A stretch of 64,000 nt of DNA from Mesorhizobium sp. 1M-11. Its GTDB lineage: Bacteria; Pseudomonadota; Alphaproteobacteria; Rhizobiales; Rhizobiaceae. Below are positions 1-64,000 of this stretch, piece after piece. Under the pieces are notes generated by a model that did no database searches, was not told where the DNA came from, and saw only the letters and a program-made list of their open reading frames with translations. Numbering within the stretch: the first letter of the stretch is position 1; every line of letters starts with the position of its first letter. Location: contig NZ_LJSD01000056.1 in assembly GCF_001303895.1 (NCBI RefSeq), positions 62,001-126,000 on the forward strand. The letters run 5' to 3'. Made by a program: the position numbers and the translations under genes.

Positions 1-102
1 GAGCGGGGGGCGTTCGGCAGCGGGCGACTTCATGTCCCTGGCGATGGCGGGGCAAGCGAGGAAAAGATCCCGTGCAGATCTGTATCCAAGTTCATTGGCC
101 AT
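1..102 (-). CDS. Partial CDS, N-terminus of a DUF6931-like protein
   Basis: An ATG at 102 (reading leftwards) opens a frame with no stop to the window edge, giving 34 residues that begin MANELGYRSARDLF. A GAGGGG ribosome binding site lies about 10 bases upstream. The 'SARDLF..CPAIARDM' pattern resembles the start of DUF6931 proteins, which I associate with T6SS loci, but 34 residues are too few to be sure. It is divergent from the OmpA-like gene and shares its 177-bp intergenic region. The reading frame and ribosome binding site are seen; the family name is tentative. Confidence 0.45.
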   Translation of the reverse strand, partial: MANELGYRSARDLFLACPAIARDMKSPAAERPPL

Positions 103-198
103 GGCTAACACACCCCTCAAGCAGGAGCAGCATAACACTCAAGCCTGCAGCTAAGCGCTGGTCAAGTTTCAGCTATAGCAGACTGTGGTCATCGGCTG

Positions 199-214
199 CG
201 TGAGCTTGCTCACA
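199..214. promoter_or_regulatory. CRP-like operator (CGTGA-N6-TCACA)
   Basis: An inverted repeat CGTGA-GCTTGC-TCACA matches the CRP-family consensus TGTGA-N6-TCACA at 9 of 10 half-site bases. Its centre is about 73 bases before the OmpA-like start codon and about 104 bases before the divergent partial gene, so it could serve both. Four related boxes lie in other intergenic regions of this T6SS locus. Confidence 0.55.
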
Positions 215-279
215 GACAATTGCTCTCGGATTTGGTATGTTTTGCGCCAGCGAAATCCGCTCAGGCAGGAGAGACGGTT

Positions 280-816
280 ATGCGGTGGGGCAGCTTAGCC
301 TCGGTATTAGCGGCCTTGCTTTTTTCGACGCATGTTTCCGCTGATCCGCTTCGAAAATCGGAAGACATCATCAAGTTTTTCACCGGGCAAGGCAGCCTTG
401 GTGTCTCACGTGGAATCTGCGTTGGGACCGAGGAGGAATGCAAGGGTAAGGGTCAAAAGACCGGTATGACGCCGCCAAAGGCCGGCCTTGATATGATGAT
501 CAATTTTGCCCTGGATTCGGCTCAGCTCGACCAGACTGCGCGCAGTGAACTCGACGAGTTCGCTAAGGCGCTGGGCGACGGCCGACTGAGCACGTTCAGC
601 TTCGTCGTCGAAGGGCATACCGATGCGACCGGCACGGATCGCTATAACCAGGATCTTTCGCAGCGGAGGGCCCAGTCGGTGGCAGCTTTCCTGACAGCGA
701 ATGGCGTTGAGCCGGCGCGTCTGCAAGCGATCGGCTTGGGCAAGTCACATCCGCGTGTCGCCAATCCCTACGATCCGGTCAATCGCCGCGTGGAAATGCG
801 GATCAGGACCGAGTAG
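280..816 (+). CDS. OmpA-family peptidoglycan-binding protein
   Basis: A 178-residue exported protein. Residues 1-21 are a signal peptide ending in VSA, and the C-terminal 110 residues are an OmpA-like peptidoglycan-binding domain with the hallmarks 'FALDSAQLD', 'VEGHTDATG' and 'NRRVEMRI'. The frame is open from 220, but the ATG at 280 follows GGAGAG at good spacing and starts a typical signal peptide, so it is preferred. It stands alone on the plus strand at the edge of the T6SS locus and converges with the caspase gene. Anchoring something to peptidoglycan in the periplasm is the family role; a link to T6SS is inferred from position. Confidence 0.8.
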   Translation: MRWGSLASVLAALLFSTHVSADPLRKSEDIIKFFTGQGSLGVSRGICVGTEEECKGKGQKTGMTPPKAGLDMMINFALDSAQLDQTARSELDEFAKALGDGRLSTFSFVVEGHTDATGTDRYNQDLSQRRAQSVAAFLTANGVEPARLQAIGLGKSHPRVANPYDPVNRRVEMRIRTE

Positions 817-894
817 AACGGCCTGCGCCCCGCTGACCGATCACGGCGAAGGTGGTGCTTTACAGCAAAGCGGGGAGCTGCTGATCGTCAAAGA

Positions 895-2508
895 TCAGTC
901 TTTCAGCGCGCCACCCACAATTACACCGGTACCGAAGATCAGAGCTTTGGATAGGAAATCACTGTTGTCTCTTGGAGGCGGTGCGTCGCGGACCTCGATA
1001 TCGCTGTTGCGTCTCCTTTGGGCAACTTGCTGCTTCTTGCGCGGCTTTTGCTGTGCAACTGGTTTGAGTGTGCGAGTCTTCTGCACGACCTGCCTCTTGG
1101 GTGGTGCCGCACGGGCCTGATCGGCTGTGTTCCTGGCGCGTATCCTATCCAATATCGGGTCGGTCTGGATTGCCAGGAATGTCAGTTGCTCGCGCGTCAG
1201 ATAGGTGGTCCGCGGCAGACCGTTCTTTCCCTGCCAGACGCCGATTGCCTGGCGAGTCTTCGGGCCGAAGTTACCGTCGGCGAGGCCGAGCTCGTTGCCC
1301 AACGCTTCCATGCGCAATTGCAGATCAATGCGGCCGTTGCGGTCCAGCCCGATCGCGCTCTCAGTCTCCTCAGTGCCGAGTGTCTGCTTCATCTCGTCGG
1401 TGATACCGATGGTGGTGCGCACGGCTGAACCCGGATTGCTGTTTGCTCCGTTGGCGTCCAGCGAAGCCATCTGCTTGTCGCCGGCCTTCGGGTCCTTCAA
1501 TTGATCGATGTTGAGCTTCGCGACCGTCGCGAAGCGGCCATTCGGAAACTGTTCGAGATAAGCTTCGTAGAACGGGACGGCATTCTTCTTCGATGCCTCA
1601 TCCCAAAGGCGCTGCTCGATTTCCCAGGATAGCGGCGCGCCGACGGCTGGAGTGGCGGCCGTCGTCTTGGCTGGGGCTATCACGGGCTCGGTTGTTTGTG
1701 CGGCCGCCTGCGCGATAGGCTTGCCCAGGAATACCTCGCGTCCCAGCGAAGCATTGTGCCACGGCCGCTGCCGGCCTTGTGTCGTTTCCGTAACTTCACC
1801 GCGGACGCGTGTCAGTGCGCTCTGAATTTCGACGCCGGGTTGGGTCAGGTGTTTGGCGAGCGCCAGCGAATAGGGACTGTCGACACCGTTGCCATCGAAA
1901 GCGATGGCACCGGGATCCGTGGCATAAGCGATCAGCACGCCGCCGGTGCCGACACCGTCGGCCTTTGCATCGACCGGAGCAAGGCCAGCGCCCAGCGAGC
2001 GGCTTTTCGGCAATGCTGCGGCCAGCGTACGTGCCAACGGGTTGTCGCGGCAGGCGTCAAGGATGATGATGCCAACCGCGGGATCGGACGGCAACGCCGC
2101 CATGAATTCGTCAATCTGAACGGTACGGGTCTTGAGATAGGCGGGAGACGTCAGCTCTGCATCGACGGGGATGAGATAATTCTTGCCGTCGACCTGCATA
2201 CCATGACCGGCGTAGAAAATAACGGCAAGGTCCGCGTTGTAGGATTCCTCGGTGAATTTGCCGATCAGGCTGTGCATGCCGGCATTGTCCTGGTCGACAC
2301 CTTCGATGACCTCGAAGCCGGCATTGCGCAGTGTGGACGCAATGAGGCGGGCATCGTTCGCCGGATTGGGCAATGCAACGGCATTGACATATTTGCTGTT
2401 GCCGATGACCAGCGCGACACGCTTGGCATCGGGTGCGGCAGCCTGGACGCCAAAGGTGGCCAGGGCGACGAGAATGAATACAGTCAACAGGACGGCGAAC
2501 GCTTTCAT
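895..2508 (-). CDS. Exported caspase-like (peptidase C14) protein
   Basis: A 537-residue protein with a signal peptide (about residues 1-24) followed by a caspase p20-type domain (about 28-265). The catalytic dyad is intact: His102 in 'FYAGHGMQ' and Cys153 in 'LDACRDNP'. After a Pro/Ala/Thr-rich linker, residues about 390-450 look like a small peptidoglycan-binding-type helical domain ('GNFGPKTRQAIGVWQ'). The tail is rich in Lys, Arg and Gln and ends in a hydrophobic glycine-rich stretch ('FGTGVIVGGAL'). It is the last gene of the left T6SS block, with its own 231-bp upstream region. Bacterial caspase-like proteases (metacaspase/orthocaspase group) cleave proteins; the substrate here is unknown. 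The role in T6SS is inferred only from location. Confidence 0.85.
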   Translation of the reverse strand: MKAFAVLLTVFILVALATFGVQAAAPDAKRVALVIGNSKYVNAVALPNPANDARLIASTLRNAGFEVIEGVDQDNAGMHSLIGKFTEESYNADLAVIFYAGHGMQVDGKNYLIPVDAELTSPAYLKTRTVQIDEFMAALPSDPAVGIIILDACRDNPLARTLAAALPKSRSLGAGLAPVDAKADGVGTGGVLIAYATDPGAIAFDGNGVDSPYSLALAKHLTQPGVEIQSALTRVRGEVTETTQGRQRPWHNASLGREVFLGKPIAQAAAQTTEPVIAPAKTTAATPAVGAPLSWEIEQRLWDEASKKNAVPFYEAYLEQFPNGRFATVAKLNIDQLKDPKAGDKQMASLDANGANSNPGSAVRTTIGITDEMKQTLGTEETESAIGLDRNGRIDLQLRMEALGNELGLADGNFGPKTRQAIGVWQGKNGLPRTTYLTREQLTFLAIQTDPILDRIRARNTADQARAAPPKRQVVQKTRTLKPVAQQKPRKKQQVAQRRRNSDIEVRDAPPPRDNSDFLSKALIFGTGVIVGGALKD

Positions 2509-2607
2509 GGATCAGCCCTCCACCCGTAGGGGCGCGTAATTGATGTCTGTGCATGCTCAATTGCGTGAGCGACAAAGTCGCTTCTGCCAAAAATGGCTCT
2601 GGGCGTA

Positions 2608-2623
2608 TGTGATCCCGGTCACA
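2608..2623. promoter_or_regulatory. Perfect CRP-like operator (TGTGA-N6-TCACA)
   Basis: TGTGA-TCCCGG-TCACA matches both half-sites of the CRP consensus exactly. It lies in the 231-bp gap between the M23 peptidase gene and the caspase gene, with its centre about 107 bases upstream of the caspase start codon. It is the best of five such boxes in the T6SS locus. Which CRP/FNR-family protein binds it cannot be told from this window. Confidence 0.6.
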
Positions 2624-2739
2624 CTCTCGGCTCGCGGGCGCCTAATAAAACCTCTGCAAAGAGGTCTTCAGTATACCATTCAGCGACCCGAAAACCAATC
2701 GACTTGGCGAGCGTGTTGATCTCGCAACGCGGGATTTGG

Positions 2740-5154
2740 CTAACCTCGTTCAAGCGGGTTTTGGATCGAGCCAAGCAACGCTGTTATTGCCTGCTTGTAT
2801 TTTTCAAACTCCGGCGATGTTTGACGAATTTGCGTTGTCGTCGGCTGGCTCCTACCGGCTGCCACACGTGTTACCTTCTGTCCCATCTTGCGCTCAGCCC
2901 AGTCGATGACGTAGCCGGCTGTCTTGCCGGTGAGAAACGGATTGGCCTGGATTACAGCCGATCCGAGTACCGCGCTCAACTGGGACGCCCCCGGCGCCGC
3001 CAATACTTGATGCGCCCCTTCCATGCCAAGAAAGTGACAGAGGTAGAGCCGTCCAGCGGTGATCTGGTGCCCGCGCCCGCGCAGATAGGCCTCGCCTTCG
3101 CGTGCCAGGTTGCGCACCATCTCACGCGAGAGCGTGGCATCGTAGCGAAGCGCGAGCAGGTCAGCGGTCGACAGCGTTCTGGCCAGATCAGGGCGATAGG
3201 TGTTCATCATCCGGATCCAGGTCCTTGTGATGAACTGGCCAGCGCCGGTTGCAGACGAATTCGGGTTCTTGGCGCGTGCGCTGCCGCCGCTCTCTACATG
3301 GACGATCCGGTCGGTCAGCGTCTCCACAGCAACATCGGATGAACTGCCGAAATTGCTGGTGGCAACCGTGGTAACCGTCCCAAGAGAATTGATCGCCTCG
3401 CCGTTCTGATAAAGCTCGAAGTGAAGATGCGGGCCCGTCGAAAGCCCGGTGGTTCCTACATAGCCGATGACGTCGCCGGCCTTCACCTTTGTGCCGATGC
3501 CGCTTGCGATAGCGAATTTCTGCATGTGGGCATAACGCGTCTCGCGCCCGTTGGCATGGGCGATCTTCACCAGATTGCCATAGCCGCCACCGTCGCCCTG
3601 GAAGGTGATTTCGCCGTCGAATGCCGCGACGATCGGTGTGCCGACCGGAGCGGCCCAGTCGGTCCCCTTATGGATTCGAACCGTACCGAGGATCGGATGC
3701 TTGCGTGGGCCGAAGGTCGAGGTCATCACGCCGCTCACGGGCGTGACCATGCCGTTGACCACGGTCAGGGAATGAACTTCGTCGTTGCCCGTGACGCATG
3801 CATATTGGCCGTCGCTCTGTTGGAATACGAAACAGTCCAGGTTCTTCTCGGCACCTGAGACACCGACATAAAGAACCCTTCCGGAATGCTCGTCCTGGCC
3901 GCGCGGCGTCTGCGAGTAGATCAGCATCAGGCGCTGGTCCTCGCTGGCAAAGGCATCCAGATCCTGCCCGCGCGACAGATACATGATCGCCTCGCCGATA
4001 ACGCTTGTCGGAACCTTGTTGCGCGCGGCCGTCGAGTAGATCGCGTCGAGCAGACGATATTGCCGCTTGGGGCCGCCTTGATCGGAGGGGCCGGAATAGT
4101 TGAAGAGGTCGTCGCTGACCCACGGGTCGACGCCCGATACGAAAGCGCCCGCCGTGCTGCGTGTCAACGTGCCGACATAGACATTCCTGGCGTAGACAGA
4201 AACCTGCATGAGCGACATTGTCGTCTTTTCACGGTTCGGCCGGAATCCGCGTAGCGCGACGACAAAGCCGGGCTCAAGTCCGTCGCGGTTGAAGAGAGTC
4301 TTCAGCGCCTCGCCTGCCAGTTTCGCGTCATCCGCGGAGAAATGCGCGTCGAGCGCCACGCTATCGAGGCTGCGGGCGTTGAATATCCTAACGAACGTGT
4401 CCTCGGTTGCCTCGAAGCGCTGATATTCGCTGGTGACTGTCGCAACCGTGGTGGTGTTGGCGATAGCGGTTTTCTTGAACGCCGGCAGGGCTGCCTCGCC
4501 CTGGTCGATGGTCTCCCCCCAGCCGGCTTCAGGATCGTCCACATCGCCCCCGGGGCCTTGAGCCGAAGCTGCGCCATCGTCTGCTGCAGGTTGGAGGTCG
4601 TTTTCCAGGTCGCCTTGCTGATCGGCAGGCCCGGGTGGCGCCGGCGGATCCGGGTGTTGATCGGTGGCAGCCGGTGCCGAAGTCCTTGGAGCCGCTTGTC
4701 GCTGCGCCTGGAAGAATGCGAAGTCCTCCTGTGTCGACGGGATCGTGGTCATGAATCTTTCGCCGACGCTCAGCATCACGTCGGAAAGAATCTCGATCTG
4801 CGGAGATACTCCGTAACTGTCGAGCTCGGCCGGGCGCGGGATCTCGCGGCCTTTCGTTGCCGTGTCGGCATCTGGTGCGAGCGTGATCCACATCGGATCA
4901 CCGGCGAGGTCGATGATCGCTGGCACATAAACCCGCGCATCGGGTGGCATGTCTTCCATGCCTTCGACGGGATGCAACTCCTCATCTTCGTCACCGAACG
5001 ACCAATAGTCCTTGGTGAGATAAAAGCCGGTGGCGATTGAGACGAGGGCGAGCGCCGCAAGGCCGCCGAAGATGCTCCGCCAAAGTCTGCGCCGGCGCTC
5101 GTTCAGGCGTGCCTGCTTCTTCCGCCTGAAGCTCGTGTCGATCCTGTGCGTCAC
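2740..5154 (-). CDS. Membrane-anchored M23 endopeptidase / lytic transglycosylase
   Basis: An 804-residue protein with one transmembrane segment near residues 20-40 after a basic N-terminus. A long Pro/Ala/Asp-rich linker follows, then an M23 (LytM) domain and a C-terminal lytic transglycosylase-like domain. The M23 metal ligands are present: His495 and Asp499 in 'HKGTDW', and the HLH motif at 576-578. The second domain shows 'VESGG..A.N..S.ATGAGQF' with Glu621 as candidate catalytic acid, the SLT family pattern. The frame is open from 5484, but that part reads as nonsense antisense to the upstream gene. GTG at 5154 gives a 4-base overlap (GTGA) with the DUF1036 gene and a sensible N-terminus. 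It probably cuts both peptide and glycan bonds of the cell wall, perhaps to let the T6SS through; that role is inferred. Confidence 0.85.
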   Translation of the reverse strand: MTHRIDTSFRRKKQARLNERRRRLWRSIFGGLAALALVSIATGFYLTKDYWSFGDEDEELHPVEGMEDMPPDARVYVPAIIDLAGDPMWITLAPDADTATKGREIPRPAELDSYGVSPQIEILSDVMLSVGERFMTTIPSTQEDFAFFQAQRQAAPRTSAPAATDQHPDPPAPPGPADQQGDLENDLQPAADDGAASAQGPGGDVDDPEAGWGETIDQGEAALPAFKKTAIANTTTVATVTSEYQRFEATEDTFVRIFNARSLDSVALDAHFSADDAKLAGEALKTLFNRDGLEPGFVVALRGFRPNREKTTMSLMQVSVYARNVYVGTLTRSTAGAFVSGVDPWVSDDLFNYSGPSDQGGPKRQYRLLDAIYSTAARNKVPTSVIGEAIMYLSRGQDLDAFASEDQRLMLIYSQTPRGQDEHSGRVLYVGVSGAEKNLDCFVFQQSDGQYACVTGNDEVHSLTVVNGMVTPVSGVMTSTFGPRKHPILGTVRIHKGTDWAAPVGTPIVAAFDGEITFQGDGGGYGNLVKIAHANGRETRYAHMQKFAIASGIGTKVKAGDVIGYVGTTGLSTGPHLHFELYQNGEAINSLGTVTTVATSNFGSSSDVAVETLTDRIVHVESGGSARAKNPNSSATGAGQFITRTWIRMMNTYRPDLARTLSTADLLALRYDATLSREMVRNLAREGEAYLRGRGHQITAGRLYLCHFLGMEGAHQVLAAPGASQLSAVLGSAVIQANPFLTGKTAGYVIDWAERKMGQKVTRVAAGRSQPTTTQIRQTSPEFEKYKQAITALLGSIQNPLERG

Positions 5155-5654
5155 GGGCTGTTTCCGGTCAGGAAATACGTCCAGCGCGCCTGCTCGAGCG
5201 TATCGACTTCGACAAAATGTGCTGGGATATGGCCGCGCTGCCAGCACTCTTCGATGCCGCGTATCGAGAAGCGGTGGCGGTCGATGCACATTTCGACCGA
5301 TCCGTTGAGGATCGCGTGGCCGAAGACATCCGTCGCATAGAGATAGATGTAACGGTTGACCAATTCCTCGCGGATGACGTTTACGCACTGATTGGCGCCG
5401 ATGGTCCACCAGCCATCGGTCTGGTCGGCGTTGTCGACCTTCTGTCCCACAGCGAGATTGACGACGTCCAGCGTCTGGTTGCACACCGTGAATTCTGCGC
5501 GGGCGCGGTTGATCGACAGGACCGACAGCAGCATTGCGCCGACCAGCGTGGCGACCGCAATGCGGCCGGAGACCTCAGGCCATATTCGAAACCAGCCACG
5601 CCGCTTGCGTGATGGTGGCTGGGACAAACGAGGGCAGCGGCGGTCCATCGGCAT
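5151..5654 (-). CDS. DUF1036 family protein
   Basis: A 167-residue protein with a hydrophobic export or anchor segment at about residues 31-52 ('GRIAVATLVGAMLLSVLSI') after a basic N-terminus. A DUF1036 domain follows with the typical 'FTVCNQT', 'GWWTI', 'C..V' and 'YLYA.D' blocks. DUF1036 proteins are common in alphaproteobacteria and have no assigned biochemical role that I know of. It sits between PpkA (6 bases upstream) and the M23 peptidase (4-base overlap), so the three are translationally coupled and it probably acts in the same envelope step. Confidence 0.8.
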   Translation of the reverse strand: MPMDRRCPRLSQPPSRKRRGWFRIWPEVSGRIAVATLVGAMLLSVLSINRARAEFTVCNQTLDVVNLAVGQKVDNADQTDGWWTIGANQCVNVIREELVNRYIYLYATDVFGHAILNGSVEMCIDRHRFSIRGIEECWQRGHIPAHFVEVDTLEQARWTYFLTGNSP

Positions 5655-5660
5655 CCATAT

Positions 5661-7886
5661 CTATCCGCCAAGTCGAAAATATTTGGCGGTCGCGGAAAAT
5701 TGCGAACCGTCAGCTTCGATCTCCCTGAGAATCCTGGGCAACAACTCCGAGGCCGGCGTCGGTCTCGCAAACATTGCAGCCTGGATGTCCCGCGGCCCGG
5801 TGATCACGAGTATGATCTGCGGCACCGCCTTGCCGGCCGCTTTGTCAGTGGTGCCAAGACCGATCGGGATACTGAACGCGGCCTTGTCGGTTTGTGCGAC
5901 CATGCGGTCGTCGAGGTTGAACGCAATCCCCTTGTGGTCGATCAGCATCACGTTCGAGACAAGCCCGCCACCCGTAACCAGCGTGCCGCTTATCGCCGAG
6001 CCATCCGGCACCGATATGCTGTCGAGGGTGAGTTGCGGCCGTTCGGCGCTATTGCGATCGAAATACCGCAGGAAGCCGGTCAACTCGCATTGTGGCTGGG
6101 TGATGAGCCGAACGCCAATCTCCGGCTCAAGATGGAACCTCGACCGGAAATCACCGAGCATCCGCTCGAACGGCTGCACAGCCGTTCCGAAGCCTTCAAT
6201 GGCTGGCGCACCATTGGTCGCCGATGTCAGCGACGCGTAGAAACAGTCTCCGCCGCTGAAGTCGCGCACCCAAGAAGCGGGCTGTACGACTACGTCGCTC
6301 CCCTTGGTCGACGGCCTCTCTGGCTTGGGCAGATTGACCGCGACGTCGTCGTTTCCCTGTGGCTTGTTGGCCGGCGGGGGTGGAGGGGGCGTTTCCCGCT
6401 GCACCGGTTCCTGGCTTTCGGCGGAGGCCGGCTCATTCGCCTTCGGCGATTTGGGGAGTTTGTCGTCGACGTTCGATATGTTGGGCTCGGTTGCCTTCGG
6501 CTTGGTATCCGGAGTCGGCTTGTTGTCGGTTTCTGCCTGGCTCGTCTCGGGCGCATTGGCCGCGGGTGACCCGGTGGCTGGCTGATCCGAATTCCCCGTC
6601 GGAGGTTGCGCAGGCTGTGTTTCGACTGGCTGCGAGCCTTGTGTCCGGTTGTTGCTGGCGATCTTCTCTGGCCGAGACGCAGGGGGCGCTTCAGCGGTTG
6701 GGTTCGGACCGGATGGGTCTGCCTTTTCCGGCAGGGGCGACAGGACACCGCTGAAATAAAGACCTGCAGTGGCTAAGAGGATCAGTGCCACTGCGCCGCC
6801 GGCAATCAATGGCCTCCGTGAAGGGGGTAGTGGTGGGGCCGAGGTCGGCGGGCTGGACGAAGCCGTTGCTGGTGCGGGTTGCGACAGATGCGCTGGCCGC
6901 ACGTGCTGAACGAAGTGCTGTTCGCCAGGAGGCGGAGGCTGCTGAGTGTCGGGCGGCGTCGTCCCCCCGGAGCGCTGCAACCCCGAGCGTTCGCGCGCAG
7001 TGAATGATGGCGGCGTTGTCGCGTCGAGGTCGTCGTCCCGTGTCATCCTGGCGATTTCTGCCATGCTGGCCGGCCGGTCGCGTGGATCCGGTTGCAGCAT
7101 CGCTTCCAGGAGGTCGCGGAAATCGGGGTCGATATCCGACAAGTCGGGCACGGTCCGGCGCTTTTCGATGACCTCGAATTGCGAGCCGCTCATATCCAGC
7201 GACTTCCCACGCAGCGCTGCGGCCAGCACCAGCCCAAGGCTGTAGATATCGGATTGCTCGCTGACTTCGCCGCCATAGAGCCCAAGCTGCTCCGGCGAAA
7301 CATAATTGTATTTTCCGGCGAACTTCCCGCCGATCAGTGTCTCTCCTCCGACGGTAGCGGAACGCGCTATGCCGAAATCGATGATCTTGGCGCGCTCGAC
7401 CCGACCGCCTGGCAAGATGATGTTGTCGGGTGACAGGTCACGATGAATGGCGCCAGCCTGATGCACTGCGCTCAGCCCCGACGCGAGGCGATGGCAAAGC
7501 CGGCGAACGTCTGGCAAAGGCATGGCGCCGAGCCGGATGATGTCGAACAACGACGGGCCATCCACGAACTCCATCGCGAGATAAGGCCGGCCAATCCCTG
7601 GATCGATGGTGAAGACGTGGTAGCGGACGACGGCGTCATGCGACAGATGATTGAGGATCGACGCTTCCTTGCGGAACAGGGACAGTATGGTCTGATCGCG
7701 GGCGAATTCGGGCAGCACGATCTTGATCGCGACGTGATCGCCGGTCTGGATGTTGTGGCCGCGATAGACCTCGCCCATGCCACCGGATGCGATCCTCTCG
7801 TCGAGCTCATAGATGGTGCTGAGTTGCGTACCCACACCCGCATAGGCGACGTTCGCCGATAGCCGTGTCTTGTCGTCGTCGCTCAT
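5661..7886 (-). CDS. ppkA: T6SS serine/threonine kinase PpkA
   Basis: A 741-residue transmembrane protein kinase. The kinase domain (about residues 26-285) has the glycine loop 'GGMGEV', invariant Lys55 ('VAIK'), the catalytic loop 'HRDLSPDN' (His148-Arg-Asp150), DFG at 170-172 and 'SPEQ' at 197. A proline-rich juxtamembrane region precedes one membrane helix at about 360-381. The extracytoplasmic part has a long Pro/Thr/Glu-rich linker and a C-terminal globular domain with cysteines in 'GGDCFYA' and 'QPQCELT'. ATG at 7886 overlaps the phosphatase stop codon by 4 bases. In other T6SSs PpkA phosphorylates an FHA protein to trigger firing, opposed by PppA. Here the first FHA gene (14129-15193) is the likely target because its phosphothreonine pocket looks intact. 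Confidence 0.9.
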   Translation of the reverse strand: MSDDDKTRLSANVAYAGVGTQLSTIYELDERIASGGMGEVYRGHNIQTGDHVAIKIVLPEFARDQTILSLFRKEASILNHLSHDAVVRYHVFTIDPGIGRPYLAMEFVDGPSLFDIIRLGAMPLPDVRRLCHRLASGLSAVHQAGAIHRDLSPDNIILPGGRVERAKIIDFGIARSATVGGETLIGGKFAGKYNYVSPEQLGLYGGEVSEQSDIYSLGLVLAAALRGKSLDMSGSQFEVIEKRRTVPDLSDIDPDFRDLLEAMLQPDPRDRPASMAEIARMTRDDDLDATTPPSFTARERSGLQRSGGTTPPDTQQPPPPGEQHFVQHVRPAHLSQPAPATASSSPPTSAPPLPPSRRPLIAGGAVALILLATAGLYFSGVLSPLPEKADPSGPNPTAEAPPASRPEKIASNNRTQGSQPVETQPAQPPTGNSDQPATGSPAANAPETSQAETDNKPTPDTKPKATEPNISNVDDKLPKSPKANEPASAESQEPVQRETPPPPPPANKPQGNDDVAVNLPKPERPSTKGSDVVVQPASWVRDFSGGDCFYASLTSATNGAPAIEGFGTAVQPFERMLGDFRSRFHLEPEIGVRLITQPQCELTGFLRYFDRNSAERPQLTLDSISVPDGSAISGTLVTGGGLVSNVMLIDHKGIAFNLDDRMVAQTDKAAFSIPIGLGTTDKAAGKAVPQIILVITGPRDIQAAMFARPTPASELLPRILREIEADGSQFSATAKYFRLGG

Positions 7887-8725
7887 CTTGCGAGCCCCTC
7901 CGCTCCGGAGCGATCCGAATTCAACTTCCCGTTGCGCTCGTCGCCCATCTTCACAAGCACAATGGTCACATTGTCGGTTCCGCCACGTGCCAGCACCGTC
8001 TCCAGCAGGCTCCGGCAGGCCACCTGCAGTTCCGCAGATTTGACTGCCGCCTCGATCTCGGCGTCGCTGACATGCGCGGTCAGCCCGTCGGTGTTCAGAA
8101 CAAAAACATCGCCTGGCATCAACACGCCCTGCTGGAAATCGATCTTGAGCTGATCGCTGACGCCGACCGCATGCGTGATCACGTTGCGGCGAGGCCATGT
8201 GAGGGCTTCTTCCGCGCTGATCACGCCACGGTCGAGCAGCTCCTGAACCTCCGAATGATCCTTCGAGACCTGGGTGATCAAACCGTTGCGAACCAGATAG
8301 ATGCGGCTGTCGCCGGCCCACAGGCAGGCGAAGCGGCCGTCCATAGCGAGCAGGGCTGCAAAGGTGGAGCCTATCGTGATGCCGCGAGAGCGCGAGATGT
8401 TGCGGATCTCGGTATTGGCGCGGTTGAGCCGGTCCTCGAAGCGAGCACGAAGATCTGGCGCCGAGCTCGGAATGCCGATCGTTGCCAGATGGTCGACGAT
8501 GCTGGCGGAGGCGAGTTCTCCAGCCTCATGCCCGCCCATGCCGTCGGCTACCACCCAAAGGCCGGTCTGCGGTTCGACGAGGTAATTGTCCTCGTTGTGA
8601 TCGCGCACACAGCCCTTGTGACTCACCCCGAAGCTCTCGACGGGAAGGGCGACAGTGCTCAAATTGCCACCAAACGCTTCGCGAGCGTCCTCTGTGACGA
8701 ACGATGGGCCGCGTACACATGCCAT
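7883..8725 (-). CDS. pppA: T6SS PP2C-type phosphatase PppA
   Basis: A 280-residue PPM/PP2C family phosphatase. All metal-binding aspartate motifs are present: 'VRDHNEDNY', 'VVADGMGGHE', 'LWAGDSRIY', 'LNTDGLT' and 'GGTDNVTI'. It removes phosphate from Ser/Thr, and in T6SSs with a threonine phosphorylation pathway it reverses PpkA action on the FHA protein. Its stop overlaps the ppkA start (ATGA) and it begins 72 bases after tssM1, so it belongs to the same transcript. Cytosolic. Confidence 0.92.
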   Translation of the reverse strand: MACVRGPSFVTEDAREAFGGNLSTVALPVESFGVSHKGCVRDHNEDNYLVEPQTGLWVVADGMGGHEAGELASASIVDHLATIGIPSSAPDLRARFEDRLNRANTEIRNISRSRGITIGSTFAALLAMDGRFACLWAGDSRIYLVRNGLITQVSKDHSEVQELLDRGVISAEEALTWPRRNVITHAVGVSDQLKIDFQQGVLMPGDVFVLNTDGLTAHVSDAEIEAAVKSAELQVACRSLLETVLARGGTDNVTIVLVKMGDERNGKLNSDRSGAEGLAR

Positions 8726-8797
8726 TTTGCCACAAGCGCGTACTTTAGAGTATCGAAATGACGGCTGGAGCTGGTGCTGTTCGGTGGTTGAACCATC

Positions 8798-11700
8798 TCA
8801 GAAAGCCTTGGGACAGCTGAAACCGGACAACGCCGGCAGCAGGAAGGGATTGGCTCCAGAGCCCGCCTGGATCGTGTATGCAACATCGCGTCCCCCGATG
8901 ACGAAGCGAGCTTCGGTGTTGCCGCCATTGCTGGTGATGGTGGCTTTGTCGAGCAGCCGTTTCAGCGCCCACGGGCCGTCGAATTTCAGCGCGGACTCGC
9001 GGCCGGGCATGTCCGGCAACAGGCTGAGGCTGGCAGAGGCGGAGGCGGTGCCATTCGGCCAGGTCACCGTGCTTGGAACGTTCCCGGCCTGACTGCTTTG
9101 TACGGTCTGACCGTCAATAGTCAGGACTGCGCTGTCGGCGTCGCCGTTGAGCGAGAAGGGCGTGAAGGTGATGTTGACTGACGGCGCCGAGCCACCGGAA
9201 GGAAAGAAGGCGTTGCGGATCTCCGCAGCGGACTGGAACGCCTTCAAGGTCGATTTGGCGAGGCCTCGGCTGGATCGTACGTCCTGCTTCCAGGTCCACT
9301 CCTGGCCCGTCATGTCGATCAGTGGCGCAAGGTTCTGCGCGAAGAAGCGATCCATCACTCCGCCAGGCGCGAACAGCATGGCGAAATCCACCATCGGGAT
9401 GTCTTCCGTGCCGTCGCCGGCGAAGGGATAGTGACCATTGACCGCCTCCTCACAGGCGCGCGTGACGGATTGATCGAGGTTCTGGTTGAGGTTGACTACC
9501 GAGGTCTCGGCGACATCGCCCTCAAACTCGTCCGCCGCTGTGGTCACCATGCGCGCGAGCGGCTTGGGAAGGCGCGAGACATTGGCGCGTAGCGTCGAGA
9601 TCTGCAGCCGAAGGTTCGCGTTGACGCGTTCGGTTTGCGAGGGAACATCGGCCGAGAGCTTCAAGCTCTGGAAAATATCGCGGAAATTCTGGGTCAGTGC
9701 ATCGAGAGGTCGGCGCCCGGCAGTACCGCTGACCAGCGTCTGGAAAGACCGGAACTGTGCCTCTACGCTTGCGCCGGCATTTTGTGCAAGGGCCGAGCTT
9801 GTGCCGGCACGGCTTTGCGACTTGCCCCTGGCGATCTGCAAGCCGATGCGGGCCAAACCCTTGGCCATACCGGCCAGATCGTCCTGCGCAATGCCGGTCT
9901 CGCCCTCGGAGATGGTGTCGTCGTTCGTCAGCGCGGTTTCCTCGGCTATTGCGGTAAACAGCTGGTCAAGTGGGGAGTCCGGCGCTGCGACGGCTGAGAG
10001 CGCGATGTATTGCGGTTTGTCCTTCAGCATCGGCTTGAACTTCAGCTGATCGAGCGCGCCTTTCCAACTGGTGGCGAACTCCTTGCCGTAGCGGTCAACG
10101 AGTTCAGAGCCGAGCTTGGGCAGGTCCTGGTCGATGCCGCCCTGTTCGCCGCCGCCACCCAGTACCCACTGCTCGTCGACAAGCATCTGCGCGATGCGTG
10201 AAAGCTGTGGCAGGAAGAAGCGATTGAACCCGACGTGGGTGTAAAGACCTGGAACATGAAGGTCGGCCAGGTCGCCGCCATCCATGCGTTCGAACAAAAG
10301 CTGGGCCTGAGGGCCTGCACCGGCCGCGATGGAGAAATCCCTCAACCTTGCACCGTAGACCGCCGACTTGATTAGCGCCGACGCGCGATCAGCCAGGCTC
10401 ATTCGACCGAGCGAGCGCTGTGCAGCCTCGATCAGTGGCTGGTTGAGTTCGAAGAGCGGATCATAGGCGTCATCGAGCACAAGCATGGCACGCAGATGCT
10501 TTTCGATCTGAGCGCGGCCTTCGCGGTTGTTTTCTCCTGGATAACGATTTTCTTCCCAGTCCTGCTTCATCCATGAGACGATCAACTCGTCATCGACTTT
10601 CGGCGCCTTGCCGCCCAGCATCAGGTAGATCTTCAGCGGCTGGTAGAGCGTAGCCGGATCGGACATTCTAGTCTGGATCGTCCGCTCTGCCTGAACCAGG
10701 AGGCGGGAGCGGAAGGTCCGCTCAAGCGCCTGCCGATAGGCGGTCCTTGAAGCCGATGAAAGTCTCTCCCGCGGGCTGAGTCCGAAGGTTTCCTCGATTG
10801 GCTTGCCTTGGTTGCCGCTTTCGAAACCGGTCGGCAGGTTGCGCAACTGGTCAAGCGGCCCGATGACGTTTTCCAGGTCGACATCGGTCACGGTCGTGCT
10901 CTTGAGCAGGGAGTCCGCGCTGTCACGATATTGTGCCATCGCCTGTCTGGTTGAAGCGATCAACGACCTGTTGGCGAAGAAGCTGAGGCCCATCACGCCG
11001 AGAGCTGCCACAGCCGCCAGCGCGATCGCCGCAAGACCACCAAATCTGGCCAGCCTGGCGCGCCGTTCGGCGACCCTGTTGAAGGAGACCCAGCCGGATT
11101 CCGGGAAGATCACCTTGGTCAGCAGATCGTGCAGGAAGAAGCTTTTTCCAGTCCCGGAAAGGTGTGGCTGTGACGTGCTGCCGAAACCGCGTCCGATCGC
11201 GCCCAGCACCTGATCGAACGGTGTTCCCTCCTGAGTGCCGGACGAGAAATAGAGCCCACGCAGGCTGACATTCGCCTGCGGTCTGGAGGCATCGAACAGG
11301 CCGCCGATGAAATGCGTGATCCGGCTTCTGAGTGCACCGAACTGAGCCGGAAAGCCGAAGATGGCAATCCGCGCAACCGGATCGGTCTCCTCCTGCAGTC
11401 GATCGACGACCTCTTCCCCCAGGCGCTTGACCAATGCGTCGAATTCGGCGGGTGCCTCGCCGGCCATGTTCCTGGTGCGCTCAGTGGTCTGGAATGTAGC
11501 GCCCCACACCTTACGCCTGCGCATCTCGTCGGAATCGCCGAAATAATCCATGAAACCGGAGACCAGGTCCGCCTTGGTGAAAAGCAGATAGACCGGAAAC
11601 TGGATCTTCAGCGTTTCGTAGAGCTCGTGCAGGCGGCCCCTTATTTCAGTGACATGCGTGTCGAGTTGCCGGTCGTCGAGGCCGATGATGTCGGCGAGGC

Positions 11701-12337
11701 TGATGGCGAGGATGACGCCGTTGATCGGTTGCCTGGTGCGGTATTTCTTCAGCAATTCGAGGAAGGCAAGCCAGTTCGCTTTGTCGCGTGCAGGATCCGA
11801 CTCGAATGTCGTGTAGCGACCGGCCGTGTCTATCAGGACCGCCTCGTCGGTGAACCACCAGTCGCAGGATCGCGTACCACCAACACCCGCTACAGGCTGG
11901 GCATGGCCGGAACCGGCCAGCGGAAATTTCAGCCCGGAATTGACCAGTGCCGTCGTCTTGCCCGCGCCGGGCGGACCGATGACGATGTACCAAGGGATAT
12001 CATAGAGGAAATTGCGCTTGCCGGTTGTCCGCTTCAACGTTGCAACGGCTTCACTCATGCGCGCTTCGAGCGCCTGCGCGTCGTCGTTCTGTTCGTCGCT
12101 GCGCACGATGGCTGTCTCAAGCGCTCGTTGCGCCTTGCGCCTTCGCCAGAAACGGATGCCGTAAAACAGCGCGAGCACAGCGATGGCCACTCCGATGAGC
12201 GTCGCTCGAAGCCAGACGGAACCGAGTGGGCGGCTGTCGGCGAAGCCGACCAGCGGTCCGGCAAACCATATGGCGGCCGAGAAGCCGGTGAGCGCGAGAA
12301 CGCTGAATATCCGCAGCATCCAGCGCATCAGTTCCAT
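8798..12337 (-). CDS. tssM: T6SS inner-membrane protein TssM, first copy (IcmF/ImpL)
   Basis: An 1179-residue IcmF-family protein. It has two membrane helices near the N-terminus (about 10-30 and 45-63), a cytoplasmic NTPase-like domain with an intact Walker A (GPPGAGKT, 121-128), a third helix near residue 430-450 and a large periplasmic part ending in '..FSCPKAF'. TssM spans the inner membrane with TssL and contacts TssJ to form the membrane complex. A second full-length copy lies at 24505-28047; the two are clearly paralogous ('WYIVIGPPGAGKT' against 'WYVIVGPPATGKT') but well diverged. It begins 16 bases after tssL1, and its operon partners are the phosphorylation genes rather than the sheath genes. 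Confidence 0.93.
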   Translation of the reverse strand: MELMRWMLRIFSVLALTGFSAAIWFAGPLVGFADSRPLGSVWLRATLIGVAIAVLALFYGIRFWRRRKAQRALETAIVRSDEQNDDAQALEARMSEAVATLKRTTGKRNFLYDIPWYIVIGPPGAGKTTALVNSGLKFPLAGSGHAQPVAGVGGTRSCDWWFTDEAVLIDTAGRYTTFESDPARDKANWLAFLELLKKYRTRQPINGVILAISLADIIGLDDRQLDTHVTEIRGRLHELYETLKIQFPVYLLFTKADLVSGFMDYFGDSDEMRRRKVWGATFQTTERTRNMAGEAPAEFDALVKRLGEEVVDRLQEETDPVARIAIFGFPAQFGALRSRITHFIGGLFDASRPQANVSLRGLYFSSGTQEGTPFDQVLGAIGRGFGSTSQPHLSGTGKSFFLHDLLTKVIFPESGWVSFNRVAERRARLARFGGLAAIALAAVAALGVMGLSFFANRSLIASTRQAMAQYRDSADSLLKSTTVTDVDLENVIGPLDQLRNLPTGFESGNQGKPIEETFGLSPRERLSSASRTAYRQALERTFRSRLLVQAERTIQTRMSDPATLYQPLKIYLMLGGKAPKVDDELIVSWMKQDWEENRYPGENNREGRAQIEKHLRAMLVLDDAYDPLFELNQPLIEAAQRSLGRMSLADRASALIKSAVYGARLRDFSIAAGAGPQAQLLFERMDGGDLADLHVPGLYTHVGFNRFFLPQLSRIAQMLVDEQWVLGGGGEQGGIDQDLPKLGSELVDRYGKEFATSWKGALDQLKFKPMLKDKPQYIALSAVAAPDSPLDQLFTAIAEETALTNDDTISEGETGIAQDDLAGMAKGLARIGLQIARGKSQSRAGTSSALAQNAGASVEAQFRSFQTLVSGTAGRRPLDALTQNFRDIFQSLKLSADVPSQTERVNANLRLQISTLRANVSRLPKPLARMVTTAADEFEGDVAETSVVNLNQNLDQSVTRACEEAVNGHYPFAGDGTEDIPMVDFAMLFAPGGVMDRFFAQNLAPLIDMTGQEWTWKQDVRSSRGLAKSTLKAFQSAAEIRNAFFPSGGSAPSVNITFTPFSLNGDADSAVLTIDGQTVQSSQAGNVPSTVTWPNGTASASASLSLLPDMPGRESALKFDGPWALKRLLDKATITSNGGNTEARFVIGGRDVAYTIQAGSGANPFLLPALSGFSCPKAF

Positions 12338-12353
12338 TCTCCGGCGCGCCCGC

Positions 12354-13850
12354 TCACAACGTCTCCTCCTTCTGGATCATCACTTCGACACGGCGGTTCT
12401 TGGCGCGGCCGTCCGGCATCGCATTGTCGGCAATCGGTTCATCTTCGCCCTTGCCGTCGGCACTCAGCCTCGAAGGGTCTTTCACCAGTTTGGCCAGCGT
12501 CGACTGGACCGCTCTCGCGCGGGCAACCGAAAGGTCGAAATTCGATTTGAATGTGCTCGATTTCTTCGGCTTCACAGTGTCGGTGTGACCGACGATCTTG
12601 ATGGGCCCGGGCTCAGCATTGAGCGTCGTGGCAATATCCGCGGCAACAGGTTGGAACTGTGCCTTCAGTTCCGCCTGGCCTGACGCGAACAACAGCTGAT
12701 TGCTGATCTCCACGACGATGAAGTCGCCCTTCGTGCGGACACTTACCCCGCCAGCGGCGATCTCCTTGGCAAGCGCTGCGCGGATACGGTCGATCTGGGT
12801 GGTGGCGGTGGGTTGCGGCCGGTTGGCGCGTGTCGCTTCGACGGCCTTCGCCACGCTGGCGCGCTCGATCGTGACCGGCGCCGAAGGGTTGAGCGCCAGC
12901 AATTCCTTGGCAGCCGCGTCGCCTTCATCGGTGATCAGTATCCGCAGCCCAAAAAATACCGCTGTCACCAGTGCAATCGCTGCCGCTGCAATCGCCCAGA
13001 GCGGAAGCATGGCTCCTTGCTTCGGCTGTGTTGCAGCCATGCCCTGCCACCGGGGAGAAATGTCGTCGGCTCCACGTGCTTTGAAATAGCGAAGCGTGTC
13101 GTAGACATCGCATCGAACGCGTTCGAGGGTTTCCCGTTCTTTCGCCAGCCCCCGATATTGGCCCTCGAAGCCCAGCGAAAGGCAGGCGTGCATCAATTCG
13201 AGCAGATCGTAATGCGCTTCAGGTTTGGCGAGGATTTTATTCAGCGCTTCGTAGAAGCCGGTCCCCTGGGGTTGAGTGTGGAAGAACTGCGCCGTCAGGC
13301 TGTGTTGGCTCCAGCCACTTTCTCTTGGCCATGGCAGGTTGCCGACGAGATCGTCTGTGGTTTCGCAAAGGGCAAATTTCGCGATCCGCGCATCATCCTC
13401 CTCGACGCCGGCTTTCGTCATAGTACGATCAAATGTCTCGATCGCGCTTGCGATGTACTCTGCCAACGATGAGGCTTTTCGGTCCAGCGGCATCAGCCGC
13501 AGTTGACCGAGCAACATCAATAAGGGAGCCGCAGCGGCGACGATCTGGTTTGCGCTTCCGTACTTGATGCGGTCTGCTGCGGAGAGAAGGATGTCCTGCT
13601 GCAGTGTCGAAGGCGCTGCAGCTAGACCTGGATCAGAGCCTTGAAAGACTACGGTTCCAGAGGACCATCCGGTCGGCATCCGTTTGTCGATGCGTGTATC
13701 GAACACCGTCGGTTCTCGGGCGGCTAGTGGAGCGTGCCCCACTCCTTGCGGCTCTCTATTTTCGGTAGCTGCAACGGACGGTTGCTTTTGCCGTGGCGCA
13801 CGGATGATTGTCCGGTCCGCAGGGGCCGAGGGATCATCCGTCGAGCTCAT
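12354..13850 (-). CDS. tssL: T6SS TssL with OmpA domain, first copy (DotU/ImpK)
   Basis: A 498-residue protein with a Pro/Ala-rich N-terminal extension, a DotU/TssL cytoplasmic helical domain ('PLLMLLGQLRLM', 'CLSLGFEGQYRG'), one membrane helix at about 280-300 and a periplasmic OmpA-like domain ('VGHTDTVKPKKSS', 'NRRVEVMIQ'). TssL partners with TssM, and the OmpA extension binds peptidoglycan. A second TssL with the same architecture is at 28047-29369. A 278-bp gap precedes this gene, so it may have its own promoter. Confidence 0.93.
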   Translation of the reverse strand: MSSTDDPSAPADRTIIRAPRQKQPSVAATENREPQGVGHAPLAAREPTVFDTRIDKRMPTGWSSGTVVFQGSDPGLAAAPSTLQQDILLSAADRIKYGSANQIVAAAAPLLMLLGQLRLMPLDRKASSLAEYIASAIETFDRTMTKAGVEEDDARIAKFALCETTDDLVGNLPWPRESGWSQHSLTAQFFHTQPQGTGFYEALNKILAKPEAHYDLLELMHACLSLGFEGQYRGLAKERETLERVRCDVYDTLRYFKARGADDISPRWQGMAATQPKQGAMLPLWAIAAAAIALVTAVFFGLRILITDEGDAAAKELLALNPSAPVTIERASVAKAVEATRANRPQPTATTQIDRIRAALAKEIAAGGVSVRTKGDFIVVEISNQLLFASGQAELKAQFQPVAADIATTLNAEPGPIKIVGHTDTVKPKKSSTFKSNFDLSVARARAVQSTLAKLVKDPSRLSADGKGEDEPIADNAMPDGRAKNRRVEVMIQKEETL

Positions 13851-14075
13851 CGGAGCGCCGTGATCAAAGTGCGGCTGACTTCTAAAGGGCCTGCTTTACA
13901 CCTTCCAGGCCGGAACTTGGGACGGATCGAAAAGCGCTTTTTGCTGAAACATGACATCGCTGCACGCCCCAAGCCATGCCGCGTTGCCCGGCAGGCAAGC
14001 TCCCAACCATCATTCTAATCGCACAGGAGGCCGATTGAAATCGGAAAGCAGGATGATCGAAGGGACAGTGCGTTC

Positions 14076-14091
14076 TATGAAACCCGTCACA
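14076..14091. promoter_or_regulatory. CRP-like operator (TATGA-N6-TCACA)
   Basis: TATGA-AACCCG-TCACA matches the TGTGA-N6-TCACA consensus at 9 of 10 positions. It lies in the 278-bp gap between fha1 and tssL1, about 230 bases upstream of the tssL1 start. It is the weakest-placed of the five boxes because of the distance to the gene. I see no other gene or clear structure in this gap. Confidence 0.4.
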
Positions 14092-14128
14092 GACAGCCCA
14101 ATTATGCCGCCGACATGGCTGTGCTTGG

Positions 14129-15193
14129 CTATTTCTGCTTGCCGGCCTTGGCGTAAGCTTCGGCGAAATAGGCGAGAAAGACGTCCAGGACGCCGTTTTC
14201 GTGCTTTTCCTCCATGGTGCGCCAGGTGGCGACCAATGCGTCCCAAGCCTGGCTCTTCTTTGACGAGAAAGATGCCGGTGGCAGTTTTCTGGCGATCGTC
14301 TCTGGCGACAGATCATCGAGCAGCCTGAAAAGCGCGGCTTGCATCGCGGCGTAAGTCGCAATTTCGTGGGTCTTCAGGTCCTGGAACGCGTCTTCGACAC
14401 TGTGCTTGGCATCGAGATAGCCGGCCCTGCGCTTGGCAAACATGATCTCCAATATGTCATCGGTGCCCGGCACGAATTTCAGCGGATTGTTGTCCTCAGC
14501 GCCGATCATCGTACGATGGGGGGTCTTGGCGAGTACCTTGGCGGCGGCGCGCGCCTTGAGCAGCAGCGACAATTGCTCGACGGAGGTTCTCAGTATCGCG
14601 CCGATCTCTGCTGCGACTTCGTGCGGATCGCGCGATTGCAGCAGGTCAGGAGCGATGCCAGCTGCAGTCGCGATATCTCGCAGGATCTCCATCGTACCCG
14701 GCGGCTGTTGAACCGGCGCGGCCGCGCCGGACTGCAGCAATGAGGACGTCGATATCGGTGCTGCTGGAGCGGGGTGTCGCTCCAGGGACCTAAGTGATGG
14801 CATGTCGGGTTCTATCGGGCGGCCCGTCGGCGACAGTTCGCGTTGCGTCGTTCCGGTTGCTTGACCGATGATGACGCGCCCTTCATCGGTCGAAACCGCA
14901 ATGACATAGCGGCCGATAAGCAGCCTGTCGCCGTTGGTCAGTCTATGAGGGGTGGTCATGCGCTGTCTGGAGCCATTGACGAAGGTTCCGTTGCGCGAGA
15001 CGTCGTAGAGCCAGAATGCACCTGCCTGGAAATCGACTTCACAATGACGGCCCGAGATGAACTTGTCGGGATCCGATAACGTCCAGTCACAATTCTCCCG
15101 GCCGATATCGAAGCCGCAATCACGGGCAGCATAGCTTGTAGCGACCCCCGCTGGCAGCCCATCGAGATTGCTGATCTGGAGCGAGATGAACAT
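14129..15193 (-). CDS. T6SS FHA-domain protein, first copy (TagH/ImpI-like)
   Basis: A 354-residue protein with an N-terminal FHA domain (about residues 20-105) and a C-terminal T6SS-specific FHA-associated region containing 'NPLKFVPGTDDILEIMF' and 'YAAMQAALFRLLDDL'. The FHA phosphothreonine-binding residues look complete: 'IGREN', 'SGRHCEV' and 'SRNGTFVNG'. Such proteins are the targets and readers of the PpkA/PppA switch in other systems. It heads the left minus-strand block and is divergent from vgrG. A second FHA gene is at 31206-32660. Confidence 0.88.
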   Translation of the reverse strand: MFISLQISNLDGLPAGVATSYAARDCGFDIGRENCDWTLSDPDKFISGRHCEVDFQAGAFWLYDVSRNGTFVNGSRQRMTTPHRLTNGDRLLIGRYVIAVSTDEGRVIIGQATGTTQRELSPTGRPIEPDMPSLRSLERHPAPAAPISTSSLLQSGAAAPVQQPPGTMEILRDIATAAGIAPDLLQSRDPHEVAAEIGAILRTSVEQLSLLLKARAAAKVLAKTPHRTMIGAEDNNPLKFVPGTDDILEIMFAKRRAGYLDAKHSVEDAFQDLKTHEIATYAAMQAALFRLLDDLSPETIARKLPPASFSSKKSQAWDALVATWRTMEEKHENGVLDVFLAYFAEAYAKAGKQK

Positions 15194-15371
15194 CCGGAAC
15201 CGCCCCGCGAGCCTGATATCTTGGCTATTCTAGCAGCTTGCAGGGGCAGTGGGCGAGGAGCGTTTCACACAGGAGGGCACCAGCCGCTGTTTTGCGACGC
15301 AGTTATTTAGCCCTCATCAAACATATGCTACGCTCGAAAGGGTTTCGTGCGGTGTTTTTGAAATTCCCGAA

Positions 15372-15387
15372 CGTGACGCATTTCACA
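15372..15387. promoter_or_regulatory. CRP-like operator (CGTGA-N6-TCACA)
   Basis: CGTGA-CGCATT-TCACA has 9 of 10 half-site matches to the CRP consensus. It sits in the 249-bp region between the divergent fha1 and vgrG genes, with its centre about 63 bases before the vgrG start codon. The half-sites are identical to those of the box at 199-214. Nothing else was recognised in this intergenic stretch. Confidence 0.55.
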
Positions 15388-15442
15388 GAACGGGGGCTTC
15401 AATTCATCACACTGGCGGTCGCGTCCAGGAGGGGCACGTCCC

Positions 15443-17770
15443 ATGCCAAACGAACGCGCCACGGTTGTGCAGACGCCGGTAGGCGCCGACCTGTTGACCT
15501 TCACCCATCTCATCGGCCGCGATGAGATCAGCCGCTGTTTTGCGTATACTGTCGGCTTCGTCTCCAAGAGCCGCGACGTCGATCCGCTGAAGATGCTGGG
15601 CGGCATCGTTTCGATCGAGGGAGAATCCGACCCAAAGCGCTGGTTCAGCGGTCTCGTGTCGGAGTTCAGGCTTACCCGCCTCGAAGACAGGCTGGCCTTC
15701 TACGAAGCGGTGGTCAGGCCATGGCTCTGGTTTCTCGGCAACACCACCGATTGCCGTATCTTCCAGAACATGACCGCGGTGGAGATCGTCGAAAAGATAT
15801 TCTCGAAATACGGCACGGCGAAATTCGAAAAACGGCTGCAAGGTTCCTATCCATCGCGCGAATACTGTGTGCAGTACGATGAGAGCGACCTGGACTTCGT
15901 GCAACGGCTGCTTGAGCACGAGGGCATTTTCTATTTCTTCGAGCATGACGAGGGTAAACACACGCTCGTGCTCTGCGATGCGATGAGCAAGCTGAAGCCT
16001 GCGCCGGGCTACGACAAGGTGCTCTACAATTTCGAGGGACGGGGTTCGCGACGCGATGTCGAATACATCACTGAATGGATCCCAGGTAGCATGGTGCGAC
16101 CCGGCGCCTATACGCATACCGACTATGATTTCGAGAAGCCTGGCGCCGATTTGATGGCGAAGTCCGCGCAGCCGTTCAGCCACAAGGAAGCTTCTGGCGA
16201 AAACTACCGCCAGCCCGGCGCGCATCTCGACGTTGGACGCGGCGATGCCATTGCTGGAATCCGCCGCGAGGAACTTCAGGCGGTGCACCTGCGCACCACA
16301 GCGGCTGGGACCGTGCGCGGTCTTTTTTCCGGCTGTAAGTTCAATCTGGAGAGCTTTCCGCGCGAGGACCAGAACCAGGAATATCTGGTAATCAGCGCTG
16401 AATATCGGCTGTTCGATCCGGGCTACCGGACCCAGAACGAGGCGCACAGTGAGAACTTCACTGTTATGCTGGGCGTGGCTCCCACCAAAGTGCCGTACCG
16501 GCCGCCGCGTCTTACACCGCGGCCGATCATGCGCGGACCGCAGACGGCAACGGTGGTCGGCCCTTCGGGAGAAGAAATCTTCACCGACAAATATGCGCGG
16601 GTGAAGGTGCAGTTCCACTGGGATCGGCTCGGCAAGAAGGACCAGAATTCTTCCTGTTTCGTGCGGGTGTCGCAGAGCTGGGCCGGCAGCGGCTGGGGCT
16701 TCATCCAGATCCCGCGGATCGGACAGGAGGTCATCGTCGATTTCATCGAGGGCGACCCGGACCTGCCGATCATCACCGGCCGGGTCTACAATGCCTCGCA
16801 GATGCCGCCCTACGGGCTGCCAGGCAATGCGACGCAATCGGGCTGGAAATCCGACTCCTCGAAAGGCGGCGGCGGTTACAACGAACTGATGTTCGAGGAC
16901 AAGGCAGGCTCCGAGCTGGTCAATTTCCAGGCCCAGAAGGACCACCACCTGCTGATCAAGCATGATCGCAACAAGACGGTGCAGCACGACCAGTCCGACC
17001 GCATCGACCACGACGCCAAGCATTCCGTCGGCCACAACCTCGATGAGGACGTCGGCAACAACAAGACGGTCAAGATCGGCGTCGATCAGACCACCAACAT
17101 CGGCAGCAATGATACCGAGACGGTGGGAGCAAACCGCTCATTGACGGTCCAGGCCAACGAGACGATCCATGTCGTGGCCAATTCGACGGAAAACATCGAC
17201 GCCAACCATTCGCAGACGGTGGGGTTGGTTCAGACTGTGACGGTGGGTGCCGCCCGCGTGGATACGGTGGGCGCTGCTGAAGCAAGGACCGTGGGCGCGG
17301 CGCAGACGAACACGATCGGGGCGACACGATCGGTGAGCGTGGGCGCGGGGCAGAGCCACGATATTGGCGCTGCGGACAGCTGGAACATCGCGGCAGCGCA
17401 AACCGTCAATATTGGTGCAGATCAGAGTGTCACAATCGGTGCTGGCCAAACTTTCTCGGTAGGCGCCGCCCGCAGTGCAAGCATCGCGGCAGATGACTCG
17501 ACCACGGTAGGTGGGGGGCATTCACTCTCTGTGACGGGCGCGAGCTCAATCCAGATCGGGGAAGATAGTTCAATCAATGTCGGAAAAAAGCTCATCATCA
17601 CGGCTGGCGACGAGATCCTCATCAAATGTGGGTCAGCCAAGTTCATGATGAAGAAGGACGGCACGATTGCCCTAGAGGGCAAGGATATCTCTGTGAAAGC
17701 ATCGGGCAAGATCGGCATCAAGGCATCGAGCGACATCACAATGAAGGGCTCGAAGATCAGCGAGAATTGA
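15443..17770 (+). CDS. vgrG: T6SS spike protein VgrG
   Basis: A 775-residue VgrG (TssI). Residues about 1-480 are the gp27/gp5-like core, with the hallmark 'YARVKVQFHWDR', 'SCFVRVSQSWAG' and 'IPRIGQEVIVDFIEGDPD' blocks. Residues about 532-692 form a long run of short repeats (spacing about 8 residues, motif xxVGAxxx) expected to fold as a triple-stranded beta-needle. The C-terminus (..KSSDITMKGS-type repeats) resembles DUF2345-like extensions. An AGGAGG site lies 10 bases upstream of the ATG. No enzymatic extension is visible, so effectors probably load via the PAAR-like protein encoded nearby. It starts a plus-strand operon with the DUF6484 and TIGR02270 genes. Confidence 0.95.
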   Translation: MPNERATVVQTPVGADLLTFTHLIGRDEISRCFAYTVGFVSKSRDVDPLKMLGGIVSIEGESDPKRWFSGLVSEFRLTRLEDRLAFYEAVVRPWLWFLGNTTDCRIFQNMTAVEIVEKIFSKYGTAKFEKRLQGSYPSREYCVQYDESDLDFVQRLLEHEGIFYFFEHDEGKHTLVLCDAMSKLKPAPGYDKVLYNFEGRGSRRDVEYITEWIPGSMVRPGAYTHTDYDFEKPGADLMAKSAQPFSHKEASGENYRQPGAHLDVGRGDAIAGIRREELQAVHLRTTAAGTVRGLFSGCKFNLESFPREDQNQEYLVISAEYRLFDPGYRTQNEAHSENFTVMLGVAPTKVPYRPPRLTPRPIMRGPQTATVVGPSGEEIFTDKYARVKVQFHWDRLGKKDQNSSCFVRVSQSWAGSGWGFIQIPRIGQEVIVDFIEGDPDLPIITGRVYNASQMPPYGLPGNATQSGWKSDSSKGGGGYNELMFEDKAGSELVNFQAQKDHHLLIKHDRNKTVQHDQSDRIDHDAKHSVGHNLDEDVGNNKTVKIGVDQTTNIGSNDTETVGANRSLTVQANETIHVVANSTENIDANHSQTVGLVQTVTVGAARVDTVGAAEARTVGAAQTNTIGATRSVSVGAGQSHDIGAADSWNIAAAQTVNIGADQSVTIGAGQTFSVGAARSASIAADDSTTVGGGHSLSVTGASSIQIGEDSSINVGKKLIITAGDEILIKCGSAKFMMKKDGTIALEGKDISVKASGKIGIKASSDITMKGSKISEN

Positions 17771-17779
17771 GGTGCAGCG

Positions 17780-18208
17780 ATGAAACGCCTTCGCGAGCGT
17801 ATTGACGGTGTGATGATCGGCATCTTTCTCGGCTTCGACGACTCGGGATCGCCGCTGGTGGTGTTCCCCGGCAATCCGGAAGAGACAGCATTGCCCGCGC
17901 GCAGTTTGACCGCTCTGACGTCTGATATGGTCGGCTCCGAGGTAGCCTTGCTCTTTCAGGAGGGCAATTCCGTCATGCCGCTTATCGTTGGCCGGGTTAT
18001 CGAGCCGGCGCGTAAGGCCATAGGGCCGCGTGTCGTACGCGACGGTGAGCGCGTGTGTATCATCGGCGGCGAGCGCATTGAACTGCGTTGCGGTAAGGCG
18101 ACCATCATCATGGAAAAGGATGGCCGCATCACCATTCGCGGCACCTATGTCACTAGCCAGGCGAGCGCTACCAATCGCATCCGCGGCGGCTCCATTGATC
18201 TCAACTGA
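17780..18208 (+). CDS. DUF6484 family protein
   Basis: A 142-residue protein of about 50 N-terminal plus 90 beta-rich residues, with 'LTSDMVGSEVALLF' and a terminal repeat-like stretch 'CGKATIIMEKDGRITIRG'. That stretch echoes the VgrG C-terminal needle repeats ('AKFMMKKDGTIALEG'). I recognise the family as DUF6484, found next to vgrG and TIGR02270 genes; function unknown. It begins 9 bases after vgrG and its TGA overlaps the next ATG by one base, so the three genes are coupled. A cap or connector on the spike would fit the repeat similarity, but that is a guess. Confidence 0.75.
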   Translation: MKRLRERIDGVMIGIFLGFDDSGSPLVVFPGNPEETALPARSLTALTSDMVGSEVALLFQEGNSVMPLIVGRVIEPARKAIGPRVVRDGERVCIIGGERIELRCGKATIIMEKDGRITIRGTYVTSQASATNRIRGGSIDLN

Positions 18209-19317
18209 TGTTGGCGACAATGGGAAAGCCGAAATTAGAAGAGGCGCCGAAGCGGCAAATTGTACCGGATGTCGTCAGGCAGCATGTCGAGCAGGCCGCG
18301 TTTTTCTGGGCTCAGCGCGACACGCTGATGGCAACCGATCCGCCGAACCTGAAGGCGGTTGCTGGCATCGACCGACGACTCGAAGCCAACCTGGATGGCC
18401 TGCGCATCGCCGGGCCGGCAGCGTGGCCCTTCATAGTCGCGGCTTATGAAGATTTTCCCGAAAAGGGGGAACTGTTCCTCTTTGGGTGGCTCGCGATCGA
18501 ACTCAACGACAGCCGGCGTGTGGCTGAGGTTGTCGAGCACGGTCGTCGAAGTGCGGATGACGCGCGCGGGTTGGTTGGTGCGCTTGTGTGGCATGAGGCG
18601 ACGGTAATCGCTCCGCTGGTGCGCGATTGGATCGGTGCGGCTGACGCGTTCAAGCGATATCTTGGCGTATCGGCCTGTCTTGAGCACGACGTCGATCCGA
18701 AGCAAATACTGCAGCGACTTGTGCGTGATCCGGATGCGAGTACTCGCGCGGTTTCCTTACGCCTTGCCGGCAAGTTGAGGCGGGCCGATCTCATTCAGGA
18801 ACTTGTGGTGGCGTTGGGCGACGCTGAAGAGGCGTCGAGATTTTGGGCCGCATGGTCCCTGACCGAACTCGGTTCAGGAGACTTGGCCAGTTCTGAATTG
18901 CGTAAGATTGCCGTCAGTGGATCTTCTAACGCAGAGACAGCGCTACGCGCTGTGATCAAGGCCGGGCCGGACAAAGATGTTCGTGCCTGGATGAGCAGCC
19001 TTCTTAAATCACCCGACACAGCGCCATTGGCCTTGCGTGGCGCCGGCATGTTGGGTGACCGAACTATTCTGCATTGGCTGATTCACCAGATGCGGGCACC
19101 TGCTTTCGCCGCCGCTGCGGGCGCATCGTTTCTGGAGCTTTTCCCTGAAGCCAAGGAGTTCGACGAGCTTTTCTCCGTCGAACCGGATTTGCTGGGGGAA
19201 AAGATTGCCGAGTATTTCGAACAGGATCCTCCGTATTTGCCGGTGGCGGACAGAGTGAAACAATGGGCAATCGGACAGCGTCTGCTCTTCGAACCTATCG
19301 CCAGTCCGAAGGATTGA
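18208..19317 (+). CDS. TIGR02270 family HEAT-repeat-like T6SS-associated protein
   Basis: A 369-residue alpha-helical protein with repeating units typical of HEAT-like repeats ('DASTRAVSLRLAGKLRRADL', 'ASRFWAAWSLTELGSGDLAS', 'TAPLALRGAGMLGDRTI'). TIGR02270 proteins occur beside vgrG genes and have no settled biochemical role. The ATG at 18208 is coupled to the DUF6484 stop; a second ATG at 18220 is possible. Its 3' end overlaps the convergent DUF3396 gene by 23 bases. A scaffold or adaptor role for cargo loading is inferred from the context and the repeat fold. Confidence 0.75.
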   Translation: MLATMGKPKLEEAPKRQIVPDVVRQHVEQAAFFWAQRDTLMATDPPNLKAVAGIDRRLEANLDGLRIAGPAAWPFIVAAYEDFPEKGELFLFGWLAIELNDSRRVAEVVEHGRRSADDARGLVGALVWHEATVIAPLVRDWIGAADAFKRYLGVSACLEHDVDPKQILQRLVRDPDASTRAVSLRLAGKLRRADLIQELVVALGDAEEASRFWAAWSLTELGSGDLASSELRKIAVSGSSNAETALRAVIKAGPDKDVRAWMSSLLKSPDTAPLALRGAGMLGDRTILHWLIHQMRAPAFAAAAGASFLELFPEAKEFDELFSVEPDLLGEKIAEYFEQDPPYLPVADRVKQWAIGQRLLFEPIASPKD

Positions 19318-20257
19318 TGAATCTCCTAATCCAGCCCATCGTGTCCGCGTTTTCAAAAAAGAGCCTCCCCGAAAATCTAGGATGTTCCCGAAGAAAGAGA
19401 GGCTCGAGGCGCCGGCTTGCTTGGAAATATAAGTCATTCATCGTTTTCGGTCGGTTCATGTCCTCAATGTCTGGTTCCAAGCCCAGTCGCATAAGGTAGC
19501 CCCGTCGCCCACGCTCGATGTTGACCAAGGGAAGGGAAGCGCAGCCTCTCACCAATTCCGTCCATGCGGGATCCACCGCCGACAGGCCCTTACCAAAGAG
19601 CGTCAGCCAGCTTACCGTTTTGATGCCGGTGTTACTGACTGGAACCGTCAAGTTCATATTCTCGATGTCTAGACCCCAATAACGCTTCGCCTGCGCGTAT
19701 ATGTGGTCAAAAGCTGCAATCCGTTGCCAGGGATCATAGGCAAATGTCAGGCCGCCATGGCCCGAGATAAATTCGACGTTGTCGATGATATCGCGGGCTA
19801 TGCCAACGAGCACCTCGACATCCGTGTCGAGTGGAAAGAGTACACGCAACGCCGAATGTAAGCCGCTGTTGCGCAGATGAATTCGATGGCACGAGAAACT
19901 CCAGCTGCCTCGCGGATCGTCAATCGAAACGTGGTCCCAGTAGCGAAGCTCGAACGCTCTGCCCTCGCGAATGCGCCTGTAGACCGGTTGCAGATAGGGA
20001 TCGGGAATTCCACGGGCTGCGGCGATGCGTCCACTAAGTGTCAGTTCAGGCGCGGAGGCGAGCAACCAGTAGGGAAACTCCGCAAGCCCGATTCTCTGAA
20101 TAGACCCGGGTGGCGATGTCCGCCGATAGAGATCAATGAGGAAATCGAGCTCTGCTTGCGTGGGTCCTTTGAGGTAGACGGTCAGGTCGAGCATGATCCT
20201 GCACGCGACCTTGCCCTCCAGGACGAATGGCCGAAGCAGTGGCGGTGGCAGCTTCAT
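19295..20257 (-). CDS. DUF3396 family T6SS immunity-type protein
   Basis: A 320-residue protein with the DUF3396 pattern: 'RGSWSFSCHRI' then 'FISGHGGLTFAYDPW', then a C-terminal 'LEPLFLREHPRFSGRLFF' block. DUF3396 proteins are described as type VI immunity-family proteins. It starts 21 bases after the SUKH immunity gene on the same strand and ends overlapping the convergent HEAT-repeat gene by 23 bases. The region is visibly more AT-rich than the T6SS core, as expected for an exchangeable immunity cassette. No separate toxin gene for it is visible, so it may be a second or orphan immunity protein. Confidence 0.7.
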   Translation of the reverse strand: MKLPPPLLRPFVLEGKVACRIMLDLTVYLKGPTQAELDFLIDLYRRTSPPGSIQRIGLAEFPYWLLASAPELTLSGRIAAARGIPDPYLQPVYRRIREGRAFELRYWDHVSIDDPRGSWSFSCHRIHLRNSGLHSALRVLFPLDTDVEVLVGIARDIIDNVEFISGHGGLTFAYDPWQRIAAFDHIYAQAKRYWGLDIENMNLTVPVSNTGIKTVSWLTLFGKGLSAVDPAWTELVRGCASLPLVNIERGRRGYLMRLGLEPDIEDMNRPKTMNDLYFQASRRLEPLFLREHPRFSGRLFFENADTMGWIRRFINPSDWR

Positions 20258-20278
20258 GAACCTGCACCCAATCTGACC

Positions 20279-20836
20279 CTAGTCTTCGTCGTTATCTGCG
20301 TCGTTTGAAACGCCGTTCAATTCCTCGTCAATCATGTATTCCAGGGTCTCAAGCTTGAAACCCAAATAATCGGCGAAGTCCTTGTAGACGTCGCTTTCGT
20401 ACATGTCCTCATACTCGACGAAGTCAATTTTTCCATTCTTCTTGACGCGGGAGGGGTCAAGCACCAGGAAGTGACTCAAGTCTTCACCAAACATGACCGG
20501 GAGCGCGCCGTTCTCAAAGGGATTGTCTTCTTCGGCTGGCCACAGGTCGCCCCAAAACTCGATCTTTTCTTTCACCCATTTGCTATTGTGGTCGTGCGTA
20601 GCCAACAGCTTTCCACCAGCGTCGAAATCGCTCCAGCCATTGTGGAGCGTGAGGAATTCCCGATAGGATTCCGGCAATGGTATGCCCAGCCGCTTCTCCA
20701 GGCTGCTGATCTCGTCATCTGTCGCCGGCTTGCCAAGCTCGTGTGGCAGTTCTTCGTCATATTTGAGCGAGTCATACTTCCGTTGGGCTTCGACGATCTT
20801 CTCGATCAATTCCCTTATGTTCGGTTTGTTAGGCAC
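20279..20836 (-). CDS. SUKH (SMI1/KNR4) family immunity protein
   Basis: A 185-residue acidic protein with the SMI1/KNR4 core: 'ISSLEKRLGIPLPESYREFL', 'HNGW', 'VMFGEDLSHFLVLDPSR' and 'YEDMYESDVYKDFADYLG'. SUKH proteins are antidotes to nuclease and other polymorphic toxins. An ATG at 20896 is possible, but a GTG at 20836 has a strong GGAAGGAG site 8-9 bases upstream and overlaps the toxin gene's stop by 8 bases, so GTG is preferred. The tail is rich in Asp, Asn and Glu. Tight coupling downstream of the PAAR-nuclease gene makes it that toxin's likely immunity protein. Confidence 0.85.
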   Translation of the reverse strand: MPNKPNIRELIEKIVEAQRKYDSLKYDEELPHELGKPATDDEISSLEKRLGIPLPESYREFLTLHNGWSDFDAGGKLLATHDHNSKWVKEKIEFWGDLWPAEEDNPFENGALPVMFGEDLSHFLVLDPSRVKKNGKIDFVEYEDMYESDVYKDFADYLGFKLETLEYMIDEELNGVSNDADNDED

Positions 20837-21773
20837 TGGCTGGCTCCTTCCATCCGCAACAATTCGGAAAGACCCCGGTATGGGGTTTGTTTCCACCCTG
20901 CCGCCAGAAATCCGTCTTGGCGCGATACTTTTTCATGCTCGACCCCATCCATGAATTTGCGCGGCTAGACATCCATTTGAGATTTTTGGCGTCAGTTGGA
21001 TGCCCATTTAGCTGCAGCTCGTTGCTATGGTCGGGGCTAAATCCGGAGTACTTTTTCTTCTCTGCTTTCTCCTTTGCGCAGTCTTTGTAGAATTCGATCT
21101 CAGCAGGTTTTTTGGCCACCGCCGCGTCTTTGAGGCGTTTGCATTCAGTGTTCCCTTCCGTGCGCCTTTTGGCATAGCCCGCGGAGCGGTTCCCATCCCA
21201 TGTCACACGTTTGATCTCGCCTGCCTTAGCGGCCTCGTTAATCGCGGCGCACTTGGCGCAAATCTCCTGCTTCTCGCAGTCGTCGAACTTGACGTGCTTC
21301 TTTCCCTTCTTTTTCGCCGGCCCATTGGCGCAGTCGATTTTAAGCGGGTTGGTATTGGCTGGCCCAAGAGGATCAACATCGCCGGCGAGATTCACTGTAT
21401 TTTTGTCGTTGTGAAACTTCTTGTCCGTGTGCCGGCAGGCATTCTTTCCGTCCATCTTCACGTCAAATGAGTAAAGTATCCAGTCGGTCGCTTTCTTGAA
21501 GACGTTGGATTTGACGCCGCCTACGGTGCCGGGCTCGTCGCCCGAACTCATGCCGTATTGTGAGCCCTTCACGGCGATCATCTTCCCGCCTTTTGCGAAG
21601 ACGGTCGTCGTCCCATCCTTCAATGTGCTCTGGGTGGCGATGTTGGGATAAGGCAAAGGGATCGGACCACCAGGGCTCGGCGTCTTGCAGACATCGGGGA
21701 TCGTCGCGATTGAAAGACCGATCGTGCCTTTGTAGGTCAATCCGAGGCCATTGACCGTGATGTGACTGGGCAT
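20829..21773 (-). CDS. PAAR-like (DUF4150) T6SS effector with HNH-like nuclease domain
   Basis: A 314-residue protein. Residues about 1-130 form a PAAR-like DUF4150 domain ('TPSPGGPIPLPYPN', 'SQYGMSSGDEPGT', 'GKNACRHTDKK') that should cap the VgrG spike. A Lys-rich linker and a Cys-rich stretch (Cys148, 166, 172, 175, 211, 232) follow. The C-terminus has an HNH-like signature: Asp248-His249, Glu252, 'LQLNGHPTDAKNL' with Asn264, and 'NCC' at 304-306. This suggests a DNA-degrading toxin delivered into rival cells. The ATG at 21773 shares one base with the upstream stop (TGATG); the open frame further upstream is antisense noise. The nuclease assignment is by motif only. Confidence 0.8.
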   Translation of the reverse strand: MPSHITVNGLGLTYKGTIGLSIATIPDVCKTPSPGGPIPLPYPNIATQSTLKDGTTTVFAKGGKMIAVKGSQYGMSSGDEPGTVGGVKSNVFKKATDWILYSFDVKMDGKNACRHTDKKFHNDKNTVNLAGDVDPLGPANTNPLKIDCANGPAKKKGKKHVKFDDCEKQEICAKCAAINEAAKAGEIKRVTWDGNRSAGYAKRRTEGNTECKRLKDAAVAKKPAEIEFYKDCAKEKAEKKKYSGFSPDHSNELQLNGHPTDAKNLKWMSSRANSWMGSSMKKYRAKTDFWRQGGNKPHTGVFPNCCGWKEPASA

Positions 21774-22831
21774 CAGGCCGGTCTCCTCGGTCCACCTAGC
21801 AGAACGGCCGCGCGAGATCCGTTTTCGGAACTCGCCCAGATCAGTGACAGTGGGGCGTTCTGATAGTTTCGGGCTTCCGCCTCGGTCACCAGGCACACAA
21901 ACAGCGGGCCAGATGCGGCACCAACATCGCCCCAACAGTCGGCTGGTGTTTCGAAATCCGCAGCATCTTTGAAGCGGCCCGGATTGCGGATGACGGCGAA
22001 GCCGTATTCATTGCCGCGGTAGCGTTCTCCATTCATGTCGCAGATGATCCGACCAACCGGGTTTATCGGAGCATCCTCGAACAGGAAACGAAAGGCTGCG
22101 CCCAGTCCCTCGCCAAGGACGACCGTTTCGGTCTTGATCCTGTTTTCTTCGCTCGCGGTGGAGGTGCCGACGATCTCAAGAAGAGGCTGCAGACCATAGC
22201 TGCGCGCGGTGTTCAGCTTTGTCAGCAGGCAGAAGCCAGCCGCCTCGCCAGGGCAGAAACCATAGATATTGCCTTCGGAGTGAAGCTGCTCATTTTCGTC
22301 CAGCCACTCGAGAGTTTCCGGCTCGAGATAGGTGTCCACACCTCCTGCGAGGCAAAAAGTGGCTTTCCCATCTCGCAATGTTTTGCAGGCGTGATGGATT
22401 GCCAGCAGTCCCCCGGCATGGCCACCTGCAACTGAGCCGCCACCTTCGAAGAGGACATGCTGGGACAGTTGCTTGCGGAGTTTGGCGTTTACCTGGACGG
22501 CAAACCCTTCGGGTTGGCCTGGCCGGCTTTCTCCGGTGGAGAGAATGAGGGAAACGGCCGCCGACCGCACTGCTGCCTGTAGCGGTCGCAAAGCGTCGAG
22601 TGCTGGCGAGACCGCAATCTCTACCGCTCTTTCTGGTCCGGTAAGGTCCTCGTCCACGCCGATGTCGCGAGTCACTTTCATTCGCTCGCCGAACCGGTCG
22701 ACCATGTAGGGATGGTCCTGGATACCTGAGATACCTGCCCGGACAGCCGCCGCGCTGGAGGCGGCGTCGAAACCGAGCGGCGTCCGCGCTCCAACACCGA
22801 CGACGACGATCGTATCTTCTTTGGCGATCAT
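21773..22831 (-). CDS. Degenerate beta-ketoacyl synthase-like protein of T6SS cargo module
   Basis: A 352-residue protein with a thiolase/ketosynthase fold signature ('VVVGVGARTPLG', 'LRDGKATFCLAGGVDTYL', 'GFCPGEAAGFCLL'). The region where ketosynthases carry the active-site cysteine reads 'GGHAGG', placing His138 where Cys is expected. The downstream catalytic histidine motifs are not recognisable. It is therefore unlikely to condense acyl groups. It is coupled to the DUF2169 adaptor (4-base overlap) and to the effector (1-base overlap). Ketosynthase-like genes in this position are known from other DUF2169-PAAR modules; a chaperone or scaffold role in effector loading is inferred. Confidence 0.75.
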   Translation of the reverse strand: MIAKEDTIVVVGVGARTPLGFDAASSAAAVRAGISGIQDHPYMVDRFGERMKVTRDIGVDEDLTGPERAVEIAVSPALDALRPLQAAVRSAAVSLILSTGESRPGQPEGFAVQVNAKLRKQLSQHVLFEGGGSVAGGHAGGLLAIHHACKTLRDGKATFCLAGGVDTYLEPETLEWLDENEQLHSEGNIYGFCPGEAAGFCLLTKLNTARSYGLQPLLEIVGTSTASEENRIKTETVVLGEGLGAAFRFLFEDAPINPVGRIICDMNGERYRGNEYGFAVIRNPGRFKDAADFETPADCWGDVGAASGPLFVCLVTEAEARNYQNAPLSLIWASSENGSRAAVLLGGPRRPA

Positions 22832-23886
22832 TCGTTTTCTTCCGGCTGCCATATGCCAGTCGCCGCGACGGTCGCCGAAATGCCCGTGCGGGGTCTGATA
22901 CGCAGATTTGTATTTTTCAGACGCTCCTCGTCGAATGGCACCGGCAATGCCGACATCCAAGTAATCGAAAATTGCCGCAGACCAGGTCTGATGCGCAGGG
23001 TATGGATGGTGGCTTCGCCGTTCTCGCGATCCGGGCGGTTATAAAACTCGGTGGTGAGGTCGAATTTTATGCGGGGCAAGAGAAATTGCCAGAAACCGTC
23101 CTCGGTGAAGTTACCGAGCCGAACGTCCTCATAGCCGAGCAGCGGCGCCTTGGTTTGTTGATCCTCTGGAGCGCACTGGTAGTACATTCGGCTGAAATCG
23201 CGTGGCAGAAGCGGGTCTCGCGTTTTCTTCCATTCGTCACCATATGTGCCGGCATATCCAATCCGCGGCTGCCAGTGTCGTGCAACAGGACCAAAGCCGG
23301 CAGGCGTGCCACCCCTGTGATCGCGATAGGGCGCGTCGGGATACTCAAAATTGGGTCCCGTTTTGCCAATCAATCGCTGCGGATCGACGGCAAATCCTGT
23401 GCCGATTGGATTGCGCTGATCCCAGTTTGGCGTTGATGCGTCCATATCCGTGCCACCATAGGTTCGGCGCCAACTAACCGGCATCTTTGTGAATGGCTCC
23501 GTTTGGCCCAATCGCACCGACACCGGTCCAGGCATGAACACGCGGTCACCCACCACCCTTAGGGTCTTGTCCACGTCGCCGACTTTAATTCGCGCAGCGC
23601 TTTCTCTGTTCGGACGCCCGCCAGCCGCATAGACATGTCCGTCAACCAGGACGTCAGTATGTTTCTTTTCGATATTGAGGTCTGTTTCATCCAGAAGTTC
23701 GTTGGGATCAGCGCCGTGCACCGGCGCAAGCGTCACCGGCGTCTGGTCTTTCAGCAATTGCTGCTTGCCGTCGGGATCGACCTCGAAGGACGCCTTGATC
23801 GCTATCAGCCAGACCTCATGCCCCCGCTCATCTCGCGTCCAGCTTTCCTGAGCAGCAAACGGAGTATGGTTAGTTAGTATCCACAT
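22828..23886 (-). CDS. DUF2169 T6SS effector adaptor/chaperone
   Basis: A 352-residue DUF2169 protein beginning 'MWILTNHTPFAAQESWTRD', the usual family start. The frame is open from 23997, but the ATG at 23886 restores the family N-terminus and clears the tagF 3' end, so it is chosen. Central blocks 'VSWRRTYGGTDMD', 'NPIGTGF' and 'HWQPRIGYAGTYGDEW' are typical. DUF2169 proteins act as adaptors that load DUF4150/PAAR effectors on VgrG; Agrobacterium Tde2 uses one. It begins the cargo operon, 82 bases beyond tagF on the same strand, so it could also be read from the tss operon. Confidence 0.88.
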   Translation of the reverse strand: MWILTNHTPFAAQESWTRDERGHEVWLIAIKASFEVDPDGKQQLLKDQTPVTLAPVHGADPNELLDETDLNIEKKHTDVLVDGHVYAAGGRPNRESAARIKVGDVDKTLRVVGDRVFMPGPVSVRLGQTEPFTKMPVSWRRTYGGTDMDASTPNWDQRNPIGTGFAVDPQRLIGKTGPNFEYPDAPYRDHRGGTPAGFGPVARHWQPRIGYAGTYGDEWKKTRDPLLPRDFSRMYYQCAPEDQQTKAPLLGYEDVRLGNFTEDGFWQFLLPRIKFDLTTEFYNRPDRENGEATIHTLRIRPGLRQFSITWMSALPVPFDEERLKNTNLRIRPRTGISATVAATGIWQPEENE

Positions 23887-23968
23887 CGAAACAGAAGCAC
23901 CCTTATGTGGAATTACGATACCAAGTGTATTTTCCTGCTTTCTCCCGAAGAGAAGAAACCGAATTCGA

Positions 23969-24523
23969 TCAATTACTTGTATCGGCTGGTCTTCCAATTG
24001 CTGCGAAGATCCGCCCCACGGTTTTTCCCGGTGCCTGTGGGTCGACGTCGAAAATATCCGTGCGCGCGGTCCACATGACGAGATCGTCGATGACCTCGAC
24101 GTCCGGCTCGACAGATGGCGCGGGCAGGGCGGTCAGCGCGGCATCCAGCTGGTCTGGGGTGAGTTCACCCCGTTGCGCGGCGAAAGCAGCGTCCTCGATG
24201 TCTTCGAACCAGGCATCGGCGTAGACAAACTCGAGCGGTGCCTCGGCGAGCCGCGCGATGATGCTCAGCGGGAACTGTCGGCCAATCCGATCGGCGCTAG
24301 GCAACATTATGCCGGTCGAGACACCGAAGGAGGCCGGGCCGGCTAGGAAACGCAGCGCCGTACTGTGGGGCCAGGTGTCCGAGGCCATCAACGGAACGAT
24401 ATGCTGCGCCAGCCAGCGGTCCCAGACGCGCACGAAATCACCTGGCAGCCGGCGGGTCACGAAATCGCCGGTGGCGGGCATCTTGCCATAGAAGCCGGGC
24501 GCGTTCAGATCTGGGGCGGACAT
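23969..24523 (-). CDS. tagF: T6SS-associated protein TagF (ImpM)
   Basis: A 184-residue TagF/ImpM family protein with the family opening 'GFYGKMPATGDFVTRRLP' and 'WPHSTALRFLAGP'. In other systems TagF represses T6SS assembly post-translationally, in some species by acting on the FHA protein. The ATG at 24523 overlaps the tssM2 3' end by 19 bases and has no strong ribosome binding site, which suggests translational coupling. It is the last tss gene of the right block before the cargo module. Confidence 0.88.
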   Translation of the reverse strand: MSAPDLNAPGFYGKMPATGDFVTRRLPGDFVRVWDRWLAQHIVPLMASDTWPHSTALRFLAGPASFGVSTGIMLPSADRIGRQFPLSIIARLAEAPLEFVYADAWFEDIEDAAFAAQRGELTPDQLDAALTALPAPSVEPDVEVIDDLVMWTARTDIFDVDPQAPGKTVGRIFAAIGRPADTSN

Positions 24524-27500
24524 GTGAATTTCTTGAACATCTCGAGCGTGTAGGGGTTCTCGACGCTGGCCGCCTTGAGTTCGAAATCAGCAAACATGCC
24601 TTTCGTGCCCAACCGCAGGCTGTAGACGTCGGTAAGCTTGGTTCCGGTGAATTTGCCGCCGCGCAGCATCCTCAGCCACGCCCAACTGCCGGTCTCGTTG
24701 AGCAAGACCTCGGGCGAACCGTCGACCGGCTGGAAGGCAAGCGAGATCACGCCCGTTCCGTCCTTGCCGGGCCACGTCATTGGCTGCGGCCTGGTCGCGT
24801 TGTTGTAGTAGACGAGGTTCTGGCCATCGAGGTTGAGCGTCACCCGCGCCAGATTGGGCGACAGATCCTTCGGCTCCAGCGTGAAATTCATCACCGGGCC
24901 GGTGCCGCCGGGAAACAGGTCATCGCGGATGTGTCGCGCCTGCTCGAATGCGGCCAGCGCCACCGGATCGAGGCCGAAATCGGCGCGCCATTTCCATGGC
25001 TTGCTGGCGGTGTCGACATAGTTGATCAGGTGGTCGTTGATGAAGGCATCGATCATGCCCGTCGGGCCGAAAAGGCGCTGGAAATCACGTACGTTGACGT
25101 CCACCGCGCTCTCGGGGCTGAAGGGGTAGCGGTTGTTGAGTGCTGCCTGGCAGAAGGGCAGGATGTCGGCACGCCAGATGGCGTTGAGTTCGCTGGTGAC
25201 AGCTCTCTGCGACAGGTTGCTGGTGTCGCCGGCAATTCCGCCGAGCCAGTCGTTGATCGGCGAGGGCAGGATCTGTGCCTGTCGAGCCACCGCTCCGGTC
25301 AATTCGGCGAGGCCACCCTGCTTCTTGATGGCATCCTGCGGGTCGGGATTGGCGGTCACCGTCTGCAGCACGTTGGATAGCGCCGTCAGCGCCACGACCG
25401 CGGCGTCGAGCGCTGGCGGTTGGCCGTCGACTTCGGTGATCGTGCCCTTCAGCGGTTTGAAATGATCGGCCACCAGGCTTCCGGTCATGTCGACCTGGTT
25501 GGCGGAGCCTGCGCGTGGCAGGAGTTTGGCCCCTGTCTTCACGACCTTGCCGAGCTTGCCAAGTTTGCTCAACAGTTTCGAACCGGTCTTTGCTGCGCCG
25601 TCGTTCTTGCCGTCGGCCGGCGCTTCGTCGGAGCGGGTGAGGTCGGTCTCTTGGACGACCGCCGTAAGCAGACGCTTCAGCGCGGAATCGGCGCTCGACA
25701 GATCCTTGAGGTTTTCGCTGGCGATATTGAGGTCGCTCAATTGTGCCAGCCGCATGTCGCGCAAGAAGCTGTCCCACTGCGAGATGTAATCGTCGTAGTA
25801 GAGTTTCAGGATGTCCTCTGACAGCGCCGAGACGGAGGTCTCCGAGTTTTCCGAGCAGCCGCCGGCGAAGACCGCGCGGTCGAGCGCTGCCTGCGCCGCT
25901 ACATCCTCGACCCGGTCGAGGATGGCATCGTGGAAGCCGGCATAGGTATACGGTCCTGGAACGCCGACACGCAGCGTTTTGTCGGAGCGGCGCGCGAACA
26001 CTTTTGCTCCGTTGGGGCCTGCGAAGTTGGCCGGCACCCATTCCTTGACGGCCGCCACTTCAGGGTCGGCCAGCAATTGCCTGTAAGCGCGCTCCGGCAG
26101 CGATATCGTGCAAACCGCTTTCAGCGCCTCGGCGACCAGTTCTTTGTCGGGGGCAATGTAGCTGTCATCAACCGTCATGCGGCGGATTGCGGCGAGCTGA
26201 TGTTCCTCGGCGTCGGCGGTGGGGAAGGGGGGTGCTGGGGCAAATTCCGGCAAGCTGTTCACCCACCAGCTTTGCACGAAGTCGGGGTCCATCTGCGACA
26301 GGCCTGTCATCATGCGATAGGTCTTGAGTGCGCCGAGCGTGAAATCCGGATCACGGATCTGCCGCCACATCGTGGCTTCCAGCAGCGCCACCATACGCGG
26401 CTCCAGCACGTTGCGCAGCGTGTGGTCGTAGGTGTCCGTCTGCGCGCGCACGAGTTCGGCCGAGGCGGTCGGGCCGACCAGATTGCGGATTGCATCGGGC
26501 GGCATGGTGCGGGCCGTCGCGACCGCATCCATCGCTGCCAGTGCTTCATCCATCGTCGGCTGTTCAACTGATGCCGGCGTGGCAGCAACTTCCGTGAGCG
26601 GCGCCTGCAGCGCTTCGAACTGACCTGCCTGGGCTGTGATGGCGTTGCGGTTGTCGAGATAGGACCAGGTGAACAAGCCGCCGGCGAGCAAGGCGGCGAG
26701 AGCGCAAGCGGCTGCCGCCCCGCGCCAGATCCATGTGCGGCGGAGCTGCGCGAGCGGGTCGAATGTGCCCAGACCAGCTTCCTTGAAGATGACTTCGGTC
26801 AAGAGGTTCCGCAGGAAGAAGCTGCGTCTGTCGGCACGCGGCGCCAGCATTGCGCGGTGTGGCGGCAGCCCGAAAGAGGAGGAAAGTGCCGCTGTCAGCC
26901 GGTCGATGGGCGCGCCTTCCTGGGTCGCTGACGTCAGATAGAGACCGCGTAACCAGGCTGCTTCTTCGTAACGGCTCTCGCCGAACATTGCCTCGATCAG
27001 CACCTGGATCGGTTCGGAAAGACTCGCAAGCTGGGCTGGGAAACGGAAGATCTCGGCGCGCAAGCCGAGTTTGTCCTCGTCTTCCAGGCGTGGCACCAGC
27101 CGCCGCTCCAGTTCCGTGGCAAGCGCGGCGAGCTCGTTTTCGATGGTCTTGGCATCGATGCGCGCATCGAGTGGAAAGGTGGTTCCCCATACCTGCTCCC
27201 GGGCTGTCGTCGACAGGCTGCCGAAGAACGCCTCGAACCCCTTGATCAGGTCGGCCTTGGTCAGCATCAGGTAGACAGGCAGGCGCATTTCGAGCCGATC
27301 GTTCAGCTCAGCCAGCCGGCGCCGGATCTTGCGACCATGCGCCTTGACGGCTTCGTCGCCTTCAGACAGCGTATCGATCGATAGTGCGACGATCACGCCG
27401 TTGAGCGCTCGCCGGCCGCGATGTTTCTTGAGCAGATCGAGGAAGCCCAGCCATTCGGTCGCATCGACGTCCGGCTGGCTTTCCTGCTGGACGTAGCGGC

Positions 27501-28047
27501 CGGCGGTGTCGATCAGGACAGCATTCTCCGAAAAGAACCAGTCGCAGTTGCGTGTGCCACCGACGCCTTGCAGGTCATCGGTAAGGTCGATCGGAAAATT
27601 GAGGCCGGATTGCCGCAGAGCCGTCGTCTTGCCGGTGGCCGGTGGGCCGACGATGACATACCATGGCATCTCGCGCAGGAACTTGCGGCCACCAAGCTTG
27701 CGACGCTTCAGTTCCGCCATGACCTCGCCGAATTTGGCGCCGACGGCAGCGACATTCTCTTCGCCAGGGGTAAGCTGTTTTGCCTCCACGGGCGCTGCAA
27801 TCTCGGCGACGAACATGCGGTTGGCGCGGATCGCGCGGCGTTGGGCGATGATCAGCCAGATCAGCCACAGGATGATCAACCCCGCGATGATGGCGATGCG
27901 CACATTGTCGGAATCGAATGGCGCGTAGGGACCTACCTGGATGATCGGACCGAACACCCAGATGAGCAGCGAAAGCAGGCCGATGCCGATCAGCGTCCAA
28001 AGGACGCGTGAGGTCAGGACGGCCCAGAGGAAGCGCAGAATGAACAT
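24505..28047 (-). CDS. tssM: T6SS inner-membrane protein TssM, second copy (IcmF/ImpL)
   Basis: An 1180-residue IcmF-family protein with membrane helices at about residues 10-33 and 49-68, an intact Walker A (GPPATGKT, 134-141), a third helix at about 445-465 and a large periplasmic domain ending '..KFTCPPQI'. It overlaps tssL2 by one base and tagF by 19. It sits in the same operon as the sheath and baseplate genes, so this is probably the housekeeping TssM. A paralogue of the same length lies at 8798-12337. Confidence 0.94.
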   Translation of the reverse strand: MFILRFLWAVLTSRVLWTLIGIGLLSLLIWVFGPIIQVGPYAPFDSDNVRIAIIAGLIILWLIWLIIAQRRAIRANRMFVAEIAAPVEAKQLTPGEENVAAVGAKFGEVMAELKRRKLGGRKFLREMPWYVIVGPPATGKTTALRQSGLNFPIDLTDDLQGVGGTRNCDWFFSENAVLIDTAGRYVQQESQPDVDATEWLGFLDLLKKHRGRRALNGVIVALSIDTLSEGDEAVKAHGRKIRRRLAELNDRLEMRLPVYLMLTKADLIKGFEAFFGSLSTTAREQVWGTTFPLDARIDAKTIENELAALATELERRLVPRLEDEDKLGLRAEIFRFPAQLASLSEPIQVLIEAMFGESRYEEAAWLRGLYLTSATQEGAPIDRLTAALSSSFGLPPHRAMLAPRADRRSFFLRNLLTEVIFKEAGLGTFDPLAQLRRTWIWRGAAAACALAALLAGGLFTWSYLDNRNAITAQAGQFEALQAPLTEVAATPASVEQPTMDEALAAMDAVATARTMPPDAIRNLVGPTASAELVRAQTDTYDHTLRNVLEPRMVALLEATMWRQIRDPDFTLGALKTYRMMTGLSQMDPDFVQSWWVNSLPEFAPAPPFPTADAEEHQLAAIRRMTVDDSYIAPDKELVAEALKAVCTISLPERAYRQLLADPEVAAVKEWVPANFAGPNGAKVFARRSDKTLRVGVPGPYTYAGFHDAILDRVEDVAAQAALDRAVFAGGCSENSETSVSALSEDILKLYYDDYISQWDSFLRDMRLAQLSDLNIASENLKDLSSADSALKRLLTAVVQETDLTRSDEAPADGKNDGAAKTGSKLLSKLGKLGKVVKTGAKLLPRAGSANQVDMTGSLVADHFKPLKGTITEVDGQPPALDAAVVALTALSNVLQTVTANPDPQDAIKKQGGLAELTGAVARQAQILPSPINDWLGGIAGDTSNLSQRAVTSELNAIWRADILPFCQAALNNRYPFSPESAVDVNVRDFQRLFGPTGMIDAFINDHLINYVDTASKPWKWRADFGLDPVALAAFEQARHIRDDLFPGGTGPVMNFTLEPKDLSPNLARVTLNLDGQNLVYYNNATRPQPMTWPGKDGTGVISLAFQPVDGSPEVLLNETGSWAWLRMLRGGKFTGTKLTDVYSLRLGTKGMFADFELKAASVENPYTLEMFKKFTCPPQI

Positions 28048-29369
28048 CAGAGCCTCTTCTCGACCAGGACTTCGACACGCCGGTTGAGTGCGCGGCCTTC
28101 GCGCGTCGAGTTATCGGCCACCGGATCGGTCTCGGCGCGGCCTTCGGAATGGATGCGCTCCTGCGGCACGCCTGCCTGTACCAGGAGGTCGGCTATGGTC
28201 CTGGCGCGTGCTTCCGAGAGCCGTTGGTTGGACGAGAGCGGGTTGGATTTTTGCAGCCGCACATTGTCGGTGTGGCCGACGACGGTGATGCTTCCGATCA
28301 ACTCCTGGTTGGCAAGGATCACCTTGGCGATTGACGCAACCAGCGGTGCGTAACCCCGTGTCAGTGTCGGCCGCGACGACTGGAACAGCTCGGGACTGGA
28401 AGACTGGACGACCAGCTTGGCCAGCGACACGCTCTCCGTCCCGCTCAGCGCCGCTTTGAGATTGTCTGGAGCCTCAGCCTTGAATTCCGGCAGCAGGGCG
28501 AAATCGACCGGCTCTGGTGGTTCGGGCGTGCCGGCTTTCGGTGCAGCGCGCATGACGTCTCCGCGGACGGGCGGCGGCAACGCGCGAACCAGTGCGGAGA
28601 GTTCCACCGCCTGGCTGCTCAGAGCCATGGAAAAGCCGATATAGGTGGCGGCGGCAATGACTATCGCCGCAAGCGCCATCACCCAGATCGGAATGATGAA
28701 GCGTTGCGGCTCATCGGAAGCGAGCACGCCCTTCCAGTTCGGCGACAGCGCCGCGTCTTCGGCGTCGGGATTGCGCAGGAAGCGCGCCGCCGCTACGCGA
28801 ACCGCATTGAGCGAGCGGTCGCCGGCACGGCCGGGCACGCGATATTTTCCGCGGAACCCGAGCGCCAGGCAATAATATTGCAGCTCCAACATTTCGGGGT
28901 CGCGGGTAGGGTGCCGCTCGAGTTCATCGAGGCGCGAGAAGAACTGGGTGCCGGCATCGACGTCGCCGCGCAGCATGACCACGAGGGGCTGTCGCGGCCA
29001 TGCGCTGGCACCGCCCCATGGCGTATTGAGTGCAAGGTCATCGAGCAGGGCGGCCACTGCCCAGGCAGCCTGGTCGGCGCGCTCCAGCGAAGAGCCTGTC
29101 GCCACCGTCGCGTCGCGCGCCCGCACCAGCTCGTCGAGCAGGCGCGTGCGCATCACTTCAGGATTCTCCGGTGCCAGCGCACTTTCGAGCTCCGGCGCGA
29201 ATTCAAGCAGCGGCGCGAAGGTGTTGATCAATATATTGGGATGGGCGCGTGCCCGCTTCACCGGCACTCCGGGCGCAAGGGGCGCCATCGGCCTGGGCGC
29301 TGCACCCGTCAGCCTGATACGGGTGCGTTCGCGATCCTCCGACAGTCCGAAAGGATCATCCCGGCTCAT
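28047..29369 (-). CDS. tssL: T6SS TssL with OmpA domain, second copy (DotU/ImpK)
   Basis: A 440-residue protein with a DotU domain (about residues 45-210, 'YYCLALGFRGKYR'), a membrane helix at about 225-250 ('IPIWVMALAAIVIAA') and a periplasmic OmpA-like domain ('VVGHTDNVRLQ', 'LNRRVEVLVEKR'). It begins 4 bases after tssK and overlaps tssM2 by one base. The architecture matches the first TssL (12354-13850), but it is about 58 residues shorter, mostly at the N-terminus. Confidence 0.94.
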   Translation of the reverse strand: MSRDDPFGLSEDRERTRIRLTGAAPRPMAPLAPGVPVKRARAHPNILINTFAPLLEFAPELESALAPENPEVMRTRLLDELVRARDATVATGSSLERADQAAWAVAALLDDLALNTPWGGASAWPRQPLVVMLRGDVDAGTQFFSRLDELERHPTRDPEMLELQYYCLALGFRGKYRVPGRAGDRSLNAVRVAAARFLRNPDAEDAALSPNWKGVLASDEPQRFIIPIWVMALAAIVIAAATYIGFSMALSSQAVELSALVRALPPPVRGDVMRAAPKAGTPEPPEPVDFALLPEFKAEAPDNLKAALSGTESVSLAKLVVQSSSPELFQSSRPTLTRGYAPLVASIAKVILANQELIGSITVVGHTDNVRLQKSNPLSSNQRLSEARARTIADLLVQAGVPQERIHSEGRAETDPVADNSTREGRALNRRVEVLVEKRL

Positions 29370-29373
29370 GACC

Positions 29374-30708
29374 TCACCTATTCACCGAATAGCAGTCGAC
29401 TTGCGGTTCGCTCGGCAGGACGCCGGAAACCCCGATGACGAAGCCAGGGGCATCGAGCAGCGAGGCCCAATGCTCGCTCTTCTGATCCAGCTCCAGGCAG
29501 AGCCGATCGCCGTCATAGGGAATTTCGCGCGGCTGCGAATGAAGCGGTTTCAACGGAATGCCGGGCAGGCGCGACTTCCACAGCCCCTCGAACTGGTCGG
29601 CGGAGCCGACAGTCGCCTGGTTGACGAAGATCTTGCGCAGCGCGTCCTCAGAAAGCTCTGAGCCGACGCGAATGACGATGCGGCTGGCCACCAGAAGTTT
29701 TGGATTGTCGATGCGCACCTTCCAGACATTGGTCGCGTGCCGCATGACCGACAGCGCGCGCGATTTCGGCTCGATGAAGCGCAGACTGAGGATCAGCGAG
29801 CGCAGGGCATCTGCCAGCGCCATATAGGCGGGGCCGGGCGCCATGTGGTCATAGGTCGGCAATTCGCTGAGCCGGCGCGAGCTCGAACCATAGGTCGCCA
29901 TCTCGCCGGCGAGGCCGGCAAGCTCAAGATAAAGCTCGGCCGGGTGGAAGACATCCTGCGCCAGCATATGTGCGAGCCGCGGACGAGCCGCATTGGCAAG
30001 GTGGAGCATCAAGAGGTCCTCGACACTCCGGCCCGGGCCACCCATGACCATCTTGCCATGCGCCTCCGCGATCTGGCTGAGGCCGGTGACCACCTCCTGC
30101 AGCAATTGCCGATACCAGGCGACGGCGCCGGTGATCAGCGTCGGCGGCAGGAAGGCCTCGTCGAGCGAGATGCCGCCGTCGGCGCGGATTCCCTTGATGT
30201 CTGCGATCGGCAATGCCGTATAGCCGCCCACCGATTTGCCCGGCGCCATCAGTAGCGCCTGCGGTCGGGCAATCTCGATCTCTTCCGGATCGGCACCGCC
30301 CTGCACGGCATCGCGGACCGAAACGATCCGGCCATGATAGCGCGCGCCCGTCGATGCCGCATGCGCCGGGTCGAAACCGACCCCACCGGGTGGCTCGAGC
30401 GGCAGGGCGACCAGCACTGGCCCGGCGCCGGTGTCGGCCGTTACAGGCAAGGGTTTGGGCGCATCCATCGTCTCCGGGATGGCAAATGGCGTACCGTCGG
30501 GAAAGATGCCGCGCGCCGACACGATGGAGACCTGGCCGGTATCGAGCAGCGACTGGTCGAGCGTCAGCTGCTGGAAGCCGAACGTCTGGAGTTGGCCGGC
30601 CCGCAATGCGCCGCGCACCATCCCCTCAAAGAACCGGTCCTGCTGCTGGAAGTGCTGGGTCCTGAGAAACAGGCCCTCGGACCATAGCACCCTGTTTGCA
30701 TCGCTCAT
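29374..30708 (-). CDS. tssK: T6SS baseplate protein TssK
   Basis: A 444-residue TssK (ImpJ/VasE). The start 'VLWSEGLFLRTQHFQQQD' is diagnostic, and the C-terminal block 'HWASLLDAPGFVIGVSG' is typical. TssK trimers connect the baseplate wedges (TssE, F, G) to the membrane complex. The gene lies 41 bases after tssJ and 4 bases before tssL2, within the main operon. There is only one copy in the window, so both TssL/TssM sets would have to share it. Confidence 0.95.
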   Translation of the reverse strand: MSDANRVLWSEGLFLRTQHFQQQDRFFEGMVRGALRAGQLQTFGFQQLTLDQSLLDTGQVSIVSARGIFPDGTPFAIPETMDAPKPLPVTADTGAGPVLVALPLEPPGGVGFDPAHAASTGARYHGRIVSVRDAVQGGADPEEIEIARPQALLMAPGKSVGGYTALPIADIKGIRADGGISLDEAFLPPTLITGAVAWYRQLLQEVVTGLSQIAEAHGKMVMGGPGRSVEDLLMLHLANAARPRLAHMLAQDVFHPAELYLELAGLAGEMATYGSSSRRLSELPTYDHMAPGPAYMALADALRSLILSLRFIEPKSRALSVMRHATNVWKVRIDNPKLLVASRIVIRVGSELSEDALRKIFVNQATVGSADQFEGLWKSRLPGIPLKPLHSQPREIPYDGDRLCLELDQKSEHWASLLDAPGFVIGVSGVLPSEPQVDCYSVNR

Positions 30709-30749
30709 GCCGCTACTCTCCGCGCGGAACCATCGTTTGCCTGGACGGC

Positions 30750-31202
30750 CTAGGCAGAAATGCCGCCGCTGCCGAGCTTGGCGTTGACGGTGAATGTCGA
30801 CCCCGGCGACACGGACTTGGTCGTGCGCCAGTTCCGTCCGCCTGGTTCACGGATCAGAGCGACGAAACCCAGCGCCGTGGCGTCCGGCTCGACCGTGATC
30901 GTCTTCGTTGCAACCTTGCCTGGACCCACCGAGATCGTATCGGAACCAATGAGGTCGGCCCCGAGTGCCGTGCCGGCGTCGCCCTGCAGCGCGAAATAAT
31001 CGGCCGAGTTGAACTTGCCGGTGCTGCGCAGCCGCATCACCAATACGGTCACCGGCCGGTCGCCGCCGCCAGGCCCCGGATTCATTCCGGCGCCGCCGCT
31101 CACGTTGACCGAGATGGCCGATGGCTTCGGCGGGCCGCTCTGGCATGCCGCAAGCAGCCCCGTCGCGCCGAGAGCAACCATGAATTCGCGTCGATCGATC
31201 AT
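30750..31202 (-). CDS. tssJ: T6SS outer-membrane lipoprotein TssJ
   Basis: A 150-residue lipoprotein with a lipobox ending LLAAC (Cys20) and a beta-sandwich TssJ domain ('RPVTVLVMRLRSTGKFNSAD', 'ALGFVALIREPGGRNWR'). The signal peptide starts 'MIDRREFMVALG', carrying a twin-arginine-like RRxF motif, which is unusual for this protein class. TssJ anchors TssM to the outer membrane. It lies 3 bases after the FHA gene. It is the only TssJ in the window. Confidence 0.9.
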   Translation of the reverse strand: MIDRREFMVALGATGLLAACQSGPPKPSAISVNVSGGAGMNPGPGGGDRPVTVLVMRLRSTGKFNSADYFALQGDAGTALGADLIGSDTISVGPGKVATKTITVEPDATALGFVALIREPGGRNWRTTKSVSPGSTFTVNAKLGSGGISA

Positions 31203-31205
31203 GTC

Positions 31206-32660
31206 CTACTCCTCTTCATATGCATCCCTGAAGTCTGCGCCGATCTCACCCAGGAAGGTCGATTCCGCGCTCTGGGCGATATCGCGATGGCGTTTCTGGT
31301 AGAGCTCCCACAGCTTGGCGTTACGTCCACCGGACAGCAGGTTGCTGATCGCGGAATTGGCTTTCAGCTCTTCCTCGATAATTGCCGGATCGAAGCGGTC
31401 GATCATGCGTCGCAGTGCTGCCTGCACGCCGCGCCAGGCACGCACGTGATGCTGAGCCAGGTCCTTGACCGCGTCGCCGATCGCTGCTTCGCCGGAGAGA
31501 AAACCAGGGCTGCGTTCCGAAAGGATGGTGACGATGACGTCCTCGACCGTCGGCAGGAATTTAAGCGGGTTGACCTCGGAGGCGCCAACCATCGTCTGGG
31601 CGACGCGCGCGCTCCCCTTTTCCTCGGCACGTTTGCGCAGAAGCTGCATCAGACCGTCCAGCATCAGCCGGTATTCGCGCCCGAACTTTTCCATTTCGGC
31701 GATCGTGTCACGGCCGGGGAAATCGGCTTCCTCGACACCCATGCCACGTAGGAATGCGGCGCGAAGCGCCATGTCGCCGGGCGTAGGCGGTGTGACATGA
31801 GGCGGCTTGAGCACGGCAGCGCGGCGCGGCGTGGCGGGAGGTTCTGCCGCCTGCATCGGTATACCCCATGAATGGGGCGCCAGCTGCTCTTCGGCCAGCT
31901 GTTCGCTGCGACCGGCTTGTTCGGTGCTATCGGTGGCGGCGGGCGTCGCGGCTGGCCCGAAGCTGAAATCATCATCGAAGCCAGCCGATTTTGGCGTGGG
32001 GCCGCTCGCATCGTCGCGCAACGGCATCTCGCCGGAATCGAACGGATCCGACTGGCCTGGCGTCGCGGGGGCATTCAATGCTGGCGTCGCCACCGGGTCG
32101 AGGCTGAAGGGATCGTCGAAGGCAGGCGAGCTGCGTTGGACCGAAGCGCGTTCGTATGCATCCGGCACCGGTTGCTCGAACGGATCCGGCAATTCCGCGG
32201 GACGCGGCCTGCGCGGTTCTTCCTCGACCTTGGCCGAGAAGAAGTCGTCTCCGCTGATGCCTGCCGGAGCTCGCGACTGCGGTGGCGACCATGCGGGCGC
32301 CTGTTGGCTCGTCAACGGCTGCCCCACCGATGTCTGGCCTGCTTTTGGCTGGACCTCGACATGCAGAACGTAGTCGCCCATTCTCAGCCGCATGCCGCTA
32401 TGCAGGCGTGCGGACCTGCCGGTCCCCAATGGGCTGTCGGAATCGTCGATGAACAACCCGCTGCTCGACGTGTCGGTGACGAAATAGCCATCGCTGCCGC
32501 CGCTGATCTTGCAGTGAGCCCGCGAGACGAACATGTCCGGATCGTCGATCTGCCAGCCGGCATCGGCGCTACGGCCGATCACCAGTTCACCCTCATCCAG
32601 CCGGGTCTGCCTCACCACCTGGGAGCGGGGACCCTGTTCGAGCGTCAGCAGCAGGCTCAT
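31206..32660 (-). CDS. T6SS FHA-domain protein, second copy (TagH/ImpI-like)
   Basis: A 484-residue protein with an N-terminal FHA domain (about 25-100), a long Pro/Ala/Asp-rich linker containing repeated 'DPF' motifs (DPFEQ, DPFSLD, DPFDSG), and a C-terminal T6SS FHA-associated domain ('NPLKFLPTVEDVIVTIL'). Of the phosphothreonine-pocket residues, 'IGRSA' and 'SRAHC' are present. The usual Asn-Gly is replaced ('TSSSGLFIDD'), so binding may be weakened. It overlaps tssG by 4 bases and belongs to the main operon. Compare the intact FHA at 14129-15193. Confidence 0.88.
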   Translation of the reverse strand: MSLLLTLEQGPRSQVVRQTRLDEGELVIGRSADAGWQIDDPDMFVSRAHCKISGGSDGYFVTDTSSSGLFIDDSDSPLGTGRSARLHSGMRLRMGDYVLHVEVQPKAGQTSVGQPLTSQQAPAWSPPQSRAPAGISGDDFFSAKVEEEPRRPRPAELPDPFEQPVPDAYERASVQRSSPAFDDPFSLDPVATPALNAPATPGQSDPFDSGEMPLRDDASGPTPKSAGFDDDFSFGPAATPAATDSTEQAGRSEQLAEEQLAPHSWGIPMQAAEPPATPRRAAVLKPPHVTPPTPGDMALRAAFLRGMGVEEADFPGRDTIAEMEKFGREYRLMLDGLMQLLRKRAEEKGSARVAQTMVGASEVNPLKFLPTVEDVIVTILSERSPGFLSGEAAIGDAVKDLAQHHVRAWRGVQAALRRMIDRFDPAIIEEELKANSAISNLLSGGRNAKLWELYQKRHRDIAQSAESTFLGEIGADFRDAYEEE

Positions 32661-33724
32661 GCCGCTACCTCCGCCATTTCCGGCCGCCAGCCAACGATCG
32701 TGCGCAGCCTTAGATCGTCGGCATCCCCCTTTTCAGCCGGACGGGTGAGCCAGGCGGTTCGACCAAGCTGGACTGTGCCGACGCACGGCGGCGGCACGGC
32801 TTCGCGCGCGAGCACGATGCGCAAATCGACGTCAAGCGTCTCGCCGGTCATGTCGCGCACGGCCTTCTTGAACAGAGCCAGCCTCCGTTCGCCCGGCAGG
32901 AATGCCCTGAAGTCCTCGAGACCGAGCGGGCCGACGCACAGTTCGATCCGGCTCTGGCGGCTGAAGACACGAGGCCCGATCGTCGCTCCGCGCCCGAGTG
33001 CCGCATAGGCGTTGCCGAGACGTGTCTGCAGGATCGTCGGCACGTTGATCCATGCGGCGACGAATTCCCTGATCTGAACCGGCACTTTGAAGGCCGTGGC
33101 GAGGAAAGTTGTCAGCCGTTCCGTGCCGTCGACCTGATTGGCGAGCGATCCGGCCTGACGCAGGCGCACCGTGTCGAGTTCGGGGTCCTGGGTCCCGGGG
33201 AGACCGATGCCCGCCATCACCTCCAGCATGGCGCGGATACGTCCACCAACGGAACGTTCTACCTGCACCGCCGGATTCGCGTCGGCCCAGGCGCGGTAGT
33301 AAAGCGCCATCATGCGGTGTTGCAGGATGTTGACGAAGTCGACGAAGGTCGTGTCGCTGGTTTGCTCGGCATCGGCGCCGCTGAACCAGCGCTGCGACAG
33401 CCGATCAAGCACCCAGCGCGTCAAGTGCAGCGGCATCGGTCCTTCCGGCCCAAGCAGGCCAAGATTGGCGACGGTCACCCGTGCCGCTGCCTTGTCGTTG
33501 GCCTCTTGAAACGCGATCACGTCTCTGGCCGAGAAGCTTAGGCGTACATGCTGACCGAGCCTGGCCGGCTCGCGGTCCGCCTGGCCGGAATGGCCGAACA
33601 GTCCCCGCCGTTGTTCAAGGCGCCGCAGCAGCTCGAAAAAGTCGAAGCTTTCCGACAGCGGCTCCATTTCGGGAAAAGCGGGCTTCGCTAGATCAGGTGG
33701 CGATTGCCGGGCGTCATCGGCCAT
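32657..33724 (-). CDS. tssG: T6SS baseplate protein TssG
   Basis: A 355-residue TssG (ImpH/VasB) with 'SFDFFELLRRLEQ', 'ARDVIAFQ', 'GLLGPEGPMPLHL' and 'YRAWADANPAVQVE'. With TssE, TssF and TssK it builds the baseplate wedge. ATG at 33724 is chosen because AGGAGG lies 7 bases upstream; the frame extends further but without family similarity. This start overlaps the tssF 3' end by 37 bases, a long coupling overlap. Confidence 0.94.
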   Translation of the reverse strand: MADDARQSPPDLAKPAFPEMEPLSESFDFFELLRRLEQRRGLFGHSGQADREPARLGQHVRLSFSARDVIAFQEANDKAAARVTVANLGLLGPEGPMPLHLTRWVLDRLSQRWFSGADAEQTSDTTFVDFVNILQHRMMALYYRAWADANPAVQVERSVGGRIRAMLEVMAGIGLPGTQDPELDTVRLRQAGSLANQVDGTERLTTFLATAFKVPVQIREFVAAWINVPTILQTRLGNAYAALGRGATIGPRVFSRQSRIELCVGPLGLEDFRAFLPGERRLALFKKAVRDMTGETLDVDLRIVLAREAVPPPCVGTVQLGRTAWLTRPAEKGDADDLRLRTIVGWRPEMAEVAA

Positions 33725-35562
33725 GGCACATCCTCCTGTTTTTGCAGCAGCCGAGTGCGCGTCCGCACGAAGCCATTTATGCCGGCATGGCGGGCGAACA
33801 GCCGCGAAAGCAAAGCTGAAAGCAGTAGCGTGCTTTGACCCGCGAGCACGGATTGGTCGACATGCAGGGTTATCTCGGTGCCACGCCCGAAACACATGGG
33901 GCCATCGATCTGGAGCCGCTCGATGACCGGGCGCGAGTCGATGCGCACGATCGAATGCACGTTGCGGGCAAGGCTGGGATCGCCGCGATCGGCATAAAGA
34001 TCGAGCAGCGCATGCAGGGGATCGACACCGCGGCCTTCCTTGGCGAGGCTCAGGAAGTTGAGTGACAATTGCGCAACCAGCCGCCAGGCGAGATTATCGG
34101 CGCGGGATTCGCCTTCGGCACTCGCCGGCAGCGACGCCGGGATGGCCGGCTGCGGCGGGCGCAGCGCACCGAGCAACCTTACAGCCTCGACCGGGTCTGC
34201 CGTTTCCAGCGTCAATTTTGGCGTATCGTCCAGTATCGGCAGGTCGCGGTTGGTGCACAACGCCGTGACGTCGAGGCGTTTCAAAGGCCTGTTGGCGGAA
34301 CTGCCGGCCGGACGCGAGACGGCAAGGAATACGTCGTCACCCGTGTAGGAAGTGCGGGTAAGGCCGTCTCGCCGCTCGTCCTCCGTTGCCCGGCGCGGGC
34401 GCCGCTCTGTCGAATATACCCAGCCGGTGCCGCGGTTCTGTCCCAGGCCGAACAGCTCCGGAATTTCGGCCTCGCTGCCTTCCGCTTCGGCATCTTCCAC
34501 CCGGATGACCCGAAAAATCTCGAAATCTCGCGCTCGGGTGCGGTCGGCATGCAGCACCTGACGCGTCCTGCGCGGGTCGATCTCGATGACGTTGCATTCG
34601 CGTTCGAAGAGATTGATGACCGGTGTCACAAAAAGTTCGAGGTCGGCGACCGTCACGTCTGCGAGTTCCGGCACCTGGCGCCGGAACTGGAAGATGATCT
34701 CTATTCCCGCCTCGCACTTGCGCACTGCGGGCTGCAGGCCGATGACCCGCACATAGTGGAAACGCTCGGGGATCATGAAATATTCGCGCAGCAGCCGATA
34801 GCCCTCGAAGGTCGGGCGGGTGCGCGGCATCAGCGCTTCATCATCGCGTATGCCGATCATCTCGGGTTCGGGCAAAACCGATAGCGGATTGGTCTTGCCT
34901 TCCGCCCGCGCGCCCACCGCCGAGCAGGCGCCGAAGATTGCGTCGAAGAGCAGCGGCGCCTTGGCGCGCCCGGCGAAATAGAGATCGAGATGGTCGAGCG
35001 ACAATTCGCTGAGCTTTCCCTTCCCGGTTCGGGCGATGGTGATGCGGAATGCGGCCTCGCCGTGCGCGCCGCCGATTGGCGTGATGCCGGCGGCCGCGAG
35101 TGCGCTGCGATCCTGGAAATAGCTGACTGAGGCGATTGCTATCGGCCACAAGTTGACTTCTTGCGCCGTGGTAAAGGTGCAGCGCGTTGAAAGCCCTGGA
35201 TGCAGGCCGGAGACCAGCCGCGTGCCGCGTGGGACGGCGTAGCCGGTGATCATCGATTGCACTTGCTGGCCGGGCTTGAGCATGGCCATCGCCGTTGCCG
35301 GCGCCGGCGTCACCAGATCCGGATAAAGCACATCGAGTACGGCGCGCGAGAAACGCGAGCGCTCGGCATCCACCTTCAGCCGCGTGCGTGCTGCAAGGAA
35401 TGCCACACCGTCGAGTAGCCGTTCCACATAGGGGTCGGGGCAGGGGACGGTGTCGAGGGACAGATTGCGGGCGACTGCCGGATGCATGTCGGCGAACTCC
35501 GCAGCCAGCGCCCGGATATGGGTCAGTTCCTCTTCGTAATATTCCACGAAGACCCGATCCAT
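33688..35562 (-). CDS. tssF: T6SS baseplate protein TssF
   Basis: A 624-residue TssF (ImpG/VasA) with the classic start 'YYEEELTHIRALAAEFADMHP' (shown in part here) and 'VERLLDGVAFLAARTRLK'. GGGAG lies 8 bases upstream of the ATG. It forms the baseplate wedge with TssG and TssE. It starts one base after tssE and overlaps tssG by 37 bases. Confidence 0.95.
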   Translation of the reverse strand: MDRVFVEYYEEELTHIRALAAEFADMHPAVARNLSLDTVPCPDPYVERLLDGVAFLAARTRLKVDAERSRFSRAVLDVLYPDLVTPAPATAMAMLKPGQQVQSMITGYAVPRGTRLVSGLHPGLSTRCTFTTAQEVNLWPIAIASVSYFQDRSALAAAGITPIGGAHGEAAFRITIARTGKGKLSELSLDHLDLYFAGRAKAPLLFDAIFGACSAVGARAEGKTNPLSVLPEPEMIGIRDDEALMPRTRPTFEGYRLLREYFMIPERFHYVRVIGLQPAVRKCEAGIEIIFQFRRQVPELADVTVADLELFVTPVINLFERECNVIEIDPRRTRQVLHADRTRARDFEIFRVIRVEDAEAEGSEAEIPELFGLGQNRGTGWVYSTERRPRRATEDERRDGLTRTSYTGDDVFLAVSRPAGSSANRPLKRLDVTALCTNRDLPILDDTPKLTLETADPVEAVRLLGALRPPQPAIPASLPASAEGESRADNLAWRLVAQLSLNFLSLAKEGRGVDPLHALLDLYADRGDPSLARNVHSIVRIDSRPVIERLQIDGPMCFGRGTEITLHVDQSVLAGQSTLLLSALLSRLFARHAGINGFVRTRTRLLQKQEDVPWPMTPGNRHLI

Positions 35563-35563
35563 C

Positions 35564-36316
35564 TCAGGTCTCCCGGAATTCGGTTCGCGCCAGGCCGTTG
35601 TCGAGATTGATCGTGGTGCGCAACCGCATCCGTTCCGGCGTCGGTGTCATGATCAGCACGGCGTCGATCTCGATCTTCAGTCCGAGGCTTTTGTCGCCAA
35701 GGGTGACGCTGACGGTTGTCGCGCTCTCCTTGAGGCGCGGTTCGAAGGTGGCGAGAACCATGCGGATTTCGCGCGCCAGCACATCGCGGTCGAAGTCCCG
35801 CGAGGAACGGCCGGAGAAGGACGGCACGCCATAGTTGACCACGCTGCGTCGCACCTCTGGAAAGTCGGCTAGCGACGGCAGTTCGTCCAATGACTGTTCC
35901 TGCTCGGCGTCGGAAAGCATCGGTGCGGACTCGAAACGCTCGGTATTGAACAGGGCTTCGATGTCGCGCCGGACGGCTTCTCTGAGCACGCGTACGGACA
36001 CCACGACGCCGCGGCTTTCGATCTCCGCGCGATGTTCTGCTTGGAAGACCAGCCGGTGCAGGCGCCGCTTCTGTTCGGACGTCAATCCCGCATCGACATC
36101 GATGGCGCGCGCTCTCCCGGCAAGAAGACCTTCGACGCGCTCGGCGCCCAGTTCTTCTTCCAGCAGACGACGCAGCCCGTCGATTTCCGACGTCAGGCCG
36201 GGCAAGTCGTTGATGAGGCGGTCCCAGAGGGAGGGTTGTACCGCCTCGCGCCTTGCCCGGGAACTGCCGGCTGGCTGTGCCTTTACGCCGTGCCGCCTGG
36301 CCTCACTTGCCGACAT
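35564..36316 (-). CDS. tssE: T6SS baseplate protein TssE (gp25-like), extended
   Basis: A 250-residue gp25-like protein. The family opening 'PSLWDRLIND' is at about residue 28. The gp25 core ('LREAVRRDIEALFNTERF', 'VRRSVVNYGVPSFSG', 'AREIRMVLATFEPRL') only begins near residue 110, so about 70 extra charged helical residues separate the two. That makes it longer than the usual 130-180. TssE starts sheath assembly on the baseplate. The start overlaps the hcp 3' end by 14 bases. Confidence 0.9.
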   Translation of the reverse strand: MSASEARRHGVKAQPAGSSRARREAVQPSLWDRLINDLPGLTSEIDGLRRLLEEELGAERVEGLLAGRARAIDVDAGLTSEQKRRLHRLVFQAEHRAEIESRGVVVSVRVLREAVRRDIEALFNTERFESAPMLSDAEQEQSLDELPSLADFPEVRRSVVNYGVPSFSGRSSRDFDRDVLAREIRMVLATFEPRLKESATTVSVTLGDKSLGLKIEIDAVLIMTPTPERMRLRTTINLDNGLARTEFRET

Positions 36317-36785
36317 AGACGTCCATTTCGATCTCGTCGTCCTTGTCGTAGACGAACTTGATCTTCTTGTAGGCGAAGCTGACTTCTTCCTCGATCAAGT
36401 CCGCCTCGTCGTCAGCTTGCCGCATGTCGTATTCCATGACCGAGGCATCTGTGAGCGTCACGACCAGATAGTCGCTGGTCTCGCCGTCGATGGTCCGGCG
36501 TGCCGAAAACACCACTTCGTCAAGTGCCTTGTTTTCGAACAGCGCCTTCTTCAGGTAGGGGGATGCCTTGTCGTAATGCTTGGTGAACTTGATCATGCCG
36601 AGCGCAACACGGCCGCGGCGCGAGAGTGAATTGGGATCGTAGGGCGCGATCATCTTATAATCGACGCCATGCACTTCGATTTCGTCTTCGTGGCCGTCGC
36701 GCTGGCTCGGGCCCTTGATGTCCGGAACTTTCAAAAAGCCGTCTATCTTCATCGAAGGCGCATCGGTTCTTGTTGTAGTCGGCAT
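36303..36785 (-). CDS. hcp: T6SS tube protein Hcp (TssD)
   Basis: A 160-residue Hcp with 'KIDGFLKVPDIKGPSQRDGH', 'FTKHYDKASPYLKKALF' and 'SFAYKKIKFVYD'. Hcp hexamers stack into the inner tube that the sheath expels. A GGAGAAAG site precedes the ATG. A 50-base gap separates it from tssC; no terminator or strong promoter was recognised there. It lies inside the operon rather than as a separate gene. Confidence 0.96.
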   Translation of the reverse strand: MPTTTRTDAPSMKIDGFLKVPDIKGPSQRDGHEDEIEVHGVDYKMIAPYDPNSLSRRGRVALGMIKFTKHYDKASPYLKKALFENKALDEVVFSARRTIDGETSDYLVVTLTDASVMEYDMRQADDEADLIEEEVSFAYKKIKFVYDKDDEIEMDVYVGK

Positions 36786-36835
36786 TGTCTTTCTCCACCG
36801 CTTTGAAACGAAACAAAGATGACTTCGCTGTTATT

Positions 36836-38341
36836 TCAGCCCTTCACTGAGGGTAGCTCCGACACCAGCCGGAGCGAGGCGTTGATGCCTTCCAACTGGT
36901 AGTGTGGACGCAGATAGAAACGGGCGTTGTAGTAGCCGGGCCGACCTTCGACGCTGTCGACCTGGACCTCGGCGGCGGCAAGCGGGCGCTTGGCGCGCGC
37001 TTTGTCGTCCGCGAAGGCTGGATTGGCCAGCACGTACCGGTTGATCCATTCGGTCAACCAGATCTGCATGTCGGAGCGTTCCTTGAACGAGCCGATCTTG
37101 TCGCGTGCGATTGCCTTCAGGTAATGCGCGAAGCGCGACACGGGGAAGAGGTACGGCAGGTTGGCGGAGAGCCTCTCGTTGGCCTGTGCGTCGGGATCGA
37201 CAAGGCGACCGGCACGGGTCTCGTCGTCCTGCAGCGAATGGGCCCCGATGAAGGCAGCGAGATCCGTGTTCTTGCGATGCAGGATCGGCATCAGGCCGAG
37301 TTTGGCCAGTTCCGCCTCGCGCCGGTCGTCGATTGCGACTTCCGTCGGGCATTTCATCGCGATCGATCCGTCATCGGTCGGGAAGGCGTGCACGGGCAGG
37401 TTTAATACCGTGCCGCCATTCTCGACACCGCGGATCTGAGTGCCCCAACCGTAGAGCTTGTGGCTGCGGTTGATGTTCACGCCCATCGGGAAGGCGGCGT
37501 TCATCCAGACATATTTGTTGTGGTCGCCTTGCACCTCTTCCTCGAAGGTGAAGCCCTTCACCGGAACGGTCTCGGTGCCGTAAGGCAGCCGTGCCAGCAC
37601 ACGCGGCATGGTGAGGCCAATGTAGCGGGCGTCTTCGCTCTCGCGCAGCGACTGCCACGAAGCATAGGCCGGGTTCGACACGATCATCTGCAGGTCCTGC
37701 GGGTTCGGCAGTTCCTGCCAGCTGTCCATCCGGAACAGGCGCGGCGAGGCGGCGGCGATGAAAGGCGTGTGTGCCGAGGCACAGACGCCCGAAATGTTGC
37801 GCAGCAGGCCGACGTCGCGCGGATGGTTCGAGAACTCGTAGGCACCGATGATGCAGCCGACCGGTTCGCCGCCCAGCATCGAATACTCGTCCGTGTAGAC
37901 TTTCTTGAAGATCGGGCTCTGGTCCCACATCTGGCCTTCATAATCTTCGAGCGTGTCGGCCAGCTGTTCCTTGGAGATGTTCATCACCCGGATCTTCAGC
38001 TTGGTATCCGTCTCGGTGTTGTTGACGAGATACCAGAGGCCGCGCCATGTGCCTTCCATCTCCCGCACTTCCGGTGCGTGCAGGATCTCGTTGACCTGCG
38101 TCGTCAGCATCTTGTCGATACCTGCTATCAGCGACTTGATCGACTTGATCGCGTTGGACGAGATCGTGGTCGTCTCGGAGCGCGATTGGGCGGCGAGCGC
38201 CAGGTTGCGCACAAGCTGCTGCAGCTTTTCGCTGTCGTCCTTCTTGACCTTGAAGTCCTTTTCCAGGAGCCCGCTGAATTCGCCGAGGTCTATCGCTTCC
38301 GCCTCGGCGGTAGCGGCTGCGGTTTTTTGCTGTTCAGCCAT
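36836..38341 (-). CDS. tssC: T6SS sheath large subunit TssC
   Basis: A 501-residue TssC (VipB/ImpC) with 'REMEGTWRGLWYLVNNTETD', 'PVGCIIGAYEFSNHPRDVGLL', 'AFIGAHSLQ' and C-terminal 'YNARFYLRPHYQLEGINASL'. With TssB it forms the contractile sheath around the Hcp tube; ClpV disassembles it after firing. It starts 3 bases after tssB. Confidence 0.97.
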   Translation of the reverse strand: MAEQQKTAAATAEAEAIDLGEFSGLLEKDFKVKKDDSEKLQQLVRNLALAAQSRSETTTISSNAIKSIKSLIAGIDKMLTTQVNEILHAPEVREMEGTWRGLWYLVNNTETDTKLKIRVMNISKEQLADTLEDYEGQMWDQSPIFKKVYTDEYSMLGGEPVGCIIGAYEFSNHPRDVGLLRNISGVCASAHTPFIAAASPRLFRMDSWQELPNPQDLQMIVSNPAYASWQSLRESEDARYIGLTMPRVLARLPYGTETVPVKGFTFEEEVQGDHNKYVWMNAAFPMGVNINRSHKLYGWGTQIRGVENGGTVLNLPVHAFPTDDGSIAMKCPTEVAIDDRREAELAKLGLMPILHRKNTDLAAFIGAHSLQDDETRAGRLVDPDAQANERLSANLPYLFPVSRFAHYLKAIARDKIGSFKERSDMQIWLTEWINRYVLANPAFADDKARAKRPLAAAEVQVDSVEGRPGYYNARFYLRPHYQLEGINASLRLVSELPSVKG

Positions 38342-38344
38342 GAC

Positions 38345-38884
38345 TTACTCCCCCGCCTTGTCGTCGTCGGACATCGCCTGGCTGGCGATCCTGCTCAGCA
38401 GCGGCTCGTTGTTCAGAAGTTGCGCAATGCGCTTTTCGGCGTCGACGCGGCCGTCCATGAAGCCGAGCAATTCCTCGAGCTGACGACGCATCTTGAGGAT
38501 CTCAGCCAGTTGCGGCACCTGCTCGGCCACTTTGTCAGGAGCGAAATCGCCCATCTTCGAGAAGGTGAGATCGATCGCCAGTTCTTCATCCCGTTCGGCA
38601 CCCTCGGCTTGTGGCAATGTGTTCTTCACACGCGCCTTCACGCGAGGTCCCATGGCCTCCATGAACTTGGGGAAGCGGTTGGCGTCGGTTTCGACGAAGT
38701 TGCGGTCCAGCACCGACTTTGATGCTTCCTTGGTCTGTGAGGCGCCAGAAAGGTCGGCCATCACAGCCATGACGAACGGCAGTTCGATCGTCGTCGGGCT
38801 GCCGTAGGTCTCGACGTCGTAGGCGATTTGCACGCGCGGGGCGCGGTTTCTTTCGATGACCTTAGCTTTGCTCTCTGCTGGCAT
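38345..38884 (-). CDS. tssB: T6SS sheath small subunit TssB
   Basis: A 179-residue TssB (VipA/ImpB) with 'VQIAYDVETYGSPTTIELPF', 'FVMAVMADLSG' and 'DFAPDKVAEQVPQL'. The C-terminal part holds the ClpV-recognised helix in homologues. It lies 5 bases after tssA and 3 bases before tssC. Confidence 0.97.
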   Translation of the reverse strand: MPAESKAKVIERNRAPRVQIAYDVETYGSPTTIELPFVMAVMADLSGASQTKEASKSVLDRNFVETDANRFPKFMEAMGPRVKARVKNTLPQAEGAERDEELAIDLTFSKMGDFAPDKVAEQVPQLAEILKMRRQLEELLGFMDGRVDAEKRIAQLLNNEPLLSRIASQAMSDDDKAGE

Positions 38885-38889
38885 GCTCT

Positions 38890-40062
38890 TTACCTTTCAT
38901 CCTTCTGCGCCGGCTTCTTGGGATCGGGGACGCCGGCAAGCAGCCGGAATTCCTTCAGCCCGGACGGGGCGAGATCTTCCATCAGTTCCACGAAATCCAT
39001 GTGCACCATCCGACGCACGCGGCGGGCAAGATGCGGTATCGGGCTCGACGGCTCCGTGCGGTCATAGAAGGCGACAACCAGGTCGAGGCATTTGACAACA
39101 TCGTCGCGCGAGGCGATCCGATCGGGCAGCCCGGCACCCGGTCCTGCAAGGCTTGTCACATTTGCCATCGTTTCGGCTCCATGACCGTTTCGGGCGGGTG
39201 CCGCCGGTTCCTCCGGCTGCGGGGTCCGTTCTGCGGCTCCAATTGCCGTCGCGCCGGCGGCCGAATTCCGTTCCAGCGTTGTCAGCAAACGCTGCAGGAA
39301 CCGCCTCAATTCCGGGATGACCGGGCCATTGCCCTCGATGTGCTTGTTGAGGGCGACGTCGACCTCGTCGAGGGCAATCATCGCCGCGCGGGCATCGGAG
39401 AGCAGCGATGTCATCGCATCGCCGGCCTGGTCGATCTGTGCCGCGCAGCCGCTACGCACGCGGTTCAAAAGCTGGCTGTGGGCGCTCGCCAATGTCGCCT
39501 TCTCGGTCGCGTTCAGTCCGGAAGCCGCTTCCTGCAGCATGACGCGCTCATCGAGTGCACTCTTCTCCAGATCGCGTCCGCTGATCGGTCCGACCTGCCG
39601 CGGTGAGAAGAAGATCATCTCCCTTAGGTTTGCCAGCAGGCCTTCCTGGCCGTTCTGGAGTTCGAGCAGCGCATTCATTCGGCGCAAGGCAGCCTCGCGC
39701 GCAGGCGCGTTTGCCCGCAACGTCGGATGCATCGTGTCCCAATACTGGTCGAAGGTCTTGGAGATCAGGGTCAGGCCCTGTGTCAGTCCTGTCAGCCCTT
39801 CCTCGTTGGCGAGAGCACGTGCGACAATGACCAAAAGGCGCAAATCCCGGCCACGGGAGCGGAGCTCTTCCGCCTTCTCGATGACGGCGGCCCAATCCAC
39901 CGGCGTGGACTGCGAGGTAGGCTTGCCGGTTCCGTCATGAACAACTTTGAGCTGCGGTTCGGTAAGGCGCTCCAGCTCGTGAAAGGCCTGGTCGTTGCGC
40001 AAATCCTCTCCCGACGGATTCTCACCGTTCAGAGGATTCAGCCAGAGTGCGATATCAATCAC
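38890..40062 (-). CDS. tssA: T6SS cap/chaperone protein TssA (ImpA)
   Basis: A 390-residue ImpA-N protein: 'NPLNGENPSGEDLR' near the N-terminus, 'AVIEKAEELRSRGRDLRL', 'FDQYWDTMHP', and a C-terminal block 'ASRDDVVKCLDLVVAFYDR' ending 'FRLLAG'. TssA coordinates tube and sheath growth. The start is GTG at 40062, preceded by a purine-rich GGGGGTAGG stretch. It is the first gene of the main tss operon and is divergent from clpV; a candidate promoter lies at 40123-40150. Confidence 0.93.
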   Translation of the reverse strand: MIDIALWLNPLNGENPSGEDLRNDQAFHELERLTEPQLKVVHDGTGKPTSQSTPVDWAAVIEKAEELRSRGRDLRLLVIVARALANEEGLTGLTQGLTLISKTFDQYWDTMHPTLRANAPAREAALRRMNALLELQNGQEGLLANLREMIFFSPRQVGPISGRDLEKSALDERVMLQEAASGLNATEKATLASAHSQLLNRVRSGCAAQIDQAGDAMTSLLSDARAAMIALDEVDVALNKHIEGNGPVIPELRRFLQRLLTTLERNSAAGATAIGAAERTPQPEEPAAPARNGHGAETMANVTSLAGPGAGLPDRIASRDDVVKCLDLVVAFYDRTEPSSPIPHLARRVRRMVHMDFVELMEDLAPSGLKEFRLLAGVPDPKKPAQKDER

Positions 40063-40095
40063 ACCTACCCCCAGCCAGCGGCCCTGAGACCCCTA

Positions 40096-40115
40096 TGTGA
40101 CGCAACGTTATCACA
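40096..40115. repeat. Inverted repeat TGTGA-N10-TCACA upstream of tssA
   Basis: Perfect 5-base arms TGTGA and TCACA with a 10-base spacer sit just downstream of the candidate tssA -10 box, about 34-53 bases before the start codon. The arms equal the CRP half-sites found elsewhere in the locus, but the spacer is 4 bases too long for a CRP site. It could be a different operator, a leader hairpin or chance. Confidence 0.35.
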
Positions 40116-40122
40116 CGGCCTC

Positions 40123-40150
40123 ACTTTACCACAATTACGCCGCATTTCAA
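40123..40150 (-). promoter_or_regulatory. Candidate sigma-70-type promoter of the tssA operon
   Basis: Reading on the minus strand, TTGAAA (40150-40145) and TAAAGT (40128-40123) are separated by 16 bases, a fair match to -35/-10 elements. The implied transcription start is about 55 bases before the tssA GTG. It lies in the 324-bp tssA-clpV intergenic region (40063-40386), which otherwise holds the inverted repeat at 40096 and the CRP-like box at 40218. Confidence 0.4.
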
Positions 40151-40217
40151 AAAGCCAACGGAAGCCGAACGCGACCGTTTCTTCGACAAACCCATGGCGC
40201 AATTGCCGGACCCGGTA

Positions 40218-40233
40218 TGTGAAATGCTTCGCA
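40218..40233. promoter_or_regulatory. CRP-like operator (TGTGA-N6-TCGCA)
   Basis: TGTGA-AATGCT-TCGCA matches the TGTGA-N6-TCACA consensus at 9 of 10 positions, and the symmetry extends outward (TATG..CATA). Its centre is about midway between the divergent clpV and tssA starts (roughly 160 bases from each), so it could control both. Confidence 0.5.
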
Positions 40234-40386
40234 TAGCGCGGGCCGAAATCCGGTGTTTGTTATGGAGCCCTTTGTAGCCGCGAGGTGCCGCCCGGGCGGG
40301 TTCAAAACGCCAAAAGCGTCACATGTTTTGTCAAGCCGTCGCCGATATGGCAGGGTATGTTCGGCAGACTTCGGGAGCAGGTTCAG

Positions 40387-43203
40387 ATGGAACAGCGCCG
40401 GTCTTCGCAGAGCTTCAAACGCAAGGAGCTCGTTGCCAAGTTAAACTCTCTCTGCCAGCGAGCGTTCAAGGCCGCCGCAGATGCCACCAAGCTGCGTGGC
40501 AATCCTTATGTCGAGCTTGTCCACTTCATCGAGCAACTGGTGCTGTCCGAGCGTTCGGATGTCCAGATGATTGTCGCCGACGCCGGGGTGGATGCCAGCC
40601 GGCTGACCGCCGACATGACTCGTGCCATTGACAAGCTGCCCTATGGCGCGACCTCCATCGAGGAATTCTCCGACCATATCTTTCACGCCATCCAGGAGGG
40701 CTGGAATCTGGCGACGCTGGAGTTCGGTGTGGAAGAGGTGCGCAGCGCCCACATCCTGCTTGCCTGCCTGAAGACCCCGGTACTGGAAGGCTTGCTGTCG
40801 AAGATCAGCGCCGAGTTCGACAAGGTAGATGCCGACGGGGTCATTTCCCGATTTGCGGAGATCACCGAAGGCTCGCTTGAGGCGACTTCAATAACCGCCG
40901 CTGTCGCTGCCGAGACACCAATGAAACGCGGTATAGGCGGGGAGTCGGCACTTGCCAAATACGCGACCGATCTTACCCGGCGCGCCCGTGACAGCAAGAT
41001 CGATCCGGTCGTGGGCCGCGATCCTGAAATCCGACAGATCGTCGACATCCTGATGCGTCGCCGGCAAAACAATCCGATCTTGACCGGCGAGGCTGGCGTG
41101 GGCAAAACAGCCGTGGTTGAGGGGTTTGCTCTGCGCATCGCCCAGGGCGATGTGCCGCCAACACTACAAAACGTCAGTGTGTGCATGCTTGATATCGGAC
41201 TGATGCAAGCGGGTGCCAGCGTCAAGGGTGAGTTCGAGAAACGACTGAAAGCGGTGATCGACGAGGTTCAGGCCTCGGAGGCGCCTATCATCCTGTTCAT
41301 CGACGAGGCGCATACGCTGATCGGCGCTGGCGGCGCGGCGGGAACCGGCGATGCGGCCAATCTTCTGAAGCCGGCGCTGGCGCGGGGGGAGCTTCGTACC
41401 ATCGCTGCCACGACTTGGGCCGAATATAAGCAACACATCGAAAAGGATCCGGCGCTCACGCGCCGCTTCCAGGTCGTCAAAATCGATGAACCCTCGGAAG
41501 CGGTAGCCGTCCTCATGTTGCGCGGCGTTGCCGAAGTGTTGGAGCGTCACCACAAGGTGCAAATATTGGACGAGGCGATCGAAGCTGCGGTCTTGCTCTC
41601 GCATCGCTATATCCCGGCCAGGCAACTGCCGGACAAGGCGGTCAGCCTTCTCGACACCGCTTGCGCCCGCGTCGCTGTCTCACAGCATGCGACACCTGCC
41701 GAGGTTGAGGACATCCTGCGCCGACGCCAGGCCCTCGAGGTTGAGCGAGGCATCATCGGCCGCGAGGCGGCAATCGGCATCGATGTTGCAGATCGGTTGG
41801 CCAAGGCCGAGGCTGGGCTGGCGGAGACCGAGACCACCCTTGCTGCTGCCCAGGCACGCTGGGATCGGGAAAAGCTTCTGGTGGGTGAGATTCTCGACCT
41901 GCGCGCCAAACTGCGCGGCGAAGGCCAGCCGTTGGATGCTGCTGAGCACGAAGAAATCGCAGTGAAGCTGGAGAGTGCAGAAGCCAGGGCGGCTGACGAA
42001 AAAGCCGTCAAAGGCAAGGAAACCAAGGCTGAGAAATCCAAAAAAACCAAGACCGCGGATGCCGGTGCCGAAACGGACGACGGCGTGACAGGGATTGGTG
42101 GTTCGCAGCCGGAAACGGCAGCCGACCTCTCGCGACTGCGCGGACTGATGGCGGAGCTCGCCACCGCGCAGGGGGAGACACCTCTGATCTTGCCGTCGGT
42201 CGACCGCAATGCCGTGGCAGCAGTGGTCCAGGACTGGACTGGCATCCCGACAGGACGGATGCTGTCCAGTCAGACCGAGAAGGCTCTCAAGCTGGCGTCC
42301 ACTTTGTCTGGTCGTGTGGTCGGCCAGGATCACGCGATGGAAATGATTGCCCGCCGCGTGCAGACAAGCCGTGCCGGTCTCGGCGCGCCAGAGAAACCCG
42401 TAGGGGTATTCCTGCTTTGCGGTCCTTCCGGTGTCGGCAAGACCGAAACCGCTCTGGCATTGGCCGAAACGCTCTATGGCGGCGAGCAGAACCTCATCTC
42501 GATCAATATGTCGGAATTCCAGGAAGCGCATACCGTCTCGACCTTGAAGGGGGCTCCTCCCGGCTATGTCGGTTACGGCAAGGGCGGCCTCCTGACCGAG
42601 GCTGTGCGCAGAAAGCCCTATTCGGTGATCTTGCTCGACGAGGTCGAGAAAGCGCATCCGGATGTGCACGAAATATTCTTCCAGGTCTTCGACAAGGGCA
42701 TGATGGACGACAGCGAGGGCCGACGCATCGACTTCAAGAACACGCTGATCTTGCTCACGTCGAATGTCGGGTCCGAGGTCATCATGGAGCGTACAAGGAA
42801 TGGGATTGTGGAGACGAGCATCGACGATCTCGATACGGCGTTGCGGGCGCCGCTCTTGAAGGTGTTTCCGGCAGCATTCCTTGGCCGTGTCGTGACGATC
42901 CCTTACTATCCGCTTTCGGACTCCATGATCGAGGCAATCACCAGGCACCAATTCAGCAAGATTGCACGGCGCCTCAGCGCGACCAACGATGCCGAGCTGG
43001 TGATTGGCGATGGCGTCATGGATCTGGTGAAGGCGCGTTGCATCGAAATCGAATCCGGAGGCCGCATGATTGACGCCATCCTCACCAACACACTGCTTCC
43101 GGAATTGAGCCGCGGCGTGCTCAATCGTGCCCTGGTGGGGGAGAAGTTGACGAGGATCACTGTGGGGGCCTCGTCAGAGGGGTTCACTTACAAGTTTGAA
43201 TAG
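40387..43203 (+). CDS. clpV: T6SS sheath-recycling AAA+ ATPase ClpV (TssH)
   Basis: A 938-residue ClpB-family ATPase. It has an N-terminal domain (about 1-150), then AAA+ domain 1 with Walker A GEAGVGKT (234-241), a coiled middle domain, AAA+ domain 2 with Walker A GPSGVGKT (679-686) and a D2-small domain. An unusual Lys-rich low-complexity stretch lies at about 537-556 before the second ATPase domain. ATG at 40387 is chosen because GGGAG lies 9 bases upstream; in-frame ATGs at 40285 and 40357 lack this. ClpV pulls apart contracted TssB/TssC sheath for reuse. It is transcribed alone, divergent from tssA. Confidence 0.95.
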
Positions 43204-43602
43204 CTCGATCGATGAGCCGGACTTCGAAATCTGGACTGTGCGATCTGGACAAGCGGCCTTCGCACTGATCGCTCGTTGTCATCCGCTCGGCACTAAGCGG
43301 ATTCCTGGCAGTTTGTTACACAGATCAAGGACACTAAGCGCTGCCGGCTAAGTTCCCCTACGAATTTGGCACGGAATCGCAGCTCAGTTCGCCGATGGCC
43401 GTTTGCCATGGGCCCTGCGATTTGATTGCCTCGGCCACTTCCGTCGCGTCGTTTGTGCAGCCTTATGCAAGCGCGGTGCCTTGCTGCGCTGCATGTTCTT
43501 GTCGCCTGATGTTGTGGCTGGAGTTGCTGCCCTCGGTAGTCGTTGAGAAGAAGCCCTCCGATATGGCAGGGGAACTTGTTTATACCCGCCGTTCATGAGT
43601 AC
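43204..43602. other. Intergenic region between clpV and porin genes
   Basis: About 400 bases after clpV hold no convincing gene; small open frames on both strands have no recognisable protein character. A perfect 7-base inverted repeat (ATCCGCT/AGCGGAT, 43281-43302, 8-base loop) is present but lacks a T-run, so it is not a standard terminator. The stretch marks the boundary of the T6SS locus. Confidence 0.5.
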
Positions 43603-43637
43603 GCAAAAAAGAACCCGACAGCCTGGCTGCCGGGTTT
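43603..43637 (-). terminator. Rho-independent terminator of the porin gene
   Basis: A strong hairpin (arms AACCCG.CAGC and GCTG.CGGGTT, 3-base loop, one internal mismatch) lies about 20 bases beyond the porin stop codon. On the minus strand it is followed by a run of six T at 43610-43605. Confidence 0.85.
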
Positions 43638-43656
43638 GACGAGGTCAGTCAGTCGG

Positions 43657-44772
43657 TCAGAAATTGCGCTGGAAACGAACCATTCCGGAGAACCCGTCAT
43701 CGTCCGTGGCCGGCTGGCCATCGTCGAGGCTGAAATAGGCGATTTCCGGCGTAATCACCAAACCGGGCACCGGTTCATAGTTGACGTTGGTGACGACAGC
43801 GTAATGATTGTCGGCCTGTCCTCGCGCGGCCCCCGAGCCCTTGCTGACCCCAGAGTCGCTGTATGACGCCTGCAGGTTGAATTTCAGCCTGTTGTTGATG
43901 CGATATGAGCCGCCGCCCCAGATGGCCCAATCGCCCTTCCAGGGCTTGTAGTAGTTAAAGCTATCCTCGTCGCCGGTGCCGTAGCCGGCCATCACGAACA
44001 GCGAAAGCTGTTCGTTGATCGTACCGTCGAGTCGGGCCTTGATGGCTCCTTCCTCGTAGTTGGAATCGTAGCCCGCAACGACCACGACACCGCCCCATTT
44101 GGCGGTATATTTCAGGCCGCCGACGATGTGCGGGACATAAGAGTCGATCGTGTAGTCGTTGCCGTAGGAGCTGCCACCCTGCTCGAGCGAGACGACCGCG
44201 GAAAGACCGTTGTCGCTCTTGTAGGTATAGCTGATCAGGTTGGTTTCGACCGGAGTGAAAGGCACGAAGTCGTCGCCGATGACCGGACCTGCAAAATTGG
44301 CAAAGGTGTCGAAGACCGATTCATCCTTACCGATGCGCAGGCCGCCGAGCTGGATCCAGCCATAATAGAGAGAGACGAAATTCGGCTCGCCGTGATAGCC
44401 GTCCCGGTACGAGAAATTGGTTTGCGTGAACGTCGACAGTGTACCGAGCTCCGTCTCGCTGCCGGTCCAGGTGCGAAGCGCGAAACGTGCCTGAGCATGA
44501 TAGGTGTCATCCGTTCCGCCTAAAGCCCCCGGAACATCATTGTGCCCGCCATAGGGACCATCGCCGGCGCGAATTTCATAGCGGAGGTAACCGCCTACGC
44601 GCAGGCAGGTCTCGGTGCCCGGAATGTAGAAGTAGCCAACGCCATAAATGTCGCAAATCCGAACGTATTCGGCAGCTTCTGGCTCAACTATTACTGGGAT
44701 GTCGGCAGAATAGGCGGCAAGCGAGATCGTGCTCAGCGCCGACGCGCCAAGCAAAAGACACAGATTTTTCAA
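43657..44772 (-). CDS. Outer-membrane porin (Porin_2 family, rhizobial type)
   Basis: A 371-residue porin with a signal peptide ending about residue 23 and the rhizobial porin opening 'YVRICDIYGVGYFYIPGTETCLRVGGYLRYE'-like block (two cysteines and 'GTETCLRVGGY'). It ends with a terminal Phe ('VRFQRNF'), as outer-membrane barrels do. It should form a general diffusion channel. The start codon is TTG at 44772 with GGAGGG about 6 bases upstream. It has its own leader hairpin, candidate promoter and terminator, so it is monocistronic. It has no functional link to either neighbour. Confidence 0.93.
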   Translation of the reverse strand: MKNLCLLLGASALSTISLAAYSADIPVIVEPEAAEYVRICDIYGVGYFYIPGTETCLRVGGYLRYEIRAGDGPYGGHNDVPGALGGTDDTYHAQARFALRTWTGSETELGTLSTFTQTNFSYRDGYHGEPNFVSLYYGWIQLGGLRIGKDESVFDTFANFAGPVIGDDFVPFTPVETNLISYTYKSDNGLSAVVSLEQGGSSYGNDYTIDSYVPHIVGGLKYTAKWGGVVVVAGYDSNYEEGAIKARLDGTINEQLSLFVMAGYGTGDEDSFNYYKPWKGDWAIWGGGSYRINNRLKFNLQASYSDSGVSKGSGAARGQADNHYAVVTNVNYEPVPGLVITPEIAYFSLDDGQPATDDDGFSGMVRFQRNF

Positions 44773-44785
44773 TTTCCCCTCCAGA

Positions 44786-44806
44786 TAAGATCCATAACGG
44801 ATCTTA
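44786..44806. repeat. Leader inverted repeat upstream of porin start
   Basis: A perfect 8-base inverted repeat (TAAGATCC / GGATCTTA, 5-base loop) lies just upstream of the porin ribosome binding site. In the transcript it would fold as a hairpin ending a few bases before GGAGGG, so it could affect mRNA stability or translation; alternatively it is a protein-binding operator. Confidence 0.5.
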
Positions 44807-44840
44807 GGTTGCTAGCGTTATGCGCTTAGCTGCATTTTCG

Positions 44841-44869
44841 AGGGTATTTTTTCGTCATAAAATGTTCAA
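44841..44869 (-). promoter_or_regulatory. Candidate porin promoter
   Basis: On the minus strand TTGAAC (44869-44864) and TACCCT (44846-44841) are spaced by 17 bases within an AT-rich patch. The -35 is good and the -10 is weak. Expected transcription start is about 60 bases before the porin start codon. Confidence 0.35.
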
Positions 44870-44885
44870 ACCACTTATTAGAATG

Positions 44886-44933
44886 GGCCTTTGAAATTTC
44901 CTCACGACTTCGGTTTCGGACGCCTCAAAGGCC
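44886..44933. repeat. Inverted repeat at the end of the F420 operon
   Basis: Perfect 9-base arms GGCCTTTGA (44886-44894) and TCAAAGGCC (44925-44933) flank a 30-base loop and overlap the fno stop codon. There is no clear T-run after it on the minus strand, so it is at best a weak terminator or an RNA-stabilising hairpin for the operon's 3' end. Confidence 0.35.
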
Positions 44934-45566
44934 GGTAATGGCGATACCCGCGCCCGATATTTTGTAGTTGCGGTTGATCCAGATGAGGACGGAAGTCAGC
45001 GCTTCCGCCGCGGCGGAATTGGCCAGCACACCGCCGCCGATACCCCGATTGGCCACGACAGCGGCAAGTTCGATCACCGTATCGCGGGCTTCCTTGTCAT
45101 CGCTGAACACCAACACGTCGCAGTCGGCGCGCCCCCCGGCATGGAGCTTGCTGGCGCCGACATTGTGGAAGGCGGAGACGACCCTGACACCGTCACCGAG
45201 CAGCCGCTGCGCGATCTGCGCTGCCGAGCCCGCTTCGGGCAATTGCACCACGCTCACCTTCGGAGGCACCAAGGGGACGGCGGCGTCGACCAGGATCTTG
45301 CCTTGCAATACGGGTTTGATCTCTTCCAGCGTCGCTTCGTGGCTGGCAAAGGGTACCGCCAGCACCACGACATCTGCCGCCGCTGCAGCACCGACATTGT
45401 CATTGCCTTTCGCAAGGTCGCCAAGCTCGGCTGCAAACGTCTCGGCTTTCTCCCGCGAGCGGGAGCCGACGACGACTTCATAACCTGCCGCAGTCCAGCC
45501 TTTGGCAAGGCCCGAACCGAGGTCGCCGGTTCCGCCGATGATCCCGATGATCGGTCTGTCTTGCAT
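44925..45566 (-). CDS. npdG: F420:NADPH oxidoreductase (Fno/NpdG)
   Basis: A 213-residue protein that moves hydride between NADPH and coenzyme F420. The N-terminal Rossmann motif is 'IGIIGGTGDLGSGLAKGW', followed by 'VVGSRSREKAE' typical of NADP binding. Later blocks 'VVVLAVPFASHE' and 'VSAFHNVGASKLH' match the family. The open frame extends far upstream, but that part is antisense to the preceding gene; ATG at 45566 is the start. It is the last gene of the F420 operon and would supply reduced F420 to the oxidoreductase encoded just upstream. Confidence 0.9.
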   Translation of the reverse strand: MQDRPIIGIIGGTGDLGSGLAKGWTAAGYEVVVGSRSREKAETFAAELGDLAKGNDNVGAAAAADVVVLAVPFASHEATLEEIKPVLQGKILVDAAVPLVPPKVSVVQLPEAGSAAQIAQRLLGDGVRVVSAFHNVGASKLHAGGRADCDVLVFSDDKEARDTVIELAAVVANRGIGGGVLANSAAAEALTSVLIWINRNYKISGAGIAITGL

Positions 45567-45607
45567 GCTGGTATTCCCGTTCCCTGGATTGCGCGCGGAC
45601 GCTGGAG

Positions 45608-46564
45608 CTACGCTCGCTTCACGAGCTCGACGGCCTTGGCCAGCTGCTTGAGCTGGTTGGGGTGATCGTACATCGGATGCAGCACGATCTCGTCGACACC
45701 CTTGGCGATGAGCTTTTGCAATCCCTCGGCACATTCCTCCGGTGGGCCGAACACCGCGACGCGGTCTGCCATGCCTTCGACGCTGTAGACGGGATTGTCC
45801 TTGAACCCGACGGACAGGATCTGCTGCACGCGGTCGCGCGCCTCTTCGCGGGTTGGCTCGACCGCTGCATAGACGTTGACGGAGATCGAGAAACTGGAGG
45901 GCGCGCGACCGCTGATCGCTAGCTCGTCCCGAAGGATCGCCAGTTCCTGGTCGCGCTCTTCGGCCGGGATCATCGCCGCCCCTGTCCAGCCATCGGCGAT
46001 TGCCACCGCCCGGCGCAGCGCCGGTTCGCTGCGTGCGCCGATGATGACCGGCGGGCCGGGTTGCTGGACCGGCTTGGGTTGCATGCGAATGCCGGAGAAC
46101 GAATAGATCTCGCCGTTGAAATCGGCCTCGCCTTCGGCCCAAAGCGCGCGCATGACGGCAATGCCTTCCACGAGGCGCACCGTCGGTTTGTCGGTGGGAA
46201 TGCCGAGTGCTGCAAGTCGCGGCCGATGATAGGCGTTGCCGACCCCCATGCCGACGATGAGGCGGCCTTGCGAAAGCTGGTCGATGGTGGCGAGGTCCCG
46301 CGCCAGCACCGCCGGGTTGCGATAACCAGAAAACAGCACGGAAATTCCGAGCCGCATGTGCTTGGAAATGCCCGCCGCATAAGACAGTTGGTGTAGCGGA
46401 TCGAGCGAGAAATTCTTGTCGTTCAGCGTGTCCTGCGTCCAGATCCCGTTGAAGCCCTGGTCTTCGGCAAGCCGGATGAAGTCTGCGAAGGTCTTGGGAT
46501 CACCCCTCAGGCCAGCGGAAAAGGATGTTGGCCGGCTGGGGCCGCCTGAGTGCGTCGTCGTCAA
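45608..46564 (-). CDS. LLM-class F420-dependent oxidoreductase
   Basis: A 318-residue luciferase-like monooxygenase fold protein: 'FADFIRLAEDQGFNGIW', 'LGISVLFSGYRNPAVLARDLATIDQLSQGRL' (in part), 'VGMGVGNAY', 'PPVIIGARSEPALRRAV' and 'GFKDNPVYSVEG'. The family uses F420 or FMN; the flanking F420 genes make F420 likely. The start is taken as TTG at 46564 because GGAGGA lies 6-7 bases upstream; the longer frame has a cysteine-rich non-family N-terminus. Its substrate cannot be read from the sequence. Confidence 0.85.
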   Translation of the reverse strand: MTTTHSGGPSRPTSFSAGLRGDPKTFADFIRLAEDQGFNGIWTQDTLNDKNFSLDPLHQLSYAAGISKHMRLGISVLFSGYRNPAVLARDLATIDQLSQGRLIVGMGVGNAYHRPRLAALGIPTDKPTVRLVEGIAVMRALWAEGEADFNGEIYSFSGIRMQPKPVQQPGPPVIIGARSEPALRRAVAIADGWTGAAMIPAEERDQELAILRDELAISGRAPSSFSISVNVYAAVEPTREEARDRVQQILSVGFKDNPVYSVEGMADRVAVFGPPEECAEGLQKLIAKGVDEIVLHPMYDHPNQLKQLAKAVELVKRA

Positions 46565-46637
46565 AATCCGTCCTCCGTCGTTCTGCGGGCCGGTCGAGAG
46601 CCGGCGGTTCAGCGAAATTGTTGCGATCGAGATGCCA

Positions 46638-48005
46638 TCACAGGAACAGCTCCTGGGTTGCGGGGCGCAGCACATCGCGCGCACTGCTCGCCTCGGTTGC
46701 TGCCCATTCCAGGCCGCGCAAAACGATGACCGGCAACCCGGCGTCCTTTTGCATGAGAAGACCGGCAGCGGCAGCGGCTTCGTCGGCGAAGGCTGGAAGC
46801 GTTGCCTTCAGGCCCCGGCCATAGGCATCGGTTCGTCCGGCCCAGTCGACGATGGCCGGTACGCCGGCAATGCCGATCGCGACATTGACCAATCCGTTGC
46901 GCCACGGGCGGCCGAACGTGTCGCTGACGATGACGCCGATCGGGCCACCGTATTTCGCTTCGAGACCCTCGCGTATCCTGCGGGCGCTGGCGTCCGCATC
47001 CTCCGGCAGCAGAAGCAACATGCCTTCGCGGCCATCGCCCAGATTGGATTCGTCGATGCCTGCATTCGCGCAGATCCAGCCATGGCGGTGGCGCGTGATC
47101 AGCAGCCCATCCGGCGGCTGGCGGCGGGCGCGGATCACATCGCTGGATTCCGAAAGGATGGCCTCGACCTTGTGCGGGTCCTTGCCGATCTCGGCGGCAA
47201 GGGTGATCGCTTGCTGCGACGGCTGGAATTGCCTGGCCGCAACGAGGCGGCCTTCGCTCTTCGACACGATCTTCTGTGCGACCACCACGATGTCGCCTGC
47301 CGCGAGCGCGCGGTTTGTCCGGACAAGCGCCTCCGTAATCAGCGTGACCAGATCATCGCCTGGCGCGACCTCGGCTATGGTCGTGACCGCAAAACACTCG
47401 GCCTCGGCCGCGCGGCGGGACATTTCGAAATGGTCACGCAGATCCTGCGGCGTATCGATGTCCTTCGACAGATAGGCAAGCTGCAGCCTTTCGCAGGACA
47501 GCCCGCTTTTGTGCGCTGCCGCCTCATGGGCATGGGCGGAGTTCGGGCCATAGGAAAATGGGATCGCGTCTGGCGGCGTCAACAGCAGTGCATTGGTGCC
47601 GCCGTCAGCCGAGACCCCGATGACGACTGAACAGCGGTCGCGCACGGCCAGAAGCCGGTCGACTTCTTCATCGACAAGGGTCGCGATGTCGGCGTGAACG
47701 ACGAGGAGCGATGTCGCTCCAATCCCGATCGCCCATTCGGCCGCGTGTCCGGCGGCAGCGTTGATGTCGCCGCCTCCCGTCTCTTCGATGACCGATGCGC
47801 CGTATCTACGGCTGATCGCCGCCGTTTCCTGCGAAGCCGTCACGACGCCGACCGGGCCGCCGGAATGTGTCCGTCTGAAGAACTGCAGCGTGTTTTCGAA
47901 CAACAGCAGGGCAAGCTTTTCGCGCGCATCATTGGCCAACACAGGGCTGAGGCGCGTTTTCGCTGCCGCCGGATCCTTCATGAGAATGGCGATAGCAACG
48001 GTCAT
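46638..48005 (-). CDS. CofC-CofE fusion: F420 guanylyltransferase and gamma-glutamyl ligase
   Basis: A 455-residue fusion. Residues 1 to about 200 are a CofC-type nucleotidyltransferase ('VAIAILMKDPAAAKTRLSP', 'VVIGVSADGGTNALLL', 'FSYGPNSAHAH'), which activates the phospho-acid side-chain precursor with GTP. Residues about 203-455 are CofE, which adds glutamates to F420-0 ('ALAAGDIVVVAQKIVSKSEG', 'ICANAGIDESN', 'VIVSDTFGRPWRNG'). No flavin reductase domain of the FbiB type follows. ATG at 48005 overlaps the cofD stop by 4 bases. These two steps flank the CofD step, so the fusion brings first and last enzymes together. Confidence 0.92.
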   Translation of the reverse strand: MTVAIAILMKDPAAAKTRLSPVLANDAREKLALLLFENTLQFFRRTHSGGPVGVVTASQETAAISRRYGASVIEETGGGDINAAAGHAAEWAIGIGATSLLVVHADIATLVDEEVDRLLAVRDRCSVVIGVSADGGTNALLLTPPDAIPFSYGPNSAHAHEAAAHKSGLSCERLQLAYLSKDIDTPQDLRDHFEMSRRAAEAECFAVTTIAEVAPGDDLVTLITEALVRTNRALAAGDIVVVAQKIVSKSEGRLVAARQFQPSQQAITLAAEIGKDPHKVEAILSESSDVIRARRQPPDGLLITRHRHGWICANAGIDESNLGDGREGMLLLLPEDADASARRIREGLEAKYGGPIGVIVSDTFGRPWRNGLVNVAIGIAGVPAIVDWAGRTDAYGRGLKATLPAFADEAAAAAGLLMQKDAGLPVIVLRGLEWAATEASSARDVLRPATQELFL

Positions 48006-48976
48006 GACGCGGCCTGTTTGCGGTGTTCTTGCAGTACGGCCGTCCAGGCCAGGATTTCGGCTGCAAGGCGCTCCGCGTCCTGCGGGTCGCGCATCAATAT
48101 GTCGGTGGGCAACACAGAGAGACCACGCCCCTGAAGCTCATCCGCTTCCGGCAGATCCTGCGTGTCGATTGCAAATCCGTCGAGCAGGCCGCTGTAGCGC
48201 ATGGCAACGCCGCTTGAACTCGTCCTCATGCCGAGCCCCGCCATCAATCGGGAGAGGGGACCTTTGACGGCCTTGCCGCCGATGAGTGGCGACACCCCGA
48301 TTTTCGGCGCTCGCGAGTCGGCGATGATGGCGCGGAAACCGTCGATGGCGAGAATGGGTTCTATGGAAAGCAGCGGGTTGCTGGGAGCAAAGACAATCAG
48401 CTCCGCCGCCTCGATTGCTGCCAGTGCCTCGGGGCCGGCTTTGGCCTTCTCAGCTCCGTCGTAGCGAAGCTCCAGCACTTCCGGCTCGCAGCGCCGGCCG
48501 ACGAACCAGGGCTGGAAATCCATCCAGCCGTCCGCCGTCCTGAGTTTGGTCCGGACCGGATCGTCGCTGGCCGGCACGATACGCGCGCGGGCACCGAGAC
48601 GCATCGCAGCTTCCTGCGTGACCTTGGTCAGGCTGTTTCCGGCTGCCAGTTGCCAGCTTCGCCAGATGTGCAGTCCGAAATCGGCGTCGCCCAGTTTCAT
48701 CCAGGTAGGGGCAGCCAGTGTGCCGAGCACGTCCAGCGCGCGCACGGTATCGTCCGCCACACCCCAGCCTTGCTTGCGGTCGATGTGGTCGGAAAGCGTG
48801 TAAATCAGCGTGTCGATGTCGGGACAAACGCGCAGGCCATAGAAATCGTCATCGTCTCCGACATTGGCGATCACCGTCAGCGCTCCGGCCGGCAGGGCTC
48901 TCGCAAGGCCTTCGGCCATGCGCGCGCCGCCGACACCTCCGGCAATAAGCACCACGTTGCTGGCGAATGGCGGCAT
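48002..48976 (-). CDS. cofD: F420 biosynthesis transferase CofD
   Basis: A 324-residue CofD family protein with 'IAGGVGGARMAEGLA', 'IANVGDDDDFYGLRVCPDIDT', 'WMKLGDADFG', 'IVFAPSNPLLSIEPIL' and 'VSPLIGGKAVKGP'. It joins the activated phospho-acid (lactyl, pyruvyl or glyceryl type) to Fo to make F420-0 or its dehydro form. The ATG at 48976 directly abuts the cofH stop codon, and its own stop overlaps the fusion gene by 4 bases. Confidence 0.93.
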   Translation of the reverse strand: MPPFASNVVLIAGGVGGARMAEGLARALPAGALTVIANVGDDDDFYGLRVCPDIDTLIYTLSDHIDRKQGWGVADDTVRALDVLGTLAAPTWMKLGDADFGLHIWRSWQLAAGNSLTKVTQEAAMRLGARARIVPASDDPVRTKLRTADGWMDFQPWFVGRRCEPEVLELRYDGAEKAKAGPEALAAIEAAELIVFAPSNPLLSIEPILAIDGFRAIIADSRAPKIGVSPLIGGKAVKGPLSRLMAGLGMRTSSSGVAMRYSGLLDGFAIDTQDLPEADELQGRGLSVLPTDILMRDPQDAERLAAEILAWTAVLQEHRKQAAS

Positions 48977-50242
48977 CTATCGCGCCGCCATGGCAGTGGC
49001 GCGTTCACCGAGGAACGCAACCGGGTTGGCTCCACGCGACCGCTCGACCAGCGGGGCGATATCAGCAGGATCATGGTCGGAGAAATCCTCGACCGTGTCG
49101 TAGAATGTGTTGCGCTGCATCGGCACACGCCCAGCCGCGCGGATGATCCGCACCATCTCGGATGGCGTGATCTCCTGGCCGTGGCTGGCGCCCGCCGCGC
49201 GCGAGATGCTCTCGTTCATCAGCGTACCGCCAAGGTCGTTCGCGCCGCAGCCGAGCATGGCGTGCGCCATCTGAGGCCCGAGCTTCACCCAGGAAACCTG
49301 GATGTTGTCGATATGGCCGGCCAGCATCAGCCTGGAGACGGCGTGCATCTTCAGGTTCTCCGTGGCCGTTGGACCGGGGCGCGCGGCCGGATGGTCGCGA
49401 TAGAGCCGTGTCTGCTCGTGGATAAAACCCAGAGGCACGAATTCGGTGAAGCCGCCTGTGTCCTTCTGGATGGCGCGGATGCGCGCGATGTGGGCCGCCC
49501 AATGGGCTGGGCCGTCTATGTGGCCATACATGATAGTGGCCGTTGTCCTGATGCCGGCGCCATGAGCCGCCCTGATGATGGTTTCCCATTCATCCGCCGA
49601 CAGCTTGTTGCGGGTCAGCTGCAGGCGGATCTCCGTATCGAGGATCTCGGCTGCTGTGCCCGGCATGGAGCCGAGCCCGGCCTGCTTGAGCTCGCTCAGG
49701 TGGGCGGCGAGCGGAATGCGGCTCTTCCTGACACCGTACCAGATTTCGAATGGCGAGAAGGCATGCACATGGATATTGGGAACACGGCGCTTCACCGCTT
49801 CCAGTATCTGCACGTAGTAGTCGGCAGGCAGGTCCGGATGCAGGCCGCCCTGGATGCAGACCTCGGTACCGCCTCGACGCCAGGCTTCTTCTGCTCGCCT
49901 TGCCACTTCGTCCAGGGATAGCCACTCCGCGCCGGCCGCATCCTTGCGGATGCCGAAGTTGCAGAACTGGCAGGCCATGTAGCAGACGTTGGTGAAGTTG
50001 ATGTTGCGCACCACCACGAAGGTGACCCTGTCGCCGACGCGCTGCCGCCGGACCGCATCGGCCGTATGCAGCACTGCGGCAAGGTCGGCCCCTTCAGCTT
50101 CGAAGAGCGTTTTGCCCTCGGCTTGCGTCAGTTCCCGCCCTGCCAGGGCAGCATCGAGGATGCGGGCGGTCGGCAAGGTCGCGGTCGCCAGGCTGGCTTC
50201 CAGCGTCGGCTTGCGGTCTGTGTGGATTGGGAAGTCCGTCAT
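48977..50242 (-). CDS. cofH: Fo synthase subunit 2, radical SAM CofH
   Basis: A 421-residue radical SAM protein with the cluster motif CYMACQFC (Cys-x3-Cys-x2-Cys) and 'VCIQGGLHPDLPADYYVQIL'. CofH and CofG together build the deazaflavin Fo from tyrosine and a pyrimidine intermediate. Here they are separate genes, unlike the fused FbiC of many actinobacteria. ATG at 50242 is chosen; the open frame further upstream is antisense to cofG. It starts 5 bases after cofG. Confidence 0.94.
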   Translation of the reverse strand: MTDFPIHTDRKPTLEASLATATLPTARILDAALAGRELTQAEGKTLFEAEGADLAAVLHTADAVRRQRVGDRVTFVVVRNINFTNVCYMACQFCNFGIRKDAAGAEWLSLDEVARRAEEAWRRGGTEVCIQGGLHPDLPADYYVQILEAVKRRVPNIHVHAFSPFEIWYGVRKSRIPLAAHLSELKQAGLGSMPGTAAEILDTEIRLQLTRNKLSADEWETIIRAAHGAGIRTTATIMYGHIDGPAHWAAHIARIRAIQKDTGGFTEFVPLGFIHEQTRLYRDHPAARPGPTATENLKMHAVSRLMLAGHIDNIQVSWVKLGPQMAHAMLGCGANDLGGTLMNESISRAAGASHGQEITPSEMVRIIRAAGRVPMQRNTFYDTVEDFSDHDPADIAPLVERSRGANPVAFLGERATAMAAR

Positions 50243-50247
50243 ATCGG

Positions 50248-51357
50248 TCAAGTCACGATCTGGCTGCGTGCGAAGCCGTCGGCACCGGCATGACCGGACA
50301 AAGCGGCAGCGAGCGGCGCGTTTTCGCTCAGGAAGGCCGGATAGACTGTAAGCCGCTCGACCAGTCGGTAGCCTTGCGCACTGGTGCGCCGTGCTAGTTC
50401 GGAAAGTTCCGGCCACGCCCGTTCGGGATTGATGTGGTCGATGGTGAGCGGCGAGATGCCGCCCCAGTCGTTGATGCCCGAGGCGATGTAGTCCTCGAAG
50501 CGGTCGTCGAGATTGGGTGGCGCCTGGAGGCTGATGGACGGGTCGAGCACCAGCCTGGCAACGGCAAGCGTGCGCAGCATGTCCTCGTGCGACGGCTCCA
50601 GCCAACGGGCCATCGCCGTATCGGCCTTGGCGCGGAAGTTCTGCACGATCACTTCCTGCACATTGCCGTGGCGCTGGTGAATGCGGTCTATGGCAATGAG
50701 GCTTTCAACCCGTTCCTCGAATGTCTCGCCGATGCCGATGAGTATGCCGGTGGTGAACGGAACGCCGAGCCGCCCGGCAGCCTCGATGGTCCTCAGCCGC
50801 AGCACCGGTGACTTGTCCGGGCAGGCGTGATGCGCCATGCCGGGTTTCATCAGCCGCTTGCTCACCGTTTCGAGCATCATGCCCATGGAACCGGAAACCT
50901 CGCGCAATTGGGCGATTTCCGCTTCTGTCAGCGTGCCCGCATTGACGTGCGGGATGAGCGAGGTGTGTGCGAGCACCAGCCGGCAGGCTTCGATGACATA
51001 GTCGATCGTCGTCGCATGGCCGAGCCGCCGCAATGCTTCGCGCGCTTCCGGATAACGCCGCTCGGGGCGTTCGCCGAGTGAAAACAGCGCTTCCTTGCAG
51101 CCAAGCCGCTCGCCATTGCGCGCGATCTCCACGACCTCGTCCGGAGTGAGGTAGCCGGAGCCTTCCTGCCCCGGATGTTTGACAAAGGCACAATAGCCGC
51201 AGGTATTGCGGCACATCGTGGTGAGCGGAATGAAGACCTTGCGCGAATAGCTGATGGTGCTGCCCCAGCCATGGTCCCGAAGCGCAGCGGCCTCTGTTTG
51301 CAATTGCGCTGTTTCCCTGCTGGCGAAGCGGGCTGTTCCGTCGATACTGTGAGCCAT
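50248..51357 (-). CDS. cofG: Fo synthase subunit 1, radical SAM CofG
   Basis: A 369-residue radical SAM enzyme with CRNTCGYC as iron-sulfur motif and 'HVNAGTLTEAEIAQL', 'MGMMLETVSKRL' and 'GINDWGGISPLT' blocks. It is the first gene of the F420 operon. A TTG at 51384 is in frame, but the ATG at 51357 follows GAGAGG at 11 bases and is preferred. The 252 bases upstream (51358-51609), shared with the divergent hydrolase gene, show no operator I recognise. Confidence 0.94.
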   Translation of the reverse strand: MAHSIDGTARFASRETAQLQTEAAALRDHGWGSTISYSRKVFIPLTTMCRNTCGYCAFVKHPGQEGSGYLTPDEVVEIARNGERLGCKEALFSLGERPERRYPEAREALRRLGHATTIDYVIEACRLVLAHTSLIPHVNAGTLTEAEIAQLREVSGSMGMMLETVSKRLMKPGMAHHACPDKSPVLRLRTIEAAGRLGVPFTTGILIGIGETFEERVESLIAIDRIHQRHGNVQEVIVQNFRAKADTAMARWLEPSHEDMLRTLAVARLVLDPSISLQAPPNLDDRFEDYIASGINDWGGISPLTIDHINPERAWPELSELARRTSAQGYRLVERLTVYPAFLSENAPLAAALSGHAGADGFARSQIVT

Positions 51358-51609
51358 CCGGCAACCAACCTCTCTGGGCGGCAACAGACCGGGAGGAACT
51401 GACGCAGCCTAGGCAATCCGGGTCTCAGACTGGTCAGCCAGGGGTGTTTGCGTCAAACGACTTAACCGAATGGATGGTTGAGTTGTGCTCAACTGCGATG
51501 CAGGGACATGAGGCGGCAGGTTGACCGGACCTCACACGTTCCTTCGCTTTAGTCGGTTGAAACCGCGCTCCTCGACCGCACAAATGCGCGGACGAAAAAG
51601 GAGGGGCGC

Positions 51610-52377
51610 GTGACTGGACGATGGATCGAGGCAAACGGCCTGCAGCTGCGATACGACTTCACCAAGGGGCGTCGGGCGCCGATCGTTCTGATCCACGAAA
51701 TGGGCGGTACCCTCGAGAGCTGGGACGATGTCATGCTGCCATTGTCGGAATTCGCTTCGGTGCTGCGTTACGACCAGCGCGGTGTCGGGCTTTCCGAAAA
51801 AGTGCCGGGGCCACTGACGGTCGATCAGCTGGCCGGCGACCTCGCCGGCCTACTTGATGCCTTGTCGATCAAGGAGCCGGTTGCTGTGGTGGGAAATGCC
51901 GTAGGCGCTTCGGTGGCTGCCGCGTTCTCCGCGCTCTATCCCGATCGGGTCGCCGCCCTCGTCATGCTTGCGCCGGCAACAGGATTGAGCGCGGAGAGGC
52001 GCGAGGTCGCCTTGCGACGCATCGAGGCCATTGAACGTTACGGCGTGCGCGCTGCATTCGCCGATGGCGGTTCCGATGTGCCGCCACGCTTCGCCACACT
52101 GCGTCTGGCCTCCGACCCGATCGGCCTTTGCGCCATGTGGCGCATGCTTGCCGGTCTCGATATGACCAGGCTGTTGCCCCGGATTGCCTGTCCCGCGCTG
52201 GTGGCGCACGCAACGCGCGACACGTCTCGCACCGAGCAGGACATCGCCCGGGTCGTCGGGATGATACCGGGGGCACGCATGATCTCCATCAACACCACGC
52301 ATTACATGGCCATGGAGACACCCAGGCTGGTTTGCCGCACAGTAACTTCATTCTTCGAGGAGTGCGGTTTTCAGTAA
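51610..52377 (+). CDS. Alpha/beta-hydrolase homologue lacking nucleophile serine
   Basis: A 255-residue protein resembling 3-oxoadipate enol-lactonases: 'VLIHEMGGTLESWDDV', 'VLRYDQRGVGLSE' and C-terminal 'NTTHYMAMETP' with the catalytic His. The nucleophile elbow reads G-N-A-V-G (residues 95-99), so Ala97 replaces the expected Ser (or Cys). The acid Asp ('HATRD') is present. Ordinary ester hydrolysis is therefore doubtful. GTG start at 51610 has AGGAGG 6 bases upstream. It heads the plus-strand catabolic genes and is divergent from the F420 operon. Confidence 0.82.
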   Translation: MTGRWIEANGLQLRYDFTKGRRAPIVLIHEMGGTLESWDDVMLPLSEFASVLRYDQRGVGLSEKVPGPLTVDQLAGDLAGLLDALSIKEPVAVVGNAVGASVAAAFSALYPDRVAALVMLAPATGLSAERREVALRRIEAIERYGVRAAFADGGSDVPPRFATLRLASDPIGLCAMWRMLAGLDMTRLLPRIACPALVAHATRDTSRTEQDIARVVGMIPGARMISINTTHYMAMETPRLVCRTVTSFFEECGFQ

Positions 52378-52572
52378 CCGGCGAATGATGCGGATCACCG
52401 GTCGCGCCGCCCGATCGAAACTCAAAGATAGGAATGTTACCTATCCCTCGAGCGCTCGATATGTATGAGCAAAAGTCAAACGGCGGCGCCGTTTAGTCGT
52501 TTGACGGCCAGGGTGTCGCTGCCTACCGTCCGGCCACGATGGATGACATCGGCAGCGTTGCAGGAACACAGA

Positions 52573-53349
52573 GTGGCGACAGTTCGGTTTTCGGTTGAGG
52601 GGAATGTTGCAACGGTGACGCTGGATCGTCCCGAAGCGATGAATGCGATCGATCCCGAGACTGAGATCGAGCTCAGGGATGTCCTGGCACGCATCGACGC
52701 CGATGCTGGAATCCGTGCGGTGGTTCTGACCGGCTCAGGCGAGAAGGCATTCTGCTCTGGCGCCGACCTCAAGAAGACCATGGCCATTTCGGAAACCTAC
52801 GCCGCCAAGGCCTTCGGCGCCGGCGACGAGAGTTTCGTTTCCAGTTTCTCGACCGACAAGCCGGTCATCTGCGCCATCAACGGTTACGCGCTTGGCGGCG
52901 GCCTCGAACTGGCGCTGGCCTGCGACATTCGCATCGCTGCAGCCCATGCCCGTTTCGGGCTGCCGGAAGTCAAGGTCGGCACCATCCCCGGTGCCGGCGG
53001 TACGCAGCGCTTGCCACGGACCATCGGCTCGAGCGACGCCATGCTGATGCTGCTGACCGGCGACATGATCGATGCGGTCGAGGCACTGCGTCTCGGCCTG
53101 ATCAGCCGTGTCGTGCCGTCAGACGAGCTTTTGAAGGAAGCGCAGGCTCTTGCCGGACGGATCGCGGCCAATGCGCCGCTTTCCGTGCGCGCGATCAAGC
53201 GGCTTGTCACCGATGGCCGTGCATTGCCGCTCAACGAGGCGATCCGGTTAGAGCGCCTGGTCTGGGGATTGCTGCGCGATACTGAAGACAGGTTGGAGGG
53301 GCGGCGGGCATTTCAGGAAAAACGCCCACCGAATTATGTTGGCCGCTGA
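52573..53349 (+). CDS. Enoyl-CoA hydratase/isomerase family protein
   Basis: A 258-residue crotonase-fold protein: 'VTLDRPEAMNAID', the oxyanion loop 'FCSGADLKKTM', 'AINGYALGGGLELALACD' and the catalytic-Glu region 'FGLPEVKVGTIPGAGGTQRL'. It would hydrate or isomerise an enoyl-CoA. The frame is open from 52465 with ATGs at 52465 and 52543, but GTG at 52573 follows AGGA at 7 bases and gives the usual family length and start. The actual substrate is not evident; the neighbours suggest an aromatic or dicarboxylic acyl-CoA. Confidence 0.88.
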   Translation: MATVRFSVEGNVATVTLDRPEAMNAIDPETEIELRDVLARIDADAGIRAVVLTGSGEKAFCSGADLKKTMAISETYAAKAFGAGDESFVSSFSTDKPVICAINGYALGGGLELALACDIRIAAAHARFGLPEVKVGTIPGAGGTQRLPRTIGSSDAMLMLLTGDMIDAVEALRLGLISRVVPSDELLKEAQALAGRIAANAPLSVRAIKRLVTDGRALPLNEAIRLERLVWGLLRDTEDRLEGRRAFQEKRPPNYVGR

Positions 53350-53361
53350 CTCTGGTTTTGT

Positions 53362-53377
53362 CGGCGCAGTTGCGCCG
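53362..53377. repeat. Inverted repeat between hydratase and CoA-transferase genes
   Basis: CGGCGCA and TGCGCCG form perfect 7-base arms around a 2-base centre, in the 95-base gap before the CoA-transferase alpha gene. No T-run follows, so an operator or leader hairpin is more likely than a terminator. Confidence 0.35.
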
Positions 53378-53444
53378 CAGCACCGATCCGGTGAAGGCAA
53401 ATGACAGCTTGGCCGCAAAGCACCGCGAGGAGACGTGATCGGGA

Positions 53445-54155
53445 ATGATTGACAAGCAGGTTGAAGATGTCGCCCAGGCGCTTTCGGGAATAACCGATGG
53501 CGCATCGGTACTCGTTGGCGGATTTGGAGCCGTAGGGCAGCCGAACGTACTCTTGGATGCCTTGGGCGAAATGGGCGTCAAGAACCTTACGGTCATCGCC
53601 AACAACGCCGGCTTCGAGCCTGATATCGGTCTTGGCCGGCTGATCGGCAGAGGCTGCGTCAGCAAGATGATCTGCAGCTTCCCGCGTGGCTCCTCGTCAT
53701 TCGACACCTTCTACAGAGCCGGCAAGATCGAGCTTGAAGTGGTCCCGCAAGGCACGCTGGCCGAGCGCATCCGTGCCGGCGGCGCCGGCATTCCGGCTTT
53801 CTACACGCCGACCGGCGTCGGCACCCAGCTCGCCGCCGGCAAGGAGACGCGGACATTCGGAAAGCGGGACTATCTGCTCGAGCATGGCCTCGCCGCCGAT
53901 ATCGCGCTGGTCGAGGCCTGGGAAGCCGATCGCTGGGGCAATCTCACCTTTCGCGGCAGTGGCCGGAACTTCAACCCGATCATGGCCATGGCCGGGCGCC
54001 TCACCGTCGTCCAGGCGCAGCATGTCGTCCCGCTCGGCGCGATCCCGCCCAACGATGTCGTCACCCCCGGCATTTTCGTCGATCGCGTCGTTCACGTTCC
54101 TTGCGGCGACCCGCCGATAGCCAAGGTTGCGACGGCACAGGGAGGCACGAAATGA
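53445..54155 (+). CDS. pcaI: 3-oxoadipate-type CoA-transferase, alpha subunit
   Basis: A 236-residue family I CoA-transferase alpha subunit with 'VLVGGFGAVGQPNVLLDAL', 'VIANNAGFEPD', 'AGGAGIPAFYTPTGVGTQLA' and 'LAADIALVEAWEADRWGNL'. It moves CoA from succinyl-CoA to a 3-oxo acid, 3-oxoadipate in the beta-ketoadipate pathway. The exact acid acceptor is inferred from PcaI similarity and from the lactonase-like and hydratase neighbours. Its stop overlaps the beta-subunit start (ATGA). Confidence 0.85.
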   Translation: MIDKQVEDVAQALSGITDGASVLVGGFGAVGQPNVLLDALGEMGVKNLTVIANNAGFEPDIGLGRLIGRGCVSKMICSFPRGSSSFDTFYRAGKIELEVVPQGTLAERIRAGGAGIPAFYTPTGVGTQLAAGKETRTFGKRDYLLEHGLAADIALVEAWEADRWGNLTFRGSGRNFNPIMAMAGRLTVVQAQHVVPLGAIPPNDVVTPGIFVDRVVHVPCGDPPIAKVATAQGGTK

Positions 54156-54805
54156 CGGCCGGCACTTACAAGCCCTGGGGCAAGCTCGACATCGCGCGCC
54201 GTGTCGGCGCGGACATACCGGAAGGTTGGTACGTCAACCTCGGCATCGGCCTGCCCACGCTGGTGGCTGACCATATTCCCGAAGACCGGGAGGTCGTGTT
54301 CCATTCCGAAAATGGCATCCTCGGCATGGGGCCGGTGCCGGCGCCCGACGAGGTGGACACCTGGCTGGTCAATGCCGGCAAGGAGAACGTCACGCTGGTG
54401 CCTGGTGCCGCACTTTTCCACCATGCCGACAGCTTCGCGATGATCCGTGGCGGCCATCTCGATCTCTGTGTGCTCGGCGCCTACGAAGTCGCGCAGAATG
54501 GCGACCTCGCCAACTGGACGACCTCGCTCAACGATCGCGTCCCCGCAGTCGGCGGCGCCATGGATCTGTCGGCCGGCGTGCGCAATGTCTGGATCATGAC
54601 CACCCACACCACCAAGGACGGCCAGCCCAAACTGGTCGAGCGCTGCGGCTACCCGCTGACTGCCGGCAAAGCCGTTACGCGGGTCTACTCCGATCTCGCG
54701 GTGCTCGACGTCACCGCCCGCGGCTTCGTCGTCACCGACATGGTCGAGGGACTGACGCGGGATGAACTGCAGAAACTGACAGCAGCGCCGCTTCACTATG
54801 CTTGA
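54152..54805 (+). CDS. pcaJ: 3-oxoadipate-type CoA-transferase, beta subunit
   Basis: A 217-residue beta subunit with the catalytic Glu motif 'SENGILGMGP', 'VNLGIGLPTLVAD' and 'FVVTDMVEGLTRDEL'. The ATG at 54152 has GGAGG upstream and overlaps the alpha stop by 4 bases; the longer frame is antisense-like. It forms the active heteromer with the preceding gene product. Assignment as PcaJ rather than another acid:CoA transferase is by overall resemblance. Confidence 0.86.
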   Translation: MTAGTYKPWGKLDIARRVGADIPEGWYVNLGIGLPTLVADHIPEDREVVFHSENGILGMGPVPAPDEVDTWLVNAGKENVTLVPGAALFHHADSFAMIRGGHLDLCVLGAYEVAQNGDLANWTTSLNDRVPAVGGAMDLSAGVRNVWIMTTHTTKDGQPKLVERCGYPLTAGKAVTRVYSDLAVLDVTARGFVVTDMVEGLTRDELQKLTAAPLHYA

Positions 54806-54908
54806 GTTCTCTGAACGCGAAATGCCATCCACCGACCTCGGTCAGGCCAATGGCAATCGAGATGCAGACGCCGCCGAGGCGGTGACAAACAAGAACAAGG
54901 GGAAGGAC

Positions 54909-56081
54909 ATGGACAAGGCTTCGACGATGACGCTGGAGGTGACCGGCCTCAGCAAGATGTTCTTCGTCACCGACGAAAGTACGGCCGGTGGCATACGCGA
55001 GGCGACCTTTTCGCTGAAGCCGGGCACCTTCTTCACGCTTCTCGGTCCCAGCGGCTGCGGCAAGACGACGACCCTGCGCTGCATTGCCGGTCTGGAGCGG
55101 CCTGATCGTGGCCTGATCCGCCTCGGCAACGAGGTCCTGTTCGACAGTTCGCGCGGCATTGCCGTGCCGCTCAACCAGCGCAACATCGGCATGGTGTTCC
55201 AGTCCTATGCGATCTGGCCGCACATGACGGTGTTCGAGAACGTCGCCTTTCCGCTTCGGGTCGCCAAGGATCGCAAATACAGCCGGGCGGAAACCACTAA
55301 GCTTGTCGACGATGCGCTGAAGCGCGTCGGCCTCGACGGTCTGCAGACGCGTTCTTCGACCCGTCTCTCCGGCGGCCAGCAGCAGCGTGTAGCCTTGGCG
55401 CGTGCCATCGTGCGGCAGCCGAAGCTGCTGCTTCTCGATGAACCGCTTTCCAACCTCGACGCGACGTTGCGCGACGAGATGCGCACCGAACTCAAGCGCC
55501 TGCAGCAGCAGGTCGGCATCACCACCATCTATGTGACGCACGACCAGACCGAAGCGCTGGAAATGTCGGATCTGGTCGCGGTGATCGACAAGGGCAACGT
55601 CGTGCAGATGGCGCCACCGCGCGACATCTACAACCGGCCCACCAGCGCTTTCGTGGCGGGCTTTGTCGGCGCTACAAATCTGGTGCGCGGCAAGGTTCGG
55701 CGCGAGGTGAATGGAAGCGGCTTCGGCACGGTGGTGCTTGAAGGCGGGCATGAGATCCAATGCACGTTCCAGCAGGCGCTGCCGGCCGAAAAGGAGATCG
55801 CTGTCTCGATCCGGCCGGAGGCGATGAGCATCAAGCCGACGCTTGCGCCGGTCCATGATGGCGTCAACCGCCTCAAGGGTACTGTCATGCTGAGCGGCTT
55901 CCTCGGCAACATGATCCGCTACAACGTCAAGGTCGGCGAGCGCGTCTTCCAGATCAATGCCGGCCCGGAAACGATGTTCGAGATCGGCTCCGAGGTGTTC
56001 GTCGATTTCCCGGGCTCGGCCGCACTCGGCGTTCCGTGGGAACAGGTTCCTGGCCAGCCGGCCCAGGCTGCCGCCGTCTGA
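54909..56081 (+). CDS. ABC transporter ATP-binding protein (FbpC/PotA type), orphan
   Basis: A 390-residue importer ATPase with Walker A GPSGCGKTT, Q-loop 'VFQSYAIWPHMTV', signature LSGGQQQRVALARA, Walker B 'LLLLDEPLSNLD', switch His in 'YVTHDQTEAL' and a C-terminal TOBE-type domain. The class energises uptake of iron(III), polyamines, thiosulfate or similar solutes. ATG at 54909 follows AGGGGAAGG and is preferred to 54798. No permease or binding-protein gene is adjacent, and a terminator follows directly, so its partners must be encoded elsewhere. Confidence 0.88.
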   Translation: MDKASTMTLEVTGLSKMFFVTDESTAGGIREATFSLKPGTFFTLLGPSGCGKTTTLRCIAGLERPDRGLIRLGNEVLFDSSRGIAVPLNQRNIGMVFQSYAIWPHMTVFENVAFPLRVAKDRKYSRAETTKLVDDALKRVGLDGLQTRSSTRLSGGQQQRVALARAIVRQPKLLLLDEPLSNLDATLRDEMRTELKRLQQQVGITTIYVTHDQTEALEMSDLVAVIDKGNVVQMAPPRDIYNRPTSAFVAGFVGATNLVRGKVRREVNGSGFGTVVLEGGHEIQCTFQQALPAEKEIAVSIRPEAMSIKPTLAPVHDGVNRLKGTVMLSGFLGNMIRYNVKVGERVFQINAGPETMFEIGSEVFVDFPGSAALGVPWEQVPGQPAQAAAV

Positions 56082-56126
56082 CGATCGACGCTGTCGAGCT
56101 GCAAATTCGAAATCTCCGTTCTGCAA

Positions 56127-56163
56127 TCGAGGTGGACCCAGGTCCGCCTCGATCTGTTTTTGC
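56127..56163 (+). terminator. Rho-independent terminator after the ABC ATPase gene
   Basis: A 12-bp hairpin (ATCGAGGTGGAC with GTCCGCCTCGAT, one G-T pair, 4-base loop) is followed by a T-rich stretch ending in five T at about 56157-56161. Confidence 0.8.
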
Positions 56164-56194
56164 GTGCCCGTCACGTTGTGCGAAACAGGATGGC

Positions 56195-56227
56195 AAAAGC
56201 AAAAACGCGGGCCGATGGCCCGCGTTT
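56195..56227 (-). terminator. Rho-independent terminator of the MmgE/PrpD operon
   Basis: Arms AAACGCGGGCC and GGCCCGCGTTT around a 3-base loop lie 24 bases beyond the MmgE/PrpD stop codon. On the minus strand the hairpin is followed by TTTTTGCTTTTGCC. A second, plus-strand terminator lies next to it, so the two convergent operons are cleanly separated. Confidence 0.85.
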
Positions 56228-56250
56228 CATGACTGGATGGTACCAGTTTG

Positions 56251-57615
56251 TCAGGCGGCGAGGTCGCTGATCTTTGCGACGTTCTGCAGGCGGATCAACT
56301 GCTCGAACAGGCGGCGCGCCTCGGCTTCATCGAGCTGATTCTTGCTGCAGGCGGCAAACTTGCTCCATAGCTCCTCTTCGCTCATCCGACGGGTCCAGTG
56401 GCCGCGCGCGTAGGGAACGCTCGGGCTTTCGAGCATGGTGCCGTTCTTCAGATAGATGCGTACGCCGCCGCTGTAGCCGAGATTGGGCTGGGTGTCGGCG
56501 GGAATGCTCTTGTCGGTTGCCGGCTTGATCACCTTCATCATGGCCTGCACATCGGGGCGGCTGTAGAAGGTCTCACTCAGTTCGTGGAAGGTCCCTTGCC
56601 GTGAGATGATGGCGCCAGCCACGCCGAGCGCAATGCTGTGGCTCGGTACGAAGTTGATCGTCGATGGCGATTTCGAGACGACGGCATATTGTGCCTCGCT
56701 GATCATCACGTCGACGCGCTCGATCGCATCAGGCGAAACGTCGTGTTCCCGGACGATATCGAGCGCCCCGTCGATGGCACGCTGGTTCATGTTGCCGAAC
56801 GGATATTGCTTGACGTTGATGCCGACGGTTTCCAGCCGCCATGCCTTGCCGAGATCCTCGATAGGCGTGTCGAGGTCGACCGCACCCTTCGGCGAGAGTG
56901 CGACCAGCATGCCGCGGCCGCTGCGCTCCAGCCCGTCCTGCGGCGTCGACATGCCTGCCTTGGCAAGGCGCGCGGCCATGACGCCGGCGGCAGCGCCGCG
57001 CCCGACCTGGAACGGGCCGACGTCAGTGTCGAAACTTGCCGTGATGCCTCCGGGCATCGCGGCTGCGATACCGATCGCGCGCAACGTGGTTTCCGCATCG
57101 AAGCCGTGCAGGCTGCTGATGGCGATCGCAGCCGCTGTCGGGCCGAACGCAGCCGTCGCATGCCAGCCCTTGCCGGCATAGGAATCGGGATCGCGTTCCG
57201 AGAGACGAGCCCAGGCTTCATAGCCTGCGGCGTAACCGCGGATGACGTCCTTCCCGGAAGCGCCGCTGGCCTCGGCCTCGGCGACGAGTGCCGGCATCAG
57301 GATCGTGCTGGTGTGGCAGCCGGAGAAGGCGACGTCGTCATAGACGACACTGGTCGTCGTCGCAGAATTAACGAGGGCCGCCTCGGTTGTCGAGGCGCGT
57401 TCCTTGCCGAGGAAGATACGTGCATCGCCCTTGCTGCCGCGCGTGCCGAGTTCTCCGAGCACGATGTTGGACACGGATGTTCCGATGCCCGACATCATCA
57501 CGCCGACCGTGTCGGCCATGCCGGTGTTGATCGCCTCGATCGCGAGATCGGGGATGTCTTCATATTTCAGTTTTGCCGCAAACTCGGCAAGCGTGCGGGA
57601 AATGGGGGCGGGCAT
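56251..57615 (-). CDS. MmgE/PrpD family protein
   Basis: A 454-residue MmgE/PrpD family protein: 'DTVGVMMSGIGTSVS', 'NSATTTSVVYDDVAFSGCH', 'GYAAGYEAWARL', 'GWHATAAFGPTAAA' and 'KQYPFGNMNQRAIDGAL'. The family includes 2-methylcitrate dehydratase, cis-aconitate decarboxylase and others, and sequence alone does not fix the substrate. It is the last gene of the operon GST, thiolase, DUF35, MmgE/PrpD, after a 105-base gap with no recognised signal. Confidence 0.9.
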   Translation of the reverse strand: MPAPISRTLAEFAAKLKYEDIPDLAIEAINTGMADTVGVMMSGIGTSVSNIVLGELGTRGSKGDARIFLGKERASTTEAALVNSATTTSVVYDDVAFSGCHTSTILMPALVAEAEASGASGKDVIRGYAAGYEAWARLSERDPDSYAGKGWHATAAFGPTAAAIAISSLHGFDAETTLRAIGIAAAMPGGITASFDTDVGPFQVGRGAAAGVMAARLAKAGMSTPQDGLERSGRGMLVALSPKGAVDLDTPIEDLGKAWRLETVGINVKQYPFGNMNQRAIDGALDIVREHDVSPDAIERVDVMISEAQYAVVSKSPSTINFVPSHSIALGVAGAIISRQGTFHELSETFYSRPDVQAMMKVIKPATDKSIPADTQPNLGYSGGVRIYLKNGTMLESPSVPYARGHWTRRMSEEELWSKFAACSKNQLDEAEARRLFEQLIRLQNVAKISDLAA

Positions 57616-57720
57616 CGGCGGTTTCCTCTCTGATTTTCTTGATTGGGAACTTCGAGACGCATGCCGCGATGATCAAGCGAGCTTTCGGCAAGCCTGCGTG
57701 AGAATTCATCGCGGCAGCGT

Positions 57721-58104
57721 TCAGGCGAGCTTGAACATTGGCAGCACGTCCCCGTCGGGCTGCCGTCGGATCGCGATCTCCACCGGCTTGCCGATGCGGA
57801 TCGCTTCCAGGTCGCTGTCGACGATGTTGGTCATCATCGTCGGGCCTTCTTCCAGCGTCACATAGGCGATGGCGTAAGGCGGCTTGGCCTGGCGCATGAT
57901 GCTGTAGGAATAGATGGTGCCGCGTCCGCTGGCTTCCCGCCATTCCGTGTCGGCGCTCGTGCAGAAGGGGCAATGGGCGCGGGGATACCAGTGCGCCCGA
58001 CCACAACTGCGGCAACCCTTGATCAGGAAACGCCCTTCTTCGAGCGCGGACCAGAACGGTTGTACTTCGGGATGATGCGGAAGTGTGTTCGACAGGATGG
58101 ACAT
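57721..58104 (-). CDS. DUF35 (rubredoxin-like Zn ribbon + OB-fold) acyl-CoA-associated protein
   Basis: A 127-residue DUF35 protein with a four-cysteine zinc ribbon (CRSC and CPFC at about residues 31-50) followed by an OB-fold ('GTIYSYSIMRQAKPPYAIAYV'). DUF35 proteins bind acyl-CoA and partner with thiolase-like enzymes. The ATG at 58104 has AGGAA upstream; it lies 8 bases after the thiolase stop. The long upstream frame is an artefact over the thiolase gene. It likely forms a complex with the thiolase-like protein. Confidence 0.9.
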   Translation of the reverse strand: MSILSNTLPHHPEVQPFWSALEEGRFLIKGCRSCGRAHWYPRAHCPFCTSADTEWREASGRGTIYSYSIMRQAKPPYAIAYVTLEEGPTMMTNIVDSDLEAIRIGKPVEIAIRRQPDGDVLPMFKLA

Positions 58105-58112
58105 GATGGTTC

Positions 58113-59282
58113 CTATTCGCGTTCCAGGATGAGGCTCGCCGAGCCGTGACGCGTGCCGAGCAGGCCGCCGGTACCGTGCGCCATTGCGAGGTCGCAATTG
58201 GCGACCTGCACGGCAGGATGGGCTTCGCCGCGTAGCTGCCGCACCGCTTCGATGATCTTGGTCATGCCGCCGCGGTGGTTGGGATGGTTGTTGCAGAGGC
58301 CGCCGCCATCGGTGTTGAACGGCAGCTTGCCGACGCCGGAGATCAGGTTGCCGTCCGCGACGAAGCGTCCGCCTTCGCCCTTCTTGCAGAAGCCGAGATC
58401 TTCCAGCTGGATGATGACGGTGATGGTGAAGCTGTCGTAGACCGAGACATACTTGATGTCGGCAGGGGTGAGCTTTGCCTCTTCGAAAGCAAGCGCGCCG
58501 CTGCGGGCGCCTCCGGAATAGGTCAGGTCGACATCGCCGCCGGCAAGATGTTTGATCGCTTCGGCAGCACCCCGCACCTTGACCAGGGGGCGCTTGAGAC
58601 TGCGGGCGATCTCGGGGCGGGTCACGATGACCGCGCCGCCGCCATCGCTGATGACGCAGCAATCCAGCCGGCGCAGCGGATCGGCAATGACCGGCGAATT
58701 GGCCACGTCTTCGACGGTCACGACATCGCGCAGCATCGCATTCGGATTGTGCTGGGCATGATGGGAGGCAGCCACCTTGACCCAGGCCAGCTGCTCGGGC
58801 GTCGTTCCGAACTGGTGCATGTGCCGCATGGCGCACATCGCATAGGCGTTGAGCGTCGTCATGCCGAATGGCTGTTCCCACGGGAAGTCCGGCTGCACCG
58901 GGTTGTCGACGCGCTGCGGCGCGCCCTTCTGCTGGCTTTCGCTACGCGGCCTGCCCGCCAGCGTGATCAGTGCGATGTTGCATTTGCCGGCAGCGATCGC
59001 CTGTGCGGCGTGGTTGACGTGCAGGATGTAGGAGGAACCGCCGACATTGGTGGAATCGGCGTGGCGTACCTTCAGATTCATGTATTCGACAAGCGACAGC
59101 GGTCCCGTGCCCGGCGCATCGCCACCGCAGAAATAGCCGTCGATGTCATCCTTGCTCAGGCCGGCATCCGCGAGCGCCCCGAACGCGACCTCGGCATGAA
59201 GCTGCGCCAGCGACTTGTCCGGCGCCTTGCGGGTGGGGTGCTCGTAGGCGCCGACGATATAGGCTTGTCCGTTGATGCTCAT
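58113..59282 (-). CDS. Thiolase/SCP2-like protein (lipid-transfer thiolase type)
   Basis: A 389-residue thiolase-fold protein: 'SINGQAYIVGAYEHPTR', 'DDIDGYFCGGDAPG', 'CNNHPNHRGGM' and 'AMAHGTGGLLG' with the conserved His near residue 369. Where true thiolases carry the acylated Cys, it reads 'NVGGSS' (about 80-84), as in Ltp2-type proteins. Those act as retro-aldolases together with a DUF35 partner. The next gene is exactly such a DUF35 protein, so an aldol cleavage or thiolysis step on an acyl-CoA is likely. Its start overlaps the GST stop by 4 bases. Confidence 0.86.
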   Translation of the reverse strand: MSINGQAYIVGAYEHPTRKAPDKSLAQLHAEVAFGALADAGLSKDDIDGYFCGGDAPGTGPLSLVEYMNLKVRHADSTNVGGSSYILHVNHAAQAIAAGKCNIALITLAGRPRSESQQKGAPQRVDNPVQPDFPWEQPFGMTTLNAYAMCAMRHMHQFGTTPEQLAWVKVAASHHAQHNPNAMLRDVVTVEDVANSPVIADPLRRLDCCVISDGGGAVIVTRPEIARSLKRPLVKVRGAAEAIKHLAGGDVDLTYSGGARSGALAFEEAKLTPADIKYVSVYDSFTITVIIQLEDLGFCKKGEGGRFVADGNLISGVGKLPFNTDGGGLCNNHPNHRGGMTKIIEAVRQLRGEAHPAVQVANCDLAMAHGTGGLLGTRHGSASLILERE

Positions 59283-59956
59283 GCTTGTCCTGCTTTTTCC
59301 TGTTTTCCGGCGCTGGCGGCGGCCGCCGCCAGTTCGTCGAAATAGGCTGTCGCCACGACCGATGGCCGCTGGCCGACTGCCGCGAACCAGTTTGCCAATG
59401 AGGGGTGGGTTTCACGCCAGACGACGTCGTCTGACAGGCGGAAGTCGATGTAACAAAGGGCCGACACGATCGCGATCTGCGCCATGTCGAAAGGAGCCTG
59501 CATCATCCTCGGCGCCTCGGCCTCCAGCGTCGCGAAGATCAGCGGCAGCTTTTCTCGCGATGCGGCCAGGCGCCGCTCCGAGTGCTCCGGCTGGCGTCGT
59601 GATTTCTCCGACAGCAGGCTCATGAGCACCGCGGTGAGGCCGTCACCCAGCACGAGCAGACGCATCATCGCGATTTCCGCGGCGATCTCGCGCGGATGCA
59701 ACCGGCCTTTGCCGAGCACCAGATCGAGATAGCGGCAGATCACGTCTGAATCGAACAGCGCCTGGCCGTCATCGAGAATGAGCGTGGGAATCTGCCCCAG
59801 CGGGTTGACCGAAAGCATGGTCCGGTTTGCGGCCAAGGCCGTCACGACCATCGGTTCCACCTCAATGTCGCCGATTGCTCCCGTCTCATGAGCGGCGATC
59901 AAGACCTTCCGCACATAGGGCGATCTGGAGGATCCGTAGAGCTTCATCGTGTGCAT
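59279..59956 (-). CDS. Glutathione S-transferase family protein
   Basis: A 225-residue GST with an N-terminal thioredoxin-like domain ('MKLYGSSRSPYVRKVLIAAHE', in part) including the Ser-rich SSRSP glutathione site, 'NPLGQIPTLILDDG' and 'DSDVICRYLDL'. A helical C-terminal domain follows. It heads the operon with the thiolase-like and DUF35 genes and is divergent from the LysR gene. Start choice among TTG 59962, ATG 59956 and ATG 59947 is uncertain because no strong ribosome binding site is seen. A detoxifying or isomerising role in the catabolic route is inferred. Confidence 0.85.
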   Translation of the reverse strand: MHTMKLYGSSRSPYVRKVLIAAHETGAIGDIEVEPMVVTALAANRTMLSVNPLGQIPTLILDDGQALFDSDVICRYLDLVLGKGRLHPREIAAEIAMMRLLVLGDGLTAVLMSLLSEKSRRQPEHSERRLAASREKLPLIFATLEAEAPRMMQAPFDMAQIAIVSALCYIDFRLSDDVVWRETHPSLANWFAAVGQRPSVVATAYFDELAAAAASAGKQEKAGQA

Positions 59957-60124
59957 TGCCAAGGTTCAGAAAAAATCAATCGCCACATACATTTTCTGCA
60001 ACGTCATCGTCTTTGCTGCCGTTACAAAATCATTCTTCTTGGGGGCATCAGGGTAGTTGATTAGCAAGCGAAATTGCGTCAACATCGCCAGAATTCATAT
60101 ATCTAGACAAATCGAAATCGCGGC

Positions 60125-60142
60125 AATGGTCAATTGACCATT
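60125..60142. promoter_or_regulatory. 18-bp perfect palindrome, candidate LysR operator
   Basis: AATGGTCAATTGACCATT is its own reverse complement. It lies 36-53 bases upstream of the LysR start, in the 221-bp divergent region between the LysR and GST genes. This is the usual place for LysR self-regulation and activation of the divergent operon. It contains a T-N11-A spacing within the arms. Confidence 0.65.
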
Positions 60143-60177
60143 CGGAATGTTCGAATGAGTATTTCTCAAGGATGAGC

Positions 60178-61140
60178 ATGTCGAAACGTCTTCCCCCGCT
60201 CAATGCGTTGCGTGCCTTCGAGGCTGCTGGCCGTCATGTCAGCTTCACCAAGGCTGCCGAAGAACTTTTCGTAACCCCTGGTGCCATCAGCCGGCAGATC
60301 AAACTGCTGGAAGACGTGCTCGGCCTCGAACTGTTCGAGCGCACGAGCCGTGATCTCAGGATCCCCGACGAAGCGCGTGAATATTCGATTGCGCTTGGCG
60401 ATGCCTTCGAACAGATCAACCGGGCGACCAAGCGGCTGATGTCCGCGCACCGGGCACGTTCGCTGCGTATCCATTGTCCCATGACGTTCACGCTGCGGTG
60501 GCTGATGCCACGTTTGCCGCTGTTCCACCGGCTTTACCCGACGCGCCAGATCCAGCTCACCACCACGCTCTTGCCGATGCCAGCCAACCTGCTGCACCTC
60601 GGTGATGCAGACGTCGTGATTCAGATGGGCAAGGGCGACTGGCCCGACCTCATCGCGCACAGATTGGCCGACAGCGCCCTGGTACCGGTTTGCAGCCAGG
60701 CCTATCTCTCCTCGATGGGCGGGACGATGGCGGTGGAAAAGCTGAACGAGGCGACGCTGCTGTGTTCCATGGCCCGTCCCGACGATTGGCGCGACTGGCT
60801 CGATGCTGCGGGGGGACACGACATCGACGATCAGCGCGGCCTGCATTTCGAAAGCTCGAGCCTCGCTTATCAGGCAGCCATCGAGGGCATCGGCATCGCC
60901 ATTGGTCAGATATCGCTGATCGCCGGCGATCTCGTCGCTGGCCGGCTTGTCGCTCCGTTCGATTTCGTTCACGACAACGGCAACGCCTATTACCTGACCT
61001 ACGCCCGGCAGTCCGAGAACGACTCCCGTCTCATGGAGTTCCGCGACTGGATCATGGAGCAGGTGGTCGAGTTCGAGGCCTGGCTGGCGGAGTCGCAGGG
61101 ACCGGCGGTGCTGGCCCTCAAGCCGAACCAAGCTCGATGA
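60178..61140 (+). CDS. LysR-family transcriptional regulator (GcvA-like)
   Basis: A 320-residue LysR regulator: helix-turn-helix in residues about 6-65 ('LNALRAFEAAGRHVSFTKAA', 'TPGAISRQIKLLED', 'LFERTSRDLR') and an effector-binding domain ('WLMPRLPLFHRLYPTRQIQL', 'GIGIAIGQ'). ATG at 60178 is chosen because AAGG lies 6 bases upstream; the ATG at 60172 is immediately next to that site. It is divergent from the GST operon and overlaps the convergent CoA-transferase gene by 23 bases. The 18-bp palindrome upstream is its likely binding site. Confidence 0.93.
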   Translation: MSKRLPPLNALRAFEAAGRHVSFTKAAEELFVTPGAISRQIKLLEDVLGLELFERTSRDLRIPDEAREYSIALGDAFEQINRATKRLMSAHRARSLRIHCPMTFTLRWLMPRLPLFHRLYPTRQIQLTTTLLPMPANLLHLGDADVVIQMGKGDWPDLIAHRLADSALVPVCSQAYLSSMGGTMAVEKLNEATLLCSMARPDDWRDWLDAAGGHDIDDQRGLHFESSSLAYQAAIEGIGIAIGQISLIAGDLVAGRLVAPFDFVHDNGNAYYLTYARQSENDSRLMEFRDWIMEQVVEFEAWLAESQGPAVLALKPNQAR

Positions 61141-62275
61141 CGCCGGCTTTTGCCAGCGACGCGATCTCGTCGTCGCTATAACCCGCGATCTCGCTGAGGA
61201 TCGTCGCGGTATCGGCTCCGATGCCCGGGGCAGGGCGTTCTATCGACAGAGGTTGTTCGTCGATCTGGAAAGGAAAGCCTTTCACGCGCTTGCCGTCGAA
61301 GCACTGGATGGCGTGCGACCAGCTCTCATCCTCGAGTTTCAGAATACCGGCGCCGTCCTGCACCGGTGCTGCAGCCAAACCGATCTGCTGCAGCGTGCGG
61401 GCTGCCAGCTCGCTCTCTTGAGCTGTGATATGGGCAGCCAGGGCGTCGCGCAGAGCAGCATCATCCTGGATGTTTCGTCCGAGCAACGTGCTCAGGGCTT
61501 CGAGATCCGTTTCGCGAACCGAAGCGGCGACCCAGATGCCGTCCGCTGCCTTGAAACAGTCCTGCAGCAGGAAAGGCTCCTGCGCATTTCCGCCCCTGCG
61601 GATTTTCTCTCCCATCGAGGCGGCGACGAACGTTTCGCCGATCAGGAAAGACGTCAGGTCACGTTGCGAAAGATCGAGATGGACCGCCGGCCCGCCCTTC
61701 TGCACCGAGCGCAAGGCAGTGGTGATCATGCTGGCGGCAAAGATCGCCGCCACCTGATCGGGATAGTTCACGTCGCGGCCGCTGATCACCGGCGCATCGT
61801 CCTGGTAGCCGGTGCTCCAGGCAAAGCCGGCGACGGCTTCGAGGGTCGAGCCGTAGGAGACATGACTGGCGTCCGGGCCGGTCTCGCCCTGGCTGGAAAC
61901 CGAAGCAAGGATGATGCGGTCGTTGGCAGCTCGGAGGACCTCGAATGAAAGCCCGAGCTTCGGCAGCACGCCGCGGCGGAAATTCTCGACCACGACATCG
62001 CTGGACGCGACAAGCCGCAGCATGACCTCGCGGCCGGCCGGCTGCTTGAGGTCGATGCTGATGGCCAGCTTGTTGCGGTTGGTAGCCCGAAACAGCGGCG
62101 GCATATCGTCGTCGGCCTTGCTCTCACCGCTCGGCCACAACCGGAAGGGATCGCGATAGGTCGGGGATTCGATCTTGATCACCTCAGCACCGAGGTCGGC
62201 CAGGATTGCGGATGTCGCCGCGCCGGCGGTGATGATGCCGAGATCGAGGACGCGGCAGCCTTTCAGTACACTCAC
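61118..62275 (-). CDS. CaiB/BaiF family III CoA-transferase (first)
   Basis: A 385-residue family III CoA-transferase with 'CRVLDLGIITAGAATSAILADLGAEVIKIE' (shown in part by 'ADLGAEVIKIESP'), 'NRNKLAISIDLKQPAG', 'VVENFRRGVLPKLGL' and an Asp in 'NYPDQVAA' at about the catalytic position. It moves CoA between an acyl-CoA and a free acid. GTG at 62275 overlaps the upstream stop (GTGA). The frame continues upstream, but that part is antisense-like. Confidence 0.88.
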   Translation of the reverse strand: MSVLKGCRVLDLGIITAGAATSAILADLGAEVIKIESPTYRDPFRLWPSGESKADDDMPPLFRATNRNKLAISIDLKQPAGREVMLRLVASSDVVVENFRRGVLPKLGLSFEVLRAANDRIILASVSSQGETGPDASHVSYGSTLEAVAGFAWSTGYQDDAPVISGRDVNYPDQVAAIFAASMITTALRSVQKGGPAVHLDLSQRDLTSFLIGETFVAASMGEKIRRGGNAQEPFLLQDCFKAADGIWVAASVRETDLEALSTLLGRNIQDDAALRDALAAHITAQESELAARTLQQIGLAAAPVQDGAGILKLEDESWSHAIQCFDGKRVKGFPFQIDEQPLSIERPAPGIGADTATILSEIAGYSDDEIASLAKAGVIELGSA

Positions 62276-63363
62276 GATATGCCGACCGGTGTTGCGACCG
62301 GCATATCCCCGATCGTGTTGGAAAATGCAGAACCATTCCACAGCAGTGGCAGGCGCGGCGCAAAAATCGGGTTTTGCGACTGACGCTGGCGCGGCAGTTC
62401 TTCAAACAGCCTACGCGCTGCGTTGTGCGGATCGCCGAGTGCTTCCTCCGGCGCCCACACGGGCCCGAGTGGAAGCCTGAACGACAACGCCTCCTCATGC
62501 AGTTGCCTGCGTGTGCGCGAAAGGAATGCCTGTTCAATGAGATCGGCCAGTTCGACCGCGTTCTCCAGACGCCCCTGACGTGTCGCGAACTTGCCCTGGC
62601 GGATCCGTTCGTCCCTCACCATCGTACAAAGGTGCGGCCAGTCCGGCTCCTGGTAGACCAGTGCGATCCAGCCGTCGGCGCAGCGCACGATGCGCCATTC
62701 GGCTGCCGCTCCCGCGCGTCCCGGAGGGATCGGCGCATCCGCTTCCAGCGGCACGGCCTTCCAGTTCAGCCAGACGACGATGTCCAGCAGGCTGGCCCGG
62801 ATGGTTGCCGCCATTTTCGAGCTCGATTCCCTGGCAAGCGAAGCAGAGAGTCCAGAGAAGGTGGCAAGGCCCAGCGCATAGGCTTCCTGGTGACCGACCA
62901 GCTTCAGCGGTTCGCGCTCGGCATCGCCAACCATGTTGAGGAAGCCGCCCAGGGCGGCAATGGTGAATTCGGTTGCTGCGATCTCGGTTTCGGCATTGCT
63001 GCCGCCGAAAAGCGAAAGCAGCGCGACTTTCTTCGGCAAGTCCTTGGCGGCGATGGAGCCATGGACATGACGGTCGACGATGGCGACATCGGCCTTTCGC
63101 AGGACCCCGGTCAGAAATGCATCGTCAAGGCTGGAATCGACGACCGACTTCCTTGCTGAAAGGAACCGTTGCAGAGCCAGAGAGGTTGCCGATGGTTTTG
63201 CCTCGGAACCTTGTGGCGCATGATCTTCGACCTGGATCACCTTCGCGCCGAGATCGGCAAAGATGCGCCCGGCCATGGCCGCAGCCAGGCGAAGCGCATT
63301 GCCAGGTGGACCGCCGACGGCTTCCACGACCGTCAGCCCTTCGTACGGATATGCAGGCGTCAT
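62272..63363 (-). CDS. CaiB/BaiF family III CoA-transferase-like protein (second)
   Basis: A 363-residue CaiB/BaiF-fold protein: 'LAAAMAGRIFADLGAKVIQVED', 'ALGGFLNMVGDAEREPLK' and 'ADGWIALVYQEPDWPHLC'. In the region aligning with the catalytic aspartate of the family (residues about 152-170, 'PLKLVGHQEAYALGLATF') I see no Asp, so it may be inactive alone and work with the next gene product. ATG at 63363 overlaps the hydrolase stop by 4 bases, and its own stop overlaps the next GTG. Confidence 0.82.
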   Translation of the reverse strand: MTPAYPYEGLTVVEAVGGPPGNALRLAAAMAGRIFADLGAKVIQVEDHAPQGSEAKPSATSLALQRFLSARKSVVDSSLDDAFLTGVLRKADVAIVDRHVHGSIAAKDLPKKVALLSLFGGSNAETEIAATEFTIAALGGFLNMVGDAEREPLKLVGHQEAYALGLATFSGLSASLARESSSKMAATIRASLLDIVVWLNWKAVPLEADAPIPPGRAGAAAEWRIVRCADGWIALVYQEPDWPHLCTMVRDERIRQGKFATRQGRLENAVELADLIEQAFLSRTRRQLHEEALSFRLPLGPVWAPEEALGDPHNAARRLFEELPRQRQSQNPIFAPRLPLLWNGSAFSNTIGDMPVATPVGIS

Positions 63364-64000
63364 TTCAGGGTGCGTTCCCACAGCTTGAACATCTTCGCCC
63401 AGGTCGCTTCCGCTGCCTGCGGCTGATAGGCACGGCCGGCCGTGAAGCAGTAGCCGTGGCGGCTGTTGGGATGGATTTCGGCTTCGTGCTTGCCGCCGCT
63501 CGCCTGGATCGCCTGTTCGATCGCGGCAATCGTTTCCGGCGGCGTCGCCGTGTCGGTTTCGGCAAAGCCGAAATAGAGCTCGCCCTTCACCTGTGACATC
63601 AGCTTGTGCGGAGAACCATCGTCTTCGGTGAAAAGGCCGACGCCATACAGGGACGCCGCCGAGGCAAATCGCTCGCCGAAATAGGCCGACAGCGATACGG
63701 CATAACGTCCGCTCATGCAGAAGCCGACACAGGAAACCTTGTCGCTTTTTGCGTCTGCTTCACCGTCGAGGTAGCCGAGGAGGCCGGCGGTGTCTTCGTT
63801 GACGCCGTCATTGTCGAGGCTGCGCAGGCACGCGCCGACGACGGCCGACATGCGATCGTCCCGGCGCGGTAGGTCGAAACGTACCGTTCCCAGGCGGTAG
63901 TAGAGATCGGGCAGAGCACAGTAGTAGCCTTGCGCCGCGATGCGCCGCGCCATGTCGCGCAGCTCTTCGCGAATGCCGGGGGCATCCATGTAGAGGATGA
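63360..64000 (-). CDS. Dienelactone hydrolase family protein, 5' end outside window
   Basis: At least 212 residues are visible, continuing past the right edge. The frame still reads 'ILYMDAPGIREEL' there, so the true start lies outside. The dienelactone-hydrolase nucleophile elbow has Cys ('VGFCMSGRY'), with a likely acid in 'FAETDTATP' and a His in 'HPNSRHGYCF'. The class opens lactones or thioesters in aromatic degradation. It is coupled by 4 bases to the second CaiB gene and probably supplies or processes its acid substrate. Confidence 0.88.
   Translation of the reverse strand, partial: ILYMDAPGIREELRDMARRIAAQGYYCALPDLYYRLGTVRFDLPRRDDRMSAVVGACLRSLDNDGVNEDTAGLLGYLDGEADAKSDKVSCVGFCMSGRYAVSLSAYFGERFASAASLYGVGLFTEDDGSPHKLMSQVKGELYFGFAETDTATPPETIAAIEQAIQASGGKHEAEIHPNSRHGYCFTAGRAYQPQAAEATWAKMFKLWERTLK

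What the first reader, a model, noticed from the sequence alone, without database searches (positions are those of the whole stretch)
895..2508. Exported caspase-like protease inside a T6SS locus
The His102/Cys153 dyad is intact, and the protein has a signal peptide, a possible peptidoglycan-binding region and a Lys/Arg/Gln-rich tail. It has the only perfect CRP-like box of the locus in front of it. A periplasmic protease may process secretion components or guard against incoming effectors.
Basis: partly seen in the sequence, partly recalled or inferred. Interest (0 to 1): 0.5.

Follow-up and report, generated by a model that had tools for sequence, protein, structure and literature searches.

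The report
Periplasmic caspase beside type VI secretion
A soil bacterium keeps a gene for an exported, caspase-like protein cutter beside its poison-injecting machine, and relatives in several bacterial families do the same more often than chance would give, which suggests an unrecognised protease step linked to this weapon.

Summary
It lies at the edge of a Mesorhizobium T6SS, after pppA-ppkA-DUF1036-M23. Of 146 genomes of the genus, 78 have this ortholog: all 78 are T6SS+, none of the 21 T6SS- genomes has it. It is no core part: 47 of 125 T6SS+ genomes lack it, and scars plus a tree show repeated loss, although its caspase domain is under strong purifying selection. Two other caspases occur at the same edge; 77 of 78 loci with enough flank carry at least one of the three. 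Outside the genus, 19 of 59 T6SS+ genomes of the order (12 genera, 8 families) have a caspase within 40 kb of tssB (2.8 expected; relatedness not corrected); in three the same architecture lies beside DUF1036 and ppkA. Best reading: a periplasmic, wall-bound Arg/Lys-specific protease that serves the T6SS as a dispensable accessory; substrate unknown. The CRP-like box is real as letters but gives no evidence of CRP control.

The parts
895..2508 (-). exported caspase-like protein, 537 aa (class A: C14 + PG_binding_1 + basic tail + glycine-rich hydrophobic C-end)
2437..2508 (-). probable signal peptide, residues 1-24
   Evidence: hydropathy; cleavage site judged by eye
1732..2424 (-). Peptidase_C14 domain, residues 29-259; His102 at 2203-2205, Cys153 at 2050-2052; acidic pocket residues D52 and D151
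1174..1338 (-). PG_binding_1 domain, residues 391-445 (missing in frame in L050-L053 and L058)
964..1173 (-). Lys/Arg/Gln-rich tail, residues 446-515; pLDDT under 50 from residue 468
898..963 (-). glycine-rich hydrophobic C-end, residues 516-537
2509..2640 (-). conserved block before the gene, holding the CRP-like box at 2608-2623; a similar block precedes the moved copy in L130
220..816 (+). OmpA-domain protein, convergent neighbour, kept where the caspase is lost
2740..5484 (-). M23 peptidase with one hydrophobic stretch near the N-end; the SLT-like C-terminal part is read by eye. Start uncertain
5151..5654 (-). DUF1036 protein, exported or membrane-anchored by hydropathy
5661..8321 (-). PpkA-type Ser/Thr kinase with one hydrophobic stretch (residue 503 on) and a long C-terminal part beyond it; start uncertain
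7883..8725 (-). PppA-type PP2C phosphatase
8798..12337 (-). second TssM (IcmF); the other is at 24505-28047
12354..13850 (-). second TssL (DotU + OmpA domain); the other is at 28047-29369
14129..15193 (-). second Fha protein; the other is at 31206-32660
38345..38884 (-). TssB, the T6SS marker used in all counts

Best explanation
It is an exported orthocaspase with an intact active site that works in the periplasm as a dispensable accessory of the T6SS, most likely on the periplasmic side of its regulation. Shown by sequence: intact dyad, MALT1-like fold, both acidic pocket residues that in related enzymes hold a basic P1 residue, a wall-binding domain, a basic tail and a hydrophobic glycine-rich end, and linkage of such genes to T6SS loci beyond random placement in several families. 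Inferred: the protein is exported, tethered between cell wall and membrane, and cuts after Arg/Lys; its targets are extracytoplasmic parts coded beside it (the part of PpkA outside the membrane, DUF1036, M23 hydrolase, OmpA), a periplasmic repressor elsewhere, or its own basic tail. Cutting would tune T6SS assembly or firing, as TagR and RtkS tune PpkA from the periplasm and as loss of periplasmic ExoR is proposed to switch on the Agrobacterium T6SS. Several caspases may share the task, so that each single gene can be lost.
For: DUF1036 and M23 genes before the caspase in 57 of 57 Mesorhizobium-type loci. 78 of 78 orthologs in TssB+ genomes, 0 in 21 TssB- (Fisher 1.5e-8); 69 on the tssB contig at 35.0-38.6 kb. 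Outside the genus 19 of 59 TssB+ genomes (12 genera, 8 families) have a caspase within 40 kb of tssB; 2.8 expected, maximum 13 in 200,000 simulations. Class A beside DUF1036, with ppkA-pppA-tagF-tssM near, in G882, G804, G757. Class B (C14+Sel1): 20 of 24 genomes TssB+, against 48 of the other 373 (p 2e-13), 16 of 24 within 45 kb of tssB. Dyad and both Asp in 21 of 21 T6SS-locus caspases compared, of 23 found. dN/dS 0.078 for the C14 domain. 77 of 78 Mesorhizobium loci with enough flank hold at least one of three caspases. Fold: MALT1 Z 24.1 over 210-211 residues. Precedents: RtkS and TagR, ExoR.
Against: 47 of 125 TssB+ Mesorhizobium genomes lack it, with all neighbours kept in 20 of 20 empty loci read in full. 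40 of 59 TssB+ genomes elsewhere show no caspase within 40 kb; only three of the linked genes are of the window's own class. Outside the order 1 of 20 TssB+ genomes has one near tssB, though only 6 of the 20 have any. Class A relatives occur with no T6SS gene in the read stretch, three with an ompA gene upstream. A 53-60% paralog in 16 genomes was not seen near tssB. 'At least one caspase' is not significant (3.2 loci with none expected under independence, 1 seen). No sign of lost cut sites in neighbours. Activity, location and substrate are not shown.
Confidence: 0.5

Rival explanations
1. Guard: the protease destroys or blunts incoming effectors, or repairs the periplasm after attack; it lies with the T6SS because attack and defence go together, but takes no part in the machine.
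For: Frequent loss without phylogenetic clustering (16 changes on the tree, shuffled mean 17.9) with purifying selection while present suits a gene useful only in some settings; several caspases per locus.
Against: Neighbours are ppkA, DUF1036 and M23, while the effector-immunity genes of the window lie at 17.8-22 kb; dN/dS 0.078 in the domain shows no arms-race signature.
Confidence: 0.2
2. General envelope protease (surface turnover, stress) that is locus-neutral; T6SS islands are merely hospitable places for such genes.
For: Caspases of this kind are common in the order (61 of 121 genomes at E<=1e-20) with or without T6SS; class A relatives with ompA and no T6SS gene in the stretch; a paralog elsewhere.
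Against: 19 of 59 observed against 2.8 expected; class B strongly tied to TssB+ genomes.
Confidence: 0.2
3. Self-processing membrane-active device: the Arg/Lys-specific caspase cuts its own basic linker and frees the glycine-rich end, which inserts in a membrane (damage, lysis or release from an anchor).
For: Basic tail plus glycine-rich hydrophobic C-end in 10 of 12 C14+PGB genes outside Mesorhizobium against 1 of 18 caspases without PGB; kept in the five in-frame variants that lost PGB.
Against: Cleavage is unshown; the end may be a plain anchor; apart from the signal peptide the tail is the least conserved part (dN/dS 0.26).
Confidence: 0.1

Closest known systems
Bacterial orthocaspases (Peptidase_C14, p20 type; PMC6426788, passages and section 17 read)
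   Same: p20-type domain, HC dyad, two acidic pocket residues
   Different: export-type N-end, PG_binding_1, basic tail and glycine-rich end; linked to T6SS
MALT1 paracaspase (PDB 3uo8, 8v4x)
   Same: closest solved fold, Z 24.1 over 210-211 residues, 21% identity; D52 and D151 fall on MALT1 D365 and D462 (MALT1 numbers recalled, placed on the alignment by hand)
   Different: human signalling protein with Ig domains (recalled)
TagR/TagQST (Pseudomonas) and RtkS (Serratia), periplasmic inputs to PpkA (PMC6082577, passages read)
   Same: periplasmic proteins that act on the T6SS kinase PpkA; rtkS is noted for its linkage with the phosphorylation genes
   Different: not described as proteases in the passages read; sequence relation not tested
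Periplasmic loss of ExoR that derepresses ChvG/ChvI and the T6SS in Agrobacterium (PMC3460628, passages read)
   Same: proteolysis in the periplasm proposed to control a T6SS in the same order; the protease is called unidentified there
   Different: transcriptional route; no caspase is mentioned in the passages read; ExoR was not looked for here
Prokaryotic metacaspases with a peptidoglycan-binding domain (PMC3501461, passages read)
   Same: caspase plus wall-binding domain (11 sequences there, 1.6%); OmpA domain in 14 metacaspase operons
   Different: no T6SS link in the passages read; the term 'type VI secretion' counts 0
NCBIfam caspase_w_EACC1 (NF047832)
   Same: caspase domain aligns, 37.9 bits
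   Different: far below its cut-off of 140

Membership tests
Orthocaspase / Peptidase C14 | caspase domain over the family cut-off | tested here: met
   PF00656 146.2 bits, cut-off 21.4; fold Z 24.1
Orthocaspase / Peptidase C14 | His-Cys dyad | tested here: met
   window. Relatives: His in 58 of 58 and Cys in 57 of 58 rows; L059 and L063 are frameshifted before Cys153, so the aligned Cys of L059 is not meaningful and 56 of 58 are intact
Orthocaspase / Peptidase C14 | acidic S1 pocket (two Asp) | tested here: met
   D52 and D151 invariant in the 27 rows of A1 and in 23 of 23 rows
Orthocaspase / Peptidase C14 | absence of a p10 domain | not tested
   no p10 model was run
Orthocaspase / Peptidase C14 | cleavage after Arg/Lys | not testable with these tools
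   needs an assay
T6SS core component | present in every T6SS of the type | tested here: not met
   78 of 125 TssB+ genomes
T6SS-locus accessory gene | linked to T6SS loci beyond random placement, in several lineages | tested here: met
   relatedness not corrected outside Mesorhizobium
T6SS-locus accessory gene | affects T6SS function | not testable with these tools
   needs mutants
T6SS effector | no export signal of its own (criterion recalled) | tested here: not met
   strong N-terminal hydrophobic stretch; hydropathy only
EACC1-associated caspase (NF047832) | score over cut-off | tested here: not met
   37.9 against 140 bits

The most novel reading that the evidence does not exclude
T6SSs of Hyphomicrobiales have their own set of periplasmic caspases, in at least two architectures (C14-PGB-glycine-rich end and C14-Sel1), that turn an envelope signal into irreversible cutting of periplasmic regulators of the machine: a caspase switch on a bacterial weapon, with several interchangeable proteases per locus that come and go while the machine stays.
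Probability: 0.2. Interest if true: 0.85.

Novelty: new variant of a known kind. Interest (0 to 1): 0.6.

Why it matters
Bacterial caspase relatives are numerous but few have a known job. A repeated link to T6SS loci gives one group of them a defined place and a testable role, and would add dedicated proteolysis to the known controls of T6SS; in Agrobacterium the protease that removes the T6SS repressor ExoR was called unidentified (PMC3460628, passages). It also supplies a natural experiment: close Mesorhizobium relatives with the same T6SS, with and without each caspase.

Tried and rejected
CRP control: rejected as unsupported. The box pattern is unique in the genome but no better conserved than its flanks, has 2-5 mismatches in 17 of 57 loci, and the 260 bases before 11 paralogs have nothing nearer than 5 mismatches. 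RNA structure in the conserved block: RNAalifold gave -6.6 kcal/mol with covariation term 0, 3 of 16 pairs with a two-sided change; no support. Promoter and terminator scan of 2450-2800: no sigma-70-like site; one terminator-like site, on the other strand, against 0.4 expected.

Cut sites in neighbours: 247 Lys/Arg columns conserved in caspase+ loci, 244 also in caspase- loci; best single difference p 0.048 before correction. No signal.

Gain by transfer instead of loss: synonymous distances of caspase and M23 gene agree (r 0.85), and remnants of the gene lie in the empty sites of L108 (both ends), L103, L111 and L112, weakly L102 and L104; L180 keeps a 70-residue piece and L176 a broken gene. 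L101, L105-L107, L109, L110 and L113-L120 show no useful remnant, so loss is shown for some sites, not all.

Complementarity of the three Mesorhizobium caspases: casp2 against class B p 0.015; class A against either not significant. Not claimed.

Defence system: PADLOC caspase model 25.3 bits, not followed. DUF1036 literature: one paper, on a citrus pathogen's interactome (listing). T6SS protease toxins of the Cpe1 kind are papain-like, not caspases (PMC12136450, passages).

Rows dropped and corrections. One search put L057 and L134 among caspases without PGB; searches show PGB, and the corrected table (10 of 12 against 1 of 18) was tested; one of the 18 (L095) comes from a Mesorhizobium genome, and four of the 12 come from one genome (G024). 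For class B I left out four of the 28 genomes (G090, G733, G734, G776), whose matches cover the caspase domain only and which are TssB-; with them it is 20 of 28 (p 4e-11). Three weak second C14 proteins (L143, L145, L160) fell out by its length filter, and 2 of the 23 linked genes (in G757 and G858) were not read. Of the 47 genomes without the ortholog, 40 loci were read and 7 not; TssB of G163, G166 and G250 scores like another T6SS type, so these three may lack this T6SS. L113 (G206) is an empty locus although G206 keeps a copy 280 kb away. L059 and L176 are one genome (both contigs 128,478 bases), so the 79 rows are 78 loci; 13 further loci had under 7 kb beyond ompA and were left out. Loci with class A came from named genomes that matched the query, those without it were chosen as such: one search is no random sample. 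Labels TssA, TssC, TssE, TssF, TssG, TssK and Hcp for window genes are from recall, not from a family search. RNA families were not searched.

Full report
What is there. The gene at 895-2508(-) codes for 537 residues: a hydrophobic export-type N-end, Peptidase_C14 (29-259), a helical stretch, PG_binding_1 (391-445), a Lys/Arg/Gln-rich tail and a short glycine-rich hydrophobic end. His102 and Cys153 are present. The model is fair in the first half of the caspase domain (block pLDDT 75-92 for residues 31-140), weak in loops, mean 58.9 overall, and under 50 from residue 468. Its best solved neighbours are MALT1 paracaspase structures, Z 24.1, rmsd 2.6-2.8, 210-211 residues, which also lead by sequence (E 4.7e-8). 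D52 and D151 fall on MALT1 D365 and D462 (MALT1 numbers recalled, placed by hand on the alignment). Two Asp residues of the pocket matter for basic substrates in trypanosome metacaspase 2 (PMC6426788, section 17). Specificity for Arg/Lys is therefore predicted, not shown.

Where it is. The genome is a Mesorhizobium by its nearest relatives. The gene ends the chain Fha2-TssL2-TssM2-PppA-PpkA-DUF1036-M23 of a T6SS that also has another set of TssL, TssM and Fha. By hydropathy, DUF1036, the M23 protein and the C-terminal part of PpkA probably lie on the same side of the membrane as the caspase. In 57 of 57 Mesorhizobium-type loci DUF1036 and M23 genes precede the caspase; contig ends hide further genes in some, and in L029 the ompA gene lies between M23 gene and caspase.

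Tie to the T6SS in the genus. Of 146 genomes, 125 have TssB and 78 have the ortholog (71% identity or more); all 78 are TssB+ (Fisher 1.5e-8), 69 with both on one contig 35.0-38.6 kb apart, 8 on other contigs, one 280 kb away. Since the gene lies in the T6SS locus, loss of the locus alone would also give this pattern. A 53-60% paralog occurs in 16 genomes, in 5 on the tssB contig over 1.3 Mb away and in 11 on other contigs; 11 of the 16 were read and show no T6SS gene within the stretch.

Dispensable and often lost. 47 TssB+ genomes lack the ortholog; three of them may have another T6SS type only. I read 20 empty loci in full, 19 from these 47 and that of G206, whose copy has moved: all 20 have VgrG, Fha2, TssL2, TssM2, PppA, PpkA, DUF1036, M23 and OmpA, with only the caspase missing between the last two. 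At 21 more loci of the 47, M23 and ompA genes are again both there, one with a broken caspase gene (L176) and one with a 70-residue piece (L180). Some empty sites hold remnants; L108 keeps half of the upstream box and the end of the gene. On a quick tree of the M23 protein from 78 loci (58 with, two of them broken; 20 without) presence changes 16 times, at least 10 by well-supported branches, about as often as with shuffled labels (17.9; 75 of 500 shuffles as low). While present the gene is under purifying selection: dN/dS 0.078 in the C14 domain, 0.128 PGB, 0.26 tail, 0.162 overall, against 0.109 for M23. Two frames (L059, L063) are broken and five orthologs lack the PGB part in frame but keep tail and end.

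Not one caspase but several. At the same edge of the Mesorhizobium T6SS lie a second caspase behind a YceI-OmpA protein (L001) and, in many genomes though not in this one, a third of about 849 residues with Sel1 repeats (L094). Both have a hydrophobic N-end by eye. Of 78 loci with at least 7 kb beyond ompA, 77 hold at least one of the three; the exception, L182, runs to a contig end. If the three were independent, 3.2 loci with none are expected, so 'at least one' is suggestive only, and the loci are no random sample.

Outside the genus. In 397 genomes of the order, 68 have TssB, 59 of them outside the genus. Of these 59, 40 have a C14 match at E<=1e-15 (180 genes) and 19 have one within 40 kb of tssB (23 genes, 12 genera, 8 families); random placement predicts 2.8 genomes and 200,000 simulations never passed 13. 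The match list was cut at its weak end, so 19 is a lower bound; relatedness and contig ends were not modelled, and four of the 19 are one genus, three another. I read 20 stretches from 18 of the 19 genomes, and G104 separately. In G882, G804 and G757 the linked gene has the window's own architecture (C14, PGB, glycine-rich end) and stands beside DUF1036, with ppkA-pppA-tagF-tssM a few kb away. Ten others share a C-end of the type NPR.DLF or RPRYDLF; of these, four were scanned and have Sel1 repeats (L141, L143, L147, L158). The rest are of other makes. In G104 the listed frame overlaps the end of a TssA-like frame. The Sel1 class has its own link: 20 of 24 genomes with it are TssB+, against 48 of the other 373. 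All 24 C14 genes read have a hydrophobic stretch before the domain, and 21 of 21 compared keep dyad and acidic pocket, although 18.9% of alphaproteobacterial orthocaspases are reported to have a changed dyad (PMC6426788, passage). Outside the order, 6 of 20 TssB+ genomes have a caspase and one has it near tssB (G990).

Architecture without T6SS. Class A genes also occur alone. L057, L088 and L092 have an ompA gene just upstream and no T6SS gene in the read stretch, which for L057 reaches only 1.2 kb upstream; L088 stands beside pilus-type genes (by eye), an FHA and a kinase-like gene. The basic tail plus glycine-rich end marks 10 of 12 C14+PGB genes outside Mesorhizobium and 1 of 18 caspases without PGB (p 2.2e-5), and 55 of 55 complete Mesorhizobium orthologs.

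How it may work. Periplasmic inputs to T6SS phosphorylation are known: TagR in Pseudomonas and RtkS in Serratia act on PpkA from the periplasm, and rtkS was picked for its linkage with the phosphorylation genes (PMC6082577, passages). [quoted passage not shown] A wall-bound Arg/Lys protease coded beside ppkA and DUF1036 fits either place. I propose that it cuts a periplasmic partner or repressor, or frees itself by cutting its basic tail, in answer to an envelope signal. The place is supported by genome statistics, the chemistry by residues and fold; the signal, the substrate and the effect on the T6SS are inference.

Novelty. Ten full-text searches listed no paper that by title or opening lines treats caspases in T6SS loci. 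I judged by the listings and read passages of PMC3501461, PMC6426788, PMC3482391, PMC6082577, PMC12136450 and PMC3460628 only. The library lacks most subscription papers, so this is no proof of novelty. PMC3482391 describes caspase-like peptidases that process exported polymorphic toxins (passages), a different use.

Noticed in passing
window 8798-15193 and 24505-32660: The T6SS has two sets of TssM, TssL and Fha; the second set goes with pppA-ppkA and was present in the 20 loci read in full. Why one T6SS needs two such sets is open.
   Followed up: partly
L001:1432-2640 (left of the window): Second caspase behind a YceI-OmpA fusion; its C-end holds a CxxCH motif (CDNCH), like a haem site.
   Followed up: partly
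L094:13651-16200 and relatives: C14-Sel1 caspase class; most linked members share an NPR.DLF-type C-end; strongly tied to TssB+ genomes.
   Followed up: yes
L088:2697-11162: ompA-caspase pair beside pilus-type genes, an FHA protein and a kinase-like protein, with no T6SS gene in the stretch.
   Followed up: partly
L130:9915-11330: In G206 the caspase stands 280 kb from its T6SS with a similar upstream block and has a run of glycines in place of the usual C-end.
   Followed up: partly
L195:4852-11271: Outside the class, G990 has a 2139-aa frame ending near a caspase domain 17.6 kb from tssB; possibly another kind of protein.
   Followed up: no
L143:12225-13871, L145:6129-7760, L160:13065-14696: Next to the Sel1 caspase a second, divergent C14 protein (about 545 aa; a weak DUF4384 match in the one scanned).
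   Followed up: no
L094:10195-10740; probably also at the left end of the window: DUF6931 gene between ompA and the second caspase (scanned in L094 only).
   Followed up: no
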